From positions 496,001-560,000 of the forward strand of contig NZ_CP033367.1 in assembly GCF_013170845.1 (NCBI RefSeq): 64,000 nucleotides of DNA, given 5' to 3'. Origin of the DNA: Mesorhizobium loti R88b. Its GTDB lineage: Bacteria; Pseudomonadota; Alphaproteobacteria; Rhizobiales; Rhizobiaceae. Each line of letters begins with the position of its first letter. Position 1 is the stretch's first letter. The translations under genes and the position numbers were made by a program. The notes beneath the pieces are model-generated. The model saw only the letters and a program-made list of their open reading frames with translations. It made no database searches and was not told where the DNA came from. Shown here piece by piece: positions 1 through 64,000 of this stretch.

Positions 1-392
1 GCGAAATCCTGGACCGTCACCACCACCGGCAGGCCTTCAACCGTGCCCAGCGCGTTGATGATGGCGTCTTCCAGGCCGGTCTTGGCCTTGGCATCCTTCA
101 GCCGGTCGACGTAGCGCTTCTCGTCGCGGAATTTCAGCGGATCCTGGACGACCTTGGGGTTCTCAAGCTGTTCGTACTTGCCGTCGTCGAAGAAGAATTT
201 CAGCCGTTCCTTGGCCGAGATCTTCATGTGGTGGCCCGAAGACGGGATGACGAACTGGTTGGATTCCAGATCCTTGTGGAACACCATCTCGCCGGTCTCG
301 GGATCCTTGATCCAGAGATTTTCGGGCATGTCAGTGCGCCGGCCGAGCATCGAATTGATCTTCGGGCGAACGTAATTGGTGATCCAGTTCAT
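1..392 (-). CDS. accD: Acetyl-CoA carboxylase carboxyltransferase subunit beta (N-terminal part)
   Basis: N-terminal about 130 residues of AccD; the rest lies beyond the left edge. With AccA it transfers the carboxyl group from carboxybiotin to acetyl-CoA in fatty acid synthesis. The ATG gives [15 protein letters not shown], followed by the conserved [16 protein letters not shown] stretch. The four cysteines of the usual N-terminal zinc ribbon are all absent: the region reads [10 protein letters not shown] and [10 protein letters not shown] where E. coli AccD has CDSCG and CPKCDHHM. It follows trpA in the same direction, as in other rhizobia. Confidence 0.93.
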
Positions 393-440
393 CGCTTCGG
401 CTCCTGTCCTGACGAAGATTTGGGAAGAGAGGTAGGAGAA

Positions 441-1280
441 CTATTCGGCAGCAGCAAGGCGGGCTGAGCGCACGCCTTGCGCCAGGCCGCTGACCAGCGT
501 GGCCACGGCCTCGGCCGGGTCGGCGGTCTTCTCACCCTTCGGCCCGAGCACGTTGGCGACCGCGTTGACGATTGCGGTGCCAACGACGACGCCATCGGCA
601 TTGGCGCCGATCACACGCGCCTGTTCGGCGGTCTTGACGCCGAAGCCGACGCAGACCGGCAGGTCGGTGTGGCCCTTGATGCGCTTGACCGCCGCCGCCA
701 CCTTGCCGGTGTCGGCCAGCGCCGAGCCGGTGATGCCGGTCATCGACACGTAATAGACGAAGCCGGATGTGTTCTGCAGCACCTTGGGCAAGCGCTTGTC
801 GTCGGTGGTCGGCGTCGCCAGACGGATGAAATTGATGCCGGCCTTGAGCGCCGGAATACACAGTTCCTCGTCCATTTCCGGCGGCAGGTCGACGACGATC
901 AGGCCATCGATGCCGCTTGCCAAAGCGTCGCTGAGGAAGCGGTCGACGCCGTAGACGTAGATCGGGTTGTAATAGCCCATCAGCACGATCGGCGTTTCAT
1001 TGTCGCCGGCGCGGAAGTCCGACGCCATCTTCAGTGTCTTCACGAGGGTCTGGCCAGCTTTCAGTGCGCGCAGGCCCGCCGCCTGGATCGCCGGGCCGTC
1101 AGCCATCGGATCGGAAAACGGCATGCCTAGTTCGATGATGTCGGAGCCGGCGCCCGGCAGGGCCTTCATGATCGACAGCGAGGTGTCGTAGTCCGGGTCG
1201 CCGCCCATGAAATAGGTGACGAGCGCCGGCCTGCCTTCGGCCTTGAGTTTCGCCATGCGGCGATCGATGCGGGTGGTCAT
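441..1280 (-). CDS. trpA: Tryptophan synthase alpha chain
   Basis: 279 residues, normal family length. Cleaves indole-3-glycerol phosphate to indole and glyceraldehyde 3-phosphate within the alpha2beta2 synthase complex. The catalytic glutamate lies in [11 protein letters not shown] and the catalytic aspartate in MADGPAIQ; the phosphate-binding glycine-rich segments ([19 protein letters not shown]) are intact. It starts one base after the trpB stop codon, so the two are surely cotranscribed and probably translationally coupled. Confidence 0.97.
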
Positions 1281-1281
1281 C

Positions 1282-2502
1282 CTAAAGCTCCATCCCCAGA
1301 ATTTTGCCGACAGTGAAAATGTCCTTGTCGCCGCGGCCGCACAAATTCATGACGATGATCTGGTCCTTGCCCATCTTCGGCGCGCGCTTGATCACCTCGG
1401 CCAGCGCATGCGCCGGTTCCAGCGCCGGAATGATGCCCTCCAGACGGGTCAGCAACTGGAACGCCTCGAGTGCCTCCGAATCCATGATCGGCACGTATTC
1501 GACACGATTGGATTCCTTCAACCACGAATGTTCCGGGCCGATGCCGGGATAGTCGAGGCCGGCCGAGATCGAATGGCCTTCCATGATCTGGCCGTCGGAC
1601 GTCTGCAGCAGGTAGGTGCGGTTGCCGTGCAGAACGCCAGGCGAACCGGCGGTAAGCGACGCACAGTGCTCGTCGCCATCAAGGCCCTTGCCGCCGGCTT
1701 CGACGCCGACGATCTTCACATCCGTGTCGTCGAGGAACGGATGGAACAGGCCGATGGCGTTTGAGCCGCCGCCCACCGCTGCGACAAGCAGGTCCGGCAG
1801 CCGGCCTTCCGCCTCCAGCATCTGCTCCTTGGCCTCGCGGCCGATGACCGACTGCAGCTCCCGCACGATCTCGGGATAGGGGTGCGGACCTGCGGCGGTG
1901 CCGATCATGTAGTAGGTGTCGTCGACATTCGTCACCCAATCGCGAAGCGCCTCGTTCATGGCATCCTTCAATGTGCCGTGACCGGAGGTTACCGGCACAA
2001 CCTCGGCGCCGAGCAGCTTCATGCGGAAAACGTTGGGCGCCTGACGCTGCACGTCGGTCGCCCCCATGTAAACCACGCAAGGCAAGCCGAAGCGCGCGGC
2101 AACCGTCGCCGACGCAACGCCGTGCTGGCCAGCGCCGGTCTCGGCGATGATGCGCGTCTTTCCCATGCGCTTGGCCAGCAGAATCTGGCCAAGGCAGTTG
2201 TTGATCTTGTGTGAGCCGGTGTGGTTGAGCTCGTCGCGCTTGAAATAGATTTTTGCGCCGCCGAGATGCTGGGTGAGCCTTTCGGCGAAATAGAGCGGAC
2301 TGGGCCGGCCGGTATAGTGCTTGTTGAGATGCTCGACCTCGGCCTTGAAGGCCGGGTCGGTCTTGGCGAAGGTCCAGTGCTTTTCGAGGTCCAGAATCAG
2401 CGGCATCAAGGTTTCGGCGACGAAACGGCCGCCAAACATGCCGAACATGCCTTGCTCGTCAGGTCCGGTGCGGAAGGAATTGGGTGTCGCCGGCTTGTTC
2501 AT
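1282..2502 (-). CDS. trpB: Tryptophan synthase beta chain
   Basis: 406 residues. PLP enzyme that condenses indole with serine to tryptophan. The PLP lysine is in [13 protein letters not shown], the glycine-rich phosphate loop in [10 protein letters not shown], and the segment [11 protein letters not shown] is a family hallmark. The start is preceded by a purine-rich site (AGGAGATCGGCG). A palindromic element separates it from trpF upstream, so trpBA may also be read from their own promoter. Confidence 0.97.
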
Positions 2503-2528
2503 CGCCGATCTCCTAGCTGCTATGTTTT

Positions 2529-2577
2529 GAGCATGTCCTCATCGGAAAACCGGATACCACTTTTCCGCGACATGCTC
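2529..2577. repeat. Palindromic intergenic repeat (GAGCATGTC family)
   Basis: Imperfect inverted repeat bounded by GAGCATGTC and GACATGCTC, with an inner GGAAAACCGG / CCACTTTTCC pairing. Related copies occur at 9441, 16539, 27001 and 30906. It sits between trpF and trpB and resembles the short mosaic repeats known in rhizobial intergenic DNA. Confidence 0.75.
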
Positions 2578-2592
2578 TGATTGGAAACACTT

Positions 2593-3252
2593 TCAGGCGG
2601 CGCGGTCGTCGCGTGCTGCCCGGACGGCCCGGAAAAACTGTTCGATCAGCGCCGGATCCTTGACGCCCGGGGCGCTTTCCACGCCCGAGGAAATGTCTAT
2701 TCCGGGCGGGTTGGCTAGCCGAAGGGCATCGCCGATGTTGGCGGCGTTGAGCCCACCGGAAAGCATGTAATCAACGCCGGCGTCAAGGCCGGCAAGGATG
2801 CGCCAGTCGAAGGCGACGCCGTTGCCGCCTGGCAACTGTGAGCCCTTCGGCGGCTTGGCATCGAACAGGAACCGGTCGGCGACGCCGATGAACGGCTTGA
2901 TCCGGTCGAGATCGGCAGCCTCGCTGAGTGGCAACGCCTTCATCACCGGCAGGCCATAGCGGGCCTTGACCTCAGCCACGCGCTCAGGTGTTTCCGAGCC
3001 GTGCAACTGCAGCACGTCGGGCCGCATCTTTTCGACGATGTCATCCAGGAACGCGTCGCTGGCGTCGACCGTGACGGCAACGGCCAAGGCCTTGCCGCGC
3101 GCCGCTTCGCGCAGACGCCCGGCTTCCACCGGCTCGACATAGCGAGGGCTTTTCGCAAAGAAAATAAAGCCGACATGGCTGGCGCCGCCGGCCAGCGCCG
3201 CGGCCATTGCCTGGTCGGTCTTCAAGCCGCAGATTTTGATATCGAGCGCCAT
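2593..3252 (-). CDS. trpF: Phosphoribosylanthranilate isomerase
   Basis: 219 residues, single-domain TIM barrel. Converts N-(5-phosphoribosyl)anthranilate to CdRP in tryptophan synthesis. The general-base cysteine is in IKICGLKT near the N-terminus and the general-acid aspartate in RFLFDAKPP; the C-terminal phosphate site is seen in LSGGLNAANIGDA and IDISSGVES. First gene of the trpF-trpB-trpA run, divergent from the small gene at 3365. Confidence 0.96.
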   Translation of the reverse strand: MALDIKICGLKTDQAMAAALAGGASHVGFIFFAKSPRYVEPVEAGRLREAARGKALAVAVTVDASDAFLDDIVEKMRPDVLQLHGSETPERVAEVKARYGLPVMKALPLSEAADLDRIKPFIGVADRFLFDAKPPKGSQLPGGNGVAFDWRILAGLDAGVDYMLSGGLNAANIGDALRLANPPGIDISSGVESAPGVKDPALIEQFFRAVRAARDDRAA

Positions 3253-3364
3253 GGCGCGGGAATTGGCACGAAAAGCTCCAAGAGTCGAGAAAAAGCATGC
3301 TGTTTGCCGGCAAGGCCAAAGGCGCTACCTATTGATGGAGAGTATGCAAGGCGGGAGTAGAAGC

Positions 3365-3583
3365 ATGGCCGACAGAACCGTTGCCGAACTGAAGCAGAAG
3401 ATCGCGCAGGCGCATGAGGTCATTGCGCATCTGATGGACAAGTCCGCCTTCAACGGTGCCGAGGCGCATCGCGCGCTGGATTATTTCGGCAGCGATGCCT
3501 TCGACGGCAACTTCCTGCCTTGGCCGCACCATGGCGATGAGGGTCTGCGGCCGGACGAACTGAATGCGGCGAATGACGATTGA
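3365..3583 (+). CDS. Small conserved-type protein of unknown function
   Basis: 72 residues beginning MADRTVAELKQKIAQAHEVIAHL. I do not recognise a family. The first third looks like an amphipathic helix or short coiled coil; the rest is acidic and rich in Trp/His/Asp, with no signal peptide or membrane segment. The internal ATG was chosen over upstream starts because GGCGGGAG precedes it. It ends three bases before the convergent protease gene. Confidence 0.6.
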   Translation: MADRTVAELKQKIAQAHEVIAHLMDKSAFNGAEAHRALDYFGSDAFDGNFLPWPHHGDEGLRPDELNAANDD

Positions 3584-3586
3584 GGC

Positions 3587-4345
3587 CTACTCGAACACGA
3601 TCGCCTGCAGCGCGCCGCCGTTGCGCTTCAGCCAGTCCTTGCAGCGGTCGGTGTCGGGGCAGAGTTTTTCGCACAGTTTCCAGAATTTCGGCCCATGGTT
3701 CATCTCCTTGAGATGCGCCACCTCATGCGCGACGAGGTAGTTTATCACAGGCTGCGGCGCCATCATGATGCGCCAGGAGAAGGACAGATTGCCCTCCGAG
3801 GTACAGGAGCCCCAGCGGCTGGACGTGTCCTTGTAGCGGATCGCCTTGGCGCGCTTGCCGAGTGCCTCGGTGTGTTTGATCACCAGCTTCTCGATTTCCT
3901 TCTTGGCCTCGCGCTTCAGGAAATCGGCGATGCGGCGCGGCAGATGTATGCGGTCGCCATGCACGATCAGCAGCGGGCCGCGCTCGTCGCGCGATATGGT
4001 GACGGTGCCGCGCTTTGACGGTTCGTGGACGATGCGATGCGCCACACCGCGCACCGGGATCTTGATGCCCGGCCGTACCTGCGGGCGCGTCGGCACCTTG
4101 GCCAGGCGCTGCTCCAGCCAGTCCTGGTGGCGTTCGAGGAACCTGTCCACCTCGCCGCGACGCAGGCCCGGCGGCACGGTGATGCGCAGGCCCTGGCCGC
4201 CGGAATCGATACGCAACGTCAGGCGTCGTGCCCTGGCGCTCTCGACGATCTTGAGCGGCAGCGTACGGCCGGCGACACAATACTCACGCTCGACGACAGG
4301 CGTGGGTTTGGGCTTCGTCAGATTGCGGAAGAATCCGATGGTCAT
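3587..4345 (-). CDS. YgjP-type (DUF45) metallopeptidase
   Basis: 252 residues. Zinc-dependent metallopeptidase of the M48/SprT-like YgjP family (PF01863). The active-site helix HEVAH at residues 207-211 is followed by a further histidine in EMNHGPKFW, and the family signature RWGSCTS is at about 177-183. No signal peptide, so probably cytoplasmic. Substrate unknown. Transcribed alone, with a terminator upstream isolating it from the DUF2852 gene. Confidence 0.88.
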   Translation of the reverse strand: MTIGFFRNLTKPKPTPVVEREYCVAGRTLPLKIVESARARRLTLRIDSGGQGLRITVPPGLRRGEVDRFLERHQDWLEQRLAKVPTRPQVRPGIKIPVRGVAHRIVHEPSKRGTVTISRDERGPLLIVHGDRIHLPRRIADFLKREAKKEIEKLVIKHTEALGKRAKAIRYKDTSSRWGSCTSEGNLSFSWRIMMAPQPVINYLVAHEVAHLKEMNHGPKFWKLCEKLCPDTDRCKDWLKRNGGALQAIVFE

Positions 4346-4391
4346 GGCGGGACGATACGCGATTCGAGAAAAACGACTAGAACAAAAAAGA

Positions 4392-4421
4392 AACGGCGCC
4401 GCTCGCGCGACGCCGTTTTTT
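4392..4421 (-). terminator. Rho-independent terminator (bidirectional type)
   Basis: Inverted repeat AACGGCG / CGCCGTT with a 12-base loop, flanked by A-rich and T-rich tracts on both sides. It lies downstream of the DUF2852 gene and read on the minus strand it ends in TTTCTTTTTT. Confidence 0.75.
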
Positions 4422-4444
4422 ACGTCAGGCCCTGTCGCCGGGCC

Positions 4445-4927
4445 TTAGTCGTCAAGCAGGTTCGAACCCTTGCCACGCTTGGTGGTGGTCGTTCCGGTGC
4501 CCGGATCGGTCTTGGCCGGCGCGGTCGACTTGTTGCGGTTCGCCATGAAGCGATCGAACTCGTCCTGATCCTTGGCGCGGCGCAATTCGCGGGCATACTC
4601 GTCGAACTGCGTCAGCATCTCGTCGAGCTTGGCGCGCTCTTCATTCAGGCGCTCAAGTTCCTTTTCGCGCCAGTCGTCGAAAGCGACGTTGCCGGTGCGA
4701 GCGGAGCCATTGCCCCAGCGCGCGGCCTTGTCGGAACCACGGCGGCAGCCGGCGAAGATGCCGTCTGTGGCGCGGTTGACGTCACGCTTGAAGCCGTCGA
4801 GCCGATCGCCCCAGATGATGTAGGCGAGCATGGCGAAGCCGAGCGGCCAGAACACCATGAAACCGATGACCATCAACGCGATGGTTGCCGGCGTCCAGGC
4901 TGGGCGGATCAATGCAGATGTGTTCAT
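4445..4927 (-). CDS. DUF2852 membrane protein
   Basis: 160 residues. One clear hydrophobic segment at about residues 13-40 (ATIALMVIGFMVFWPLGFAM), then a charged cytoplasmic-type region with a predicted coiled coil (EKELERLNEERAKLDEMLTQ) and a Thr/Lys-rich tail. This arrangement matches the DUF2852 family of Hyphomicrobiales. Function unknown. The ATG is preceded by GGGAGAAA, a good ribosome site. Confidence 0.82.
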   Translation of the reverse strand: MNTSALIRPAWTPATIALMVIGFMVFWPLGFAMLAYIIWGDRLDGFKRDVNRATDGIFAGCRRGSDKAARWGNGSARTGNVAFDDWREKELERLNEERAKLDEMLTQFDEYARELRRAKDQDEFDRFMANRNKSTAPAKTDPGTGTTTTKRGKGSNLLDD

Positions 4928-5044
4928 TTTCTCCCATTCCTTCGGTTGGAGACAGCCAAACCCGGCTGCGTGGAATCGAAATGGGAAAGGGAAAACGGCG
5001 ATTCAAGACAATGCCGGCCAAAACCGGACAAGGGTCTGAAATGA

Positions 5045-6187
5045 TTATCGCTTTTTAAGCATATCGAGGAAAAGCACGACCAGCCCGGCGATCAGGCCCC
5101 AGAATGCGGCGCCGACGCCAAACAATGTCAGCCCGGACGCGGTGACGACGAAGGTGACGGTTGCGGCCATGCGGTCGCCCTCGTCTTTCAGAGCGATCGC
5201 CAGCGCGTTGGCGAGCGACGCCATCAGCGCCAAGCCCGCCACCAGCACGATCAGGCTCTGCGGCAGGACGGCGAAGATCGCCACCAGCGATGCACCGAAA
5301 ATCGCGAAGACGAGATAGGCGAGCGCATAGAACGGGCCGGTTTTCCAGCGCTCGGCGGGGTCGGGGTGGACGTCCGGCCCGGTGCAGATTGCCGCCGAAA
5401 TGGCCGCCAGATTGGTGGTCGAGCCGCCGAACGGTGCCGACAACAGCGAAAACAGGCCGGTGATGCCGATCAACGGGCCGGGCTCGGGGTGATAGCCGGC
5501 GGCGCGCAGCACGGCGAGGCCGGACAGGTTCTGTGAAGCCATGGTGACGAGGTAGAGCGGCAGCGCCAGGCCGATGATTGCCTTGGCGGTGAAATCAGGT
5601 GTGATCAGCGTCAGCGTCGACAGTTCGGGTGTCGGCAGGCCGCCGACACGGCCGGTGAGGAAAGCGGCGAGACCGCCACCGATCAGCACCGCCAGCACGG
5701 ACAGCGCCGGGTTGAACAGGCGGATAATGAAGAAGGCCGCGATCAGAGGCAGGATCAGCCACGGGTCGACAGGAATGGTCTTGACCGCATTGAGGGCGAA
5801 GGTGACGACGATGCCGGCCAGCATTCCGGAAGCGACGGAAGGCGGAATCCTGGAGATCAACTGCGTCAATGGCCGAAACAGGCCGGTGGCGATCAACAGG
5901 ATGGCGGTGACGATGAAGGCGGCGACCGCCTCGCCGATCGAAAAGCCGCTCGATGCCGCCATCAGCGCCAGGCCCGGCGTCGACCAGGCTGTGATGACGG
6001 GCATTTTCGTGCGCCAGGACAGCCATAGGCTTTCGATCGCCATGGCCAGGCAAATGGTTGTCACCCAGCTTGCCGTTTGAATCTGCGTCGCACCGACCGC
6101 GTGGGCGGCGGCAATGACGATGGCCAGCGTGCCGCCGAAGCCGACGATGGCCGCGACAAAGGCCGAGATCGGGATGGAAAGGCGCAT
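5045..6187 (-). CDS. benE: Benzoate/H+ symporter family transporter (BenE)
   Basis: 380 residues with about 11-12 hydrophobic segments. The family signature is visible in PPSVASGMLAGIV and in SAPFGGSTTNLAAISAAICTG. BenE proteins import benzoate with protons, but no benzoate ring-cleavage genes are nearby, so the substrate may differ. It begins just after the upstream hydrolase gene stops, so the two form an operon. Confidence 0.88.
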   Translation of the reverse strand: MRLSIPISAFVAAIVGFGGTLAIVIAAAHAVGATQIQTASWVTTICLAMAIESLWLSWRTKMPVITAWSTPGLALMAASSGFSIGEAVAAFIVTAILLIATGLFRPLTQLISRIPPSVASGMLAGIVVTFALNAVKTIPVDPWLILPLIAAFFIIRLFNPALSVLAVLIGGGLAAFLTGRVGGLPTPELSTLTLITPDFTAKAIIGLALPLYLVTMASQNLSGLAVLRAAGYHPEPGPLIGITGLFSLLSAPFGGSTTNLAAISAAICTGPDVHPDPAERWKTGPFYALAYLVFAIFGASLVAIFAVLPQSLIVLVAGLALMASLANALAIALKDEGDRMAATVTFVVTASGLTLFGVGAAFWGLIAGLVVLFLDMLKKR

Positions 6188-6189
6188 TG

Positions 6190-6978
6190 TCAGCTGCCCC
6201 GCCCGGCCATGTCACCGACCGCCCGCAGCAGCATGTCGAGGTCCTGCGGCCGCGACAGGCGATGGTCGCCATCAGGGATAAGCGACAGGGTGACATCGTC
6301 GGCGGGCAGCAGGCTGACCAGTTTCAATGCATGGCTCGACGGCACGTCCGGATCGGCCAGGCCCTGCAGGATGTGGACCGGGCAGTGCGTGTCGATCGGG
6401 CCGCTCATCACCCGGTTGTTGCGCCCGTCCTCGATCAGCGCACGCGTGTAGATATAGGGTTCGGCGGAATAGTCGGATGGCTCGGCGAAAAACCCCTTTT
6501 CGGCGAGGTCGCGCTTTTGCGCCTCGGTCAGCACTGGTTCGACCAGCTCAGAGGTAAAATCCGGCGCCGGCGCGAGCAGCACCAGACCAACGGTTCTGGC
6601 ATCGCCCGCCTTGCGCAATTCCTGCACCATGCGCAGCGCGATCCAGGCGCCCATCGAGGAGCCGACCAAGATCTGGCTGCCGCTGGTGAAATGCCGGAAC
6701 ACGGCAAGGCTTTGCGACAGCCATGTCGAAATGGTGCCGTCGGCAAAGGCACCGCCGGATTCGCCGTGGCCGGAATAGTCATGGCGCAGAAAGGCACGGC
6801 CCTCTTTTGCCGCCCAGTCCGACAGCGTCTCGGCTTTCGTGCCCAGCATGTCCGACTTGTAGCCGCCGAGCCAGACGATGCCAGGCGCCGAGCCCGCGGT
6901 ATGGCGCACCGCAATGCGTGATCCCCCAACATCCAGAAAGATTGGGACGTCGAGAAAGGTTGGGGGCGTGGCGGTCAT
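6190..6978 (-). CDS. Alpha/beta hydrolase
   Basis: 262 residues. The nucleophile elbow GSSMG places the catalytic serine at residue 108; the oxyanion region is WLGGYKSDM and the C-terminal histidine is in DGDHRLSR. The internal ATG (MTATPPTF) was chosen over an upstream one because GAGGAAAT lies just before it. First gene of a pair with the BenE transporter, which suggests hydrolysis of an ester linked to an aromatic or other acid; that link is inference. Confidence 0.83.
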   Translation of the reverse strand: MTATPPTFLDVPIFLDVGGSRIAVRHTAGSAPGIVWLGGYKSDMLGTKAETLSDWAAKEGRAFLRHDYSGHGESGGAFADGTISTWLSQSLAVFRHFTSGSQILVGSSMGAWIALRMVQELRKAGDARTVGLVLLAPAPDFTSELVEPVLTEAQKRDLAEKGFFAEPSDYSAEPYIYTRALIEDGRNNRVMSGPIDTHCPVHILQGLADPDVPSSHALKLVSLLPADDVTLSLIPDGDHRLSRPQDLDMLLRAVGDMAGRGS

Positions 6979-7198
6979 GGCTATTTCCTCAGGCCCTCTT
7001 TTGGCACGGGGTTCTTGTGACACAGCCACAGGCGTGGCGAAAAGTGCTCGCGCTGCTTCTTTGTTTGGTACAGGCAGTGATCAGGGTGATTTTCTGTCAA
7101 TGCTGTGCTATTGACTCCGCCCGCGCGCTCACCACATTGGCGCGTCCAGACATCAGACCGACAAAACCCGGAACGAAACGGCCAAGGAGACCACGACC

Positions 7199-7735
7199 AT
7201 TCGCAGACCTTTCAAAGCAGCGGCGCCGACCAAGGATGGGCCGCGCTCCAACCGTGATATCCGGGTTCCCCGGGTCCAGCTTATCGACGCCGATGGCCAG
7301 AACCGCGGCGATATTTCCATCAACGACGCATTGCTGCTCGCCGAAGAGGCCGGGCTCGATCTGGTCGAGATATCGCCCAACGCAGTGCCCCCCGTCGTAA
7401 AAATCCTCGATCTCGGCAAGTTGAAATACGCCAACCAGAAGAAGGCGGCCGAGGCGCGCAAGAACCAGAAGGTCATCGAGATCAAGGAGATCAAGATGCG
7501 CCCGAACATCGACAGCCATGACTATGAGACCAAGATGAAGGCGGTTCGCCGCTTCTTCGAGGAAGGTGACAAGGTCAAGCTGACGCTGCGCTTCCGTGGT
7601 CGTGAGATGGCGCATATGGAACTCGGCATGCAGCTTCTGAACAAGGTGCGCGAGGAAGTGGCGACCATTGCCAAGGTCGAGGCGGAGCCGAAGCTCGAAG
7701 GCCGCCAGATGATGATGGTGCTGGCGCCGCGCTGA
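7199..7735 (+). CDS. infC: Translation initiation factor IF-3
   Basis: 178 residues starting at ATT ([14 protein letters not shown]). IF-3 binds the 30S subunit and checks the start codon. N-domain motifs [17 protein letters not shown] and [17 protein letters not shown] and the C-domain stretch [15 protein letters not shown] are clear. ATT is accepted because AAGGAG lies eight bases upstream, the reading frame is open, and no ATG or GTG start fits the conserved N-terminus. In E. coli the AUU start underlies autoregulation by IF-3. Confidence 0.95.
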
Positions 7736-7828
7736 AGCGCGCCGCCGGCGACATGCATCAGATCACGGCGTGGTCACGTTAAGGTTAGGCGTGGTCATCT
7801 CGCGCAAAATCCGCCTGAATTGTGTTAC

Positions 7829-7861
7829 AGGCCGTCCCGGCGATTGGCGGGACGCCTGTTT
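7829..7861 (+). terminator. Possible terminator after infC
   Basis: Stem CGTCCCG / CGGGACG extended by AGG / CCT across a one-base bulge, with an eight-base loop and a short GTTT tail. It lies about 95 bases after the infC stop. Confidence 0.45.
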
Positions 7862-7914
7862 GCCAGCAAAAGCTGCGATCGCCGGCTCAGCTTCTCGACG
7901 ATCGGACTCCTGAC

Positions 7915-8565
7915 ATGGTCGAAGACGTAAAATCCCCGGATGCCAAGCCCTTGAAGCACGAGCTGGGCAACTACCAGCAGATGCGCCGGCTGGTGCTTGC
8001 CGTGCTCGTGGTGGTGCTGTTCCTGGCGCTGCTGTTCGGGCAATCGACCTTTCCGCCGGATACGCCGGTGCACGAGTCGATCGAGATGTTCGGCGTGCTC
8101 CTGATTTTTCTCGGTATCTGCGGGCGCCTCTGGGCGACGCTCTACATAGGGGGACGCAAATCCTCCGAAGTGGTGACGGGCGGGCCCTATTCGATTACCC
8201 GCAATCCTCTCTATGTCTTCTCGACCGTGGCCGCGGCCGGCGTTGGCGCGCAGATCGGCTCGTTCTCGGGCATCATCCTGTTCGCACTGCTTTGCGCGGG
8301 CGCCTTCCACATCGTCATCCTGCGCGAGGAAAAATTCCTCAAGGTGGCGCTCGGCGCGCCCTACCAGGCCTATCTGGACAAGGTGCCACGCTTCTTTCCC
8401 AAGCTCTCGCTTTACGAGGAAGGCGATACCGGCAGTTTCAAGCCGCGCCTGCTGCTCACCACGCTGCTCGATGGGCTGGTGTTCCTGATCGCGCTGCCGG
8501 CCTTCGAACTGATCGACGGCGCGCAGCTGTCGGGCATGCTGCCGGTCTGGTTCACCCTGCCCTGA
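7915..8565 (+). CDS. Isoprenylcysteine carboxyl methyltransferase-like membrane protein
   Basis: 216 residues with about five hydrophobic segments. The signature TGGPYSITRNPLYVFST and a later LREEKFLKVALGAPYQAYLDKVPR match the ICMT/phospholipid methyltransferase superfamily, whose members use SAM on lipid or prenyl substrates in the membrane. The substrate cannot be told. The ATG at MVEDVKSPD is preferred; an in-frame extension upstream would run through the terminator. Confidence 0.82.
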   Translation: MVEDVKSPDAKPLKHELGNYQQMRRLVLAVLVVVLFLALLFGQSTFPPDTPVHESIEMFGVLLIFLGICGRLWATLYIGGRKSSEVVTGGPYSITRNPLYVFSTVAAAGVGAQIGSFSGIILFALLCAGAFHIVILREEKFLKVALGAPYQAYLDKVPRFFPKLSLYEEGDTGSFKPRLLLTTLLDGLVFLIALPAFELIDGAQLSGMLPVWFTLP

Positions 8566-8596
8566 CCGGGGACACAGCGTCGCACGGCTTCAGGTG

Positions 8597-8625
8597 TTGC
8601 GCGCTGGCCATCTTTGACGTATAGG
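8597..8625 (+). promoter_or_regulatory. Putative housekeeping promoter of rpmI-rplT
   Basis: TTGCGC, a 17-base spacer, then TATAGG. It lies just after the preceding gene and upstream of a leader hairpin, in a fitting position for the ribosomal protein operon. Confidence 0.4.
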
Positions 8626-8639
8626 ACCGCCGTTCAAGA

Positions 8640-8682
8640 AAACCGCCCGGCAGGGCATGCCGTGGCGGTTTCATTTGCTTTT
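8640..8682 (+). promoter_or_regulatory. Leader hairpin ahead of rpmI (possible attenuator)
   Basis: Stem AAACCGCC / GGCGGTTT enclosing GGCAGGGCATGCC, followed by CATTTGCTTTTC. It is transcribed before rpmI if the promoter at 8597 is used. Ribosomal L35-L20 operons are often controlled by leader RNA through L20, so an attenuator or L20 target is possible; the shape alone does not prove it. Confidence 0.4.
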
Positions 8683-8747
8683 CGGGCTTTGGTCGGCCTG
8701 AAGCGAACAAGAAGCGCGATAGTGCGCCAACGAGACGGAGTAGCAAA

Positions 8748-8951
8748 ATGCCCAAGATGAAGACCAAATCGGCCGCCAAGAAGCGGTTCAAGATCACAGG
8801 TACGGGTAAAGTCCTGTCGGCTGCTGCCGGCAAGCGTCACGGCATGATCAAGCGTTCCAACAAGTTCATTCGAAATGCCCGCGGCACGATGGTTCTGGCT
8901 GAACCGGATGGCAAGAAGGTCATCAAGAATTTTCTGCCGAACGGCCTCTAA
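8748..8951 (+). CDS. rpmI: Large ribosomal subunit protein bL35
   Basis: 67 residues, very basic, beginning [20 protein letters not shown]. The family features ([26 protein letters not shown]) are present and the length is typical. Cotranscribed with rplT, the usual rpmI-rplT pair near infC. Confidence 0.97.
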
Positions 8952-8982
8952 GGCATTCGGTCCGGACACGCATCAGTTTTAC

Positions 8983-9021
8983 GCAATTCGGAACGGAAAG
9001 CCGCCAGGCACCTGGAATTGC
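8983..9021. repeat. Palindromic intergenic repeat (GCAATTC family)
   Basis: Inverted repeat bounded by GCAATTC and GAATTGC, between rpmI and rplT. Related copies are at 18886 and 41558. If transcribed, the hairpin sits just before the rplT ribosome site. Confidence 0.65.
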
Positions 9022-9039
9022 TTTTAAGGAGATCATGAC

Positions 9040-9441
9040 ATGGCACGCGTAAAGAGAGGCGTCACCTCGCACGCCAAGCACAAGAAGGTCCTGAAAGCCG
9101 CGAAAGGCTTTTACGGCCGCCGCAAGAACACCATCCGCATCGCCAAGCAGGCGGTGGAAAAGTCGCTGCAGTACGCTTACCGCGACCGCAAGAACCGCAA
9201 GCGCTCGTTCCGCGCGCTGTGGATCCAGCGCATCAACGCCGCGACGCACGAGCATGGCCTGACCTATGGCCGCTTCATTGACGGCCTCAACAAGTCGGGC
9301 ATCGAGATCGATCGCAAGATCCTTTCGGACATGGCCATCCATGAGCCGCAGGCTTTCGCAGCCCTGGTCGCCAAGGCCAAGGTCGCGCTCGAATATCTGA
9401 AGAACACCACGCCGAACGCTTTTGAAAGCGCTGTCGCCTAG
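9040..9441 (+). CDS. rplT: Large ribosomal subunit protein bL20
   Basis: 133 residues beginning [31 protein letters not shown], the standard L20 start. It binds 23S rRNA early in 50S assembly and in other bacteria represses its own operon. The ribosome site AAGGAGAT is strong. Two palindromic repeats follow the stop codon directly. Confidence 0.98.
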
Positions 9442-9487
9442 AGCATGATGCCAAAAAGTTTCTGACTTTTTGGACAACATCATGCTC
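9441..9487. repeat. Palindromic intergenic repeat (GAGCATGATG family)
   Basis: Inverted repeat bounded by GAGCATGATG and CATCATGCTC, with inner CCAAAAAGTT / ACTTTTTGG pairing. It begins at the last base of the rplT stop codon and may serve as its 3' hairpin. Confidence 0.7.
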
Positions 9488-9503
9488 CAGGGAAATTAGC
9501 GAG

Positions 9504-9550
9504 GAGCACGATCTCTTCCGAAAAGTCTGCAACTTTTCGGGATCGAGCTC
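9504..9550. repeat. Second palindromic repeat after rplT
   Basis: Inverted repeat bounded by GAGCACGATC and GATCGAGCTC (one mismatch), with inner CCGAAAAGT / ACTTTTCGG. Placed in tandem with the palindrome at 9441. Confidence 0.65.
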
Positions 9551-9592
9551 CGAGCCCAGCGCTTCCCAAGCATTCGCAATTCTGATTTGGGG

Positions 9593-9627
9593 AACCCGCG
9601 CTGGCACGGCTGGCGCGGGTTTTTCTT
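9593..9627 (+). terminator. Rho-independent terminator between rplT and pheS
   Basis: Nine-pair stem AACCCGCGC / GCGCGGGTT, loop of 11, followed by TTTCTT. No Phe-rich leader peptide is visible before it, so it is called a terminator rather than a pheST attenuator. Confidence 0.75.
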
Positions 9628-9638
9628 ATGCCTGATGT

Positions 9639-9671
9639 AACCAAAATGGTGACACCGAAACCAAAATGGTG
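9639..9671 (+). repeat. Direct repeat just upstream of pheS
   Basis: The 13-mer AACCAAAATGGTG occurs twice, starting 20 bases apart, the second copy overlapping one possible pheS start. Two helical turns of spacing would place both copies on one DNA face, as for a regulator site; the role is unknown. Confidence 0.5.
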
Positions 9672-9698
9672 CCGGTCGCCGATCGAGAGAGTTTCGCC

Positions 9699-10796
9699 GT
9701 GAACGCCACCGCTGGAAATCTTGAAACCCTGGAAGCTTCACTGCTGGCCGACATCGCGTCGGCAGCCGATGAGCCGGCCATCGAAGCCGTGCGCATCGCT
9801 GCCTTCGGCAAGAAGGGCACCGTGTCCGAGATGCTGAAGACGCTCGGCGCCATGACCGCCGAGGAGCGCCAGCTCAAGGGCCCCGTCATCAACGGGCTCA
9901 AGAACCGCGTCACCGAGGCGCTGACGGCCCGCAAGGCCGAACTCAAGGACGTGGCGATCGCCGCCCGCCTTGCCGCTGAAAAGGTCGACGTGACGCTGCC
10001 GGTGCGGCAGTCGCCGGCCGAGCGCGGCCGCATCCATCCGATCAGCCAGGTCATCGACGAGATCGCAGCGATCTTCGGCGATCTCGGCTTCGCCATCGCC
10101 GAAGGTCCCGATATCGAGACCGACTACTACAATTTCACCGCGCTGAATTTCCCCGAGGGGCATCCGGCGCGCGAAATGCACGACACCTTCTTCTTCCAGC
10201 CGGACGAGAAGGGCGAGCGCAAGCTTTTGCGCACGCACACCTCGCCCGTGCAGATCCGCACCATGGAGAAGCAGAAGCCGCCGATCCGCATCGTCATCCC
10301 GGGCAAGACCTACCGGCAGGATTCCGACGCCACGCACTCGCCGATGTTCCATCAGGTCGAGGGCCTGGTGATCGACAAGACGGCTAACGTCGCCAACATG
10401 AAGTGGGTGCTGGAAGAATTCTGCAAGGCGTTTTTCGAGGTGCCCTCGGTCAAGATGCGTTTCCGGCCGTCCTTCTTCCCGTTCACCGAGCCAAGCCTCG
10501 AGGTCGACATCCAGTGCGACCGCTCGCGGCCCGGCGAAGTGCGCTTCGGCGAAGGCTCCGACTGGATGGAGATTCTCGGCTGCGGCATGGTGCATCCCAA
10601 CGTGCTGCGCGCCGGCGGGCTTGACCCGGACGAGTATCAGGGCTTTGCCTGGGGCATGGGCATCGATCGTATCGCCATGCTGAAATATGGCATGCCGGAT
10701 TTGCGCGCCTTCTTTGACGCCGACGTACGCTGGCTGTCGCATTACGGCTTCCGGCCACTCGATATGCCGACATTGTTCGGAGGCTTGAGCGCATGA
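9699..10796 (+). CDS. pheS: Phenylalanine--tRNA ligase alpha subunit
   Basis: 365 residues from GTG ([12 protein letters not shown]). Forms the catalytic half of the alpha2beta2 PheRS. Class II motifs: motif 2 in [13 protein letters not shown] and motif 3 in [14 protein letters not shown]; the N-terminal coiled coil covers roughly residues 1-95. The GTG is preferred because GAGAGAG lies eight bases before it. An ATG 33 bases earlier (MVPVADRE) is the alternative and falls in a direct repeat. It overlaps the next gene by four bases (ATGA). Confidence 0.95.
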
Positions 10797-11215
10797 CAGC
10801 GCCCCATATCGGCGGCTGTCGCTGTGGCGCCGTGCGGTTCGAGGCTTCGGCCGAGCCGCACCACGTCAGCTATTGCCATTGCGGCGATTGCCGTCGGGCG
10901 AGCGGCGCGCCGGTATCGGCCTTTGTCGGCTTCCTGATCGACAAGGTGGCGTTCACGGGCAAGGCGCTGAAGATGTACGAGAACGGGCCGGTGACGCGTT
11001 CGTTCTGCGGCATCTGCGGCTCGCCGATCGCCTATGTCGACGAGCGGCTTGAGGATGACATCTACTTCATGCTCGGCGCGATGGACATGCCGGCCGATTT
11101 CGAACCGACGCAGCATGCCTATGTCAGCGAGCAGCTCCCTTTCCTGCATATGTCCGACGAGATGCCGAGACATCTGAAAACAAGCGTCAAAAGACCAGAC
11201 GGAACAATCCAATGA
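10793..11215 (+). CDS. GFA/CENP-V family zinc protein between pheS and pheT
   Basis: 140 residues. The zinc ligands of the glutathione-dependent formaldehyde-activating (Gfa) fold are visible: [18 protein letters not shown] and FCGICGSPI. Most family members have no proven substrate; formaldehyde activation should not be assumed. It overlaps both pheS and pheT through ATGA junctions, so all three are translated as one coupled unit. Confidence 0.9.
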
Positions 11216-13620
11216 AATTCACCCTCTCCTGGCTCAAGGATCATCTCGAGACCGATGCCTCGCTCAACGAAATTGTCGAGCGGCTGACGTCGATCGGCCT
11301 CGAAGTCGAGCATGTCGACGACAAGTCGAGCCTGAAACCCTTCGTCATCGCCAAGGTGCTGACGGCGGTGCAGCATCCCGATGCCGACCGGCTGCGCGTG
11401 TTGACCGTCGATACGGGCGACGGCAAGCCGCCCGTTCAGGTGGTCTGTGGTGCGCCCAATGCCCGCGCCGGTCTGATCGGCGCCTTTGCCGCGCCCGGCG
11501 CCTATGTGCCCGGCATCGACGTGACGCTGACGGTCGGCAAGATCCGTGGCGTCGAGAGCCATGGCATGATGTGTTCCGAGCGCGAGCTGGAGCTGTCCGA
11601 CGAGCACAATGGCATTATCGACCTGCCCGAGGATGCGCCGGTCGGCACCAGCTTCGCTGCCTATGCGCATCTCGACGATCCGCTGATCGAGATCAATTTG
11701 ACGCCGAACCGGCCCGATGCCACCAGCGTCTACGGCATTGCCCGGGATCTGGCGGCGAGCGGGCTCGGCATACTGAAAAGCGCTACCGTTGCGGCAATCC
11801 CCGGCAAAGGCGAGACGCCGGTCAAGGTGACGATCGAGGCGCCGGAGCTTTGCCCCGGCTTTGCGTTGCGGCTTGTGAAGGGCGTCAAGAACGGCCCGTC
11901 GCCGAAATGGCTGCAGCAGAGGCTGATCGCCATTGGGCTGAGGCCGATCAGCGCGCTGGTCGACATCACCAACTACGTCACCTTCGACCGCGGCCGGCCG
12001 CTGCATGTGTTCGATGCCAAGAAGGTCGCCGGCAATCTCGTCGTGCGCCGTGCGCGCGACGGCGAGAAGGTGCTGGCGCTCGATGGCCGCGAATACACGC
12101 TGACGCCTGAAATGTGCGTCATATCAGATGACAATGGCGTCGAGTCGATCGCCGGTGTTATGGGCGGGGAACATTCCGGCTGCGACGAGAACACCACGGA
12201 CGTACTGATCGAATCGGCCCTCTGGGATCCGATCACCACGGCCCGCACCGGCCGCACGCTGGGCATCATCACCGATGCGCGCTACCGGTTCGAGCGCGGC
12301 GTCGACCCCGAATTCATGGTTCCCGGTGTCGAGCTGGCGACCAAGCTGGTGCTCGATCTCTGCGGTGGCGAGCCAACCGAGACCGAGGTCGTCGGCTATG
12401 CCGGTCACACGCCCAAGATCGTTTCTTTCCCATTGTCGGAAGTGAAGCGGCTGACCGGAATCGAGGTGCCGGGCTCGACAAGCCTCGACATCCTCTCGCG
12501 CCTTGGCTTCAAGCCGCAGGGTTCGGGCGATGTCGTCGATGTGGCGGTGCCGTCCTGGCGTCCCGATGTCGATGGCAAGGCCGATCTTGTCGAAGAGGTG
12601 ATGCGCATCCACGGCGTCGACAACATCGCGCCGCAGCCGCTTGGCGCACATGATGCGGTCAACTCGAAAATCCTGACGACGCTGCAGGTCCGCACGCGTA
12701 CGGCCAAGCGGGCGCTTGCCGTGCGTGGCATGATGGAAGCCGTCACCTGGTCGTTCATCCCGGCCAAACACGCCGAACTGTTCGGCGGTGGCCAGACTGC
12801 GCTCAAGCTTGCCAACCCGATCGCCGCCGATATGTCCGACATGCGGCCGTCGCTGCTGCCGGGGCTGATGGCGGCTGCCCAGCGCAACGCCGACAAGGGC
12901 ATTGGCGATGTGGCGCTGTTCGAGGTGTCCGGCACCTATGAGGGCGACGGCGCCGACCAGCAGCGGCGCGTTGCCGCCGGCGTGCGCCGCGGCACGGCCA
13001 AGCTCGACGGCTCGGGCCGCAACTGGGCCGGCAATTCCGGCCCGGTCGGTGTGTTCGACGCCAAGGCCGATGCGATCGCCGCGCTCGAAGCCTGCGGCGC
13101 GCCGGTCGACCGCCTGCAGATCGAGGCGGGCGGCCCGGCCTGGTACCATCCCGGCCGTTCCGGGACGATCAAGCTCGGGCCGAAAACCGTGCTCGGCACA
13201 TTCGGCGAGTTCCATCCGAAGACGATGGAAGGGCTCGATGTCTCCGGACCGCTGTGCGGCTTCGAAGTGTTCGTCGATGCCGTGCCCGAGCCGAAGGCAA
13301 AGCCGACCAAGACCAAGCCGAAGCTCGAGCTCTCCGCCTTCCAGGCGGTGAAGCGCGACTTCGCCTTCGTCGTCGACAAGGCGGTCGAAGCCGGCACGCT
13401 GGTGCGTGCGGCGCTGGCCGCCGATAAGAAGCTGATTACTGCTGTCTCGGTGTTCGACGTCTTCGAGGGCGCTTCGCTTGGCGCGGCCAAAAAATCGATC
13501 GCCATCGAAGTGTCGATCCAGCCGGTCGAAAAGACGCTGACCGACGAGGATTTCGAGGCGCTGGCCAAGCGCATCGTCGAGAATGTCAGCAAGCAAACGG
13601 GCGGTGTTCTGAGGACGTAG
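11212..13620 (+). CDS. pheT: Phenylalanine--tRNA ligase beta subunit
   Basis: 802 residues, full length. Domains in order: N-terminal [14 protein letters not shown], tRNA-binding OB domain at about 40-150 ([15 protein letters not shown]), B3/B4 editing domain ([18 protein letters not shown]), B5 domain, a catalytic-like core, and the FDX-ACB anticodon-binding domain at the C-terminus ([16 protein letters not shown]). An alanine- and proline-poor [10 protein letters not shown] linker precedes the last domain. Confidence 0.97.
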
Positions 13621-13628
13621 ACGAGACG

Positions 13629-14213
13629 ATGGATCACAAGCTCTCCATCACCTGGCTGGCGACACATATCGGGATGATCGACGGTTTCCTGGACGACCAG
13701 GAATGCGCCGATCTGATCGCCGACAGCGAACGGCGTGGGTTCGAGGCTGCCAAGGTAAACAGCGCTGGCGGTGCAAGCGTGATGACGGAGCTCCGCAACA
13801 ATGACCGGGTCGTCTTCGATGACGAGGATCTTGCGGACCTGCTTTTCGCACGCGCCCGGCCGATGCTCTATCGCGGCCTCGGCGACTGGCGATTGACGGG
13901 ACTGAACGAGCGTTTTCGTTTCTATCGCTACGGGCCGGGCCAGAAGTTCGATTGGCACAATGACGGCTATTTCGAACGCGGCGCGTCGGAGCGCAGCCAG
14001 TTCACCTTCATGATCTATCTGTCAGACGATTTCGAAGGCAGTGGAACCTCGTTTCGCGGCGAGATGCCCGGCTATGCCGGCAGCAGTCTCGTGGTGAAAC
14101 CCAGGAAAGGCATGGCGCTGGCCTTTTATCACCCGATCGAACATCGCGGCGACGAAGTGCTGTCGGGACGCAAATACGTCATCCGCACGGATGTGATGTA
14201 CAAGCGGCAGTGA
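13629..14213 (+). CDS. 2OG-Fe(II) oxygenase, prolyl 4-hydroxylase-like
   Basis: 194 residues. The iron ligands are H110 and D112 (FDWHNDGYF) and H172 (PIEHRGDEV), with a basic residue for 2-oxoglutarate in RKYVIRTDVMY, all typical of the P4Hc superfamily. Substrate unknown; small bacterial members may act on proteins or free metabolites. It starts nine bases after pheT, so it may be read from the same transcript. Confidence 0.85.
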   Translation: MDHKLSITWLATHIGMIDGFLDDQECADLIADSERRGFEAAKVNSAGGASVMTELRNNDRVVFDDEDLADLLFARARPMLYRGLGDWRLTGLNERFRFYRYGPGQKFDWHNDGYFERGASERSQFTFMIYLSDDFEGSGTSFRGEMPGYAGSSLVVKPRKGMALAFYHPIEHRGDEVLSGRKYVIRTDVMYKRQ

Positions 14214-14218
14214 CAGGC

Positions 14219-14572
14219 ATGACGCATTTGACCCCGCTCGAAATGATTTTCGTTAAGGAGTTTTGTCGTTCGGTAGGCATTTCTCCCGACACGGCGAATG
14301 AGCTCGACGTCAAAGACCGCAACCCTGATCCTGTGGGATTCATGACCACACTCATTCCCTCGTCGGTTCCCCCGGAATTGCGATTTGCGAGTCGGGTGTT
14401 CAGTCCACTGTGGACAGCGCATGTCGGGCCAGACCGGCTTCCTTGTGGCATGGTTCTGTTCTTCGACGAGGTTACCGGAAGACTCGATGCTATCGAAGGC
14501 TTTGCATATGGCGAAGAGTGGCCTTCTATCGAAGAACCCGTCATCTGGTCAGAACCTAACGAGCAACAATGA
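14219..14572 (+). CDS. Protein of unknown function
   Basis: About 117 residues (MTHLTPLEMIFVKEFCRSVG). Not recognised. It is acidic at the C-terminus (GFAYGEEWPSIEEPVIW), has no signal or membrane segment, and is lower in GC than its neighbours. A GTG overlapping the previous stop would add three residues, and a later ATG (MIFVKEF) is also possible; no start has a strong ribosome site. Resembles small cytosolic immunity-like proteins only in general character. Confidence 0.5.
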   Translation: MTHLTPLEMIFVKEFCRSVGISPDTANELDVKDRNPDPVGFMTTLIPSSVPPELRFASRVFSPLWTAHVGPDRLPCGMVLFFDEVTGRLDAIEGFAYGEEWPSIEEPVIWSEPNEQQ

Positions 14573-14616
14573 GCTGAGGGATTGCCGGAAGGTGGCGAAT
14601 CGCCCTCCAAAGGGCG

Positions 14617-15219
14617 ATGGACCATCTGCGCTATTCCGGGCTGGCTTTCGAAGCACAACGTGCGGCGTTTCTCGACATCGTGTCGAGAGATGCGCTGATC
14701 CGTGAGGCGCTGGATCGGGCACGAAGCCTTGACCTGCCGGACTGGTTGATCGTTTCCGGTGCGCTCTACAACAGCATCTGGAATCAGCTGACGGGAAAGC
14801 CTTCGGGCTACGGCATCAAAGACGTCGACCTGTTTTACTTCGACGACAGCGACCCGTCCTACGAGGCTGAGGACGGCGTGATTGCCCGCGCCGCTGCAGT
14901 CTTCGCCGGTCTGCCGCTGCCGGTGGAGGTGCGCAACCAGGCGCGGGTGCATCTTTGGTATCCGCAGAAATTTGGCCGATCCTGCCCCCGCTATACCAGC
15001 TCCAGCCACGCGCTCGGCTTTTTCGCCTCGAGGACCCACGCGGTTGGCGTTCTATACGGCGCGGATGGACAGCTTGAGCTGGTGGCGCCGTTTGGTCTGG
15101 ACGACATCTTCTCGTTTCGCATCACGCCCAACCGGGTGATGGATAATCGGCAAACGCATGAGGCGAAGGGGGCGAGGGCGAGAGAGAACTGGCCGGAGAT
15201 TACGGTTGTGCCGTGGTAG
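14617..15219 (+). CDS. Nucleotidyltransferase-like protein (DUF925 type)
   Basis: 200 residues. The segment IKDVDLFYFDDSDPSYE carries the paired aspartates (69, 71) of the nucleotidyltransferase fold, and LIVSGALYNSIWNQLTG supplies the G-S/A-like loop before it. This layout fits the NTP_transf_6/DUF925 family; activity and substrate are unknown. The C-terminus after NRVMDNRQTHEAKGARAREN is typical. Followed by a large palindromic repeat. Confidence 0.82.
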   Translation: MDHLRYSGLAFEAQRAAFLDIVSRDALIREALDRARSLDLPDWLIVSGALYNSIWNQLTGKPSGYGIKDVDLFYFDDSDPSYEAEDGVIARAAAVFAGLPLPVEVRNQARVHLWYPQKFGRSCPRYTSSSHALGFFASRTHAVGVLYGADGQLELVAPFGLDDIFSFRITPNRVMDNRQTHEAKGARARENWPEITVVPW

Positions 15220-15230
15220 GAAATGTCGGC

Positions 15231-15404
15231 GCGAGACACCCCCTCTGCCCTGCCGGGCATCTCCCCCTCAAGGGGGGAGATTGGCAGCTTCGCCAATGGC
15301 GCCTTTCCTCCAATGTTGGTGATTGGCGAAAGCCGGCGTGACAATCCGATCTCCCCCCTTGAGGGGGAGATGTCCGGCAGGACAGAGGGGGGTGCCTAGC
15401 GCGA
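15231..15404. repeat. Large inverted repeat of the 'CTCCCC' family
   Basis: Two arms of roughly 55 bases face each other (15231-15288 and 15348-15403), each rich in CATCTCCCCCTC / GAGGGGGAGATG and ending in GCGAGACACCCCC or its complement. A close relative lies at 34783-34952. Such elements are common in Mesorhizobium intergenic DNA. Confidence 0.7.
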
Positions 15405-15480
15405 ACGTTTGGCATCCTTCTCCCCTGCCAGATACGAAACAGGGGCGCCGAAGCGCTCCTGTTTCCGTAAATTGCGATAG

Positions 15481-16476
<996 letters not shown>

Positions 16477-16498
16477 CACGCGTCTCCGTGTTGTGATG

Positions 16499-16585
16499 CT
16501 TAAAGGGCGTCTGCGACGCGCTTTAAGTCTTGTCCTTGTGCATGTCGTTGCCCCAAAACCGCAGAGCACTTTTGGGCGACATGCA
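16499..16585. repeat. Two adjacent palindromes in a divergent intergenic region
   Basis: First palindrome CTTAAAG..CTTTAAG (16499-16527) with inner CGTC/GACG. Second, bounded by TGCATGTCG and CGACATGCA (16539-16585), belongs to the same family as 2529 and 30906. Both lie between the aldo/keto reductase and lysR-type genes and could overlap their promoters. Confidence 0.65.
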
Positions 16586-16658
16586 GCATGAGATAGCGTC
16601 TTGCCTTACGTTCGATAATCGGCTCATCTGCGCACGGGGTGTTCTAAGAAATAGATCA

Positions 16659-17549
16659 ATGAATCGAGCACATCTTTCGCAGCTGGCAGTTCTGGCAACC
16701 GTCGCACAATGCGGCAGCTTTCGCGGCGCGGCCAGGGAATTGGCCATCGCGCCCTCGGCGGTCAGCCATGCGGTGTCCAGCCTGGAGGCGCGGCTTGGCG
16801 TGCGGCTTTTGGCACGCAGCACGCGCAGCGTTGCGCCGACCGAGGAAGGCGCGCAGTTGCTGGAGCGATTGCGGCCGGCGCTTTCCGAGATCGACCTGGC
16901 GCTGGAGACGGCGGTCGAGTCGCGTGACCGGCCAGCCGGGAATCTCAGGCTCAGCGTGCCGCGCACGGCAGCGCATCTGGTGCTGACGCCGCGGCTTGGC
17001 GCCTTTGCCAGGGCCTATCCCGACATCGTTCTGGAGATCGTCATCGAGGACCGCTTCACCGATGTGGTGGAAGGTGGTTTCGATGCCGGCGTGCGGCTTG
17101 GCGAGAGCCTGCAGCGCGACATGATCGCGGTGCGCATCGGGCCGGACATGCGCGGCGCGGTGGTCGGCGCGCCATCCTATTTCGAGGCCATGCCCAGACC
17201 GCATCATCCGCGCGACCTAGCCGACCATCGCTGCATCCGCTTCCGCTTCTCCAGCGGCATCCTCTACCGCTGGGAATTCGAAAAGGGCGGCGAGGAGATC
17301 GAGATCGCTGCGCAAGGGCCGCTGATCCTCGACGAGGACCATCTGATCGCGCAAGCGGCGGTCGACGGCGCAGGACTTGCCTTCGTCTTCGAGCCTTATG
17401 TGCTGGCCCCGCTCGCCGACGGCAGGCTGATCCGCGCGCTGGAGGACTGGTGCCCGTCTTTCGAGGGGTTCTTTGTCTATTATCCCAGTCGCCGGCAGAT
17501 GCGCCCAGCGCTGAGAGCGTTTGTGGATTTCTTCAAAGTGAGTGGTTAG
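16659..17549 (+). CDS. LysR-family transcriptional regulator
   Basis: 296 residues. The winged helix-turn-helix is at about 1-60 (VAQCGSFRGAARELAIAPSAVSHAVSSLEARLG), followed by the LysR substrate domain (RLSVPRTAAHLVLTPRL). The ATG at MNRAHLSQ was chosen because the in-frame extension upstream crosses a palindromic repeat. Divergent from the aldo/keto reductase, which is the likely target; inducer unknown. Confidence 0.92.
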   Translation: MNRAHLSQLAVLATVAQCGSFRGAARELAIAPSAVSHAVSSLEARLGVRLLARSTRSVAPTEEGAQLLERLRPALSEIDLALETAVESRDRPAGNLRLSVPRTAAHLVLTPRLGAFARAYPDIVLEIVIEDRFTDVVEGGFDAGVRLGESLQRDMIAVRIGPDMRGAVVGAPSYFEAMPRPHHPRDLADHRCIRFRFSSGILYRWEFEKGGEEIEIAAQGPLILDEDHLIAQAAVDGAGLAFVFEPYVLAPLADGRLIRALEDWCPSFEGFFVYYPSRRQMRPALRAFVDFFKVSG

Positions 17550-17601
17550 GGAACGGCGGCGCAATCGTCTCCCGTTTGGGGGCCATGCATTGCCAAGGTT
17601 G

Positions 17602-17815
17602 GCGCCGCCCCTCACCTGCCTGCCGGCATCCTCTCCCCGTAAACGGGGCGAGGGGCGCTCCCAGAAACGCTTTCGCCGCTCGTGGTGGCAGAGCCCTTCG
17701 ATAACACACACTTCTAAGGGTGCTCGACGCGGCGAGTTGGGCACTTTACGAAGGCCCCTCTCCGTCCCGGCTTCGCCGGGCCACCTCTCCCCACTTCGTG
17801 GGCCGAGGAAACCGA
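17602..17815. repeat. Gene-free stretch 17550-17885 with C-rich repeats
   Basis: No convincing gene here. A hairpin at 17602-17658 pairs GCGCCGCCCCTC with GAGGGGCGC around CCCCGTAAACGGGG, and 17750-17815 carries CCCCTCTCCGTCCCGGCTTC-type repeats with small CGGCTTCGCCGG stem-loops. This is another rhizobial intergenic repeat family. Confidence 0.6.
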
Positions 17816-17885
17816 CACCCCGCATTGGCTTTTCCGCAGATTTCAGGCAAATCTCCTCGCCTGTAATTCGGCATGGAGAAGCGTG

Positions 17886-18872
17886 ATGTTCCGATGGGGT
17901 GTTCTGTCGACGGCCAAGATCGGCCGCGAGCATTTGTTGCCGGCAATGGTCGAGGCCGAGAACGGCGTGCTGTCGGCGATCGCCAGCCGTGACCTGTCTA
18001 AGGCCAAGGCCTTGGCCGAGCGCTTCGGAGCGCGTCATGCGTTCGGCTCCTATGAGGAACTGCTAGCCTCGAAGGACGTCGATGGCGTCTACATCCCGTT
18101 GCCGACATCGCAGCATGTCGAATGGGCGGCGAAAGCAATCGAGGCGGGAAAACATGTGCTGGTCGAAAAGCCGCTGGCACTCGACGCCAAGGACATCGCC
18201 CCCCTGATCAAGTTGCGCGACGCCAAGAAAGTACTGGTCTGCGAAGCCTTCATGGTCATCTATCACCCGCAATGGATCAAGGTGCGCGACCTCATCGCCA
18301 GTGGCGCCATCGGCCGGCTGCGCCATGTGCAGGGCGCGTTCTCCTACTACAATGTCGACCCCAACAACATGCGCAACCAGCTCGATCTCGGCGGCGGCGC
18401 GCTGCCCGATATCGGTGTCTACCCGACGGTGTCGACGCGGTTCTCTACCGGCAAGGAGCCTAGCCGTGTGCAGGCGACGATCGAGCGCGACAAGAAATTC
18501 GGTACCGACATCTATTCCTCGATCCGCGCCGATTTCGGCGACTTCGAGCTGTCCTTCTATTTGTCGACGCAGATGGCGGCGCGCCAGGTGATGGTGTTCC
18601 ACGGCGAGAAGGGTTTTATCGAGGTGTTCTCGCCATTCAATGCCGGACTTTACGACCATCACCGCGTCGAACTGCACAACCAGAACCACACCGAAGCACA
18701 GGTGTTTCGCTTCCCCGGCACCCAGCAGTACCGGCTGGAGGTCGAGACCTTCGCGCGCACGGCACAGGGCGGCAAGGAGCGCGTCTTCACGCTGGAGGAG
18801 TCTGTGCTCAACCAGAAGGTCATCGACGCCATCTTCCGCGCCGGCGGCAAGGATGGCTGGGAAGCTGTCTAA
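17886..18872 (+). CDS. Gfo/Idh/MocA family oxidoreductase
   Basis: 328 residues. N-terminal Rossmann domain ([12 protein letters not shown]) and the family signature VEKPLALD with the catalytic-region lysine at 95. The C-terminal domain has [11 protein letters not shown], with the conserved D and Y/H region of the family. These NAD(P)-dependent enzymes oxidise or reduce sugars and inositols; this one cannot be assigned a substrate. GGAG precedes the start. Stands alone between repeats. Confidence 0.9.
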
Positions 18873-18885
18873 CTCTTTGTTTGAC

Positions 18886-18928
18886 GCAATTCCGGACGGA
18901 AAACCGCTCACACTTTTCCTGGAATGGC
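18886..18928. repeat. Palindromic intergenic repeat (GCAATTCC family)
   Basis: Inverted repeat bounded by GCAATTCC and GGAATGGC (one mismatch), with inner GGAAAACCG and ACTTTTCC. Almost the same core occurs at 41558. Confidence 0.65.
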
Positions 18929-18956
18929 GTTAGCCGGCTAATCCTGGGGAGGAAAA

Positions 18957-20615
18957 ATGGCTGACGACGCGGACGTGATCATTGTCGGTGCCGGCCTTGC
19001 CGGGCTGGTTGCCGCCGCCGAGCTTGCCGAGGCCGGCAAGAAGATCATCATCGTCGACCAGGAGCCGGAGCAGTCGCTGGGCGGCCAGGCGTTCTGGTCG
19101 TTCGGTGGGCTTTTCCTCGTCGATTCGCCTGAACAGCGGCGCATGCGCATCCGCGATTCGCATGATCTGGCGCTCGAGGACTGGATGGGCACCGCCGCCT
19201 TCGACCGGCCGGAGGATTTCTGGCCGCGCAAATGGGCGGAGGCCTATGTCGGCTTCGCCGCCGGCGAAAAGCGCTCCTGGCTGATGCAACGCGGCTTGAA
19301 ATTCTTTCCCGTGGTCGGCTGGGCAGAGCGGGGCGGCGGCAATGCCATCGGCCATGGCAATTCGGTGCCGCGCTTCCACATCACCTGGGGCACCGGACCC
19401 GGTGTGCTTGAACCTTTTGTCCTGCGCGTGCGCGAGGCGCAGAAACGTGGGTTGATCGACTTCAAGTTCCGCCACCGGGCCAATGAACTGACGCGGACAG
19501 GCTCAACCATAACCGGCGTTCGCGGCGATATCCTCGGGCCGAGCACGGTCGAGCGCGGCCACAAGAGCTCGCGCGACATAGCAGGCGATTTCGAGCTGCA
19601 TGCGCAAGCGGTGATCGTCGCCTCCGGCGGCATCGGCGCCAACCATCAGCTGGTGCGGGAAAACTGGCCCAAGCGGCTGGGCGCCGCTCCCAAGCGCATG
19701 ATCACCGGCGTGCCCGACCATGTCGACGGCCGCATGCTGGCCATCACCGAAGCGGCCGGCGGCTCGATCATCAACCGCGACCGCATGTGGCACTATGTCG
19801 AGGGCATCAAGAACTGGGCGCCGATCTGGACCGACCATGCCATCCGCATCCTGCCCGGTCCGTCGTCGCTGTGGCTCGATGCCAGGGGAAAACGCCTGCC
19901 GGTGCCGCTCTATCCCGGCTTCGACACGCTGGGCACGCTCAGCCATATCATGAGCACCGGTTTCGATTATTCCTGGTTCATCCTGACCAGGAAAATCATC
20001 CAGAAGGAGTTCGCGCTGTCGGGCTCGGAACAGAATCCGGATTTGACGGGCAAGAGCTGGCGCCAGGTGCTCGGCCGCGCCACTTCGGGGATTCCCGGCC
20101 CGGTGAAAGCGTTCATGGAGAAAGGCGAGGACTTTATTGTCGAGGCCGACCTTTCGAAGCTGGTGGCGCGCATGAATGCGCTGGCCGGCGGCGAGCCGCT
20201 GCTCGACGTCGCACAGGTGGAGCGCGAAATCCGTGCTCGCGACCGACAGCTCGACAATCCGTTCTCCAAGGACATGCAGGTCACCGCCTTGCGCGGTGCG
20301 CGCGCCTATCTCGGTGACAGGCTGATCCGCACGGCCAAGCCGCACAAGATGCTCGACCCGGCAAACGGCCCGCTGATCGCGGTGCGCCTCAACATCCTGA
20401 CGCGCAAGACGCTGGGCGGCCTACAGACCGATCTCGACAGTCGCGTGCTGGGCGCCGATGGCCAGCCGGTGCCCGGGCTCTACGCCGTCGGCGAAGCCGC
20501 CGGATTCGGCGGCGGCGGCGTGCATGGCTATGCGGCGCTGGAAGGCACCTTCCTTGGCGGCTGCATCTTTTCCGGCCGCAGCGCCGGCCGGGCAGCTACT
20601 GCCTCGGTGGCGTAA
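18957..20615 (+). CDS. FAD-binding dehydrogenase (fumarate reductase/KstD-like)
   Basis: 552 residues. N-terminal FAD site IIVGAGLAGLVAAAELAEAG with the following acidic turn IIIVDQEPEQSLGGQAFWS, and C-terminal FAD site GLYAVGEAAGFGGGGVHGYAALEGT. This matches the flavoprotein group annotated as FAD-binding dehydrogenase, related to fumarate reductase flavoprotein and 3-ketosteroid dehydrogenases. Substrate unknown. The ATG follows GGGGAGG. No partner subunit is adjacent. Confidence 0.88.
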   Translation: MADDADVIIVGAGLAGLVAAAELAEAGKKIIIVDQEPEQSLGGQAFWSFGGLFLVDSPEQRRMRIRDSHDLALEDWMGTAAFDRPEDFWPRKWAEAYVGFAAGEKRSWLMQRGLKFFPVVGWAERGGGNAIGHGNSVPRFHITWGTGPGVLEPFVLRVREAQKRGLIDFKFRHRANELTRTGSTITGVRGDILGPSTVERGHKSSRDIAGDFELHAQAVIVASGGIGANHQLVRENWPKRLGAAPKRMITGVPDHVDGRMLAITEAAGGSIINRDRMWHYVEGIKNWAPIWTDHAIRILPGPSSLWLDARGKRLPVPLYPGFDTLGTLSHIMSTGFDYSWFILTRKIIQKEFALSGSEQNPDLTGKSWRQVLGRATSGIPGPVKAFMEKGEDFIVEADLSKLVARMNALAGGEPLLDVAQVEREIRARDRQLDNPFSKDMQVTALRGARAYLGDRLIRTAKPHKMLDPANGPLIAVRLNILTRKTLGGLQTDLDSRVLGADGQPVPGLYAVGEAAGFGGGGVHGYAALEGTFLGGCIFSGRSAGRAATASVA

Positions 20616-20807
20616 AACGACGCCATCGCTGTCGCCTGAGGCCCTATACGCCCGGGCGATAAACATATGACTTTTTTATATTTTTCAGATTTCGCCCGCC
20701 TCGAATACAAATGCCGATGCTTTTATCTTTCTGAGTGCAGCCGGTGCTGAGCCGCTGCAGGCAGTCGCCACCTCGTGGTGGCAGTTACAGAAAGAAGGAA
20801 GTCTTCG

Positions 20808-20999
20808 ATGTTCCTCTCAGACGGGCTCTATCTGCCCACCCATCGTCCGTTGCCGGCGTCGCAGGTCGAACAGATCAGGCGTGCGGCCAACAGCAATCGC
20901 GCGCCGGTCAGCCTGGTCGCGCCGTTCACACCGACATGGTGGCTCCTGGTCGTCGGCGCCTTGCTGGCCGCCGCCGCGATCGCTGCCCAGCTTTCCTGA
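20808..20999 (+). CDS. Small single-pass membrane protein of unknown function
   Basis: 63 residues: a polar N-half (MFLSDGLYLPTHRPLPASQV) and one C-terminal membrane segment (WWLLVVGALLAAAAIAAQL). Not recognised. A good ribosome site (AGAAGGAAG) precedes the ATG, and a GCCACC/GGTGGC hairpin lies 25 bases upstream. The leader 20616-20807 is unusually AT-rich around 20670-20700. First of three small genes before a dapA-family gene. Confidence 0.6.
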   Translation: MFLSDGLYLPTHRPLPASQVEQIRRAANSNRAPVSLVAPFTPTWWLLVVGALLAAAAIAAQLS

Positions 21000-21015
21000 G
21001 AGACAGGAGATAACC

Positions 21016-21237
21016 ATGCAAAGTTCCCCTATTCCTCCCGACGGAAATGCCCTTCACCGCTTCGTCGTCGGGCGCGATGGCGAAGGCCACTGGATCGCGC
21101 GTGACGAGGAGGGCCAGACCGGCGGCGTTTTTGCCGACCGGAATTCCGCTGTCCGTTTCGCCACGATGGAAAGCGGCCATCGCGCCGGAGCGATCCGCTT
21201 CGCCCCGGCAAGTGTGCGGCTTTCCCTGTTCAATTGA
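21016..21237 (+). CDS. Small protein of unknown function
   Basis: 73 residues (MQSSPIPPDGNALHRFVVGR). The central HWIARDEEGQTGGVFADRNSAVRFAT has the W-x-A...G-x-F...A-x-x-F/A rhythm seen in small DUF2188-like proteins, but the resemblance is weak. CAGGAGAT precedes the ATG, 16 bases after the previous stop, so the pair is probably cotranscribed. Confidence 0.6.
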   Translation: MQSSPIPPDGNALHRFVVGRDGEGHWIARDEEGQTGGVFADRNSAVRFATMESGHRAGAIRFAPASVRLSLFN

Positions 21238-21275
21238 GCCGCGCCCGGTTCCGAACTGATCGGAACGATCTGGCC

Positions 21276-21860
21276 ATGCACAATTCCAACACCATTGCTG
21301 CGCCCAACAGCGCCGATCTCGCCGGATTGCTTGATCGCCTGCCGCATGTCGGCAGGCTGCTTGAGCACCAGCTCTGGGAGGCGGCACGCGCCCTGTCACT
21401 CGACAGATCGTCCCGACAAGGTCGGCGATTTGCCGGCCTGGTCGAGGCCGGCGCCATGCTCGACGCCGTCCTCCTGCTCGTCGCTTCGTCGAAGCCGGAG
21501 CGTTCGGTGTCGGCCATCGGCAAAGCCGGCGCGCGCTGGCTCTGTTCCATCCAAATGACATCCGCAGGAACAACGGTCGGGGCCGGCACAATCGAAGCGG
21601 ACCACATCGATCTGGCTGCAGCGCTGCTGTCGGCCCTGCTTTCCTCGCACCTCGAAAAGACGGTGCATCCAAAAATTCATCCAGGAGACTCTGATTGCCA
21701 TGACCCCAGAACAAGCCCGAATGCGCCTGACCGGAGCGATGACCGCGCTGGTAACGCCGCTCACCGACGGCGAGGTCGATCTGAAGCAGCTGACCGCTCT
21801 GTTGCGCTGGCAGATCGAACAAGGGATCAACGGGCTGGTCCCATGCGGCACCACAGGTGA
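21276..21860 (+). CDS. Protein of unknown function overlapping dapA-like gene
   Basis: Open frame beginning MHNSNTIAAPNSADLAGLLDRLP. The first 140 or so residues have coding character (LAGLLDRLPHVGRLLEHQLW, AGAMLDAVLLLVAS), but the last 55 residues run inside the dapA-like gene in another frame and are arginine/aspartate-rich nonsense in appearance. Either the gene really overlaps by 160 bases or its true end was lost by mutation. A start at 21234 overlapping the previous stop region is also possible. Confidence 0.45.
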   Translation: MHNSNTIAAPNSADLAGLLDRLPHVGRLLEHQLWEAARALSLDRSSRQGRRFAGLVEAGAMLDAVLLLVASSKPERSVSAIGKAGARWLCSIQMTSAGTTVGAGTIEADHIDLAAALLSALLSSHLEKTVHPKIHPGDSDCHDPRTSPNAPDRSDDRAGNAAHRRRGRSEAADRSVALADRTRDQRAGPMRHHR

Positions 21861-22653
21861 GGCCCCGACCCTGTCGTGGGAGGAGCGCCTCGACATCATC
21901 GCGCTGTGTGTGAAAATCGCCGGCGGCAGGGTGCCAATCATTGCCGGCACCGGAACCAACAGCACAGAGACGACGATCGCCTTTTCGACAGCCGCCGAAG
22001 CCTTTGGTGCCGACGCCGCCCTGATCGTGACGCCCTACTACAACAGGCCGAGCCAGGAAGGGATCTTTCGCCATTTTGAAGCGGTCGCGGCCAAGGTCAG
22101 GATACCGATCATCGTCTACAATGTGCCGGCGCGAACCGGCGTCGACCTGTCCGAGGAGACGATCGAACGCCTGGCGCAGATTCCGACCATTATCGGCATC
22201 AAGGACGCCACCGGCGATGTGAGCCGGCTATCCATGCTTCCGGCTGTGCTCAGGCGCCGCTTCATCTGCCTCTCCGGTCACGACGCGACATCGTTCGGCT
22301 TCAACACGATGGGCGGGCGCGGAACGATCTCGGTGGTCTCCAACGTCGCGCCGCGGCTGTGCGTGGAGATGCATGATGCGTGCCGGCAGGGCGACCACCA
22401 CACCGCGCGAGCCATCCACCACCGCTTGCGGCCGCTGATCGCGGCGCTTGAACTGGAGAGCAATCCCGCGCCGGTCAAATATGCGCTCAGCGTGGCGCTT
22501 GGCATGAGCCCGGATGTCCGCTTGCCGATGACAGCTGTTCGCCCTGAAACCGCAACTGCGATCCGAGAGGCGATGTTGGGGCTGAGCGAGGCTGGATTCA
22601 GGATCGGCCAGTCAAGGCCGGCGGCGGCCGCGAATGCGCAGCGCCAATTCTGA
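21700..22653 (+). CDS. dapA: Dihydrodipicolinate synthase family protein
   Basis: 317 residues. TIM-barrel lyase; the DapA catalytic set is complete: Thr51-Thr52 (PCGTTGEAP), Tyr114 (PYYNRP), Tyr140 (IVYNVPARTG), Arg145 and the Schiff-base Lys168 (GIKDATGD). It condenses pyruvate with aspartate semialdehyde if a true DapA. The C-terminus is about 20 residues longer than usual (SRPAAAANAQRQF), and the surroundings are not lysine genes, so it may be a paralogue. Start preceded by CAGGAG. Confidence 0.85.
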   Translation: MTPEQARMRLTGAMTALVTPLTDGEVDLKQLTALLRWQIEQGINGLVPCGTTGEAPTLSWEERLDIIALCVKIAGGRVPIIAGTGTNSTETTIAFSTAAEAFGADAALIVTPYYNRPSQEGIFRHFEAVAAKVRIPIIVYNVPARTGVDLSEETIERLAQIPTIIGIKDATGDVSRLSMLPAVLRRRFICLSGHDATSFGFNTMGGRGTISVVSNVAPRLCVEMHDACRQGDHHTARAIHHRLRPLIAALELESNPAPVKYALSVALGMSPDVRLPMTAVRPETATAIREAMLGLSEAGFRIGQSRPAAAANAQRQF

Positions 22654-22938
22654 CAGAGGCCTGCGCACCTCACCATCGGCGGCATAGACCAGTCCGGGCT
22701 GGACGATCCATTCACCAGCCCGGAGCGCTTCGACATCGAAGCGTCCACTGGCGTCACGCGTTGCAACACCGACAAAATGGTATCGCCGGCCTCTTGCATC
22801 AACGACCGTATCGGCGATGGGGTGACCGGCGAGTCGGCCGATGATCGCCCCCTCTTCTCTAAGGTTTGCCAGGACGAAATACTCCGTCGGCACCCTGCGG
22901 CTGGCCCTTGAGGTCAGCCAGACTGAATGTAATCTCAT
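22612..22938 (-). CDS. Conserved-type hypothetical protein
   Basis: 108 residues (MRLHSVWLTSRASRRVPTEY). Not recognised. Compact, basic, beta-rich in appearance, with the segment GRRYHFVGVATRDASGRFDVEAL; no signal or membrane segment. Its C-terminus overlaps the convergent dapA-like gene by 42 bases. A TTG start 36 bases further upstream is possible; no strong ribosome site was found for either. Confidence 0.55.
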   Translation of the reverse strand: MRLHSVWLTSRASRRVPTEYFVLANLREEGAIIGRLAGHPIADTVVDARGRRYHFVGVATRDASGRFDVEALRAGEWIVQPGLVYAADGEVRRPLSELALRIRGRRRP

Positions 22939-23067
22939 GGTCGTCCGAAGCCAGTCGTTCCGGCTGCCGGTCAAGCGGCGGCCCGGAATTACATAGTCGC
23001 TGGCTGCATAGGAATTCGAGAGCAGGTTTTGGCCTCAGTTATAAAGGCCGCATAGGTGCGACGGCGC

Positions 23068-24006
23068 TCACCAGCGCCAGGAGCCTTGTCCAAGCGCCGC
23101 CACCGCATCGACGATCCGCGTGAAACTTTCGCGGGCGCGACCGACCGTGTGCCGTGCCCTGAGATAGCCGTGCACCAAGCCCGGTTCCTCGAACCAGGTG
23201 GCGCGCCCGCCTGCGGCGATGACAAGGTCACGATAGGTCTCGCCGTCTGAAGACAGCGGGTCACACTGCGCGGTGATCAGCACTGTCGGCGGCAAATTGG
23301 CGAAGTCGGTGTCGGCCAGTGCTGACAGCGTTACATCGCCGGTCCGGTCCGCGCCGCCGGTGCGAATATGCTTGTAGAATTCGAGATCACGCATGGTCAG
23401 CATCGGCGCTTCGGCGTGCGTGACATAGGAGCCCTTCGAGCGGTCGCCGCCGAGACCGGGATAGATCAGCACCTGGCCGACCGGCCTTTTCGCGTGGCCG
23501 CGCGTGGCGTGGCTGACGGCGGCGCAGAGATTGCCGCCGGCGCTGTCGCCGCAGAGCAGGATGGGGCGTTCGCGGGTGGACGCAGCCCATGCGGAGGCGT
23601 TCATCGCATCGTCGAAGGCGGCTGGATGCAGATACTCCGGCGCCAGCCGGTAGTCGACCGAAATCACCTCGTAGCCGGTGCGAGCGCAGAGCTCGGCGCA
23701 GACATCGTCATGGCTGTCCAACCCGCCAAGGATGAAGCCGCCGCCATGGATGTAGAGCACTGTCGCTGCCGGTTGCGGGGCGGTGCGGTAGATGCGGATC
23801 GGAATGTGGTACGTGGGCGTTGCTATCGAAGAGGTTTCGGCCGTGACACCCTGGGGATAGCCGGCAAAGAATTCCCGGCACATGCGGTCGTAAATCGCGC
23901 GCTGTTGGGTGATCGTGTAGTCAATCGTATCGGGCGGGTAGTAGGAGTTGGTCCGCTCGATGAAGGCCCAGGTCTCGGCGTCGATAAGGGTTTTGTAGTC
24001 GGTCAT
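23068..24006 (-). CDS. HSL-family alpha/beta hydrolase (acetyl-esterase type)
   Basis: 312 residues. Oxyanion motif HGGG at 87-90 (LYIHGGGFILGG) and the nucleophile motif GDSAGGN with Ser155; the acid and base are near VLITAQCDPLSSDGE and EPGLVHGYLR. This is the hormone-sensitive-lipase family of bacterial esterases. It is separated from the carnitine-type genes upstream only by a repeat and may belong to that cluster as an esterase for an acylated precursor, which is inference. The ATG follows AAAGGAGCTCC. Confidence 0.87.
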   Translation of the reverse strand: MTDYKTLIDAETWAFIERTNSYYPPDTIDYTITQQRAIYDRMCREFFAGYPQGVTAETSSIATPTYHIPIRIYRTAPQPAATVLYIHGGGFILGGLDSHDDVCAELCARTGYEVISVDYRLAPEYLHPAAFDDAMNASAWAASTRERPILLCGDSAGGNLCAAVSHATRGHAKRPVGQVLIYPGLGGDRSKGSYVTHAEAPMLTMRDLEFYKHIRTGGADRTGDVTLSALADTDFANLPPTVLITAQCDPLSSDGETYRDLVIAAGGRATWFEEPGLVHGYLRARHTVGRARESFTRIVDAVAALGQGSWRW

Positions 24007-24012
24007 GGAGCT

Positions 24013-24126
24013 CCTTTACCTCCCCCTTGATGGGGGAGGTCGCCGCAGAGCGGCGGGTGGGGGTGGCGGCGCTTCACCCCACCCCGGACCTTCGGTCCGA
24101 CCCTCCCCATCAAGGGGAGGGTAAAG
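24013..24126. repeat. Inverted repeat between esterase and hydratase genes
   Basis: Outer arms CTTTACCTCCCCCTTGATGG and its near complement CCATCAAGGGGAGGGTAAAG enclose inner small stem-loops (CGGACCTTCGGTCCG). A third CTCCC-rich intergenic family. Confidence 0.7.
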
Positions 24127-24130
24127 TGGC

Positions 24131-24913
24131 TCACTTCCCCTTCCACACCGGATCGCGCTTCTCCGCGAAGGCTCGAAACCCTTCCATATTGTCCTCCGAA
24201 CCATAGAGCGCATCGACCGTCGCCAGCTGGCGCCGCGTCACGCGGTTCATCGCATCCTGGAAGGTCAGGGACTCGGCCACCCGTGCCGTCTCCTTGATCG
24301 CGGCGAAGACCAGCGGCGGGCCGCCGGCGAGCAGCCTTGCGATCTCCCAGACGCGATCCTCGAGCTTTTCCTTGGGCAGCACCTCGTTGACCAGGCCCCA
24401 GCGATGCGCCTCGGCGACATCCATCCAGCGGCCGGTGAGCAGGAGGTCCATGGCGACATGGTAGGGGATGCGCTTGGGCAGCTTGATCGTCGCCGCGTCG
24501 GCCAGCGTGCCGGCGCGGATTTCGGGCAGCGCGAAGGACGAATGGTCTGATGCGTAGATGAGGTCGCATGACAGCGCCAGTTCGAAGCCGCCGCCCACCG
24601 CCATGCCGTTGACGCAAGCAATGACCGGCTTGTTCAAGTCGCGCAATTCCTGCAGGCCGGCAAAGCCGCCGACGCCGTAATCGCCGTCGACCGCATCGCC
24701 GCTGGCGGCCGCCTTCAGGTCCCAGCCGGCGCAGAAGAACTTGTCGCCTGATGTCTTGACGATGGCGACGCGCAGGTCCGGATCGTCACGGAACGCCTTG
24801 AAGGTTTCGCCCATCAGCCGCGAGGTCTTGAGATCGATGGCGTTGGCCTTGGGCCGATCGAGCGTGACCTCGAGAATGGTGCCTTCGCGGCGGGTTGAAA
24901 TGACGTCAGACAT
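24131..24913 (-). CDS. caiD: Enoyl-CoA hydratase, CaiD-like (crotonobetainyl-CoA hydratase)
   Basis: 260 residues, the same length as E. coli CaiD (261) and strikingly alike: LDRPKANAIDLKTS, FRDDPDLRVAIV, AGWDLKAAASGDA, GGFAGLQEL, and the C-terminus EKRDPVWKGK. CaiD interconverts L-carnitinyl-CoA and crotonobetainyl-CoA. Overlaps the upstream CoA ligase by eight bases. In an aerobic rhizobium the likely direction is hydration of crotonobetainyl-CoA to carnitinyl-CoA. Confidence 0.85.
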   Translation of the reverse strand: MSDVISTRREGTILEVTLDRPKANAIDLKTSRLMGETFKAFRDDPDLRVAIVKTSGDKFFCAGWDLKAAASGDAVDGDYGVGGFAGLQELRDLNKPVIACVNGMAVGGGFELALSCDLIYASDHSSFALPEIRAGTLADAATIKLPKRIPYHVAMDLLLTGRWMDVAEAHRWGLVNEVLPKEKLEDRVWEIARLLAGGPPLVFAAIKETARVAESLTFQDAMNRVTRRQLATVDALYGSEDNMEGFRAFAEKRDPVWKGK

Positions 24914-26990
24914 TCTTGTCTTCTCCCAGCACCAGCAGCGCGTCGGCGATCCAGGCACCCTTGCCTTCGACGCAGACGATCAGCGGGTTGATGTCGAGTT
25001 CCTCGATCTCGCCGGCATTCTTCTGCACGAATCCGGCAATGCCCGCGATGGCGTCGATGGCAGAAGCGACGTCGGCCTTCGGCCGACCGCGATAGCCTTC
25101 AAGCAGCGGGAACAGTTTGAGGCCGCGCAGCGCGGCCTCGATGTCGTCACGGGTTGCCGGCAGCATCAGCGTCACGCTGTCACGCAGCAATTCAACCAGC
25201 ACGCCGCCGGTGCCCAGCGTCATCACAGCACCGAACATCGGATCCCTGGTGAAGCCGACGATCAGTTCGGCAACGCCGTCGCGCACCATGCGCTCGACAT
25301 AGAGGCCCGTGCCGAGCGGCAGCAGATCATGCGCCGCCGTGCTGACGGATTCGGCATCCCTGAGGTTGAGCCTGACAGCGCCAACCTCGGATTTATGGGC
25401 AACCCCTAGGGCCTTCAGGGCGACGGGAAAGCCGAGCGCCATCGACGAGATGACCGCCTCGACCGCATTGCCGGCGCGCTCGCCCTTCGGCACTGGAAGC
25501 CCGGCCTTGATCAGCCGCGCCTTGGCTTCAGCCTCGTCGGGCGTAACGTGACCGCCGCCGGCAGCACCGGAAGCGGACGTGTCAATCGGCTGCGCCTGCG
25601 GTTCAGCCCAGGCCCAGCCGATGAAGGCCGCAGCGCCTGCGGCATCCATCGCCTCCGAAATGCCGAACAATGGCACCATGCCACGCGCCATCAGCTCGGC
25701 GGTATATTCTTCCGGCAGGTTTTCAGGCAGCGAGGAAACGATAGCGCCATGCGCCTTATTGGTCTTCAACGCCGATTCGAAAGCGCGCAGCGTCGCCCAC
25801 CAGTCGGTGACCGAGCATCGGTCCGGACGCGGGAAATCGAGCACCAGCATGTTGAGGTCGAAACCGCCCGATACCATGGCGGTGAAGGTGGCGGTCATCG
25901 CCGGCTCGTTGTTCCAGATGAAGGTGTGATAATCCAACGGGTTGGCGACCGCGACCAGCGGCCCGAGCGTTGATTTGACGTGGGCGCGGTGTTTTTCCGT
26001 CAGCACCGGGAAGTTGACCCAGCGGCCTTCGGCGCTGTCGGCCATCACGGAAGCCTCGCCGCCCGAACAGCTCATCGATGACAGCCTATAGCCGGGCAGC
26101 GGGCCGGTGATGTGCAAGAGCTTCAACGCCTCGATGAAGGCAGGAATGGAATCGACGCGGGCGATGCCGAGCCGCCTCAGGAAGGCACCCGATGCCGCGT
26201 CCGAGCCGGCCAGCGAGGCAGTGTGCGAGACAGTTGCCTGCCGCGCCTGTTCGGAGCGGCCGACCTTCATGGCGATGATCGGCTTTTTCAGCTCGCGCGC
26301 CCTGGCGGCCAACCGTTCGAAGCCGGCTACCGAATCGAAGGCCTCAATGTGCAGGCCGAGCGAGGTGACCCGGTCGTCCTCGATCAGGCCGAGCGCCATT
26401 TCGGACAGGCCGGTCTGCGCCTGGTTACCGGCTGTCATCAGGAAGGCGATGGGCAGGCCGCGCTTCTGCATCGTCATGTTGATGGCGATGTTGGACGACT
26501 GGGTGATGATGGCGACGCCTTTGCCGCCTTCCTCCAGCCTGATGCCGCCATGCTGGTCGGGCCACAGCAGCGCGCCGTCGGCATAGTTGATCAGGCCATA
26601 GCAGTTCGGCCCGATGATCGGCATCTGTCCGGCGGCCGCGACCAGTTCGGCCTGCAGCCGTTCGCCATCATCGTCATAGGCCTCGGTCTCGAGGAAACCG
26701 GCGGCAAAGCAGACGGCGCCGCCAGCGCCGCGCTCGGCCAGCGCCTTGATGACCTCGATGGTCAGATGCCTGTTGACGCCGACAAAGGCCGCATCGGGCG
26801 CGCCGGGCAATTCGGCGACGGAACGATAGGCCTTGCGCCCGGCGACCTCGTCCTTGGTCGGATGCACAGGCCAGATTTCGCCGGCAAAGCCCATCTTGAT
26901 CGATTGCGCAACGACCGCGGCCGCTTGCACGCCACCGAAGACGGCGATCGATTTCGGGCGCAGGAGACGTTCGAGTTTATGCATGGTCAT
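24906..26990 (-). CDS. Acetate--CoA ligase (ADP-forming)-type acyl-CoA synthetase
   Basis: 694 residues. N-terminal CoA-binding domain (LRPKSIAVFGGVQAAAV), succinyl-CoA-ligase-like middle (IIGPNCYGLIN, GVAIITQSSNIAINM, SHTASLAGSDAA) and C-terminal ATP-grasp domain (about 480-694; GFPVALKALGVAHKSEVGAV, VGFTRDPMFGAVM). These NDP-forming ligases activate acids to CoA esters. In this cluster the substrate is probably gamma-butyrobetaine or carnitine, taking the place of CaiC; that is inference from neighbours. Confidence 0.87.
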   Translation of the reverse strand: MTMHKLERLLRPKSIAVFGGVQAAAVVAQSIKMGFAGEIWPVHPTKDEVAGRKAYRSVAELPGAPDAAFVGVNRHLTIEVIKALAERGAGGAVCFAAGFLETEAYDDDGERLQAELVAAAGQMPIIGPNCYGLINYADGALLWPDQHGGIRLEEGGKGVAIITQSSNIAINMTMQKRGLPIAFLMTAGNQAQTGLSEMALGLIEDDRVTSLGLHIEAFDSVAGFERLAARARELKKPIIAMKVGRSEQARQATVSHTASLAGSDAASGAFLRRLGIARVDSIPAFIEALKLLHITGPLPGYRLSSMSCSGGEASVMADSAEGRWVNFPVLTEKHRAHVKSTLGPLVAVANPLDYHTFIWNNEPAMTATFTAMVSGGFDLNMLVLDFPRPDRCSVTDWWATLRAFESALKTNKAHGAIVSSLPENLPEEYTAELMARGMVPLFGISEAMDAAGAAAFIGWAWAEPQAQPIDTSASGAAGGGHVTPDEAEAKARLIKAGLPVPKGERAGNAVEAVISSMALGFPVALKALGVAHKSEVGAVRLNLRDAESVSTAAHDLLPLGTGLYVERMVRDGVAELIVGFTRDPMFGAVMTLGTGGVLVELLRDSVTLMLPATRDDIEAALRGLKLFPLLEGYRGRPKADVASAIDAIAGIAGFVQKNAGEIEELDINPLIVCVEGKGAWIADALLVLGEDKNV

Positions 26991-27000
26991 CTTTTCGTTT

Positions 27001-27051
27001 GAGCATCATTTTGTCTCAAAAGCCGAACTCCGGCTTTTGGCGATCATGCTC
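27001..27051. repeat. Palindromic intergenic repeat (GAGCATCAT family)
   Basis: Inverted repeat bounded by GAGCATCAT and GATCATGCTC with an inner CAAAAGCCG / CGGCTTTTG stem. It lies between two minus-strand genes of one cluster and ends at the last base of the downstream stop codon region. Confidence 0.7.
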
Positions 27052-28214
27052 TAAGCCCCGAACGGACGCAGCAGCGCCCGCGAAATAATATGTCGCTGAA
27101 TTTCCGAAGTGCCTTCCCAGATGCGCTCGACGCGGGCGTCGCGCCAGATGCGCTCCAACGGCAGGTCGTCCATCAGGCCCATGCCGCCATGGATCTGGAT
27201 TGCTTCGTCGGCGACGAAAGCGAGCATTTCGGTGGCCTTCAGCTTGGCCATGGCCATGTCCTGGTCGGTGACGGTGCCCTGATCGTACTTCCAGCCGGCT
27301 TCGAACACCATCAGGTCGGCGGCCTTGAGTTCGGTCGCCATGTCGGCGAGCTTGAACGACACGCCCTGGAACTTGCCGATCTGCTGGCCGAACTGCTGGC
27401 GCTGTGCGGCATATTCGACCGCATGGCCAAGCGCCCGCTCGGCGCGGCCGAGGCAGGTGGCGCCGACCTGCAGCCGGGTGGCGCCGAGCCAGGAATTGGC
27501 AACGTCGAAACCCTTATGCACTTCACCCAGAACCTGGGATGCCGGCAGGCGGCAATCATCGAATTCGAGGATGGCGTTGGTGTAGCCGCGATGCGAGACG
27601 TTGCGGTAGCCGTCGCGCACCGTAAAACCCTTGGTGCCCTTGTCGACGAAGAAGGCGGTGATCTTCTTGCGCTTGCCACGCGGCGAATCCTCTTCGCCCG
27701 AAGCCATGAAGACGATGGCGAAATCGGCGAGATCGGCGTGGGAGATAAAGTGCTTGGTGCCGTTGAGCACCCAGTCGTCGCCATCCTGCACCGCGGTCGC
27801 CTTCATGCCGCGCAGATCCGAACCGGCGCCAGGCTCGGTCATCGCAAGGCAGTCCCATTTCTCGCCACGGATGCAAGGGAACAGGTACTTTTCGCGCTGC
27901 TCCGGCGTGCCGGCGAGAAGGATGTTGGAGGGACGCGCCACGCAGGTCCAGTGCAGCGCGTAGTTGGCGCGGCCGAGTTCCTTTTCGTAGAGCAGCCACG
28001 TCACCGTATCCAGCCCCGCGCCGCCGACATCGGCCGGCATGTTGGCGGCGTAGAGGCCGGCTTCGATCGCCTTGACCTTGATCTCCTCGATCAGGTCACG
28101 GCGCAGCACGCCAGTGCGCTCCACTTCGCGCTCATGCGGGTAAAGCTCATTCTCGACGAAGGCGCGCGTCGTCTCGACAATGAGTTTCTGTTCCTCCGAC
28201 AGACCGAAATCCAT
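27051..28214 (-). CDS. Acyl-CoA dehydrogenase (gamma-butyrobetainyl-/crotonobetainyl-CoA type)
   Basis: 387 residues, full-length ACAD: LAMTEPGAGSDLRGMKATA (FAD/substrate loop), LNGTKHFISHAD, and the C-terminal QIHGGMGLMDDLPLERIWRDAR plus RIWEGTSEIQRHII with the catalytic-region glutamate. Flanked by CaiD-like and carnitine dehydrogenase genes, it most likely oxidises gamma-butyrobetainyl-CoA to crotonobetainyl-CoA. Specificity is inferred from context; electrons would pass to ETF, not encoded here. Confidence 0.87.
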   Translation of the reverse strand: MDFGLSEEQKLIVETTRAFVENELYPHEREVERTGVLRRDLIEEIKVKAIEAGLYAANMPADVGGAGLDTVTWLLYEKELGRANYALHWTCVARPSNILLAGTPEQREKYLFPCIRGEKWDCLAMTEPGAGSDLRGMKATAVQDGDDWVLNGTKHFISHADLADFAIVFMASGEEDSPRGKRKKITAFFVDKGTKGFTVRDGYRNVSHRGYTNAILEFDDCRLPASQVLGEVHKGFDVANSWLGATRLQVGATCLGRAERALGHAVEYAAQRQQFGQQIGKFQGVSFKLADMATELKAADLMVFEAGWKYDQGTVTDQDMAMAKLKATEMLAFVADEAIQIHGGMGLMDDLPLERIWRDARVERIWEGTSEIQRHIISRALLRPFGA

Positions 28215-28218
28215 GGTC

Positions 28219-29313
28219 TCAGCCCTTCTTCTTTTTCTTCGGCTTTTCGGCCTTTTTCACCGGCTTGGAGGCCTTGGCTTTTTCGGCTGCCTTGGAGGCA
28301 GCCGGCTTCTTGGCCGCCAGCTTGGCCAGCTGCCTGGTATAGTCCTTGTGCAGCGCGCCGGCACCCCAGCCCTTGCCCTTGTTCTGCTTCGACAGCGCAT
28401 CCATGATGGCGACCAGATTGTCGTCGCGGATCTTTTCCAGTTCGCGGATCGACAGGCCATGCGCCTGGTCATCCGACTGGGTGGCGATCAGGTCGACCAG
28501 CTCGTCGTTGAATTCCGGCACGTCCATCAGCTTGGTCCATGGCCATTTCAGGCACGGCCCGAACTGGGCCATGAAGTGGCGCATGCCGGCTTCGCCGCCA
28601 GCGACGCGATAGACCTGGAACATGCCCATCTGCGCCCAGCGCAGGCCGAAACCGTAGCGCATGATGTCGTCGAGTTCCTCGACGGTGCAGATGCCGTCCT
28701 TGATCAGCCACAGCGCCTCGCGCCATGCGGCTTCGAGCAAGCGGTCGCCGACGAAGGCCTCGATCTCCTTGCGGATGACGACAGGCTTCATGCCGATCGA
28801 CGCATAGATCTCCTTGGCGACCTCGATCGCCTCCGGGAAGGTCTGCTCGCCGCCGACGATCTCGACCAGCGGCAGGAGATAGACCGGATTGAACGGGTGG
28901 CCGACGACCAGCCGCTCGGGATGCTTCTTCATCGCCACCTGCATGTCGGTCGGCTTGATGCCTGATGTCGACGAGCCGACAATGGCGTTGGCCGGCGCAC
29001 GGGCATCGATCTCGGCCAGCACCTTGTGCTTGAGGTCGAGCCGTTCCGGCACGCTTTCCTGGATGAAATCGGCATCGGCCACCGCCTCGGCAATGGTCTT
29101 GGCGAAGGTCAGCTTGCCCTCTTTCGGCAAGCCGCCGGGCACCATCTGCTTGTAGGCCCGGCGCGCGCCCTTCATCACTTCCGAGACCTTGCGCGAGGCT
29201 TCGGGATCGGGATCGAAGATCGACACGTCGATGCCGTTCAAGAGCAGCCGCGCCACCCAGCCGGCGCCGATGACACCGCCACCAATGGCGGCCGCCTTGT
29301 TAATGATGCTCAT
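28219..29313 (-). CDS. lcdH: L-carnitine dehydrogenase (3-hydroxyacyl-CoA dehydrogenase family)
   Basis: 364 residues. NAD site AAIGGGVIGAGWVARL at 8-23 and the family motifs SSTSGIKPTDMQ and VVGHPFNPVYLLPLVEIVGG, which are those of carnitine 3-dehydrogenases. Oxidises L-carnitine to 3-dehydrocarnitine. The last 50 or so residues are a Lys/Ala/Pro-rich tail ending KKPKKKKKG, absent from compact family members; some rhizobial homologues carry a fused thioesterase there instead. Overlaps the HD gene by four bases. Confidence 0.9.
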   Translation of the reverse strand: MSIINKAAAIGGGVIGAGWVARLLLNGIDVSIFDPDPEASRKVSEVMKGARRAYKQMVPGGLPKEGKLTFAKTIAEAVADADFIQESVPERLDLKHKVLAEIDARAPANAIVGSSTSGIKPTDMQVAMKKHPERLVVGHPFNPVYLLPLVEIVGGEQTFPEAIEVAKEIYASIGMKPVVIRKEIEAFVGDRLLEAAWREALWLIKDGICTVEELDDIMRYGFGLRWAQMGMFQVYRVAGGEAGMRHFMAQFGPCLKWPWTKLMDVPEFNDELVDLIATQSDDQAHGLSIRELEKIRDDNLVAIMDALSKQNKGKGWGAGALHKDYTRQLAKLAAKKPAASKAAEKAKASKPVKKAEKPKKKKKG

Positions 29314-29939
29314 GCTGAGGCTCCGGTTCTTGTCTTGGCAGTTTCTGGATCGATGAGAGGCACGCGCTCGCCGGCGCGGATCACCGCGGGGTCGTAGGCC
29401 TTACGGGCAAAGACTTCGAGCACGAAGGGTCTGAAAAATTCGATCGGCAGCGTCTCGTAGTCAGGGTCGAAGCTCGACTGGTCCCAGCGTTCGCAAAACT
29501 GGTCGCAATCGTCGAAATAGGCATGACCGGCGAAGCGGTCGCGGGCATGCCGGTTGCCGCCGAGATGGTGGGCGTAATAGAGGCGCTGGAAATCGCCGTG
29601 CTTTTCCACCACCCAGGTGCATTGCTCGCGCACGAAGGGTTTCAGGATCGAAGCGGCGTATTCGTCGTGATTGTAAGGCGCATAGATGTCGCCAATGTCA
29701 TGCAGCACGGCACACGCGATCCAGTCCGTGTCGGCGCCGTCGCGCCAGGCACGCGTCGCCGCCTGCAGCGAATGGCCTAGCCGGGTGATCTTGTATCCCG
29801 ACAGGCCTTCATCGAGCTGCACCAGCGCGTCGAGCAATCGCTCGCCGGTCTTGGCGGCATAGTCGATCTCATGCTCGGTCAGGAACTCGTAATCGTCCTT
29901 GTCGCCATCCTTCATCGCGGTGAATTTGACGGTTGTCAT
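29310..29939 (-). CDS. HD-domain protein of the carnitine cluster, possible diiron enzyme
   Basis: 209 residues. Histidine/aspartate ligands follow the HD pattern: H56 (RLGHSLQAATRA), H80-D81 (CAVLHDIGDIY), H91 (PYNHDEYAA) and H114 (VVEKHGDFQRLYY), with several acidic residues near 143-160. The H56-H80 spacing and the HxxQ turn resemble PhnZ-type HD mixed-valence diiron oxygenases rather than nucleotide phosphohydrolases. Lies between the BKACE and carnitine dehydrogenase genes, overlapping the latter by ATGA. Its reaction is unknown. Confidence 0.82.
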   Translation of the reverse strand: MTTVKFTAMKDGDKDDYEFLTEHEIDYAAKTGERLLDALVQLDEGLSGYKITRLGHSLQAATRAWRDGADTDWIACAVLHDIGDIYAPYNHDEYAASILKPFVREQCTWVVEKHGDFQRLYYAHHLGGNRHARDRFAGHAYFDDCDQFCERWDQSSFDPDYETLPIEFFRPFVLEVFARKAYDPAVIRAGERVPLIDPETAKTRTGASA

Positions 29940-29959
29940 GTCGATCTCCAGCGATTGAA

Positions 29960-30877
29960 TTAAGCTGCTATTGGCGCCCGTTTGGTCAGGTTGAGCTTCT
30001 GGCGCACTTCCTCCGGTCCCAGGATCCTGGCCCCGAGATTGGTGACGATGCTGGCGGCGCGCTCGACGAGCTGTGCATTGGTGGCGAGCACGCCCTTGTC
30101 GAGCCACAGATTGTCTTCGAGACCGACGCGGACATTGCCGCCGGCCAAAACGGCAGCGGCCGCATAGGCCATCTGGTTGCGGCCGATGGCGAAGGCCGAC
30201 CAGTTCCAGGTCGACGGCACGTTGTTGACCATAGCCATGAAGGTGTTGAGGTCGTCAGGCGCTCCCCACGGCACGCCCATGCACAATTGCACAAGCGCGT
30301 CCGCGTTTAGGACCTTTTCCTCGACCAGCTGCTTGGCGAACCAGAGATGGCCGGTGTCGAAGGCCTCGATCTCGGGCTTGACGCCGAGCGCCGTCATCAT
30401 GCCGCCCATGGCGCGCAGCATGCCGGGCGTGTTGGTCATGACATAATCGGCCTCGGCGAAGTTCATGGTGCCGCAGTCGAGCGTGCAGATTTCCGGCAGG
30501 CACTGGCGCACATGTTCCATGCGGTTGGTGGCGCCGCCCATGTCGGTGCCCTTTTCGTTGAGCGGCAACGGCGCCTCGGGCGAACCGAACACCATGTCGC
30601 CGCCCATGCCGGCGGTGAGGTTCAGGATGACGTCGACGTTCGCGGCACGAATGCGTTCGGTCACCTCGCGGTAGAGATGCACATCGCGGCGCGGCTTGCC
30701 GGTCTCGGGGTCGCGCACATGGCAGTGGACGATTGCAGCGCCGGCCTTGGCCGCATCGATGGCCGAATCGGCGATCTGCTTGGGCGAGCGCGGTACATGC
30801 GGGCTGCGATCCTGCGAACCGCCGGATCCGGTCACGGCACAGGTAATGAAAACCTCACGGTTCATCGCAAGCGGCAT
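29960..30877 (-). CDS. BKACE (beta-keto acid cleavage enzyme), probable dehydrocarnitine cleavage
   Basis: 305 residues of the DUF849/BKACE family. Zinc ligands H51 and H53 in IVHCHVRDPETG, with the family segments VILNLTAGMGGD and GNVRVGLEDNLWLDKG. These enzymes split a beta-keto acid with acetyl-CoA. Next to a carnitine dehydrogenase the substrate is almost certainly 3-dehydrocarnitine, giving betainyl-CoA and acetoacetate. The ATG at MPLAMNREV was chosen because GGGAGGAG precedes it. First gene of the operon. Confidence 0.9.
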   Translation of the reverse strand: MPLAMNREVFITCAVTGSGGSQDRSPHVPRSPKQIADSAIDAAKAGAAIVHCHVRDPETGKPRRDVHLYREVTERIRAANVDVILNLTAGMGGDMVFGSPEAPLPLNEKGTDMGGATNRMEHVRQCLPEICTLDCGTMNFAEADYVMTNTPGMLRAMGGMMTALGVKPEIEAFDTGHLWFAKQLVEEKVLNADALVQLCMGVPWGAPDDLNTFMAMVNNVPSTWNWSAFAIGRNQMAYAAAAVLAGGNVRVGLEDNLWLDKGVLATNAQLVERAASIVTNLGARILGPEEVRQKLNLTKRAPIAA

Positions 30878-30905
30878 GGAATTCTCCTCCCAATCGAAAC
30901 AACCA

Positions 30906-30952
30906 TGCATGTCGCCCAAAAGTGGGAACCGGTTTTGGGACAACGACATGCA
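30906..30952. repeat. Palindromic repeat in the divergent carnitine promoter region
   Basis: Inverted repeat TGCATGTCG / CGACATGCA with inner CCCAAAAGT and CCGGTTTTGGG. It occupies over a third of the gap between the BKACE operon and its divergent regulator, so their promoters must lie around it. Confidence 0.65.
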
Positions 30953-31013
30953 CAGGAACCCGCACAACATTGCGCGGCTTGCGGGATCCTGCTTTACGTT
31001 TTACGAAGCTACT

Positions 31014-31994
31014 ATGATAAAAACCGAAAGAGCGACAATCTTTCGCGCCGAGCAGTCGCCGCTCAAGGTGACGCTGCTGGTGTTTTCCGGGGCGTCCATC
31101 ATGTGCGTGGCATGCACCGTTGATCCGCTGCGCGCCGCCAACCGTATCGCCGGCGAAACCTTGTTCGACTTCAAACTGGTTTCGGTGACCGGCGAGGCGC
31201 CGGTCACGACATGCGGCTTGCCCGTGGCGGTCAGCGGCCGGTTCGATGCGACGGAACCAACCGACGTGCTGATCGTGGTCGCGGGCTTCGGCACACAGAA
31301 CTATGCCACGTCAGCGCTGCTTGCCGGCCTGCGCCGCGCGGCGCGTTCGGCCCGCGCCTGCGGCGGCGTCGAGGCCGGCACATGGCTGGTGGCGCGCGCC
31401 GGCTTGCTGGAAGGGCGCAGCGCCACCACCCATTGGGAGGACATGGAGGATTTCTCGTCCGCCTTTCCCGGTGTCGACGTGCGCCCCGATCGATACATCA
31501 TCGATGGGCCGGTGTTCACCACGGGCGGGGCGTCGCCGACCCTGGATCTGATGTTGCACCTGATTCGCACCCGGCTCGGCATGGCCGTGGCGCTCGATGT
31601 GGCAAGCGCGTTCATCTACGATCAGGCGCGGGTGGCGACCGATGCGCAGCCGCTGGTCTCGCTTGGCCGGCTCGACGGCTACGACCCGCGTCTGGCGCAG
31701 GCCATTCGGCTGATGGAAGCGCATGTCGATCAGCCGCTGACCATCGAAGCCATCGCAAAGCGTGCCGGCGTGACGGCGCGAACACTGGAAAGCATCTTTC
31801 GCAAGTCGATCGGCGAGACGCCGGGCGCCTATTATCTGAGGCTGCGGCTGGGGGCCGCGCGCCGGCTGGTCGTCGACACGCGGATAGCGATGGCCGATAT
31901 TGCCGGGCGGACGGGATTCTCTTCCGCCGCGGCATTTTCCAGAGCGTTTTCAAGAGCTTTTGGCGAAGCCCCAGTCAGGCTGCGCCGAGGATAA
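31014..31994 (+). CDS. GlxA-family AraC-type regulator, CdhR-like
   Basis: 326 residues. N-terminal DJ-1/PfpI-like domain (about 15-185; VFSGASIMCVACTVDPLRAAN, GVEAGTWLVARAGLL) and C-terminal AraC double helix-turn-helix (LTIEAIAKRAGVTARTLESI; MADIAGRTGFSSAAAFSRAF). This layout matches CdhR, the activator of carnitine catabolism in Pseudomonas, and the gene is divergent from the carnitine operon. The ATG at MIKTERATIF is preferred; the upstream in-frame extension crosses the palindrome and BKACE. Confidence 0.88.
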   Translation: MIKTERATIFRAEQSPLKVTLLVFSGASIMCVACTVDPLRAANRIAGETLFDFKLVSVTGEAPVTTCGLPVAVSGRFDATEPTDVLIVVAGFGTQNYATSALLAGLRRAARSARACGGVEAGTWLVARAGLLEGRSATTHWEDMEDFSSAFPGVDVRPDRYIIDGPVFTTGGASPTLDLMLHLIRTRLGMAVALDVASAFIYDQARVATDAQPLVSLGRLDGYDPRLAQAIRLMEAHVDQPLTIEAIAKRAGVTARTLESIFRKSIGETPGAYYLRLRLGAARRLVVDTRIAMADIAGRTGFSSAAAFSRAFSRAFGEAPVRLRRG

Positions 31995-32008
31995 TCATAT
32001 CCGGGGGA

Positions 32009-32212
32009 TTACGCGGCGTTCTGTCGATCGCTGCCGGCGTCGATCTGCGAGCGCATTTGCCTCACCAGCCGGACTTCGAATCGGCTGCTGACAGCGCGAT
32101 CCCATTCGTTCTTCACATTGTCGGTCGGCCGCGGCAGCGCCATCAGCCGGTCGATGATCGATCCGGTCTCGCCGGATGAGAGTAGGGCGTCGATTTCGCG
32201 TTCGTGCTGCAT
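32009..32212 (-). CDS. Small protein of unknown function
   Basis: 67 residues (MQHEREIDALLSSGETGSII), charged and mostly helical in appearance, no signal or membrane segment. Not recognised. The strong ribosome site AAGGAAGGAGG before the ATG supports translation. Convergent with the regulator gene. Confidence 0.6.
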   Translation of the reverse strand: MQHEREIDALLSSGETGSIIDRLMALPRPTDNVKNEWDRAVSSRFEVRLVRQMRSQIDAGSDRQNAA

Positions 32213-32386
32213 ATCGGTTCGCCTCCTTCCTTTTCACCCGCCACAGGCCCCTTTTATACGAGATACGTGACGGCAGTTTGAAGGCAAGAGCGAGGTCATT
32301 GAGGGGCGGCAAAGGGCAAAACCATGTCGCCAAATGAGAGCTTTGGCGCAAAGCTGTGCTGCGCGCCAAAACCGAATCAGAGGACG

Positions 32387-32866
32387 TCAGTCCAGCCGGT
32401 TCTCGAACAGCACAGTCGTAAAGCCGCTGTCCCATTCATCGTCGGGATAGCGGTCCTTTTCGACATAGCCGACCGCCTTGTAGACACCCTGGGCGCGCTC
32501 GTTGAACGTGTCGGTCTCGAGCCGCACCTGTGGAAAGCCGGTGGCACTAATCGCCTGTTCGGCATGCGTCAGCAGCCTGCGGCCGACGCCCCGGCCCTGA
32601 TTGCCGGCCCTCACATGCACAGCCTCGATGAAGTCGCCGCGCCAGTGGATCAGCCCGGCTACCTCGCCGTCGATCTCGGCAATGGTGAATTCCGGCCAGC
32701 TTTCCTCGACATAGCGTCCGCCAATATCGGTCTCGATATAGCGCTGCGCCGACGCCTCGGTGATGTGTGGCAGCCAGGTGCCTTCGAAGGTTTCCTGAAG
32801 CACCTGCTTCAGAGCCGCGACATCGCCCTGCCGCGCCTTGCGCACCGTGATCTGCCCGTTTGCCAT
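32387..32866 (-). CDS. GNAT-family N-acetyltransferase
   Basis: 159 residues. The acetyl-CoA site is VRAGNQGRGVGRRLLTHAEQ (motif A, R/Q-x-x-G-x-G), with N-terminal ITVRKARQGDVAALKQVL and the C-terminal NERAQGVYKAVGY helix. Acceptor unknown. The ATG at MANGQITVRK follows GGAGAAAG; an upstream in-frame start has none. Single gene. Confidence 0.88.
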   Translation of the reverse strand: MANGQITVRKARQGDVAALKQVLQETFEGTWLPHITEASAQRYIETDIGGRYVEESWPEFTIAEIDGEVAGLIHWRGDFIEAVHVRAGNQGRGVGRRLLTHAEQAISATGFPQVRLETDTFNERAQGVYKAVGYVEKDRYPDDEWDSGFTTVLFENRLD

Positions 32867-32959
32867 CGTCTTTCTCCATCGCTTGGGAGAGCGGACTAGC
32901 AAAAGGCGATCACGGCGGCTTTCAGCCACACCAGGCAGGTATCGGGCCAGCCTCAGGCT

Positions 32960-34285
32960 TCAGACGTAGCGGTTGACTATGTTTTCCAGCAGTTCCTGGC
33001 GGCCGGAGCGCGGCTGCGGCTCGATCTTCTTCTTCACGACGCGCTCGGCGATGTCCTCTAGCGTGCGCTTGCCCGACAGCATCGCCTTGGCCTCGGTGCT
33101 GTTCCAGCCGGCATAGCGCTCGGCCAGCGGACCCGACAGCGCCTTGTCCTCGACCATGCGAGCAGCTGCCTTCAGGCCGCGTGCGCAAGAGTCCATGCCG
33201 CCGATGTGGCCGATCAGCAGATCCTGCGGGTCAAGCGACTGGCGGCGCAGCTTCGCGTCGAAATTGGTGCCGCCGGTCTTGAAGCCGCCGGCCTGCAGGA
33301 CCTGATAGTAGGCCAATGCCATTTCCGGCACATTGTTGGGGAACTGGTCGGTGTCCCAGCCCGACTGGTAGTCGTTGCGGTTCATGTCGATCGAGCCGAA
33401 GACGCCGAGCGCATTGGCCAGCGCCAGTTCGTGCTCGAAGGAATGGCCGGCGAGAATAGCATGGCCCTGCTCGATGTTGAGCTTGACTTCCTTCTCCAGC
33501 CCGAAGCGCTTGAGGAAGCCGTACACGGTGGCGACGTCATAATCGTACTGGTGCTTTGTCGGCTCCTGCGGCTTCGGCTCGATCAGGATGGTGCCCTTGA
33601 AGCCGATCTTGTGCTTGTAGTCGACGACGAGGCTGAGGAAGCGGCCGGCCTGTTCCTGCTCGCGGGCAAGATCGGTGTTGAGCAGCGTCTCATAGCCCTC
33701 GCGCCCGCCCCACAGCACGTAGTTCTCGCCCTTCAGCCGCTTGGTGACGTCGATGCAGCTTTTCACCGTCGCCGCCGCATAGGCAAACACATCCGGATCA
33801 GGATTGGTGGCGGCGCCCGACATGAAGCGGCGATTGGAGAACAGGTTCGCCGTGCCCCACAGAAGCTTGACGCCGGTCTGCTTCATCTTGGTGGCAAAAT
33901 AGTCCGCGATCTCGTCAAGGCGGGCAGCGCTTTCGGAAAAATCCTTGCCCTCGGGCCGCACATCGGCGTCATGGAAGCAGAAATAGGGCGCGCCGAGCAG
34001 CGAGAACATCTCGAAGGCGACATCGGCCTTGAGTTTGGCCAGTTCCATCGTGTCGACGCCGCCGGCCTTGGGGAACCAGGGACGGTCGAAAGTCTGTCCG
34101 CCGAACGGATCGCCGCCCGGCCAGGCGAAGGAATGCCAATAGGCGACGGCAAAGCGCAGATGGTCTTCCAGCCGCTTGCCGGCGACCACCTCGTCGGGAT
34201 TGTAGAACCGGTAGGCCAGCGGATTGGTCGAATCCGGCCCCTCATATTTGATCTTCTGGATGTCGCCGAAAAATCCGCTGCTCAT
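32960..34285 (-). CDS. xylA: Xylose isomerase
   Basis: 441 residues, normal for the larger group II enzymes. Isomerises D-xylose to D-xylulose. Catalytic histidine and aspartate in [14 protein letters not shown], metal and substrate residues in [20 protein letters not shown] and in [17 protein letters not shown], and the [17 protein letters not shown] metal loop. Works with the xylulokinase downstream, although a divergent NTF2-like gene lies between them. Confidence 0.97.
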
Positions 34286-34398
34286 GATTTCTGTCCTCTC
34301 TCGAATAGTTCGCCCTGATTACCTCAGGCGTAATTGGTTTCGCTCTTGGGCTGATCGAAAAAGCTGATGTCAAAGCCATCAAACAAAGGAGACAGACC

Positions 34399-34761
34399 AT
34401 GACCGACCTCAACAAAATTGCCGAGGGTTACATCACCGCCTGGAACGAAAGCGATGCCGGCCGCCGTGCTGATTTGCTCAAGGCCACCTTCACCGAAGAC
34501 GTCAGCTATCGTGATCCGCTCATGCAGGGCGACGGCCATGACGGCGTCGCGGCGCTCATCGATGCCGTGCAAAATCGCTTTGCCGGCTTCCGGTTCTCGC
34601 TGAAAGGCACGCCGGACGGCTTTGCCGACAAAATCCGCTTCTCCTGGAATCTCGGCCCGGAGGGCATACCTTCGGTCATTGAAGGCACCGATATCGGCAT
34701 CATCGAGAACGGCCGGCTGAAGAGCGTCACCGGGTTTCTGGACAAGATTCCGGCTGTTTGA
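34399..34761 (+). CDS. NTF2-like (SnoaL-type) protein
   Basis: 120 residues. Begins MTDLNKIAEGYITAWNESDAGRRADLL and continues FTEDVSYRDPLMQGDGHDGVAALIDAV, the usual nuclear-transport-factor-2-like fold with a small enclosed cavity. It lacks a clear catalytic pair, so its function is open. Opposite in direction to xylA and xylB, between them; GGAG lies upstream. Confidence 0.8.
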   Translation: MTDLNKIAEGYITAWNESDAGRRADLLKATFTEDVSYRDPLMQGDGHDGVAALIDAVQNRFAGFRFSLKGTPDGFADKIRFSWNLGPEGIPSVIEGTDIGIIENGRLKSVTGFLDKIPAV

Positions 34762-34782
34762 GTTGTTCGGCGCAAGGCAGGT

Positions 34783-34952
34783 GCGAGGCACCCCCCTCTG
34801 GCCTGCCGGCCATCTCCCCCGCAAGGAGGGAGATCGGCTAGCACTCCCGTTGTCGCCAATCACCCACCTCGCAAGACTGGCACCACCGTCAAAGCTGCTA
34901 ATCTCCCCCCTTGCGGGGGAGATGCCCGGCAGGGCAGAGGGGGGTGCCTCGC
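34783..34952. repeat. Large inverted repeat, sister of 15231-15404
   Basis: Arms 34783-34843 and 34899-34952, each with GCGAGGCACCCCCCTCTG, CCTGCCGG and CATCTCCCCCGCAAG or complements. Ends seven bases before the xylB stop codon. Confidence 0.7.
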
Positions 34953-34958
34953 GCTCAC

Positions 34959-36413
34959 TCACGCGGTTACAGCCTTGATCGCCGGGTAGAGCGCCCGGTA
35001 GCGCCGATAAGCATCCGCATAGGCATCGCTCAAACCAGCATCCGGTTCAATCGTGGCATCCGTCCTGGGTGCCGTGCACACGGCCAGCGGATCAGCCCCC
35101 GTCGCCGCGATCAGTCCAAGCCTCGCCGCCCCAAAGGCGGCGCCAAAATCGCCGTCGGCGGGGATGTCCACCGGCACTTGCAGCGCGGTGGCGATCGATT
35201 TCAGCCAGTAGCGCGAACGGGAGCCGCCGCCGATCGCCGTCACCCGCGTCAAGGTGGTGCCGGCCGTCTTCAGGGCTTCGAGGCTGTCGCGGAAGGCGAA
35301 GGCGACGCCTTCGAGGACGGCCTGCGTCAGCACCGCGCGGCTTGATTCATGCGCCAGCCCGGTGAACGACCCGCGGATGGCGGAATCATTGTGCGGCGTG
35401 CGCTCGCCAGAGAGATAGGGCAGGAAGGACACGCCGCTCGGCGCCTTCAGCGTGTCGCCGAGTTCCGATGTCAGCTCGCCGGCCCCCTTACCCGTGATCT
35501 CCGACAGCCAGTTGAGCGAATCGGTCGCCGACAGGATGACGCCCATCTGGTGCCAGGTGTTGGGCAGCGCATGGCAGAAGGTGTGGACCGCACTGGCCGG
35601 ATTGGGCAGATAGGACGCGTTGGCGGCAAACAGCACGCCCGATGTGCCCAGCGAAACAAAGGCATGGCCGGCGCCGACCGTGCCCATGCCGCAGGCCGAA
35701 GCCGCATTGTCGCCGGCGCCACCGGCAACCGGTATGCCGGCCTCGACGCCCCATTTCGACGCCAGTTCGGCACGCAACGCGCCGGCCTTCTGCGTGCCCT
35801 CGACCAGCGACGGCATCTGCTTTTCATCAAGTGATGTCGCCGCCAGCAATTCGGCGGACCAGCGGCGCTTGCCGACATCGAGCCAGGACGTGCCGGCCGA
35901 ATCGGACATTTCCGAAATGCGCTCGCCGGTCAGCCAGAGCCGCAGGAAATCCTTCGGCAGCAGCACCTTCGCAACCTTGGCGAAAACCGCCGGCTCGTTG
36001 TTCTTCACCCAGGCGAGTTTTGGCGCGGTGAAGCCAGGGAAGACGATGTTGCCGGTCAGCGCGCGGAAGCGCGGGTCGGCGTCGAGTGCCGCCGCTTCGG
36101 CGTGGCTGCGCGTATCGTTCCACAGGATGCAGGGGCGCAGCACATGATCGGCCGCATCGAGCAAGGTGGCGCCATGCATCTGGCCCGACAGGCCGATGCC
36201 TTTCACCGCCGCGAACTGCCTGGGGTGGGAAGCCTTCAGTTCGGCGATCGCGTCTTCGCAGGCGCGTATCCAGTGCGACGGATCCTGTTCGGACCAGCCG
36301 GGATGCGGCCGCGAAACGTCAAGCGTGCCATGGCCGGAGCCGATGACGGTCTGTCCGGCATCGATCAGCAGCGCCTTGACGCCCGACGTGCCCAGGTCGA
36401 GGCCGAGATACAT
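34959..36413 (-). CDS. xylB: Xylulokinase
   Basis: 484 residues. FGGY-family kinase that phosphorylates D-xylulose. N-terminal LGLDLGTSGVKALLID phosphate motif, substrate segments GLSGQMHGATLLD and WNDTRSHAEA, and C-terminal ATP site AIGGGSRSRYWLKSIATAL. Same strand as xylA but not contiguous with it. No XylR-type regulator or xylose transporter is visible in the window. Confidence 0.95.
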   Translation of the reverse strand: MYLGLDLGTSGVKALLIDAGQTVIGSGHGTLDVSRPHPGWSEQDPSHWIRACEDAIAELKASHPRQFAAVKGIGLSGQMHGATLLDAADHVLRPCILWNDTRSHAEAAALDADPRFRALTGNIVFPGFTAPKLAWVKNNEPAVFAKVAKVLLPKDFLRLWLTGERISEMSDSAGTSWLDVGKRRWSAELLAATSLDEKQMPSLVEGTQKAGALRAELASKWGVEAGIPVAGGAGDNAASACGMGTVGAGHAFVSLGTSGVLFAANASYLPNPASAVHTFCHALPNTWHQMGVILSATDSLNWLSEITGKGAGELTSELGDTLKAPSGVSFLPYLSGERTPHNDSAIRGSFTGLAHESSRAVLTQAVLEGVAFAFRDSLEALKTAGTTLTRVTAIGGGSRSRYWLKSIATALQVPVDIPADGDFGAAFGAARLGLIAATGADPLAVCTAPRTDATIEPDAGLSDAYADAYRRYRALYPAIKAVTA

Positions 36414-36449
36414 GTTTTCCTCCCACGTCCTTATTTTTTTCGGATCCCG

Positions 36450-36469
36450 AAAAAATCTGGCCGAGCCAG
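36450..36469 (-). terminator. Terminator after the TPR gene
   Basis: On the minus strand CTGG-CTCGG-CCAG is followed by ATTTTTT, then by a second AT-rich palindrome around CGGGATCCG. Short stem, but the T tract is good. Confidence 0.55.
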
Positions 36470-36494
36470 TTTTTAAGGCAAGATCCGCTCCGGG

Positions 36495-37817
36495 TCAATT
36501 CTCTGACAAATCGGATGCGCGCCGTAAGAACAGCGCCGACAGTGGGCTGTCGGGCCGAGCCATCGAACGCTCGGCGGTGAGCGTCCTGGCGAGCGCGCCG
36601 TCACCGGCCCGCAAAGCCGCCTCGATCAGCGTCAGGTCGATGACATCGCGCTGGGCGTGGCTGCCGCCGAAACGATGGGCGATCGCCCGGATCGGCCTGA
36701 TCAGGCGCACGACCTCGGTGTATTTGCCCTCGCCGAACGCCTTGATGGCCCGGGTCAGGGGATGGCCGACATCCCGGGTGAAAGCGGCGTTATCGTCGGT
36801 GCCGTGCATGGCCTCGCGCTGTGCGTCGAGCAAGGTCCGGGCCGGAGCGTCGAGCCCGGCGCCGACAAAGGCCATCATCGCATGCGCATCGTTGAAGGCA
36901 TAGTTGCCGGCGCCAACCTTGGGCCAGTTGGCGGCGAGCGCCGTCCAGCGGTTACCGACATCGACGCCGCCGAGATAAAGCCGCCACAGGATCGCCGAGG
37001 CATCGACCATATTCAGCGCCATCGTTGATGGCGCGCCGTAGATCGGCCCGTCATAAAGCGCCAGCACCTGATCGGTCTCGCCGAGATCGTAGTGAAACAG
37101 CGCCAGATGCCACCAATTGTGAACCTGCAGGAAGCTTTCCTTTGTCCAGGCTTCTGGGTCGGCGCGCATCCAGGCAATGCCATCCCTCTGCCGGCTCTGC
37201 ATTTCCATGACATGCGCCACCGCGTGCTGCGCCCAGCCGTCGCGCGGCTCGATCTCTACCGCCGTACGGCCGAGTTTTTCGGCCAGTGCGTACTCGCCCA
37301 TCTCTTCCAGCCCGAAGGCCTGCATGCCGAGCATGGCGTGGTAACCCGGCATGTCGTTCTGCCATGATGGCAAGGCGCGGGCGATGCGGTCGCGCAACAT
37401 GCGCGCATTGCCGGTGAAGAAGTCGATCTGGTGCCCGACTTGCAGCGCCACGGCGTCGAGCGGGGCGTCGATTGCGATACCTTCAAGGATCCTGGCTGCT
37501 TCGTGCCAGCGTCCTCCGGCAAGGTGGCCGAGGGCCGAGACATGCGCCTCTTCGCGCGCCGTCGCGGCAAGCGGCAGGGCCGCCTCATGGCAGGCCCTGG
37601 CCACCGCCGTTGCGTCCCGCTCGGTGGCAAGGCCAAAGAGATAGCCCTTGAACACATGCGCCATGACGAAACCGGGATTTTCCGCGATCGCATGATCGAC
37701 GGAGCCGACGGGATCGCCGATGAAGCACTGCAGCTCACGCACGGCCTGGCTGTAGGGCGTGAAGCCTGCTTCCGTCGCGCCTGAAAATGCCAGGCCGAAT
37801 GCGTCCTTGAGTGCCAT
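36495..37817 (-). CDS. TTC38-like tetratricopeptide repeat protein
   Basis: 440 residues without signal peptide or membrane segments. Helical repeats run along the whole chain; WHLALFHYDLGETDQVLALYD, GDGALARTLTAERS and GMQAFGLEEMGEYALAEKLGR are TPR-like units. The order and the VHNWWHLALFHYDL motif match the tetratricopeptide repeat protein 38 family found in bacteria and animals, function unknown. Transcribed alone, divergent from the autotransporter. Confidence 0.85.
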   Translation of the reverse strand: MALKDAFGLAFSGATEAGFTPYSQAVRELQCFIGDPVGSVDHAIAENPGFVMAHVFKGYLFGLATERDATAVARACHEAALPLAATAREEAHVSALGHLAGGRWHEAARILEGIAIDAPLDAVALQVGHQIDFFTGNARMLRDRIARALPSWQNDMPGYHAMLGMQAFGLEEMGEYALAEKLGRTAVEIEPRDGWAQHAVAHVMEMQSRQRDGIAWMRADPEAWTKESFLQVHNWWHLALFHYDLGETDQVLALYDGPIYGAPSTMALNMVDASAILWRLYLGGVDVGNRWTALAANWPKVGAGNYAFNDAHAMMAFVGAGLDAPARTLLDAQREAMHGTDDNAAFTRDVGHPLTRAIKAFGEGKYTEVVRLIRPIRAIAHRFGGSHAQRDVIDLTLIEAALRAGDGALARTLTAERSMARPDSPLSALFLRRASDLSEN

Positions 37818-38041
37818 GCAACATCCTTTGACTGGCCCGTTGTGGGCACGGTGCCCCGGTCCAAAGCGATCTTAAAGCATGGGCCACGGACGTGCCAACC
37901 ATGCGCTGCGCTGGTCTATCGCAGTAGTATTTGCAGTTCATCAACCAAGAACGGCAGATTAGGTTTTGTAAAATCGAACGAATTGTGTCTTCATTGCGGC
38001 GCCGGGCGGGGGAGCTTGAAATCGCGAACGAGAGGGACGCG

Positions 38042-40818
38042 ATGCGGCATCTGAAGAACAGCCCTTCGAACAGTCGTTCGCAGGACGCGGCGAGAACGGT
38101 TGCTTTCCTGCGGCGAACGCCGCGGCAAATCCATCAATGGCTTATTAGCCTGCTTGCAACTACAGCGTTTGCGTTGCTGCCCAATTCGGCGGCTTTCGCA
38201 GCATGCGTGCTGGGTACAACTGCGGGTAATACCGTCTACACCTGCGACAGCGGCGATTCGGGCGGCAGCCTCACCGATACCAGCGGCGACAACACGCTGA
38301 ATTTTCCCGCCGGCGGCACCGGCCAGATATCAGGCAGCGTCACCTTCGGCGTCGGAACCGATCGCATCAACATGCACTCCGGCACCATCACCGGCGCCGT
38401 CGACCAGGGCGGCGGCACGGATTTCTTCACCATCGGCGGCGGCACCGTCGCCGGCAATGTCCAGCAGGGCGCCGGCATCGACGACTTCAACATGAGCGGC
38501 GGCCAGATCGGGTCGCTCAACCAGGGCGACGGGCTAGACACCTTCACCATGACGGGCGGCCGCATCGTCGATTTCTTCGACGATGGCGACCATGCCGTGA
38601 TGACCGGCGGCCGCATCGGCCGCGTCAACATGAAGCTCGACAAGAACTATTTCAACATGTCCGGCGGCACCATCGACCGCAACCTCGTCACCGGCTTCGA
38701 CACGGACACCATCATCCTGTCCGGAGGCACGATCGGTGGCAACATCAGCGTCAGCGGCGGTGATGACAGCGTGACCATCACAGGCGGCACGGTCGGCGGC
38801 GACGTGCTGATGAGCTTTGGCGCCGACAGCTTCGTGTGGAACGGCGGCGGCATCGTCTATGGTTCCGTCGATCTCGGCGGTGACAACGACACAGCCAAGC
38901 TCAGCAACCTCACCAATGCCAATCTCGGCGGCACGGACGCGATCACAGGCGGTGCAGGCGCCGACACGCTGACCTTCGACAACGTCAAGCTGGACGGCAT
39001 CGCCAGGGTCCAGAACTGGGAGACGATCAACGCCACCAACGACACCGAATTGACGCTGGATGGCAATCTGGTGCTCGCACCGGCAAGGGTTCGCTCAGCG
39101 TCGATGCTTCGAGCACGCTCTATGGCGGCGGCTTCAATGCCGCGATCCAGGCCTTCACGACAGGCCAACTGGCTCAGGTTACCAATGCCGGGCGCATCGA
39201 CCTGACCAACGGCACCACGGGCGCGACCGATCGGCTGACGATTTCGGGCAATTATGTCGGTGTCGGCGGCCTGCTGCTTATCCAGACCGAACTTGGCGAC
39301 GACAATTCCAATTCCGACAGGCTCGTCCTGTCGGGCGGCACCGCCTCCGGATCGACCGGCATTGCGGTGGTCAATGCCGGCGGAGCTGGCGCGCAGACGA
39401 CCGCCGACGGCATCATGGTCGTGCAGGCGCAAGACGGCGCCACATCCAGCGCCACGGCCTTTGCTCTCGACGCGCCGGTCGCAGCGGGCGCCTTCGAATA
39501 TTACCTGTTCAAGGGCGGTGTCAGCGCCGGCAGCGACGAGAACTGGTACCTGCGCTCGACGCTGACCACACCGGCTCCGCCGGCGCCCGCGCCGTCGGCG
39601 CTCGAACCAGCGCCGAATCCCGAACCGGAGCCCCCGGCGACAGAAGCACCGCCGCCGCCATCCGAACTGCCGCCGGTGCCGGTGCCGACCGATGGCGACA
39701 TCAACAACCCTCCGGTCGATCCGACGCCGCCGGTGCAGGCCGGCGATCCCCCGCCTACGCCGCCACCAGCCCCGCCCGAGGCGCCGCCTGCGGATCCGCC
39801 ACCTCCACCGCCCCCGGTTCCAACCTCTGTGCCGGATCTGCCGACACCGGCCCAAGGCGAGCAGATTCTGCTCTATCGCATCGAGGTCCCCGTCTATTCG
39901 GCCTTGCAGCCGGTCGTCGAGCACCTGGCGATGACGACACTCGGCACCTTCCACGAACGGCGTGGCGAACAGAGCCTGCTGTCGGACACGGAGCTGTCGC
40001 CGGTCTGGGGTCGTATTTTTGGCCAGGACACCAAGATGAGCTGGTCGGGCACGGTGTCGCCTTCGTTCGACGGCACGCTGTTCGGCCTGCAGGCGGGCTT
40101 CGACCTGTTCGGGCGGGAGACCGCCTCAGGCGGAATCGATCGTGCCGGCCTGTTCCTCGCCTATGGCAGCATGCATGGCGACGTGCGCGGCCAGGCGCTG
40201 GGACGAGACGATCTGGCCGTCGGCAAGCTCGACGTCAATGGCACCAGCGTCGGCGGCTATTGGACCCGCATCGGCCAAGGCGGCTGGTACCTGGACGGCG
40301 TCCTCATGGCCACCTTCTTTGGCGGCCATGCGACCTCGTCGCGTGACATCGGCATCGATGTCGGCGGCACCGGCGTCACCGCTTCACTGGAAGGCGGCTA
40401 TCCCATTGCGCTGGGGCAAGGCTGGACCCTCGAACCGCAAGCGCAACTGGTCTGGCAGCACCTGTCGCTCGACGACACCAACGACCGCTTCTCGTCGGTC
40501 TCGTTCGGCACCGACGACAGCGTGTCCGGCCGGCTGGGCGCGCGGCTGCAGGGCGAGACCACGATCAACGGCATGGCGCTGCAGCCTTACCTCAAGGCCA
40601 ACATCTGGCACGATTTCGGCGGCACCGACACTGTCAGCTTCGACACCACCGACATCTCGACCGAGAGCCGATCGACCTCCTTCGAGTTCGGCGGCGGCGT
40701 GGTCGCAAAGGTGACGGACAAGATCAGCATCTTCGCCACCGGCGACTACACCACCAATCTCGGCGGCGACAAGCGCCGCATCCTCGAAGGCAATCTAGGC
40801 TTCAGCGTCAAATGGTGA
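38042..40818 (+). pseudogene. Autotransporter, interrupted by a frameshift
   Basis: Read across one frameshift this is a classic type V autotransporter of about 925 residues. The first frame (38042-39205) has a long signal peptide ending NSAAFA-AC and a Gly/Thr-rich beta-helix passenger. Near 39077 the sense frame shifts; restoring one base would join LTLDGNLVLG to TGKGSLSVDASST. The second frame continues to 40818: more passenger, a Pro/Ala/Glu linker (about 39570-39845) and a beta-barrel ending LGFSVKW. Without the shift the protein would stop at 39205 with no barrel. Could also be a sequencing error or phase variation. Confidence 0.85.
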
Positions 40819-40836
40819 GGCCCTCCGGGCCTCACC
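40814..40836. terminator. Hairpin over the autotransporter stop codon
   Basis: Perfect ten-pair stem GGTGAGGCCC / GGGCCTCACC with a three-base loop between convergent genes. No T tract follows, so termination is only presumed. Confidence 0.45.
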
Positions 40837-40854
40837 CGCGTCCACGTCAGGACG

Positions 40855-41478
40855 TCAGTTGCCCGAGCGGATCGCCACCGTGGCGATACCGGCGCCGACC
40901 AGCAGCGTGCCGCCGGTTCGGTTGAAGATGCGGATCGCTCTGGGATTGCGTACGACATTGCGGGCGCGTGCCGCGATCAGCGCGTAACCGAAGGCATTGG
41001 CGAAGGCGAGCGCCAGGAAGGTCGTCTCGAAGATCAGCATCTGCGTCCAGAAATTGGCATGCCGGTCGAGGAACTGCGGCAGGAAGGCGACGAAGAAGGT
41101 GATGCTTTTCGGGTTGAGCGCTGTGACCAGCCAGGCATGCGCCATCATCTTGGCCGAAGACACCACATCGGTGCGCGGTTCGGCCCTCAGCGCGCCGCCG
41201 GCGCGGAACAATTTCACGCCGAGATAGATCAGATAGCCGGCGCCGATCAGCTTCAGGACGGTGAAGACACCAGCCGAAGCGGCGAGCAGCGCGCCGATGC
41301 CCAGCATCGACAAGGTCATGGCGGTGAAGTCGCCCAGCGCCACGCCGACGGCCATCGGCAAAGCGGTGCGCCAGCCCTGGCCCAGCGCGTAGGACACAAC
41401 CAGCAGGATGGTCGGACCCGGAATGATGAGGAGGATGGTCGACGCGGCGGCGAAAGCGGCCCAGTTTTCGAAGGACAT
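40855..41478 (-). CDS. LysE-family exporter
   Basis: 207 residues with about six membrane segments. N-terminal IPGPTILLVVSYALGQGWRTALPMAVGVALGD is the LysE/RhtB signature, and WLVTALNPKSITFFVAFLPQF is the second. Exports an amino acid or derivative; the substrate cannot be told. GGGAGA precedes the ATG. Single gene. Confidence 0.9.
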   Translation of the reverse strand: MSFENWAAFAAASTILLIIPGPTILLVVSYALGQGWRTALPMAVGVALGDFTAMTLSMLGIGALLAASAGVFTVLKLIGAGYLIYLGVKLFRAGGALRAEPRTDVVSSAKMMAHAWLVTALNPKSITFFVAFLPQFLDRHANFWTQMLIFETTFLALAFANAFGYALIAARARNVVRNPRAIRIFNRTGGTLLVGAGIATVAIRSGN

Positions 41479-41557
41479 GTCTGTCTCCCTTGGGTTAAGG
41501 AAAAGGATAAATCCCGAGCCCAGGGAGAATGTAAAGAGGCCTGATTTTTCTTTTTGA

Positions 41558-41603
41558 GCAATTGCGGACGGAAAACCGCCACGCGCTTTTCTGGAGTTAC
41601 TGC
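41558..41603. repeat. Palindromic intergenic repeat (GCAATTGC family)
   Basis: Shares the core GGACGGAAAACCGC with the copy at 18886, and its right arm ends GGAGTTACTGC, less well paired. Between lysE-type and small-peptide genes. Confidence 0.55.
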
Positions 41604-41633
41604 GGTCTCAATTGCGCCAACGGCAGGTCGGCG

Positions 41634-41756
41634 TCAGTTCGCGCCGCCCAGCGTGCTCACGATATCGGCCAGGCTGACATTGGCACCGAGAACCAATGCG
41701 GCCGCGACAATGGCAGCGGCAAAAAGCTTGATGTCGGTTTTTAACGTCTTGCACAT
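41634..41756 (-). CDS. Small exported or membrane peptide
   Basis: 40 residues: MCKTLKTDIKLFAAAIVAAA followed by LVLGANVSLADIVSTLGGAN. A charged start, one hydrophobic stretch and a VSLA-type signal peptidase site suggest either an exported short peptide or a small membrane protein. GAGGGGCC precedes the ATG. Not recognised. A longer upstream start would add a poorly coding extension. Confidence 0.45.
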   Translation of the reverse strand: MCKTLKTDIKLFAAAIVAAALVLGANVSLADIVSTLGGAN

Positions 41757-41995
41757 GGAGGCCCCTCGCTGATCGCCCGATGGGGTAGGAAAGGCCGGTG
41801 CCGGGATTATGACCCGACCGAGGTCTTTTTGTGCAGGAGCGCTCTGCTGATGGCCATCCAGGATAGCCTGACGCCGCCAGGCGACGCGCAAATGCAGGCA
41901 GCACCAGGCGTTCACGCTTTATCAACCATGAATGATGAAAATGCCTTCTATCCGGCCGGACCGTGCTTCCCGCCGACAGCGTAGGGTTTGGGTAT

Positions 41996-42766
41996 ATGCG
42001 TGAGTTGCCGCAAGGTCTGACGCCGCCACGAAACGGCGACGCAATCGAAACCGATCATCATCTTTCCCGCCGCGCCATCCTGTCTGGGGCAGGCGCGCTG
42101 GCGCTGCTCAGCGCCGCCGGCTGCTCGACCTCGGGTGACGGCGGCATGCCGGCGCTGGATCTCGACAATACGGTCACCGGTTCGGTGCCGCCGATGCGGC
42201 CCGCGATCAGCGTCGATAAGAACATCACCAGCGCCGATGTCATGTATGCCGCCTTGACCGACAACGGCTTCAACGTGCCGGAGGTGCCCTATCTCAAGCT
42301 GAAGCCTGAATTCCGCCGCCAGATCGTCGTCGACACGACCGGCGAGGCGCCCGGCACCATTGTCGTCCATCTCAAGGAGCGCATGCTCTATCTCGTCCAG
42401 CCGGGTGGTGATGCCATCCGCTACGGCGTCGGCATCGGCAAGGATGGCTTCCGCTGGTCCGGCCGAGCCAACATCCAGTATGGCAAGGAATGGCCGACCT
42501 GGACGCCGCCGCCGGAGATGATCCAGCGCAAGCCCGAACTGGTGAAGTGGCAAGGCGGCCAGCCCGGCGGCCTCACCAACCCGCTCGGCGCGCGTGCGCT
42601 CTACATCTACCAGGACGGCAAGGACACCGGCTACCGCATCCACGGCTCGCCGGAGTGGTGGAGCATCGGCCAGGCGATGTCGTCGGGCTGCGTGCGCCTG
42701 ATCAACCAGGACATCATCGACCTCTACAGCCGCGTTTCGAAGAAAAACCCCGTCGTCGTCATGTGA
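41996..42766 (+). CDS. L,D-transpeptidase (YkuD) with Tat/lipoprotein-like signal
   Basis: 256 residues. Twin arginines at 25-26 (LSRRAILSGAGALALLSAAGC) followed by a hydrophobic stretch ending at Cys43, an imperfect lipobox. The catalytic domain has IVVHLKERMLYLVQ and the active-site segment YRIHGSPEWWSIGQAMSSGCVRL, with the catalytic cysteine in SSGCVRL. Cross-links peptidoglycan or anchors proteins in the periplasm. The ATG is the first to include the complete signal. Confidence 0.9.
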   Translation: MRELPQGLTPPRNGDAIETDHHLSRRAILSGAGALALLSAAGCSTSGDGGMPALDLDNTVTGSVPPMRPAISVDKNITSADVMYAALTDNGFNVPEVPYLKLKPEFRRQIVVDTTGEAPGTIVVHLKERMLYLVQPGGDAIRYGVGIGKDGFRWSGRANIQYGKEWPTWTPPPEMIQRKPELVKWQGGQPGGLTNPLGARALYIYQDGKDTGYRIHGSPEWWSIGQAMSSGCVRLINQDIIDLYSRVSKKNPVVVM

Positions 42767-42850
42767 TCGTTTATCCTCCCGTTTCTCCCGTTGCGCGATG
42801 CCGCAAGACAGGCCAAGGTGCCTGAAAATCACGCTCGGGAGACGTCAGGA

Positions 42851-44017
42851 ATGGCCGGAACTTTTGTCATCGCGCAGGGCGGCGGCCCAACCGCCGTCAT
42901 CAACCAGACGGTTGTCGGAGCGACGCTGGAGATCCGCAAGCGGCATCCCGGCGCCAAGGTGCTGGGCTCCATCCATGGCGTGCGCGGCATTCGTGACGGC
43001 AATTATGTCGACCTTTCGGCCATTCCCGAAGACCGGCTGCGGCTGATCGCGGGAACGCCGAGCGCGGCACTCGGCTCGACGCGCGACAAGCCGGACGCCG
43101 CCTATTGCGATGTCATTCTCAACGGCCTGAAAAAGGCCGGCGCCGATGCCTTCATCTATATTGGCGGCAACGACACGTCGGGCACGCAGCAGATCCTGAC
43201 CGATGCCGCCGGCGGCTCCATCGCTTTCGTCCATGCGCCAAAGACCATCGACAATGACCTCGAGGAAAACGACCACACGCCGGGCTTCATTTCGGCGGCC
43301 GAGTTCGTTGCCGGCGCCTTCCTGTCCGTCGATCTCGATTTTCGCGCTTTGCCCGGCATCTATGTCGGCATCGTCATGGGCCGGCATGCCGGCTTCCTGA
43401 CCGCGGCGGCCGCCGCCTGGCAGCTCGATCCCGACAGCGGCCCGCACCTGGTCTACGTGCCGGAGCGGCCATTCTCGGCGGCCGGCTTCATCGATGATGT
43501 GCGCGCCACGCTCGACCGCCACAAGCGCTGCATCGTCGCCGTGTCGGAAGGGGTGAGCACCGCCGATGGCAAGGCGCTGGTCGAAAGCCTGGTACCCCCG
43601 GACAAACTGGAACGCGACGCGCATGGCAACGTCAAATTGTCAGGCAGCGACCTGCCGGCCGCGCTCGAACGCGCGCTGGCCGATGGGCTGCCGGGCAAAC
43701 GAGCCCGCGTCGATGCGCTTGGCTACATGCCGCGCGGCTATATCGGCGCCATCAGCGCGGTCGATGCGCAGGAGGCATTCGATGCCGGCGCCTTCGCCGT
43801 CTCTGTCGCCGAACAGGGCGGCGGCTCGGTGGCGCTGCAATATGATGGCACCAAGACCGTGCTGAAGAAGGTGCCGCTGAAGAATGTCGCCGGCAAGACC
43901 CGTCACATGCCCGACGATTTCATGAAGCCCGACGTCAACCAGTTGTCGGAGGCCGGCATGGCCTATCTCAAGCGGCTGGTGCCGGAAAAATACAAGGTCG
44001 GGAAGCCGTTCGTCTGA
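42851..44017 (+). CDS. pfp: 6-phosphofructokinase, probable PPi-dependent
   Basis: 388 residues. Phosphofructokinase fold with QGGGPTAVINQTVVG at the N-terminus. The phosphoryl-donor loop reads GGND (105-108), and PKTIDND (130-136) carries the lysine that marks pyrophosphate-dependent enzymes in place of the glycine of ATP enzymes. Interconverts fructose 6-phosphate and fructose 1,6-bisphosphate. Overlaps the next gene by one base, so the pair is coupled. Confidence 0.88.
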   Translation: MAGTFVIAQGGGPTAVINQTVVGATLEIRKRHPGAKVLGSIHGVRGIRDGNYVDLSAIPEDRLRLIAGTPSAALGSTRDKPDAAYCDVILNGLKKAGADAFIYIGGNDTSGTQQILTDAAGGSIAFVHAPKTIDNDLEENDHTPGFISAAEFVAGAFLSVDLDFRALPGIYVGIVMGRHAGFLTAAAAAWQLDPDSGPHLVYVPERPFSAAGFIDDVRATLDRHKRCIVAVSEGVSTADGKALVESLVPPDKLERDAHGNVKLSGSDLPAALERALADGLPGKRARVDALGYMPRGYIGAISAVDAQEAFDAGAFAVSVAEQGGGSVALQYDGTKTVLKKVPLKNVAGKTRHMPDDFMKPDVNQLSEAGMAYLKRLVPEKYKVGKPFV

Positions 44018-44754
44018 TGCCAGGCTCAGACATGAGCTCGGAATGGTTCAGCAAGAGCATCGTCGACGACAGGACGACGATGCTGACCGAACCTTTTGTG
44101 CATGACTATCTGCGCGCCAACATCTGGCATCTGCGCGGCCGTGACGCCGACCTTCTGGTCGATACCGGCATGGGCATCTGTCCGCTGGCGCCGCAGATCG
44201 AAACGCCTGACGGCAAGCCGCTGCTGGTCGTCGCCACCCACATCCATCTCGACCATGTCGGCTCACTGCACGAATTTCCATGGCGGGCCGGGCCAAGGCA
44301 TAGCGCCGCGCAGTTCGAGAGCATGGATGAGGCCGTGACTTACGCCTACATGTTCCATGATCTCGAAGGTGGCGTTTCGAAACTGCCCGGGCCGGGCTGG
44401 AAGGCCGCCGACTACAAGATCCCGCCGGCACCGCTATCGCGGACGCTTGATGAAGGCGACGTGGTCGATCTCGGCGACCGGCAATTCCGCGTGCTGCATC
44501 TGCCCGGGCATTCACCGGATTCGATCGCGCTGTTCGACGAAGCCGACGGCCTGTTCTTCAGCGGCGACGCCATTTACGACGACACACTGATCGACAGCCT
44601 GCCGGATTCGGACCGCTCGGCCTATGTCAACACCATGCAGCGTCTGCTCGACCTGCCGATCCGCATCGGCCACGGCGGTCACGGGCCAAGCTTCGACGGC
44701 AGGCGTATGCGTGAGATTGCAACGGCTTACCTCAGACAAGCCGGCAATATCTGA
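44017..44754 (+). CDS. MBL-fold metallo-hydrolase
   Basis: 245 residues. Metal site THIHLDHVGSLHEF with the HxHxDH motif, LHLPGHSPDSIALFDE (third histidine) and FSGDAIYDD; a later HGGHGPS adds the last histidine. The superfamily covers hydrolases of many thioesters and phosphodiesters. It follows the phosphofructokinase at once, so a link with sugar phosphate metabolism is possible but unproven. Confidence 0.85.
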   Translation: MPGSDMSSEWFSKSIVDDRTTMLTEPFVHDYLRANIWHLRGRDADLLVDTGMGICPLAPQIETPDGKPLLVVATHIHLDHVGSLHEFPWRAGPRHSAAQFESMDEAVTYAYMFHDLEGGVSKLPGPGWKAADYKIPPAPLSRTLDEGDVVDLGDRQFRVLHLPGHSPDSIALFDEADGLFFSGDAIYDDTLIDSLPDSDRSAYVNTMQRLLDLPIRIGHGGHGPSFDGRRMREIATAYLRQAGNI

Positions 44755-45002
44755 GCTTCGGCATGACTGTCGGCTGGTGGGAGAGGCCGGGCACCGGCAA
44801 CATTACCAATCCTGCGCGAAGAATTAAATCTTTGTAATATAACCGAAAAAACCTAATTTGCCCGCATCCGCGTCCTAGATTCCGGTTCATCGACCTGAAC
44901 GGCCGCCGCATGAAGCGAGACGGGCTGCCGTGAAGGCCGGTACGCCGAATAGGCCCCCCGAGGCCACGGCGCCGAACCCAATGTCTCGCACGGACAACGA
45001 CC

Positions 45003-46544
45003 ATGTCATCCATCAACATTCTTCGCAGACATCGCGTCGCCGCATTGCTGGGCGCCGCCCTCTTCATCTCTCCCTTCGTCGTCTCCTTTGCCCAAAGTGC
45101 CAGCAATGCAGGCGTGAGCAAAGTCGTCGCGACGACCCAGACCCCTGTCGCCGGTATCACTGCCCCCAACGGCTCGTTTGCGCCGATCGTCGCGGCCGAC
45201 AAGCCGGCGGTGGTGACGGTCACCACCCTCATGAAGGCACAGCCGGCAAGCGCCGATGACGGGATGCCGCTCGGCAACTCGCCATTCGACCAGTATTTCC
45301 GCCAGTTCTTCGGCGACCAGGGCATGCCCGCGCCACAGACGCCGCCGCAACAGGCGCAACGCGCCGAGGCGCTCGGTTCCGGCTTCATTGTCGACGCCGA
45401 TGGCACCATCGTCACCAACAATCACGTCGTCGATGGCGCCTCATCGATCAAGGTGACGCTCGATGACGGCACCGAGCTCCCCGCCAAGCTGGTCGGCCGC
45501 GACGCCAAGAACGATCTTGCCGTGCTCAAGATCAAGGCTGACAAGCCGTTGCCGACGGTCAAATGGGGCGATTCCGACAGGCTGATGACCGGCGACCAGG
45601 TGCTGGCGATCGGCAATCCGTTCGGCATCGGCACCACGGTCACCGCCGGCATCGTTTCGGCACGCGGCCGCGACCTGCACAGCGGGCCGTTCGACGATTT
45701 CATCCAGATCGACGCGCCGATCAACCATGGCAATTCCGGTGGCCCGCTGGTGGACGTGAACGGCAATGTCGTCGGCATCAACACGGCGATCTATTCGCCC
45801 AATGGCGGCAGCGTCGGGGTCGGCTTCGCCATTCCGTCCGACCAGGCGCAGAAGGTCGTCGCCAAGCTGATGAAGGATGGCTCCATCCAGTACGGCTATC
45901 TCGGCGTCGAGATCCAGCCGGTGACGCCTGACGTGGCGAGTGCCATCGGGCTCGACCATGCCGGCGGCGCGCTGGTTTCGAAGGTCAACGACAGTTCGCC
46001 CGCGGCCAGCGCCGGCGTCGAAACCGGCGACGTCATCACCAGCTTCGCCGGACAGGACGTCAAGGATCCCAAGGATCTGTCGCGGGCCGTCGCCGATGTC
46101 GCGCCGGGCGCCAAGGAATCGCTCGATATCTGGCGCAAAGGCAAGGCCATGCAGATTTCCGTCGATGTCGGGCAAAACAGCGACGATGTGAAGACAGCAT
46201 CGACTGATAGTTCCGACACGCCGAGCACCGAACAGGGCGCACGTGCGCCGGCGATCGGCCTTGGCCTGCTGGACATCACGCCCGACATTCGCCAGCAGAT
46301 GAACCTCGCCGACAACGAGCATGGCGCGGTGGTTGCGCGCGTCAATCCCGACAAGGCGGCGGCCGCTGCCGGCATCCAGCCGGGCGATATCATCGCCGCC
46401 GTCAACCAGGTTCCGGTGAAGAGCGCCAAGCAGGTCACGCAGGCGATCGCACAGGCCAGCAAATCGGGCCGCAAGTCGGTGCTGCTGCTGGTCGAACGCG
46501 ACGGCAGCCAGATCTATGTCGCGGTGCCTTTCGCCAACGGTTGA
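45003..46544 (+). CDS. degQ: Do/DegQ-type periplasmic serine protease
   Basis: 513 residues. Signal-anchor-like start (VAALLGAALFISPFVVSFA), trypsin-like domain with H141 (TNNHVVDGA), D171 (DAKNDLAVLKI) and S245 (NHGNSGGPLVD), then two PDZ domains (about 285-380 and 410-510). Degrades or refolds misfolded envelope proteins. The regulatory stretch between 44755 and 45002 is AT-rich near 44820-44870, which could hold its promoter. Confidence 0.94.
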   Translation: MSSINILRRHRVAALLGAALFISPFVVSFAQSASNAGVSKVVATTQTPVAGITAPNGSFAPIVAADKPAVVTVTTLMKAQPASADDGMPLGNSPFDQYFRQFFGDQGMPAPQTPPQQAQRAEALGSGFIVDADGTIVTNNHVVDGASSIKVTLDDGTELPAKLVGRDAKNDLAVLKIKADKPLPTVKWGDSDRLMTGDQVLAIGNPFGIGTTVTAGIVSARGRDLHSGPFDDFIQIDAPINHGNSGGPLVDVNGNVVGINTAIYSPNGGSVGVGFAIPSDQAQKVVAKLMKDGSIQYGYLGVEIQPVTPDVASAIGLDHAGGALVSKVNDSSPAASAGVETGDVITSFAGQDVKDPKDLSRAVADVAPGAKESLDIWRKGKAMQISVDVGQNSDDVKTASTDSSDTPSTEQGARAPAIGLGLLDITPDIRQQMNLADNEHGAVVARVNPDKAAAAAGIQPGDIIAAVNQVPVKSAKQVTQAIAQASKSGRKSVLLLVERDGSQIYVAVPFANG

Positions 46545-46569
46545 GCCAATGAATGCGGTTGCGGCCGGT

Positions 46570-46589
46570 CTGTCGCCAAGCGGCGACAG
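46570..46589 (+). terminator. Hairpin downstream of the protease gene
   Basis: Eight-pair stem CTGTCGCC / GGCGACAG with a four-base loop. It sits 25 bases past the stop codon between convergent genes, without a T tract. Confidence 0.35.
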
Positions 46590-46610
46590 GCCGACCGCAC
46601 CGGAGCCGCT

Positions 46611-48212
46611 TTAGTTGCGGGCGGCGATATCGGCGCGGATGAACACTGTCACCGAAGCGTCCTGATGCAGAACGCGGTAGTTGCGCAGCGCCTCGGCAAT
46701 GCCGGGGGCATCGTGCAGTGACGGCATGGGATGCTGGTCCTTTACGTTCAGCAGTACCGGCGGGCGCGGTCCTGATGTTCCGTCGTCGATGATGATGTCG
46801 GGCCGTTTCGCGGCAAGTTCGCCGGCGATCGATGCGGTGTATCTTTCCCTCAGGGCGGCCAGGTCCTGGCGTATCGCGGGATCCTGTTCCAGCCCCATCA
46901 ATATGCCTGCGTCATTGACCATCCAGCCCGATTGCTGGCGTGCCACGAAACGGGCGCCGGTCATGCGGGTGAGCGGATTGCTGAACTGCAGCTGCGACGC
47001 GATCGACATCATGGTCGGATGATCGACCGCGCGCACGATTGCAGCGGTCGCGGCATCAAGGTCACGACGCGACTGGGTGAAGGCCAGGCCTTGCTGCAGT
47101 CCCGCCAAAAGCACGATCGAAAACAGACCGAGCGCGGCACCAGCCTTGGCCGTCAGCGTCAGGCTGCGCCACGGTTTCAGCCTGATGTATTGCAGCATCA
47201 GCGCCAGCACGCCGAGCGTCAGGAAGGGCAATGCCTGATAGGTCCAGCCTTTGCCCATGATGACGAAAGCCGGGACGTAGGCGGCCCCGGCCAGCAACAT
47301 TGTGCTCGCATCGCGATCCCGCCGGCCGGGAGAGGCCATCGCCAGCGTGGCGACGGTCATCGCCACAAACATCGTGACCTGCCACAGCATCAGCACGTCA
47401 ACCACCGGCATGCGCATCGGCAGATAGACCTGGCGCAGCAAGGGCATGACGTCGGTGAAGAAAGGCTGCATGAAGACGGCAAGTGCAGCCAGGTAGACGA
47501 CGGTGAGAGCAGCGCCGATCATATTCTCTGCCGTCAGCAGCGGATGCAGCGAGCGCCGTTTCAGCGCGATGACCACGGCCGGCACCGCCAGGGCCAGCAC
47601 ACTATAGGGTGGCTTGATCATCACGAAGACACCGGCGCCGATGCCCGCGACGATCCGCTCGGCCGTGCTGCCGGCGCGAAAATCGACAGTCCTGTCGCGG
47701 GCGGAAAACAGCGCCAGCCACGGCAGCAAGACGATAACACCTATTTGTTCGCGCTGGCCGAAATCGATCGGGAACAGGAACAGCACGAAGAACAGCGCGG
47801 CCGGCACGATCCAGAGATGCCGTTTCAGCGTTTCGTCCGCCCGTGCGGCAATGCGGGCCGAAAACCAGACCGATGCGATCGCCAACACGGTCACGCCGAC
47901 GCTCACCCAGAGCTCCGCCGAAAGCCCGGTCAGCCGCTCGAGCAGCACGAAAGGCAGATAGAGCCAGACGGAAAAGGCCGGATTGACCTCGATGATGTCG
48001 ACCGAGAGGCGCGCGCCGTCGAGCACGCGTTCGCCGATCACCAGCAGCCAGGACACGTCGACATTGCCGGGCATGACAAGCAGCGAGACAATGATCGCAT
48101 AGCCGGCGATCAGCAGCGTCGCGGCCACCGGCCAGCCAAGCCGGACGGCGGATGCGGCCCTGACCGACCGCAAACCGACCGGTTCGTCGGAAGCAACGAA
48201 TGGCGCGTCCAT
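46611..48212 (-). CDS. Polytopic membrane protein, glycosyltransferase-like
   Basis: 533 residues with about 10-12 hydrophobic segments and a soluble C-terminal third ending VTVFIRADIAARN. Features of GT-C membrane glycosyltransferases: an acidic pair in the first loop (ARLSVDIIEVNPAFSVWLYL) after the first helix. The family is not certain. The inner ATG (MDAPFVAS) is preferred over a GTG seven codons earlier. Confidence 0.65.
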   Translation of the reverse strand: MDAPFVASDEPVGLRSVRAASAVRLGWPVAATLLIAGYAIIVSLLVMPGNVDVSWLLVIGERVLDGARLSVDIIEVNPAFSVWLYLPFVLLERLTGLSAELWVSVGVTVLAIASVWFSARIAARADETLKRHLWIVPAALFFVLFLFPIDFGQREQIGVIVLLPWLALFSARDRTVDFRAGSTAERIVAGIGAGVFVMIKPPYSVLALAVPAVVIALKRRSLHPLLTAENMIGAALTVVYLAALAVFMQPFFTDVMPLLRQVYLPMRMPVVDVLMLWQVTMFVAMTVATLAMASPGRRDRDASTMLLAGAAYVPAFVIMGKGWTYQALPFLTLGVLALMLQYIRLKPWRSLTLTAKAGAALGLFSIVLLAGLQQGLAFTQSRRDLDAATAAIVRAVDHPTMMSIASQLQFSNPLTRMTGARFVARQQSGWMVNDAGILMGLEQDPAIRQDLAALRERYTASIAGELAAKRPDIIIDDGTSGPRPPVLLNVKDQHPMPSLHDAPGIAEALRNYRVLHQDASVTVFIRADIAARN

Positions 48213-48304
48213 GCCAGCGGTCCTCACCACCAAAGCAGCAATTGAGCCGGATATGTAGCAAGCCAGCGGTTAAGGGCGTTCTAAAGCGCCTGCTGCAGCG
48301 CGAG

Positions 48305-49264
48305 CTAGAGCTTGCGCAGCGCCACTTCCTCGATCAGGTGGTCGGCGCCCTTGCGCAAGATCAGGTCGGCGCGGGCACGCGTTGGCAGGATGTTTTCGCG
48401 CAAATTCTTCAGGTTGATGTTGGTCCAAAGGCCTTCGGCGATGGCGCGCGCCGAATCCTCCGAGAGTTGCGAATAGCGATGGAAGAAGGAGTCCGGATTG
48501 CGGAAGGCCGTCTCGCGCAGCCGCATGAAGCGGGAAATGTACCAGTTGTGGATCAGCTTCTCGTCGGCATCGATGTAGATGGCGAAATCAAAGAAGTCAG
48601 ACAGGAAAGGCACGATCTTGCCGTCATGCGGCAGCTTGCCCGGCTGCAGGACATTGATGCCTTCGAAGATCAGGATATCGGGCCGGTCGATGGTGACGAA
48701 CTCGCCGGGAATGACGTCATAGGTGAGATGCGAATAGACCGGCGCGCGGACATCGGGCAGCGCCGACTTGATGCCTGAGAGGAAGCGCAGCAGCGCGCCG
48801 ACATCGTAGCTGTCGGGAAAACCCTTGCGTTCCATAAGGTTTTCGCGGCGCAGCACCTCATTGGGGAGCAGAAAACCATCAGTGGTGATGAGATCGACCT
48901 TGGGGCTCGACGGCCAGCGTGCCAGAAGCTCTTTCAGCACGCGCGCCGTGGTCGATTTGCCGACCGCGACGGAACCGGCAATGCCGATGATGAACGGCGT
49001 CTTGACCACGTCGACGGCGTTGAAGAAGGCCTGGCGCTGCCGGAACAGAAGCTGGCTCGCCTCGACATGGGCCGACAGAAGCCGCGACAGCGACAGATAG
49101 ATGCGCGAGACCTCCGCGAGGTCGATCGGGTCGTTGAGCGAACGCAGGCGGCGGAATTCGTCGTCGCTCAGCGTCAGCGGCGTGTCGGCACGGAATCGCG
49201 ACCATTGCTCGGCCGAGAAGAAACGAAAGGGGGAATATTTCTCGGTTGGCGCGAGCTGATCCAT
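48305..49264 (-). CDS. coaA: Pantothenate kinase (type I)
   Basis: 319 residues. P-loop [17 protein letters not shown] and the family segments [24 protein letters not shown] and [13 protein letters not shown]. First committed step of coenzyme A synthesis. It follows hisE, as in many alphaproteobacteria, and may be cotranscribed with the his genes. Confidence 0.96.
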
Positions 49265-49288
49265 CGAGATACCTGCCCTCCCTCGCGG

Positions 49289-49612
49289 TCAGCCCTTGGG
49301 CCGTGACGCCTTTTCGGAGATGCCCGAACGCCCGGTGCGGCTTTCGAGCTCCTTGAGCACGTCGCTCAACGGAACACCCGAGATGCCGAGAACGACAAGC
49401 CAATGATATATAAGATCGGCGCTTTCGGAAACGAGGCCCTGTTTATCGCGCTTGACGGCGGCAATCACCGTCTCGACCGCCTCTTCGCCCAGCTTCTGTG
49501 CCGCCTTGTCGATGCCGCGCGCGAACAGTTTCGCCGTCCACGAGTCCGGATCGCCGGAATGAGCGCGCTCATGGACGATTTTTTCCAGATCGGAGAGCGA
49601 AAATTCAGCCAT
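49289..49612 (-). CDS. hisE: Phosphoribosyl-ATP pyrophosphatase
   Basis: 107 residues, monofunctional His[29 protein letters not shown] contains the metal-binding EExxE-type helix and [12 protein letters not shown] follows. Hydrolyses PR-ATP to PR-AMP, the second step of histidine synthesis. HisI is not in this window. Confidence 0.95.
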
Positions 49613-49645
49613 GGGCCTGAGAGCCTTTTCTTAGCCGGACAGCCT

Positions 49646-50437
49646 CTAGGGCCGATCGCCTGAGGAGTCCAGCCGCATCGGCAGGCCGGCCTCGGCCATA
49701 TGTGCCTTGGCCTGGGCGATGGTGTAGGTTCCGAAATGGAAGATCGAGGCCGCCAGCACCGCACCGGCATGGCCATCACGAATGCCTTCGACCAGGTGAT
49801 CCAGCGTGCCGACGCCGCCTGAAGCGATGACCGGCGCGCGCACAGCGTCCGCAATCGCACGGGTCAACGCTATGTCGTAGCCGGCCTTGGTGCCATCCCG
49901 GTCCATCGAGGTCAAAAGGATCTCGCCGGCGCCACGATCGACCATTTTCCGGGCGAATTCGACCGCGTCGATGCCGGTCTTCTCGCGCCCGCCATGGGTG
50001 AAAATCTCCCAACGATCGGCCTCGCCGGTGCCGGAGACCTTCTTGGCGTCGATGGCGACGACGATGCACTGGTTGCCGAACTTGTCGGCGGCTTCCGCGA
50101 CGAAGTCCGGATTCTTCACCGCCGCGGTGTTGATCGACACCTTGTCGGCGCCGGCCAGCAACAATTTCCTGATGTCGGCGACCTGGCGCACGCCGCCGCC
50201 GACGGTGAGCGGCATGAAGCATTGCTCAGCGGTGCGGGCAATGACATCGAAGATGGTTTCACGGTTGTCGGACGAAGCCGTGATGTCGAGGAAGCAAAGC
50301 TCGTCGGCACCGGCCGCGTCATAGGCCTTGGCGGCCTCTACCGGGTCACCAGCGTCGATCAGATCGACGAAATTGACGCCCTTGACGACGCGACCATCCT
50401 TGACGTCGAGACACGGAATGACGCGGGCTTTCAGCAT
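49646..50437 (-). CDS. hisF: Imidazole glycerol phosphate synthase cyclase subunit
   Basis: 263 residues. TIM barrel with both catalytic aspartates, in [14 protein letters not shown] and [13 protein letters not shown]. Takes ammonia from HisH and cyclises PRFAR. Its start overlaps the stop of the arginase-like gene by one base (TGATG), so coupling is expected. The ATG at MLKARVIPC was chosen by family length. Confidence 0.96.
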
Positions 50438-51273
50438 CAGCGGCCCTCTATCGTGGCGATGAGATCGTTGAGCAGCTGGCCGACCAGCGGCGGAACGTCG
50501 GACTGCGCGTCGAAAGCCGGATCGTAAGCGGAAACGGTGATGCCGACGACCGGCAGCGCCAACGCCATGGCGCAAGCCGCGTCGCGAAACTGTTCGGGGC
50601 TCGGACCGCCCGACGTGATATAGCGGTTGGCCTGCAGGTCCTTCGGGTTGTGCACGTCGAGGTCGAGATGCATGTGCACACGCTTGGCGCCCACGGCCTG
50701 TAGCCTTTGCGTCGCTTGCCCGACGCCTGGACATTCCGTGCGGATGACCGGCAATGTCTCGAGAAGTGCTTTCTCCGCCGGGTCGAGATCACGGGCATTG
50801 ACGAGCACGCAGCGCGAGGGATCGATCGGCCGGAAGCCGGGAATGGCTGAGGTCATCGGGCGCCAGCACAGGCCAAGCACCGTCGCCAGCGCCATGCCGT
50901 CGAGAAAACCGTAGACCGAGGTCTCGGGCGTGTTGAGGTCGCCATGCTGGTCGGCCCAGATGATCGCATCGGCGCCCTCGCCGGCGACGGCACCGGCCGA
51001 TGTCAGGCAGTTTCCGGCCAGAACGATGGGAAACCGCCCCCTGTCGATGGCAATGCGGACCTCGCCCGAGACGGCGTTGCAGACGGCAAAGCCGGTGGCG
51101 ATCTCGCGTTCCTGGTCGGGGCCGACCCTGCCGATATCCTCCACCGTGACCTCGTGGCCGGCCATGGTCAGCGCATCGACGAGACCGCCTGCAATCAGCG
51201 CGTCCGGGCCCTGGCCCATGCCGCCATGGTAATGGCCGCTGTCATAGGAGGCGAGGATGATGGTGATCTTCAC
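50437..51273 (-). CDS. Arginase/agmatinase/formiminoglutamase-family protein
   Basis: 278 residues. Ureohydrolase fold. Metal motifs: AGNCLTS (87-92) where arginases have GGDHS, so a Cys (89) replaces the first metal histidine; WADQHGDLN with D108, H110, D112; HLDLDVHNP with D204 and D206. The Cys variant occurs in parts of the superfamily. Which amidino compound, if any, is cleaved is unknown. It overlaps hisA by four bases and hisF by one, so it is embedded in the histidine operon. Confidence 0.85.
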
Positions 51274-52019
51274 GATTTCGCCTCCGCCACCGGCTGGCCC
51301 TTCAGGATCGCCAGCGCCTCGGCCGGATCGATGCGGCCATCATAGAGCGCCCGGCCCGAGATCGCGCCCTCAAGCTTTTGCGCGTCGGGCATGGTCATGC
51401 GCACGATGTCGGCGATCGAGGCGAGGCCGCCCGAAGCGATGACCGGGATCGATACGGCGTCGGCGAGGTCGATGGTGGCATCCCAGTTGATGCCGGTCAG
51501 CACGCCGTCGCGATCGATGTCGGTGTAGATGATGGCGGCCACACCGGCGCCCTCGAACTTCCTGGCCAGTTCGACGACGCCGAGGCTCGAGGCCTCGGCC
51601 CAGCCCTCGACAGCCACCTTGCCGCCCTTGGCGTCGATGCCGACAGCCACCTTGCCCGGGAAAGCCTTGCAGGCCTGCCTGACCAGGTCGGGATCGCGCA
51701 CCGCCACCGTGCCAAGGATGACGCGGGCGAGGCCGCGGTCCAGCCAGTCCTCGATCTGCGCAATCGTGCGGATGCCGCCGCCGAGCTGCACCGGGTTCTT
51801 CGTCGCCTTGAGGATGGCGCCAACCGCGGCGCTGTTGACGCTCTGGCCCTTGAAGGCGCCATTGAGATCGACGACATGCAGCCACTCGAAGCCCTGGTCC
51901 TCGAAGGCCCGCGCCTGCGCGGCCGGATCATCATTGTAGATCGTCGCGGTCGCCATATCGCCGTGCTTCAGCCGCACGCACTTGCCGTCCTTCAGGTCGA
52001 TGGCGGGGAAAAGGATCAT
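51270..52019 (-). CDS. hisA: ProFAR isomerase
   Basis: 249 residues. Isomerises ProFAR to PRFAR, the step before HisF/HisH. Both catalytic aspartates are in place ([16 protein letters not shown] and [12 protein letters not shown]), with GGGIRT and ASGGLAS phosphate loops. The ATG at MILFPAIDL fits the family start; the longer in-frame ORF upstream overlaps the DUF1330 gene and is out of register with it. Confidence 0.96.
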
Positions 52020-52023
52020 CCGT

Positions 52024-52314
52024 TCAGGCGCCTTCAACGATGACGAAATGGCCTGATGAGGCGGCAAGCCGGAACTTCGAGGCATGTTGATATTCAGGCG
52101 AATGATAGCATTCGACCGCCCTGCCGTAGGACTCGAACTCGACCAGCACATGCCGGTTTCCGGTCGGTCCTTCCGGGTTCTCATGGCGACCGGCGCGAAC
52201 AGCGAACTTCGCGCCATACCTGGCAAAGGCAACGGCATTCGCCTCGATGTATTGCATGTACATCTCGGGATCGCGCACATCGACCATCGCCATCCAGTAG
52301 CCCTTCTTGCTCAT
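52024..52314 (-). CDS. DUF1330 family protein
   Basis: 96 residues ([20 protein letters not shown]). Dimeric alpha/beta ferredoxin-like small protein: [20 protein letters not shown] and [28 protein letters not shown] are the family hallmarks. Function unknown. Placed between hisH and hisA with only a few bases on either side. Confidence 0.9.
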
Positions 52315-52317
52315 GAT

Positions 52318-52968
52318 CTAGGGCCTCCAGCGCAGGAAATTGGTGATCAGCGCCAGGCCTAGAGCCTGACTCTTCTCCGGATGGAACTGCGTGCCGACGA
52401 GATTGTCGCGGGCAACGGTGGCTGTCACCGGGCCGCCATAGTCGGTTTCAGCCAGAACCTCGTCCGCCTTGCGCGCATCGAGATGGTAGGAATGGACGAA
52501 ATAGGCATGCAGTCCGTTGGGCCCGGTCGGGATGCCGGCAAACAGCGGATGCTCACGCCTGAGCTCGATCGTGTTCCAGCCGATCTGCGGGATCTTCAGC
52601 GCCGGATCGGCCGGCGTGATCTCCTTGACGTCGCCTGATATCCAGCCAAAGCCATTGGTGACGGTCTTTTCGAGGCCACGTTCCGACATCAGCTGCATGC
52701 CGACGCAGATGCCAAGGAACGGGCGAGCCTTCGCAATGGCGACTTCCTCGACCGCTTCCCACATGCCGTCGACGGCGCGCAAGCCGGCCGCGCAGTCGGC
52801 ATAGGCGCCGACGCCGGGCAGGACGATGCGGTCGGCGCTGCGTACCCGTTCGGCATCAGCCGTCAGGTCGATCTCGGCTGATATGCCGGCTTCGCGCGCG
52901 GCGCGCTCGAAGGCCTTGGTGGCCGAGCGCAGATTGCCCGAGCCGTAATCGATGATTGCTACCCGCAT
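52318..52968 (-). CDS. hisH: Imidazole glycerol phosphate synthase glutaminase subunit
   Basis: 216 residues. Class I amidotransferase: nucleophile Cys in [16 protein letters not shown] and the His/Glu pair in [11 protein letters not shown]. Supplies ammonia to HisF. Starts [17 protein letters not shown], the family N-terminus. Confidence 0.96.
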
Positions 52969-52969
52969 G

Positions 52970-53446
52970 TCAGGGCCGTCCCGGAATGTGGGTCAGCCCT
53001 AGTGCCATGCCGGGCTGCGCCGGGCGGGCCAAGGCGGCATCCGGAACCATGCGCGGCGCGGGCACAGCCTCATCCGGCTGTGCCTCGACCTCCAGCGTAT
53101 AGCGCAGGTCGGCATCGTCGAGCTGGCCGGCCTGAACCACGCCCCATTCATGCCAGCCGCGGCGGCGCAGGGCCGCGATGCGCAACCCCTGCCCCTCCAG
53201 GCCGACATAGAGCGAAACCAGCAGCGACAGCAGTGAGCCAGCCAGGCCAAGGCCAAGCCTTTGGCCGAGCATCGAAAGCGCGCCCATGACGATGAAGGCA
53301 AGTGCCGCTTCGATCCACAGCCGGTTCCAGGCAAGCCATAGGGGCGGTACCAAGAGGCCGAGCCAGGTGAAGCCATCGCGGACAAAGGCTGTGGCGTCGA
53401 CCTTCTCGCTGCGGCCGGGCGGTTCCATCACGACATAGCTTGGCAT
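52970..53446 (-). CDS. DUF2628 membrane protein
   Basis: 158 residues. Two or three hydrophobic segments ([57 protein letters not shown]) and a soluble C-terminal half. [20 protein letters not shown] is the DUF2628 hallmark. Function unknown; lies between hisB and hisH in rhizobia. Confidence 0.87.
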
Positions 53447-53450
53447 GACG

Positions 53451-54050
53451 CTATCCCTTCAACGATCCCTTGGTGGAAGGAACCGCGTCTGGCTGGCGCG
53501 GGTCGTGCTCAAGTGCGGCGCGCAGAGCGCGCGCCACTGCCTTGAAGCAGGTCTCGGCAATATGGTGGTTGTTGGCGCCATAGTGGTTGGTGACATGCAG
53601 CGTGATGCCGGCATTCTGGGCCAGCGCCTGGAAGAATTCACGCACCAGTTCCGTGTCGAACGTGCCGATCTTGGGCGACGAGAAGGAAACGTTCCAGACC
53701 AGGAACGGGCGGCCGGATACGTCGATCGCCGCGCGTGTCAGCGTCTCGTCCATGGCAAGGTCGATCGAGGCATAGCGCATGATGCCGCGCCGTTCGCCCA
53801 GCGCCTTGGTCAAGGCCTGGCCGAGCGCGATGCCGGTATCCTCGACCGTGTGGTGATCGTCGATATGCAGGTCACCCTTCGCCCTGACCGTCATGTCGAT
53901 CAGCGAATGGCGCGAAAGCTGGTCCAGCATGTGGTCGAAGAAGCCGACACCCGTGGCGATATCGGATTTGCCCGTGCCATCGACATGGACCGACACCGAG
54001 ATGTCGGTTTCCCTGGTCTTGCGGCTGGCTTCGGCGGAACGGGGCGCCAT
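53451..54050 (-). CDS. hisB: Imidazoleglycerol-phosphate dehydratase
   Basis: 199 residues, monofunctional HisB. Metal-binding histidines in [29 protein letters not shown] and [17 protein letters not shown]. First gene of the minus-strand his run; the [15 protein letters not shown] follows GGATAGAG. Divergent from hslV across 240 bases. Confidence 0.96.
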
Positions 54051-54112
54051 CACTCTATCCTTGTCCCAGCGTTCACATGGTGACCGGTTCACAGGCTTCA
54101 AGCGCTTGCGGG

Positions 54113-54140
54113 CTTGAAAACGAAAGCCTTCTACCAGCAT
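54113..54140 (+). promoter_or_regulatory. Possible heat-shock (RpoH-type) promoter of hslV
   Basis: CTTGAAAA followed at about 15 bases by CCAGCAT, resembling the rhizobial RpoH pattern (CTTGAA, then a CCANAT-like element). Located about 150 bases before hslV, which is a heat-shock gene in other bacteria. Confidence 0.35.
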
Positions 54141-54291
54141 GGTCCGGTGATTGCCAGTTGCCTCTCACAGCGGTATCGGCCTTGCCGGAGAGGCGATTGG
54201 CAATCATCGGTCCCGTGCATACATATGGCCGATCAAAGTTACTCGTACCGCGCCAATCGCCTTTTGGGATGGCGCTGCTCGGAGCCAAGGA

Positions 54292-54843
54292 ATGTCTGAT
54301 AATCTGACCATGCACGCCACGACCATCGTGACGGTGCGCAAGGGCAACAAGGTGGTGATCGCCGGCGACGGCCAGGTTAGCCTTGGCCAGACCATCATGA
54401 AGGGCAATGCCCGCAAGGTGCGTCGCATCGGCAAGGGGGGCAATGTGATTGCCGGTTTCGCCGGTGCCACCGCGGACGCCTTCACGCTGCTGGAACGGCT
54501 CGAAGCCAAGCTCGAACAATATCCCGACCAGCTGACGCGCGCCTGCGTCGAGCTTGCCAAGGACTGGCGCACCGACCGCTATCTGCGCCGGCTTGAAGCA
54601 ATGATGCTGGTCGCCGACAAGTCGATCTCGCTGGCGCTGACCGGCACCGGCGACGTGCTCGAACCCGAATTCGGCGTCATGGCCATCGGTTCGGGCGGCA
54701 ATTATGCACTGGCCGCCGCGCGCGCGCTGATGGACACCGACAAGGATGCCGAGGAAATCGCCCGCAAGGCGATGCAGATCGCATCCGATATCTGCGTCTA
54801 CACCAACAACAATTTCGTCGTCGAAACGCTCGATGCCGCTTGA
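54292..54843 (+). CDS. hslV: ATP-dependent protease HslVU, peptidase subunit
   Basis: 183 residues. Self-processing threonine peptidase; the mature N-terminus is Thr10 in [15 protein letters not shown], matching TTIVSVR of E. coli Hsl[17 protein letters not shown] and the C-terminal [14 protein letters not shown] are conserved. Forms a dodecamer that works with HslU. Its last bases overlap the acetyltransferase gene. Confidence 0.96.
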
Positions 54844-55363
54844 AGAGGCGGTGCTCTACGATTTTCGACCGGTGACGGAAAAAGACCTGCCGATGATCGC
54901 CGGCTGGCTTGCCGAGCCTGAAGTCGCTCAGTGGTGGGACGATCCGGCGACGGAAATCGCCGGGATTCGCGATCATATCGACTCTATTTCCGTCGAGCCG
55001 CTGATCGTGGAACTCGACGGCAAGCCGATCGCCTATCTGCAGAGCTACGATCCGCATCTGGAAGACGACCATCCCTATGCCGATCAGCCATTCGGCACGC
55101 TCGGCATCGATCTCACGATCGGCCGGCCGGAGCTGATCGGCATGGGCCACGGCTCGGCCATCGCCAGACAGTTCGTCGAAGATCTGTTCGAAGAAGGCGT
55201 GCCGCGTGTCATCATCGACCCCGACCCCGCCAACATCAGGGCCATCCGCGCCTATGAAAAAGCCGGATTCCGGGCCGTTGATCGCCGGCAATCCAGATAT
55301 GGCGACGTCGTGCTGATGGCTATTGATGCCGAGGACGGCGGGGAAGAGGGGCAACAGGCATGA
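54833..55363 (+). CDS. GNAT acetyltransferase (AAC(6')-like) within the hslVU operon
   Basis: 176 residues. Begins [25 protein letters not shown] and has the AAC(6')/RimJ-like [25 protein letters not shown] and [14 protein letters not shown] ends, with the CoA site near [14 protein letters not shown]. The acceptor is unknown; drug resistance should not be assumed from the fold. Overlaps hslV by 11 bases and the next gene by four (ATGA). Confidence 0.87.
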
Positions 55364-55962
55364 ACGCATCCGGCGAGGACAAGGACCTCTCGGCCTACGA
55401 AAACAGCTGGCGGATGGGGCTGCTGATCGTGCTTGGCCTGATCACAGTCCAGGCGGTGACGCTCTATCTGATGGGCCACCCACCGATCTGCACCTGCGGC
55501 TACGTCAAGCTCTGGCATGGCGTGGTGAACAGTTCGGAGAATTCCCAGCACATTTCCGACTGGTACACCTTCTCGCACATCATCCACGGCTTCCTGTTCT
55601 ACGCGCTGGCGAGGTTCCTGTTTCCGCGTTCGCCGATCGGCTTGAGGCTGGCATTCGCCGTGCTCATCGAGGGCGGCTGGGAAATCCTGGAAAACAGCCC
55701 GTTCATCATCGAACGCTACCGGGCCGGCACCATCTCGCTCGACTATTACGGCGACAGCATCATCAATTCGGTGTCCGACACACTGGCCATGGTGCTGGGA
55801 TTTGTGATGGCGCGAAGGCTACCTATATGGGTGATCGTCAGCCTCGCCATCCTCTTTGAACTCGGTACCGGCTATCTGATCCGGGACAATCTGACACTCA
55901 ACGTGATCATGCTGCTGCATCCGTTCGAGGCCATCAAGCAGTGGCAAAGTGGAATTCAGTGA
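55360..55962 (+). CDS. DUF2585 membrane protein
   Basis: 200 residues with about five membrane segments. The family core is clear: [20 protein letters not shown] followed by [18 protein letters not shown] and later [17 protein letters not shown]. Conserved His/Asp/Glu residues facing the membrane suggest an enzyme, but function is unknown. One base separates its stop from hslU. Confidence 0.9.
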
Positions 55963-55963
55963 T

Positions 55964-57274
55964 ATGAGCACATTTCTTCCCCGCGAAATCGTTTCGGAAC
56001 TCGATCGCTTCATCATCGGCCAGAAGGACGCCAAGCGCGCCGTGGCCATTGCCTTGCGCAACCGCTGGCGGCGCCAGCAGCTGGAAGGCCAGATGCGCGA
56101 AGAGGTGATGCCGAAGAACATCCTGATGATCGGGCCGACCGGTGTCGGCAAGACCGAGATCTCGCGCCGCCTGGCGCGTCTGGCCGGCGCGCCCTTCATC
56201 AAGGTCGAGGCGACCAAGTTCACCGAAGTCGGCTATGTCGGCCGCGACGTCGAGCAGATCATTCGTGATCTGGTCGAGATCGCCATCGGTCTGGTGCGCG
56301 AGAAGATGCGCGAGGACGTCAAGGCACGCGCCCACATCAACGCCGAGGAACGCGTGCTGGAGGCGCTGGTCGGCAAGACGGCGAGCCCGGCGACACGCGA
56401 CTCGTTCCGCAAGAAGCTGCGCGATGGCGAACTCGACGACAAGGAAATCGAGATCGAAGTGGCCGACACCGGCAATGGCGGCATGCCAGGCTTCGAGCTT
56501 CCCGGCATGCCGGGCGCCAATATCGGCGTGCTCAACATCAACGACATGCTGTCGAAGGCGATGGGCGGCAAGAAGACCAAGTCGCGCAAGACCTCGGTGA
56601 AGGAATCCTACGACCTGCTGGTCAGTGATGAGTCTGACAAGCTGCTCGACCAGGACGAGGTGGTGCGCCGGGCGCTGGACGCCACCGAAAATGACGGCAT
56701 CGTCTTTCTCGACGAGATCGACAAGATCGCCGCCAGATCGGATATTTCAGGCGGCCCGTCACGTGAAGGCGTGCAGCGTGACCTGCTGCCGCTGGTCGAA
56801 GGCACCACGGTGGCGACCAAATACGGGCCGTTGAAGACGGACCATATACTGTTCATTGCTTCGGGCGCGTTCCATGTCTCGAAGCCGTCAGACCTGTTGC
56901 CGGAATTGCAGGGCCGCTTGCCGATCCGCGTCGAACTGCGCGCGCTGGAGAAGGACGATTTCGTCCGCATCCTCACCGAGACGGAAGCCAGCCTGATCAA
57001 GCAGTATATCGCGCTGATGAAGACCGAGGGCGTCGACCTCACCTTCACCGACGATGCCATCGATTCGCTGGCCGGTATCGCCGTCGACCTCAACGCCAGC
57101 GTCGAGAATATCGGCGCCAGGCGTCTGCAGACCGTGATGGAGCGGGTGCTGGACGAGATTTCGTATGACGCGCCAGACCGCAACGGCACGAGCGTCACCA
57201 TCGACGCCGCCTATGTGGAAAAGCATGTCGGCGACCTCTCGCGAAACACGGATTTGTCGCGATTCATCCTCTAA
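55964..57274 (+). CDS. hslU: ATP-dependent protease HslVU, ATPase subunit
   Basis: 436 residues. AAA+ unfoldase: Walker [10 protein letters not shown], Walker [12 protein letters not shown], pore-loop GYVGRDVE, sensor and C-terminal [12 protein letters not shown], whose tail opens HslV. Inserted I domain at about 110-235 with the usual [14 protein letters not shown]. Last gene of the hslV-GNAT-DUF2585-hslU unit. Confidence 0.96.
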
Positions 57275-57336
57275 ATGCTTACGTCGGATCGTTCCGACGC
57301 CGGTTCAGGCAATAGCTTCCTGCAACAGCATCATGT

Positions 57337-57362
57337 GTGGCCAGATGGTACCATCTGGCCAC
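57337..57362. repeat. Perfect 26-bp palindrome after hslU
   Basis: Half-site GTGGCCAGATGGT repeated exactly in reverse complement with no gap. It lies 62 bases past the hslU stop. The following bases (CTTTCGTCTT) are pyrimidine-rich but not a clear T tract, so it may be a terminator hairpin or a dimer-binding site. Confidence 0.6.
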
Positions 57363-57448
57363 CTTTCGTCTTGCAAGGTGAAGGGGCGCTCTCGACTCAA
57401 CCCAGAGCTTTACCTAGTTTGCGTGGCAATATCGGTGGGCGGCGGCGC

Positions 57449-58408
57449 ATGAAAAAACTGATTTCGATCATTCTCGGCTTGATGCTGGCGGCGACGGTGT
57501 TCGCCACTGAGGCGGCGACATTGGTGCCGGCGGGAAACCGCAATGCCGAGCAACCTGACATTCCCGGCGCTTCGAGCCGGCGTACGCAAGCGACCAACAC
57601 CACCTTCCAGGCGAAGTACCGCAAGGTTTATGCCTTGCTGCAGAACGACCCTGATCTGCGCGCCAAGATCAAGAAGGCCGCCGCCGCCTACGGCATCGAT
57701 CCCATGCACATCGTCGGTGCCATCGTCGGCGAGCATACCTACAATGTCGACGCCTATGACCGGCTGCAGACCTATTACGTCAAGGCAATCTCCTACCTCT
57801 CCAGCAAGCTGTCCTTCGCCTATGACGGCGAGGACATCACGGATTTCGTGCAGCGGCCCGAATTCAAGAAATGTGCAGGAATGTCCGACAGTTACGACCT
57901 GTGGGAATGCCGCGAGCAGGTATGGAACCATGCGTTTCGCGGCAAGACCGTTGGCGGCGAAGACTTCCCCGACGACCGTTTCGGCGCCACCTTCTTCCAG
58001 CCCTACTATGCCGGCCAGACTTTTGGCCTCGGCCAGTTGAACCCGTTGACCGCCTTGCAGATGAGCGATCTCGTGCACAAGGTCTCCGGCCTGCCGAAGC
58101 TCGATGTCAGCGACCCCAATTCTGTCTACAAGACCATCATGGATCCCGACTTGACGCTGCCTTATGTCGCCGCGACGATCAGGAAATCGATCGATGCCTA
58201 CAAGAGCATTGCCGGCTTCGACATCTCGGGCAATCCGGGGCTGACCGCCACGCTCTACAATGTCGGCAATCCGGAGCAGCGCGCCTATGCGCTGAAGGCG
58301 GAAAACGACAAGCGCCGCGCCGCCGGCGAGCAGGTGAAGCTGCCGGAAGAGAATTATTACGGCTGGCTGGTCAACGACAAGCTGCCGGAGCTGAAGGCGC
58401 TGTTTTAG
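57449..58408 (+). CDS. DUF1402 family exported protein
   Basis: 319 residues. Signal peptide MKKLISIILGLMLAATVFATEA, then ATNTTFQAKYRKVYALLQNDP, IVGAIVGEHTYNVDAYD and FGLGQLNPLTALQMSD; the E..Y/GLGQ pattern resembles lytic transglycosylase-type folds. DUF1402 proteins are common in rhizobia and unassigned. The internal ATG is used because the upstream in-frame extension crosses the palindrome. Confidence 0.88.
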   Translation: MKKLISIILGLMLAATVFATEAATLVPAGNRNAEQPDIPGASSRRTQATNTTFQAKYRKVYALLQNDPDLRAKIKKAAAAYGIDPMHIVGAIVGEHTYNVDAYDRLQTYYVKAISYLSSKLSFAYDGEDITDFVQRPEFKKCAGMSDSYDLWECREQVWNHAFRGKTVGGEDFPDDRFGATFFQPYYAGQTFGLGQLNPLTALQMSDLVHKVSGLPKLDVSDPNSVYKTIMDPDLTLPYVAATIRKSIDAYKSIAGFDISGNPGLTATLYNVGNPEQRAYALKAENDKRRAAGEQVKLPEENYYGWLVNDKLPELKALF

Positions 58409-58430
58409 GGCCTTTCACGGAACGCTCGGT

Positions 58431-58634
58431 CTACGTCTGCCTGACGCCGTCTTCGATTTTGGCAAGTGCATTCAGATGCACTCCACTGATCTCCGTGCCG
58501 TGCTCGTCCAGAATGATGATACCGACGGCGTTGCCGCGCCGCAGCGCCTCGACGCGCCCAATTGCTTCCTTCGCAGTGGCAAAATCGTCCCAGGATCGAA
58601 TAGGGTACGAGCCGGCAACCTTGAGAAACCGCGC
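58431..58634 (-). pseudogene. Start-less open frame with coding character
   Basis: Between a TGA at 58635-58637 and a TAG at 58431, 67 codons read VAGSYPIRSWDDFATAKEAI and later NAVGIIILDEHGTEIS, ending HLNALAKIEDGVRQT. The composition and GC-rich third positions look like a real protein, but the first ATG/GTG/TTG-type codon comes only near residue 52. Shifting by one base near the left end would join it to a GTG at 58647 (MLNLSAVS). Probably a decayed or frameshifted small gene after the reductase gene; not recognised. Confidence 0.4.
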
Positions 58635-58650
58635 TCAAATTTAGCACGGC

Positions 58651-59889
58651 TTAGGCCGCCAGCAACGACTTCAGCTTGACGGCCTGCGATCCCAGCGCTT
58701 CCGGCGCCGGCCTGGCCTGCTTGCCGATCAGCATTTCGGCCAGGCGGATATCCCGGGCGACCGCATTGCCGGGACCGATGCCGCTGGCGGCCACCAGCCT
58801 GCCATCCCCGGCTAGATGGAAGAGGATGAAGGCGCCGTCACCCAGATCGCGGCGCACCGTGCTTTTGCCTTCGTCCGAGAGCCCCGCGATCTGCAGGGAC
58901 AGGCCATACTGATCCGACCAGAACCACGGCACCGCCGTATGCGCTTCGCCGGCGCCTAGCATATTCTTCGCCGCCAGCGCACCTTGTTCCTGCGCGTTGC
59001 GCCAGGCTTCCAGCCGCACGCGGCGGCCGCCATAGACGGCAAGCGGGAACGAACAGCAATCGCCGGCGGCGAAGATGTCGGGATCGCTGGTGCGGAGCTC
59101 CACGTCAACGGCAATGCCGTTGTCGATGGTCAGGCCGGCTTCGGCCGCCAGTCCGGTCACCGGCACGGCGCCGATGCCGATAATGGCGAGATCGGCTGTG
59201 ATTTCCCTTCCGCCGGCAAGCGTCACAAGCACCTCGTTGCCGTCGTCGGCGATGGACGCAATGCCTTCACCGCACACGATGTCGACGCCTTCGGCGACAT
59301 GCGTCTCATGGATGATTTCGGCGATCTCGGCCGGGACGCCGCGCATCAGGATGCGCGGCTGTGCCTCGATAACGGTGACCGAGGAGCTGAGTTTGCGCGC
59401 CGCGGCGGCGAGTTCGAGGCCGATGAAGCCGCCGCCGATGACGGCAATGCGGTTGCCGGCACTGAGATGGGCGCGAATGGCCAGCGCATCGGCAAAAGTG
59501 CGGAGATAGACGCAGCGCTTGCCAAGGCCAGGCAATGGCAGCTTGCGCGGGGTCGAGCCAGTGGCCAGCAGAAGCTTGTCGTAAGGCAGGACCGAACCGT
59601 CCGACAGCCGCACCGTATGCGCCGCGCGATCGATCGCCACGGCCTGAACGGAATGGATATGCCGGATCGATTTCCCGGCCAGCACCTCGTCGCTGGCCAT
59701 CGCCTTGATTTGCGGCGCATCGCTGGCCATCGCCTCCTTGGACAGAGGCGGCCGTTCGTAAGGCAGATGCGGCTCGTCGCCGACCAGCGTCACCGGCCCG
59801 TCATAGCCGAGATCGCGCAGCGCCAGTGCTGCCCGCCCGCCGCATTCGCCGGCGCCGATGATGACCATGCCACGCGCCACGTCCGTCAT
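58651..59889 (-). CDS. Ferredoxin reductase, MocF-like
   Basis: 412 residues. FAD site MVIIGAGECGGRAALALRDLGYDG, NAD(P) site IAVIGGGFIGLELAAAARKL and IFAAGDCCSFPLAVYGG. Class of rubredoxin/Rieske-ferredoxin reductases that pass electrons from NADH to a ferredoxin. Overlaps the Rieske gene by four bases, so its partner is almost certainly that ferredoxin. The ATG at MTDVARGMVI was chosen over upstream extension into mocE. Confidence 0.9.
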   Translation of the reverse strand: MTDVARGMVIIGAGECGGRAALALRDLGYDGPVTLVGDEPHLPYERPPLSKEAMASDAPQIKAMASDEVLAGKSIRHIHSVQAVAIDRAAHTVRLSDGSVLPYDKLLLATGSTPRKLPLPGLGKRCVYLRTFADALAIRAHLSAGNRIAVIGGGFIGLELAAAARKLSSSVTVIEAQPRILMRGVPAEIAEIIHETHVAEGVDIVCGEGIASIADDGNEVLVTLAGGREITADLAIIGIGAVPVTGLAAEAGLTIDNGIAVDVELRTSDPDIFAAGDCCSFPLAVYGGRRVRLEAWRNAQEQGALAAKNMLGAGEAHTAVPWFWSDQYGLSLQIAGLSDEGKSTVRRDLGDGAFILFHLAGDGRLVAASGIGPGNAVARDIRLAEMLIGKQARPAPEALGSQAVKLKSLLAA

Positions 59890-60200
59890 CCGATCTGGAT
59901 GAGGACTTTGCCGGCGTCGACCTTGACCGGATAGGTTTTCAGGTTGACGCAGACCGGGGCGCCCCTGGCCGCACCCGTCTTGTAGTTGAAGCGGCCATTG
60001 TGCTTGGGGCATTCGATGATGTCGTCCATCACCAGGCCATCGGCGAGATGCACCTTCTCATGCGTGCATAGACCATCGGTGGCGAAAAACTCGTCGTCCG
60101 GGGAACGATAGATCGCGAAGGTGCGCCCGCCATGATCGAAGCGCATCACGTCCTCTTCGTCGATATCCGTGGCGTCGCACGCTTCGACCCAGTCGCTCAT
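59886..60200 (-). CDS. mocE: Rieske [2Fe-2S] ferredoxin, MocE-like
   Basis: 104 residues. Rieske ligands C45 and H47 in LCTHEKVHLADG and C64 and H67 in CPKHNGRFNYKTG. This is the shape of MocE, the ferredoxin of the rhizopine catabolic oxygenase. Shuttles electrons between the reductase downstream and the oxygenase upstream. Confidence 0.9.
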   Translation of the reverse strand: MSDWVEACDATDIDEEDVMRFDHGGRTFAIYRSPDDEFFATDGLCTHEKVHLADGLVMDDIIECPKHNGRFNYKTGAARGAPVCVNLKTYPVKVDAGKVLIQIG

Positions 60201-60240
60201 AAATCCTCCCGGTAAATCCTGTGCCCGGCCTGGGCTGATG

Positions 60241-61329
60241 TCATTCCGCCGCCATCTCGGCGTCGTTGTGAAAATCCTCGCAGTACGGTCTGGCGGTCGG
60301 CGGCAGCTCGCGCTTGAGAAAGTAATCCTCGTTGCGCAGCTGGCGCAGGAAGGCCGGGATCATCTCGCGGTAGCCGGCCAGGATCGATCGTGTCGGCGCC
60401 GGCAAATCGTGCTTGATCAGCTCATGCAGTCTCGGCAGCGCATGGTAGGGCACCATCGGGAACATGTGATGCTCGACGTGATAGTTCATGTTCCAGTAGA
60501 TGAAGCGGCTGATCGGGTTCATGTAGACGGTACGGCTGTTCAGCCGATGGTCGATGACATTGTCGGCGAGGCCACCATGCTGCAGCAGGCCGACCATGAC
60601 GTGATGCCAGGCGCCGTAGAGCCTGGGCAGGCCAACCAGCATCAAGGGCAGAAACGATCTGGAATACAGTGCCAGCGCGATGGTCGCGGCATAGATCGCG
60701 GTCCAGATGCGGGCGATGCGGATCGCCTTGTCCTGTTCCTGCTCGGGAATGAAGGTCTTTTCGGCGGCGCTGATGTTGCCGGCGGCGTTGCGCAACATGT
60801 CTGACATCGCATGCCAGGCATCGAGCACACCGACAAAGCCGAGCATGGCGCGAGCCAAGTCCGGCGGCCGCATGACGGATATTTCCGGGTCGCGGCCGAC
60901 GATGATGGTGTCGGTGTGATGGCGCGTGTGGCTCCAGCGCCAGGTCACCGGATTGCGCATGATCATGAAGCAGGCGATCTGGTAGACCGCATCATTCATC
61001 CACGGCGTCCGGAACGCCGTGCCGTGGCCGCATTCATGCCAGCGGGAATCGGTGGAGGAGCCGTAGAGAACGCCATAGACGAAGAAGAACGGCACGCACC
61101 ACCAGCTGCCCCAGAACCAGGCGCCGCCGCCGCCGCTGACGATCAGGGCGGCGAACCAGATCGCGGTGTCGCGGATCGCCGGTCCGTCGGAGCGCTGCAT
61201 GAGCTCCTTCATCTGCTTGCGGGACACGTCGGTGTGATACCACTCGGCCGCCGACAGGCCGTTTTCCACGGCGAGCTTGGCGTCGCGGCCGATCAGACTG
61301 TAGTCACGCCGGGACGGCGTTGCGGTCAT
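60241..61329 (-). CDS. mocD: Fatty-acid-desaturase-type oxygenase, MocD-like
   Basis: 362 residues, integral membrane diiron enzyme. Three histidine boxes: HECGHG at 98, HTRHH at 134 and HVEHH in the C-terminal third. Several hydrophobic segments. MocD of Sinorhizobium has this architecture and, with a Rieske ferredoxin and reductase, demethylates 3-O-methyl-scyllo-inosamine. The substrate here is inferred from gene order. GGGAGG precedes the ATG. First gene of the three-gene unit. Confidence 0.87.
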   Translation of the reverse strand: MTATPSRRDYSLIGRDAKLAVENGLSAAEWYHTDVSRKQMKELMQRSDGPAIRDTAIWFAALIVSGGGGAWFWGSWWCVPFFFVYGVLYGSSTDSRWHECGHGTAFRTPWMNDAVYQIACFMIMRNPVTWRWSHTRHHTDTIIVGRDPEISVMRPPDLARAMLGFVGVLDAWHAMSDMLRNAAGNISAAEKTFIPEQEQDKAIRIARIWTAIYAATIALALYSRSFLPLMLVGLPRLYGAWHHVMVGLLQHGGLADNVIDHRLNSRTVYMNPISRFIYWNMNYHVEHHMFPMVPYHALPRLHELIKHDLPAPTRSILAGYREMIPAFLRQLRNEDYFLKRELPPTARPYCEDFHNDAEMAAE

Positions 61330-61410
61330 GATTGCCTCCCACGGCAAACGGCGCTCGCCATAGCGAATGCACGATACCCTTGGCTTCCAGGCTGAAAATA
61401 GCGACAGTCG

Positions 61411-61455
61411 ATGATAGACTCAACATCACAAAGATAGTTTCTATCATTTCCTATC
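61411..61455. promoter_or_regulatory. Putative LacI-type operator region
   Basis: Between the divergent oxygenase and LacI-type genes, GATAG-TTT-CTATC forms a palindrome at 61433-61445, flanked by ATGATAG at 61411 and CTATC at 61451. Such GATAG half-sites are good candidates for binding by the adjacent regulator. Confidence 0.4.
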
Positions 61456-61496
61456 AGCATGATGTAGAAAGGCTCGAACACTGCATCGAGGCGAGT

Positions 61497-62528
61497 ATGG
61501 CGAAACGGCCGACCATATCAGATCTGGCGCGCGCCTCCGGCGTCAGTGTTGCCACGGTGGACCGCGTGCTCAACAGCCGCCTGCCGGTGCGCGAGGACAC
61601 CGCGCGCCGCGTCTACGAAGCCGCGACCGAGATCGGCTACCACGCTGCGGGCCTGATCAAGCAGCGGATGCGCCATGAACTGCCGGAATACCGGCTCGGC
61701 TTCCTGTTGCTGAGGGGCAATTATGTCTTCTACAGCGAGTTCGCCCGCGAGCTTGAACTGGCTGTATCGCGATCGCCACGCTTTCGCGGGGTCGCCATCA
61801 TCGACTTTGCCGACTCGCTGGCGCCTGATGAAATCGTCGAACGCGCCCGCAAATTGGCCACCAAATGCAGGGCCGTCGCCCTGGTTGGGCCGGATCACCC
61901 GACACTGACGGTCGCTGTCGAAGAGATGAAGGCCAGGGGATTGCCGGTGTTTTCTCTGCTGTCCGACTTCGCCGCCGGCATCCGCGAAGGCTATGTCGGC
62001 CTCGACAACCGCAAGGTCGGCCGCAGCGCGGCCTGGATGATCTCGAAAGCGGCGAAACGGCCGGGCAAGGTCGCGCTGTTCGTCGGCAGCCACCGCTTTC
62101 ACGGCCACGAACTGCGCGAGATCGGCTTTCGCTCCTTCTTCCGCGAACAGGCGCCGGACTTCACCTTGTTGGAAACGCTGGTCAATCTCGAGGCCAACCA
62201 GATCACGCAGGACACGCTGCTCAAACTTCTCGGCCGCCACCCTGACCTGGTCGGCTGTTACGTCGCCGGCGGCGGCATGGAAGGCGCGGTCGCGGCGCTA
62301 AGGCAGGCCAGGCCGGCCGAGATGCCGGCGGTGGTCTGCAACGAGATCACGGCGGTCTCCCGTTCGGCTCTCGCCGACGGTATCCTGACCATGGTTATCT
62401 CGACGCCGCTGGCCGCACTTTGCCGCGAACTGGTCGAGCTGATGGCGCACGCCATCGAGACGGGCGCTGCGAACGCCCCAGGGCAGACCTTCCTGCCGTT
62501 CGAGATTTATCTGCCCGAGAATATTTAG
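61497..62528 (+). CDS. LacI-family transcriptional regulator
   Basis: 343 residues. N-terminal helix-turn-helix TISDLARASGVSVATVDRVLN with the LacI hinge (VYEAATEIGYHAAGLI), then a periplasmic-binding-like sugar-sensing domain (YRLGFLLLRGNYVFYSEFARE). The VATVDRVLN form is seen in regulators of sugar and inositol ABC uptake. Divergent from the moc-like oxygenase genes and upstream of the binding-protein gene, so it probably controls both. Confidence 0.92.
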   Translation: MAKRPTISDLARASGVSVATVDRVLNSRLPVREDTARRVYEAATEIGYHAAGLIKQRMRHELPEYRLGFLLLRGNYVFYSEFARELELAVSRSPRFRGVAIIDFADSLAPDEIVERARKLATKCRAVALVGPDHPTLTVAVEEMKARGLPVFSLLSDFAAGIREGYVGLDNRKVGRSAAWMISKAAKRPGKVALFVGSHRFHGHELREIGFRSFFREQAPDFTLLETLVNLEANQITQDTLLKLLGRHPDLVGCYVAGGGMEGAVAALRQARPAEMPAVVCNEITAVSRSALADGILTMVISTPLAALCRELVELMAHAIETGAANAPGQTFLPFEIYLPENI

Positions 62529-62869
62529 CGATCTCGACGTCGAGACATCCCTGCCTTCGTCATCGCGGCGAAACAGGAGCGAAGCTCCGTCCGTGGATGA
62601 CGAAGCAAGCGTGACTTCCTCCGAAAATCCTCCAACCGGTTTTGGAATGGCCCTTGACGTCTCGCGGAAAAATGGAATAAATATTTCACCAACTAGGTAT
62701 TTTGGTCCTTTCGTTCCGGAACATCTGTTTCAAACAGGGAACCTGGCGTTCCAATCCAGCGGAAAACGCCATCCGGAGCAGAAACGACATCAGGGAGAGA
62801 TTCCCCGGGGAGATCGGGGATTCCGGATAGATCGGTGCAACCGGACACCAAAAGTGGAGGAGAGATACA
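62529..62869 (+). promoter_or_regulatory. Leader and promoter region of the binding-protein gene
   Basis: 341 bases without a gene. TTGACG at 62654 with a 16-base spacer and AATAAA at 62676 is a possible promoter, followed by the AT-rich AATAAATATTTCACC stretch. A 190-base leader then carries several short inverted repeats before AGGAGAGATACA and the start codon. Confidence 0.35.
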
Positions 62870-63811
62870 ATGAAGAAACTGCTTTTGGGCGTCGCCTTCG
62901 CGGCGCTGATGAGTTCATCCGCCATGGCCGCCAAGATCGGCGTGTCGATGGCCAAGTTCGACGACAACTTCCTCACCGTGCTGCGCAACGGCATGATCGC
63001 GCAGGCCAAGGGCATAAGCGGCGTCGAGCTGCAGGTCGAAGACGCCCAGAACGATGTTGCCAAGCAACTCGACCAGATCAAGAACTTCGCGGCTTCGGGC
63101 GTCGACGCCATCATCGTCAACCCGGTCGACACCTCGGCCACGCAGGCGATGTCGGACGCCGCAGCAGCAGCCAAGATTCCGCTGGTCTACGTCAATCGTC
63201 AGCCGGTCAATGTCGACACACTGCCCGACAACCAAGCGTTCGTCGCGTCGAACGAGGCCGATTCCGGCACGCTCGAAACCAAGGAAGTCTGCCGCCTGTT
63301 CAAGGAAGCCGGCAAGAAGGAAGCCAATGTCTATGTGATCATGGGCGAGCTTTCCAACCAGGCCGCCGTACAGCGCACCAAGGACATCGACGACGTGATC
63401 GCCACGCCGGATTGCAGCTTCATCAAGATCATCGACAAGCAGACATCGAACTGGAACCGCGACGAAGCGCAGAATCTGATGACCAACTGGCTGTCGACGG
63501 GCAAGAAGTTCGATGGCGTCATCGCCAACAACGACGAGAGCGCCATCGGCGCCATCCAGGCGATGAAGGCCGCCAACATCGACATGAAGACTGTCGTCGT
63601 CGGCGGTGTCGACGCCACCCAGGACGCACTGGTGGCAATGCAGGCAGGCGACCTCGACGCAACCGTGTTCCAGGATGCGGCCGGCCAGGGCGCAGGCGCT
63701 CTGGATGCGGCGCTGAAGCTGGCCAAGGGCGAGAAGGTCGACCACAAGGTCTACATCCCCTTCCAGCTCGTCACCCCTGCCAACATCGACAAGTTCCTGA
63801 AGAAGAACTGA
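62870..63811 (+). CDS. Sugar/rhizopine-type ABC substrate-binding protein, MocB-like
   Basis: 313 residues. Signal peptide MKKLLLGVAFAALMSSSAMA, then AKIGVSMAKFDDNFLTVLRN and the type I binding-protein segments VDAIIVNPVDTSAT, LTNW..GKKFDGVIANNDESAIGAIQAM. By recall it closely resembles MocB, the rhizopine-binding protein, and inositol-binding proteins. Delivers substrate to the permease that begins next. Confidence 0.88.
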   Translation: MKKLLLGVAFAALMSSSAMAAKIGVSMAKFDDNFLTVLRNGMIAQAKGISGVELQVEDAQNDVAKQLDQIKNFAASGVDAIIVNPVDTSATQAMSDAAAAAKIPLVYVNRQPVNVDTLPDNQAFVASNEADSGTLETKEVCRLFKEAGKKEANVYVIMGELSNQAAVQRTKDIDDVIATPDCSFIKIIDKQTSNWNRDEAQNLMTNWLSTGKKFDGVIANNDESAIGAIQAMKAANIDMKTVVVGGVDATQDALVAMQAGDLDATVFQDAAGQGAGALDAALKLAKGEKVDHKVYIPFQLVTPANIDKFLKKN

Positions 63812-63917
63812 GCCACGGATATACGGAGCGGCGCTCTCGCGCAAAGACAGTGCCGCTCCTCTTCCCTCAGCGCCGCCAGGTGCTGAGGAACGACCGCGGC
63901 TGACGGAGGATAGAAGA

Positions 63918-64000
63918 TTGTCACAGACATCGCATGGCGTCGGCGGGGTCAGCTATGACGCGAAGAAGCGCACATGGCCGGCCGAATTCAACGTCTTCCT
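63918..64000 (+). CDS. ABC transporter permease (first codons only)
   Basis: Reads MSQTSHGVGGVSYDAKKRTW and on to PAEFNVF at the window edge from a TTG start, with ACGGAGGAT at ribosome-site distance. The start matches inositol/sugar ABC permeases next to MocB-like binding proteins. The rest lies beyond the window. Confidence 0.65.
   Translation, partial: MSQTSHGVGGVSYDAKKRTWPAEFNVF

Follow-up and report, generated by a model that had tools for sequence, protein, structure and literature searches.

A gene run on the minus strand of Mesorhizobium loti R88b, located in a 64,000-nucleotide stretch of contig NZ_CP033367.1 (positions 496,001 to 560,000; hereafter the window, to which coordinates refer), probably forms a quaternary-amine operon that leads from gamma-butyrobetaine and carnitine to glycine betaine. 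In the proposed route, an NDP-forming ligase would join CoA to gamma-butyrobetaine, an acyl-CoA dehydrogenase (ACAD) would convert gamma-butyrobetainyl-CoA to crotonobetainyl-CoA and a CaiD-like enzyme would turn the latter into carnitinyl-CoA, from which a thioesterase or the reversed ligase would release free L-carnitine; an alpha/beta-hydrolase may free further L-carnitine from acylcarnitines. L-Carnitine 3-dehydrogenase (CDH) would then yield dehydrocarnitine, BKACE would combine this with acetyl-CoA to give betainyl-CoA and acetoacetate, and a stand-alone thioesterase (G000:C1:3702269-3702745) would produce glycine betaine from betainyl-CoA. A GATase1-AraC regulator is the presumed controller of the operon, and an embedded HD-domain protein would serve as an accessory diiron oxygenase whose substrate is probably a trimethylammonium compound.

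The original prediction placed the ligase, ACAD, CaiD-like hydratase, CDH and BKACE in one minus-strand run with a divergent regulator, an arrangement confirmed by Pfam and NCBIfam domains. Its inventory located the named genes correctly but missed two others, the HD gene (29310-29939, minus strand) and an alpha/beta-hydrolase gene (23068-24006, minus strand). The HD gene separates BKACE from CDH, with a 4-bp overlap between its stop and the CDH start; CDH and ACAD are 4 bp apart, ligase and CaiD genes overlap by 8 bp, and the alpha/beta-hydrolase gene follows 124 bp after CaiD on the same strand as the last gene of the run. Next to the operon, no transporter gene could be recognised, a point against the route.

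Gene families, order and conservation can be read directly. In 80 loci collected with the HD protein as bait, which guarantees the presence of HD but not of the other genes, the eight genes occur in operon order in 75 and BKACE-HD-CDH-ACAD in all 80; because the eight-gene order recurs so widely, the arrangement is not due to chance. Median dN/dS relative to the operon's copy was 0.036-0.058 over the five genes measured (HD gene, 0.058). Rhizobium etli p42c carries the same five enzyme genes in the same order; the series there reads regulator, BKACE, carnitine 3-dehydrogenase, acyl-CoA dehydrogenase, ligase and carnitinyl-CoA dehydratase, followed by ABC transporter genes. Neighbourhoods within 8 kb of CDH were compared in a family sample of 73 loci (35 with a short and 38 with a thioesterase-fused CDH; some end at contig ends) and a class sample of 28 loci.

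Each catalytic step is assigned from enzyme families and by analogy with work on S. meliloti, P. aeruginosa and strain HK4. BKACE (29960-30877, minus strand; PF05853, 1.6e-97, 326.6 bits against a gathering score of 24.8; PDB match 3c6c, 9.3e-81) lies in an open frame of 29960-30970 with a likely start at 30877, where GGGAGGAG precedes the ATG as judged by eye. CDH has a BKACE gene no more than 8 kb away in 72 of the 73 family loci and 25 of the 28 class loci, and it is from the CDH neighbour that we propose cleavage of dehydrocarnitine, with betainyl-CoA as product. The CaiD-like hydratase (24131-24913, minus strand, start 24913 being likelier than 24958; ECH_1, 2e-61) has PRK03580, crotonobetainyl-CoA hydratase, as the best of 72 NCBIfam matches (315.3 bits, under the cut-off of 500), and two of its nearest entries in the PDB bear the name carnitinyl-CoA dehydratase. 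All three domains of the putative gamma-butyrobetaine--CoA ligase (24906-26990, minus strand) exceed their gathering scores (CoA-binding, CoA_binding_2, 56/22.8; Succ_CoA_lig, 99.8/27.4; ATP-grasp_5, 147.6/27.6 bits). Its closest PDB entry is 8wzu, an ADP-forming 4-hydroxybutyrate--CoA ligase (1.1e-61), and residues 13-678 align in a single stretch with 7cm9, an entry named DMSP lyase. The candidate gamma-butyrobetainyl-CoA dehydrogenase, ACAD (27051-28214, minus strand; Acyl-CoA_dh N, M and C domains; PDB match 5ol2, 2.8e-71), matches acryloyl-CoA reductase best in NCBIfam (301 bits, below cut-off) and gives 188.5 bits with the CaiA model (PRK03354, crotonobetainyl-CoA dehydrogenase; cut-off 540, not reached). 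It speaks against the route that CaiD, ACAD and regulator all fall below the curated cut-offs of carnitine- or betaine-specific models.

The acryloyl-CoA reductase match and the single-stretch alignment with a DMSP lyase would also fit a ligase, ACAD and CaiD acting on crotonobetaine, D-carnitine or another onium acid (DMSP-like or propiobetaine-like), in a cluster mainly serving carnitine and acylcarnitines. We regard this as quite improbable: a crotonobetainyl-CoA hydratase is the closest match of the CaiD-like enzyme, the ACAD-ligase-CaiD block accompanies CDH, on its strand and at most 8 kb away, in 50 of the 73 family loci (28/35 short-CDH, 22/38 fused-CDH), and HK4, a rhizobial relative, possesses a gamma-butyrobetaine route according to the available part of its description. 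That strain, related to Agrobacterium/Rhizobium, is described there as converting gamma-butyrobetaine to a CoA thioester which is dehydrogenated and hydrated to L-carnitine and further degraded to CO2 and ammonia (PMC3546705), and its dehydrogenase-deficient mutant HK13 is in industrial use, as stated in the accessible portions of PMC3546705 and PMC2131755. The HK4/HK13 system thus described shares with the operon the CoA thioester, dehydrogenation, hydration and subsequent carnitine dehydrogenase, a likeness at the level of reactions. A patent on this route reportedly uses the gene names bbs. The predicted scheme from gamma-butyrobetaine to betaine stands as the best reading of the operon, but the available HK4 account already held it, and this chemistry is known in soil bacteria and not new.

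What the cluster does not hold is an obvious release of betaine from its CoA ester. The CDH (28219-29313, minus strand) scores 596.2 bits with NF005716, above the cut-off of 592, but covers no more than positions 1-346 of the model's 495 and thus lacks the C-terminal thioesterase part; the protein has 364 aa including a lysine/alanine-rich tail, against 463-519 aa in 57 fused relatives. Relatives' CDHs come in two forms, thioesterase-fused or short, the operon's being short. For S. meliloti SM2011_c01638, both CDH and betainyl-CoA-converting activities are reported (PMC12482172, quoting Bazire 2019; available in part). That L-carnitine pathway, as far as it is described, resembles the one proposed here in combining CDH with conversion of betainyl-CoA to betaine, and the operon's BKACE-CDH-ACAD-ligase-CaiD order is kept by 22 of 38 fused-CDH loci in Rhizobiaceae; the difference is that one protein is credited with both activities in S. 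meliloti, whereas here CDH lacks the thioesterase part and an HD gene is inserted.

The betainyl-CoA thioesterase is likely encoded by an unlinked gene, on the strength of homology and co-occurrence. The homologue of the fused domain introduced above lies ~3.2 Mb from the operon, and in NCBIfam it scores best (112 bits) against the stretch 345-495 of the model for carnitine 3-dehydrogenase. Among the genome's three 4HBT_2 proteins it is the best for 57 of 57 fused domains, reaching E<=1e-10 for 54 of them and the other two proteins for none. Orthologues occur in 34 of 35 short-CDH genomes (identity >=57%) versus 6 of 38 fused-CDH genomes (53-70%). A D-x-N-x-H motif, read partly by eye, is kept in 55 of 57 fused domains, and the two domains without it, L144 (G309) and L124 (G354), both belong to the six genomes with a stand-alone copy (70% and 67%). 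In one genome, G351, the stand-alone gene adjoins cdhR of a carnitine cluster. This pattern follows clades, and supported branches yield just four independent pairs; a phylogeny-aware test gave 2.9 pairs on average in the same direction and 0.1 in the opposite one (sign test, median p 0.25), falling short of significance because there are too few events. Counter-examples are G353 (short CDH, stand-alone match of only 33%), G105 (CDH frame of 334 aa, no stand-alone thioesterase at E<=1e-8) and four fused-CDH genomes with an intact motif that also carry the stand-alone gene. Its neighbours are GlcD-like, RhtA-like, Dyp-type peroxidase and YghX-like genes, with no carnitine genes among them, and it occurs in 19 genomes without a row in the CDH tables (including G331, with a CDH fragment, and G362, with a 39% match); its role is therefore wider. 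Of the original claims, that of a possibly complete route in one cluster is not upheld, since the thioesterase is most likely unlinked, and the thioesterase gap is probably filled from elsewhere in the genome.

ADP-forming ligases are reversible, and the cluster could in principle be self-sufficient if its NDP-forming ligase ran backwards, freeing carnitine and betaine from CoA and saving the bond as ATP. The company that the block keeps with short CDHs (28/35) would suit this, but the full block is missing from the other seven short-CDH loci, some cut by contig ends, yet BKACE is present in 34 of the 35, and it is with the short CDH that the stand-alone thioesterase co-occurs; we consider self-sufficiency unlikely and favour the unlinked thioesterase.

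An oxygenase role of the HD protein is somewhat more probable than not. Its predicted model has a mean pLDDT of 86.1 and a pTM of 0.82. At E<=0.001 this model has ten fold matches, every one a PhnZ or TmpB chain (query TM-scores 0.55-0.62), and the match after these has E 0.75; PDB sequence matches are PhnZ (4e-5) and TmpB (0.053). The H...HD...H...H...D ligand pattern of HD-domain diiron oxygenases (PhnZ, TmpB, MIOX) is present, and H56, H80, D81, H91, H114 and D153 are majority residues, each shared by 98% of 51 sequences, H91 as third histidine and D153 as last aspartate being assigned by alignment and not by a metal-site model. Motif and YxxE loop are taken from the available part of a review that counts only three characterised oxygenases in this enzyme family (PMC8177086). 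Compared with PhnZ and TmpB of the phosphonate oxygenase pairs PhnY/PhnZ and TmpA/TmpB, whose fold and metal ligands it shares, the HD protein lacks the YxxE loop ahead of the first histidine ligand (LSGY replaces PhnZ YIGE, aligned by eye), stays far under the NCBIfam cut-offs (HMPDioxPhnZ1, 25.3/300; TmpB, 20.5/300; Phn-HD, 31.1/214.6 bits) and has no 2OG hydroxylase gene in its run. With MIOX PF05153 it gives 17.9 bits, short of the gathering score of 25; this model matches 30 of 30 aligned HD-family members at E<=10 (best, 2.6e-6). Nine of 40 inspected HD relatives adjoin genes for TmpA-like or PhyH-like 2OG hydroxylases ('PhyH-like' being a label of this analysis). That the relatives elsewhere, some beside such hydroxylases, jointly make up a broad betaine-yielding family is a quite improbable reading.

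Of the family loci, 9 of 35 with a short CDH and 1 of 38 with a fused one have an HD gene nearby, as would be expected if the HD protein were a hydrolase replacing the missing thioesterase domain. We give this idea hardly any credence: the significant fold matches are exclusively oxygenases, 26 of 35 short-CDH loci have no HD gene within 8 kb (some cut by contig ends), and locus L128 carries HD plus a fused thioesterase.

The regulator gene (~31014-31994, plus strand; domains searched in the open frame 30696-31994) encodes GATase1 (DJ-1_PfpI) and AraC (HTH_18) domains and diverges from the operon, as expected of CdhR/GbdR regulators; its best NCBIfam match is GbdR (201.9 bits, not reaching the cut-off of 480), and 61 of 73 family loci carry a relative no more than 8 kb from CDH. 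No CdhR-type GGTCGC half-site pair, 15 bp apart, was found in the 161 bp between regulator and operon with at least 4/6 matches per half and spacers of 14-16, a further point against the route; a CdhR relative may use another sequence. The P. aeruginosa caiX-cdhCAB-hocS operon with divergent cdhR is, in the available descriptions, likewise a CDH-type operon with a divergent GATase1-AraC regulator and includes a gene for hydrolysis of short-chain acylcarnitines; those descriptions mention no gamma-butyrobetaine block, and that operon starts with the uptake gene caiX, which was not found here. HocS has an alpha/beta-hydrolase fold. The hormone-sensitive-lipase-like alpha/beta-hydrolase (Abhydrolase_3, 5.4e-53), which has a relative at most 8 kb from CDH in 20 of 35 short-CDH versus 3 of 38 fused-CDH family loci, resembles hocS, as described, in its terminal position, and by position and domain may be its counterpart, a candidate O-acylcarnitine esterase.

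Quaternary amines serve soil bacteria as sources of carbon, nitrogen and osmoprotectant, and industrial L-carnitine depends on the gamma-butyrobetaine route. For a large group of rhizobial relatives, one unlinked gene can now be named as the probable betainyl-CoA thioesterase, and the HD gene hints that the HD oxygenase family has a new substrate, with the operon setting narrowing the choice of what that substrate may be.

In the window, 496001-560000 of a 7.2-Mb genome in a single contig, the run on the minus strand opens with BKACE (30877-29960), the proposed dehydrocarnitine cleavage enzyme, followed by an HD-domain gene (29939-29310) that lies between BKACE and the L-carnitine 3-dehydrogenase gene (CDH; 29313-28219). 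The latter encodes a short form of 364 aa, i.e. one lacking the C-terminal thioesterase domain, and its end (28219-28320) specifies a lysine/alanine-rich tail; many short CDHs of the same clade carry such tails, of variable length, in the position that the thioesterase domain occupies in fused relatives. Genes for an acyl-CoA dehydrogenase (ACAD; 28214-27051), an NDP-forming ligase (26990-24906), a CaiD-like hydratase (24913-24131) and, last, an alpha/beta-hydrolase (24006-23068) complete the run, and a GATase1-AraC regulator gene (about 31014-31994) is divergent from it. The original prediction had named six of these eight genes as they are found here, and overlooked the HD and alpha/beta-hydrolase genes. 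CdhR half-sites were searched for between the regulator and the operon and not found. Minus-strand genes for xylose isomerase (32960-34285) and xylulokinase (34959-36413) lie beside the cluster; on the plus strand, 17883-22653 includes a Gfo/Idh/MocA oxidoreductase gene (17883-18872), an FAD-binding dehydrogenase gene (18957-20615; PRK12834, 989 bits) and a DHDPS-family gene (21700-22653).

Comparison of gene order across relatives, mostly Mesorhizobium, which had been suggested as a check, showed the cluster order to be kept: all eight genes occur in the same order in 75 of the 80 named loci that best match the HD protein as bait (91-99% identity; 77 named as Mesorhizobium), several of which stop at contig ends. 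Among the exceptions, three lack the alpha/beta-hydrolase, one lacks the regulator and one ends after ACAD. Median dN/dS against the window copies, calculated for five genes, was 0.058 for HD (79 loci), 0.055 for CDH (61 loci) and CaiD (77 loci), 0.038 for BKACE (77 loci) and 0.036 for ACAD (79 loci). By these values, the HD gene is under purifying selection, as are its neighbours.

CDH matches (E ≤ 1e-55) were found in 77 of 121 Rhizobiaceae genomes, own genome included, and 73 of these were tabulated, with a fragment (G331) and three 37-39% matches (G330, G362, G380) set aside; from the wider Alphaproteobacteria, 28 of the 60 other genomes with CDH were fetched, mostly the higher-scoring ones. 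By labels assigned with bit-score thresholds of our own choice, BKACE lies within 8 kb of CDH at 72/73 family loci, the regulator is near it at 61, the ACAD-ligase-CaiD block at 50 and an alpha/beta-hydrolase at 23; of the 28 class genomes from beyond the family, 4 have the block near CDH. A comparable order is seen on plasmid p42c of Rhizobium etli CFN 42, where a GlxA-family regulator, BKACE (annotated as 3-keto-5-aminohexanoate cleavage protein), carnitine 3-dehydrogenase and acyl-CoA dehydrogenase are followed by an acetate--CoA ligase family protein, a carnitinyl-CoA dehydratase and then ABC transporter genes.

The original prediction saw no betainyl-CoA or carnitinyl-CoA thioesterase and left this as a gap in its scheme, which can now be corrected: the betainyl-CoA enzyme is probably encoded elsewhere in the genome, by an unlinked gene at 3702269-3702745. 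The own genome encodes three 4HBT_2 proteins, and the one from this gene is the best match for all 57 fused domains examined (38 family, 19 class). As matches up to E 10 were taken, such counts say little by themselves; recounted at E ≤ 1e-10, it matches 54 of the domains and the other two proteins match none. Its top curated match is to positions 345-495 of a carnitine dehydrogenase model (112 bits). Of the 73 family CDHs, 38 are fused and 35 short, the latter including one (L163) that is cut by a contig end and bears a thioesterase match. Orthologues of the stand-alone thioesterase at ≥57% identity, from a list beginning at 49%, are present in 34/35 short-CDH genomes and, at 53-70% identity, in 6/38 fused-CDH genomes (Fisher p 2e-13, descent not corrected for). 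The exception, G353, has a 33% match only, which counts against the assignment. CDH form switches five times on the CDH tree, and supported branches provide four independent pairs, too few for significance, of which on average 2.9 have the thioesterase going the same way and 0.1 the opposite way.

The D-x-N-x-H motif is retained in 55/57 fused domains, in 43 as recognised by pattern and in 12 by eye. L144 (G309) and L124 (G354), which have lost it, are both among the six fused genomes with a stand-alone copy (70% and 67% identity, respectively). In G351, the stand-alone gene adjoins the carnitine-cluster regulator. The surroundings of the own genome's copy (L178) are uninformative. Among class genomes, 13 were chosen by hand, and a stand-alone match at E ≤ 1e-8 turned up in 12 of them, including 8/8 with a fetched uncut short CDH, whose best matches are less specific (34-44% identity). 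Also counting against the assignment, G105, with a CDH frame of 334 aa, had none at this threshold, and 19 genomes carrying the stand-alone thioesterase have no row in the CDH tables.

Could the HD protein itself replace the missing thioesterase domain? This reading was rejected: of the 35 short-CDH family loci, some of them cut by contig ends, 26 lack an HD gene in the 8 kb around CDH, and one locus (L128, in G334) has both an HD gene and a fused thioesterase. The AlphaFold model of the HD protein (mean pLDDT 86.1, built with 30 sequences) matched PhnZ or TmpB in 10/10 chains at E ≤ 0.001, the next match being at E 0.75, and the metal ligands are conserved. The YxxE loop described as a hallmark of PhnZ and TmpB (PMC8177086) is absent from the HD protein alignment, and on this and on scores below the model cut-offs, membership of either family was rejected. 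We class the protein as a probable diiron oxygenase that is neither PhnZ nor TmpB.

HD matches occur in 24/121 family genomes at E ≤ 1e-30 and in 89/289 class genomes at E ≤ 1e-3, 11 of the latter being weaker than 1e-30. An HD gene is near CDH at 10/73 family loci, of which 9 have a short and 1 a fused CDH, and at 0/28 class loci; therefore, most HD relatives are not found beside carnitine genes. Most CDH clusters also lack HD, so the link between the two is a trait of one group. One further class locus, L055 from a 1.6-Mb genome (G161), brings HD, BKACE and CDH together with a thioesterase-like gene in the opposed orientation. At 40 HD loci, a TmpA-like gene is adjacent in at least six, once on the other strand, and a gene we labelled PhyH-like occurs in at least three; the three TmpA-like proteins run against the TmpA model reached 334-353 bits, short of its cut-off of 400, and the best match of three PhyH-like proteins was a chlorinating-enzyme model, below cut-off. 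Neither of two TmpA-like places in the own genome (30-31% identity) is near an HD place. A second HD-like gene in the own genome (5518255-5518863, locus L035, 69% identical) is accompanied by no gene of the carnitine cluster in a fetched stretch of 20 kb, and its surroundings are uninformative. On Pseudomonas aeruginosa plasmid pF045_1, the gene of a 50% relative has a TauD-type dioxygenase gene on one side and genes for a choline transporter and choline dehydrogenase on the other, with an aldehyde dehydrogenase gene also there. Surroundings on three other plasmids were uninformative; a 68% relative on a Phaeobacter inhibens plasmid is annotated 'inositol oxygenase family protein'.

The predicted route from gamma-butyrobetaine is the likely one and is already known as a pathway: it is covered by the HK4/HK13 work, the P. 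aeruginosa operon and a Sinorhizobium meliloti enzyme, the last known second-hand (PMC12482172). No description of an unlinked betainyl-CoA thioesterase was found in the portions seen of PMC12482172 or PMC2131755, nor in the literature searched of this or the short-CDH pattern, nor any paper combining the HD domain with carnitine genes, weak negatives as subscription literature was largely uncovered. What is added to the known route is the probable location of the thioesterase and, as a lead, the HD protein.
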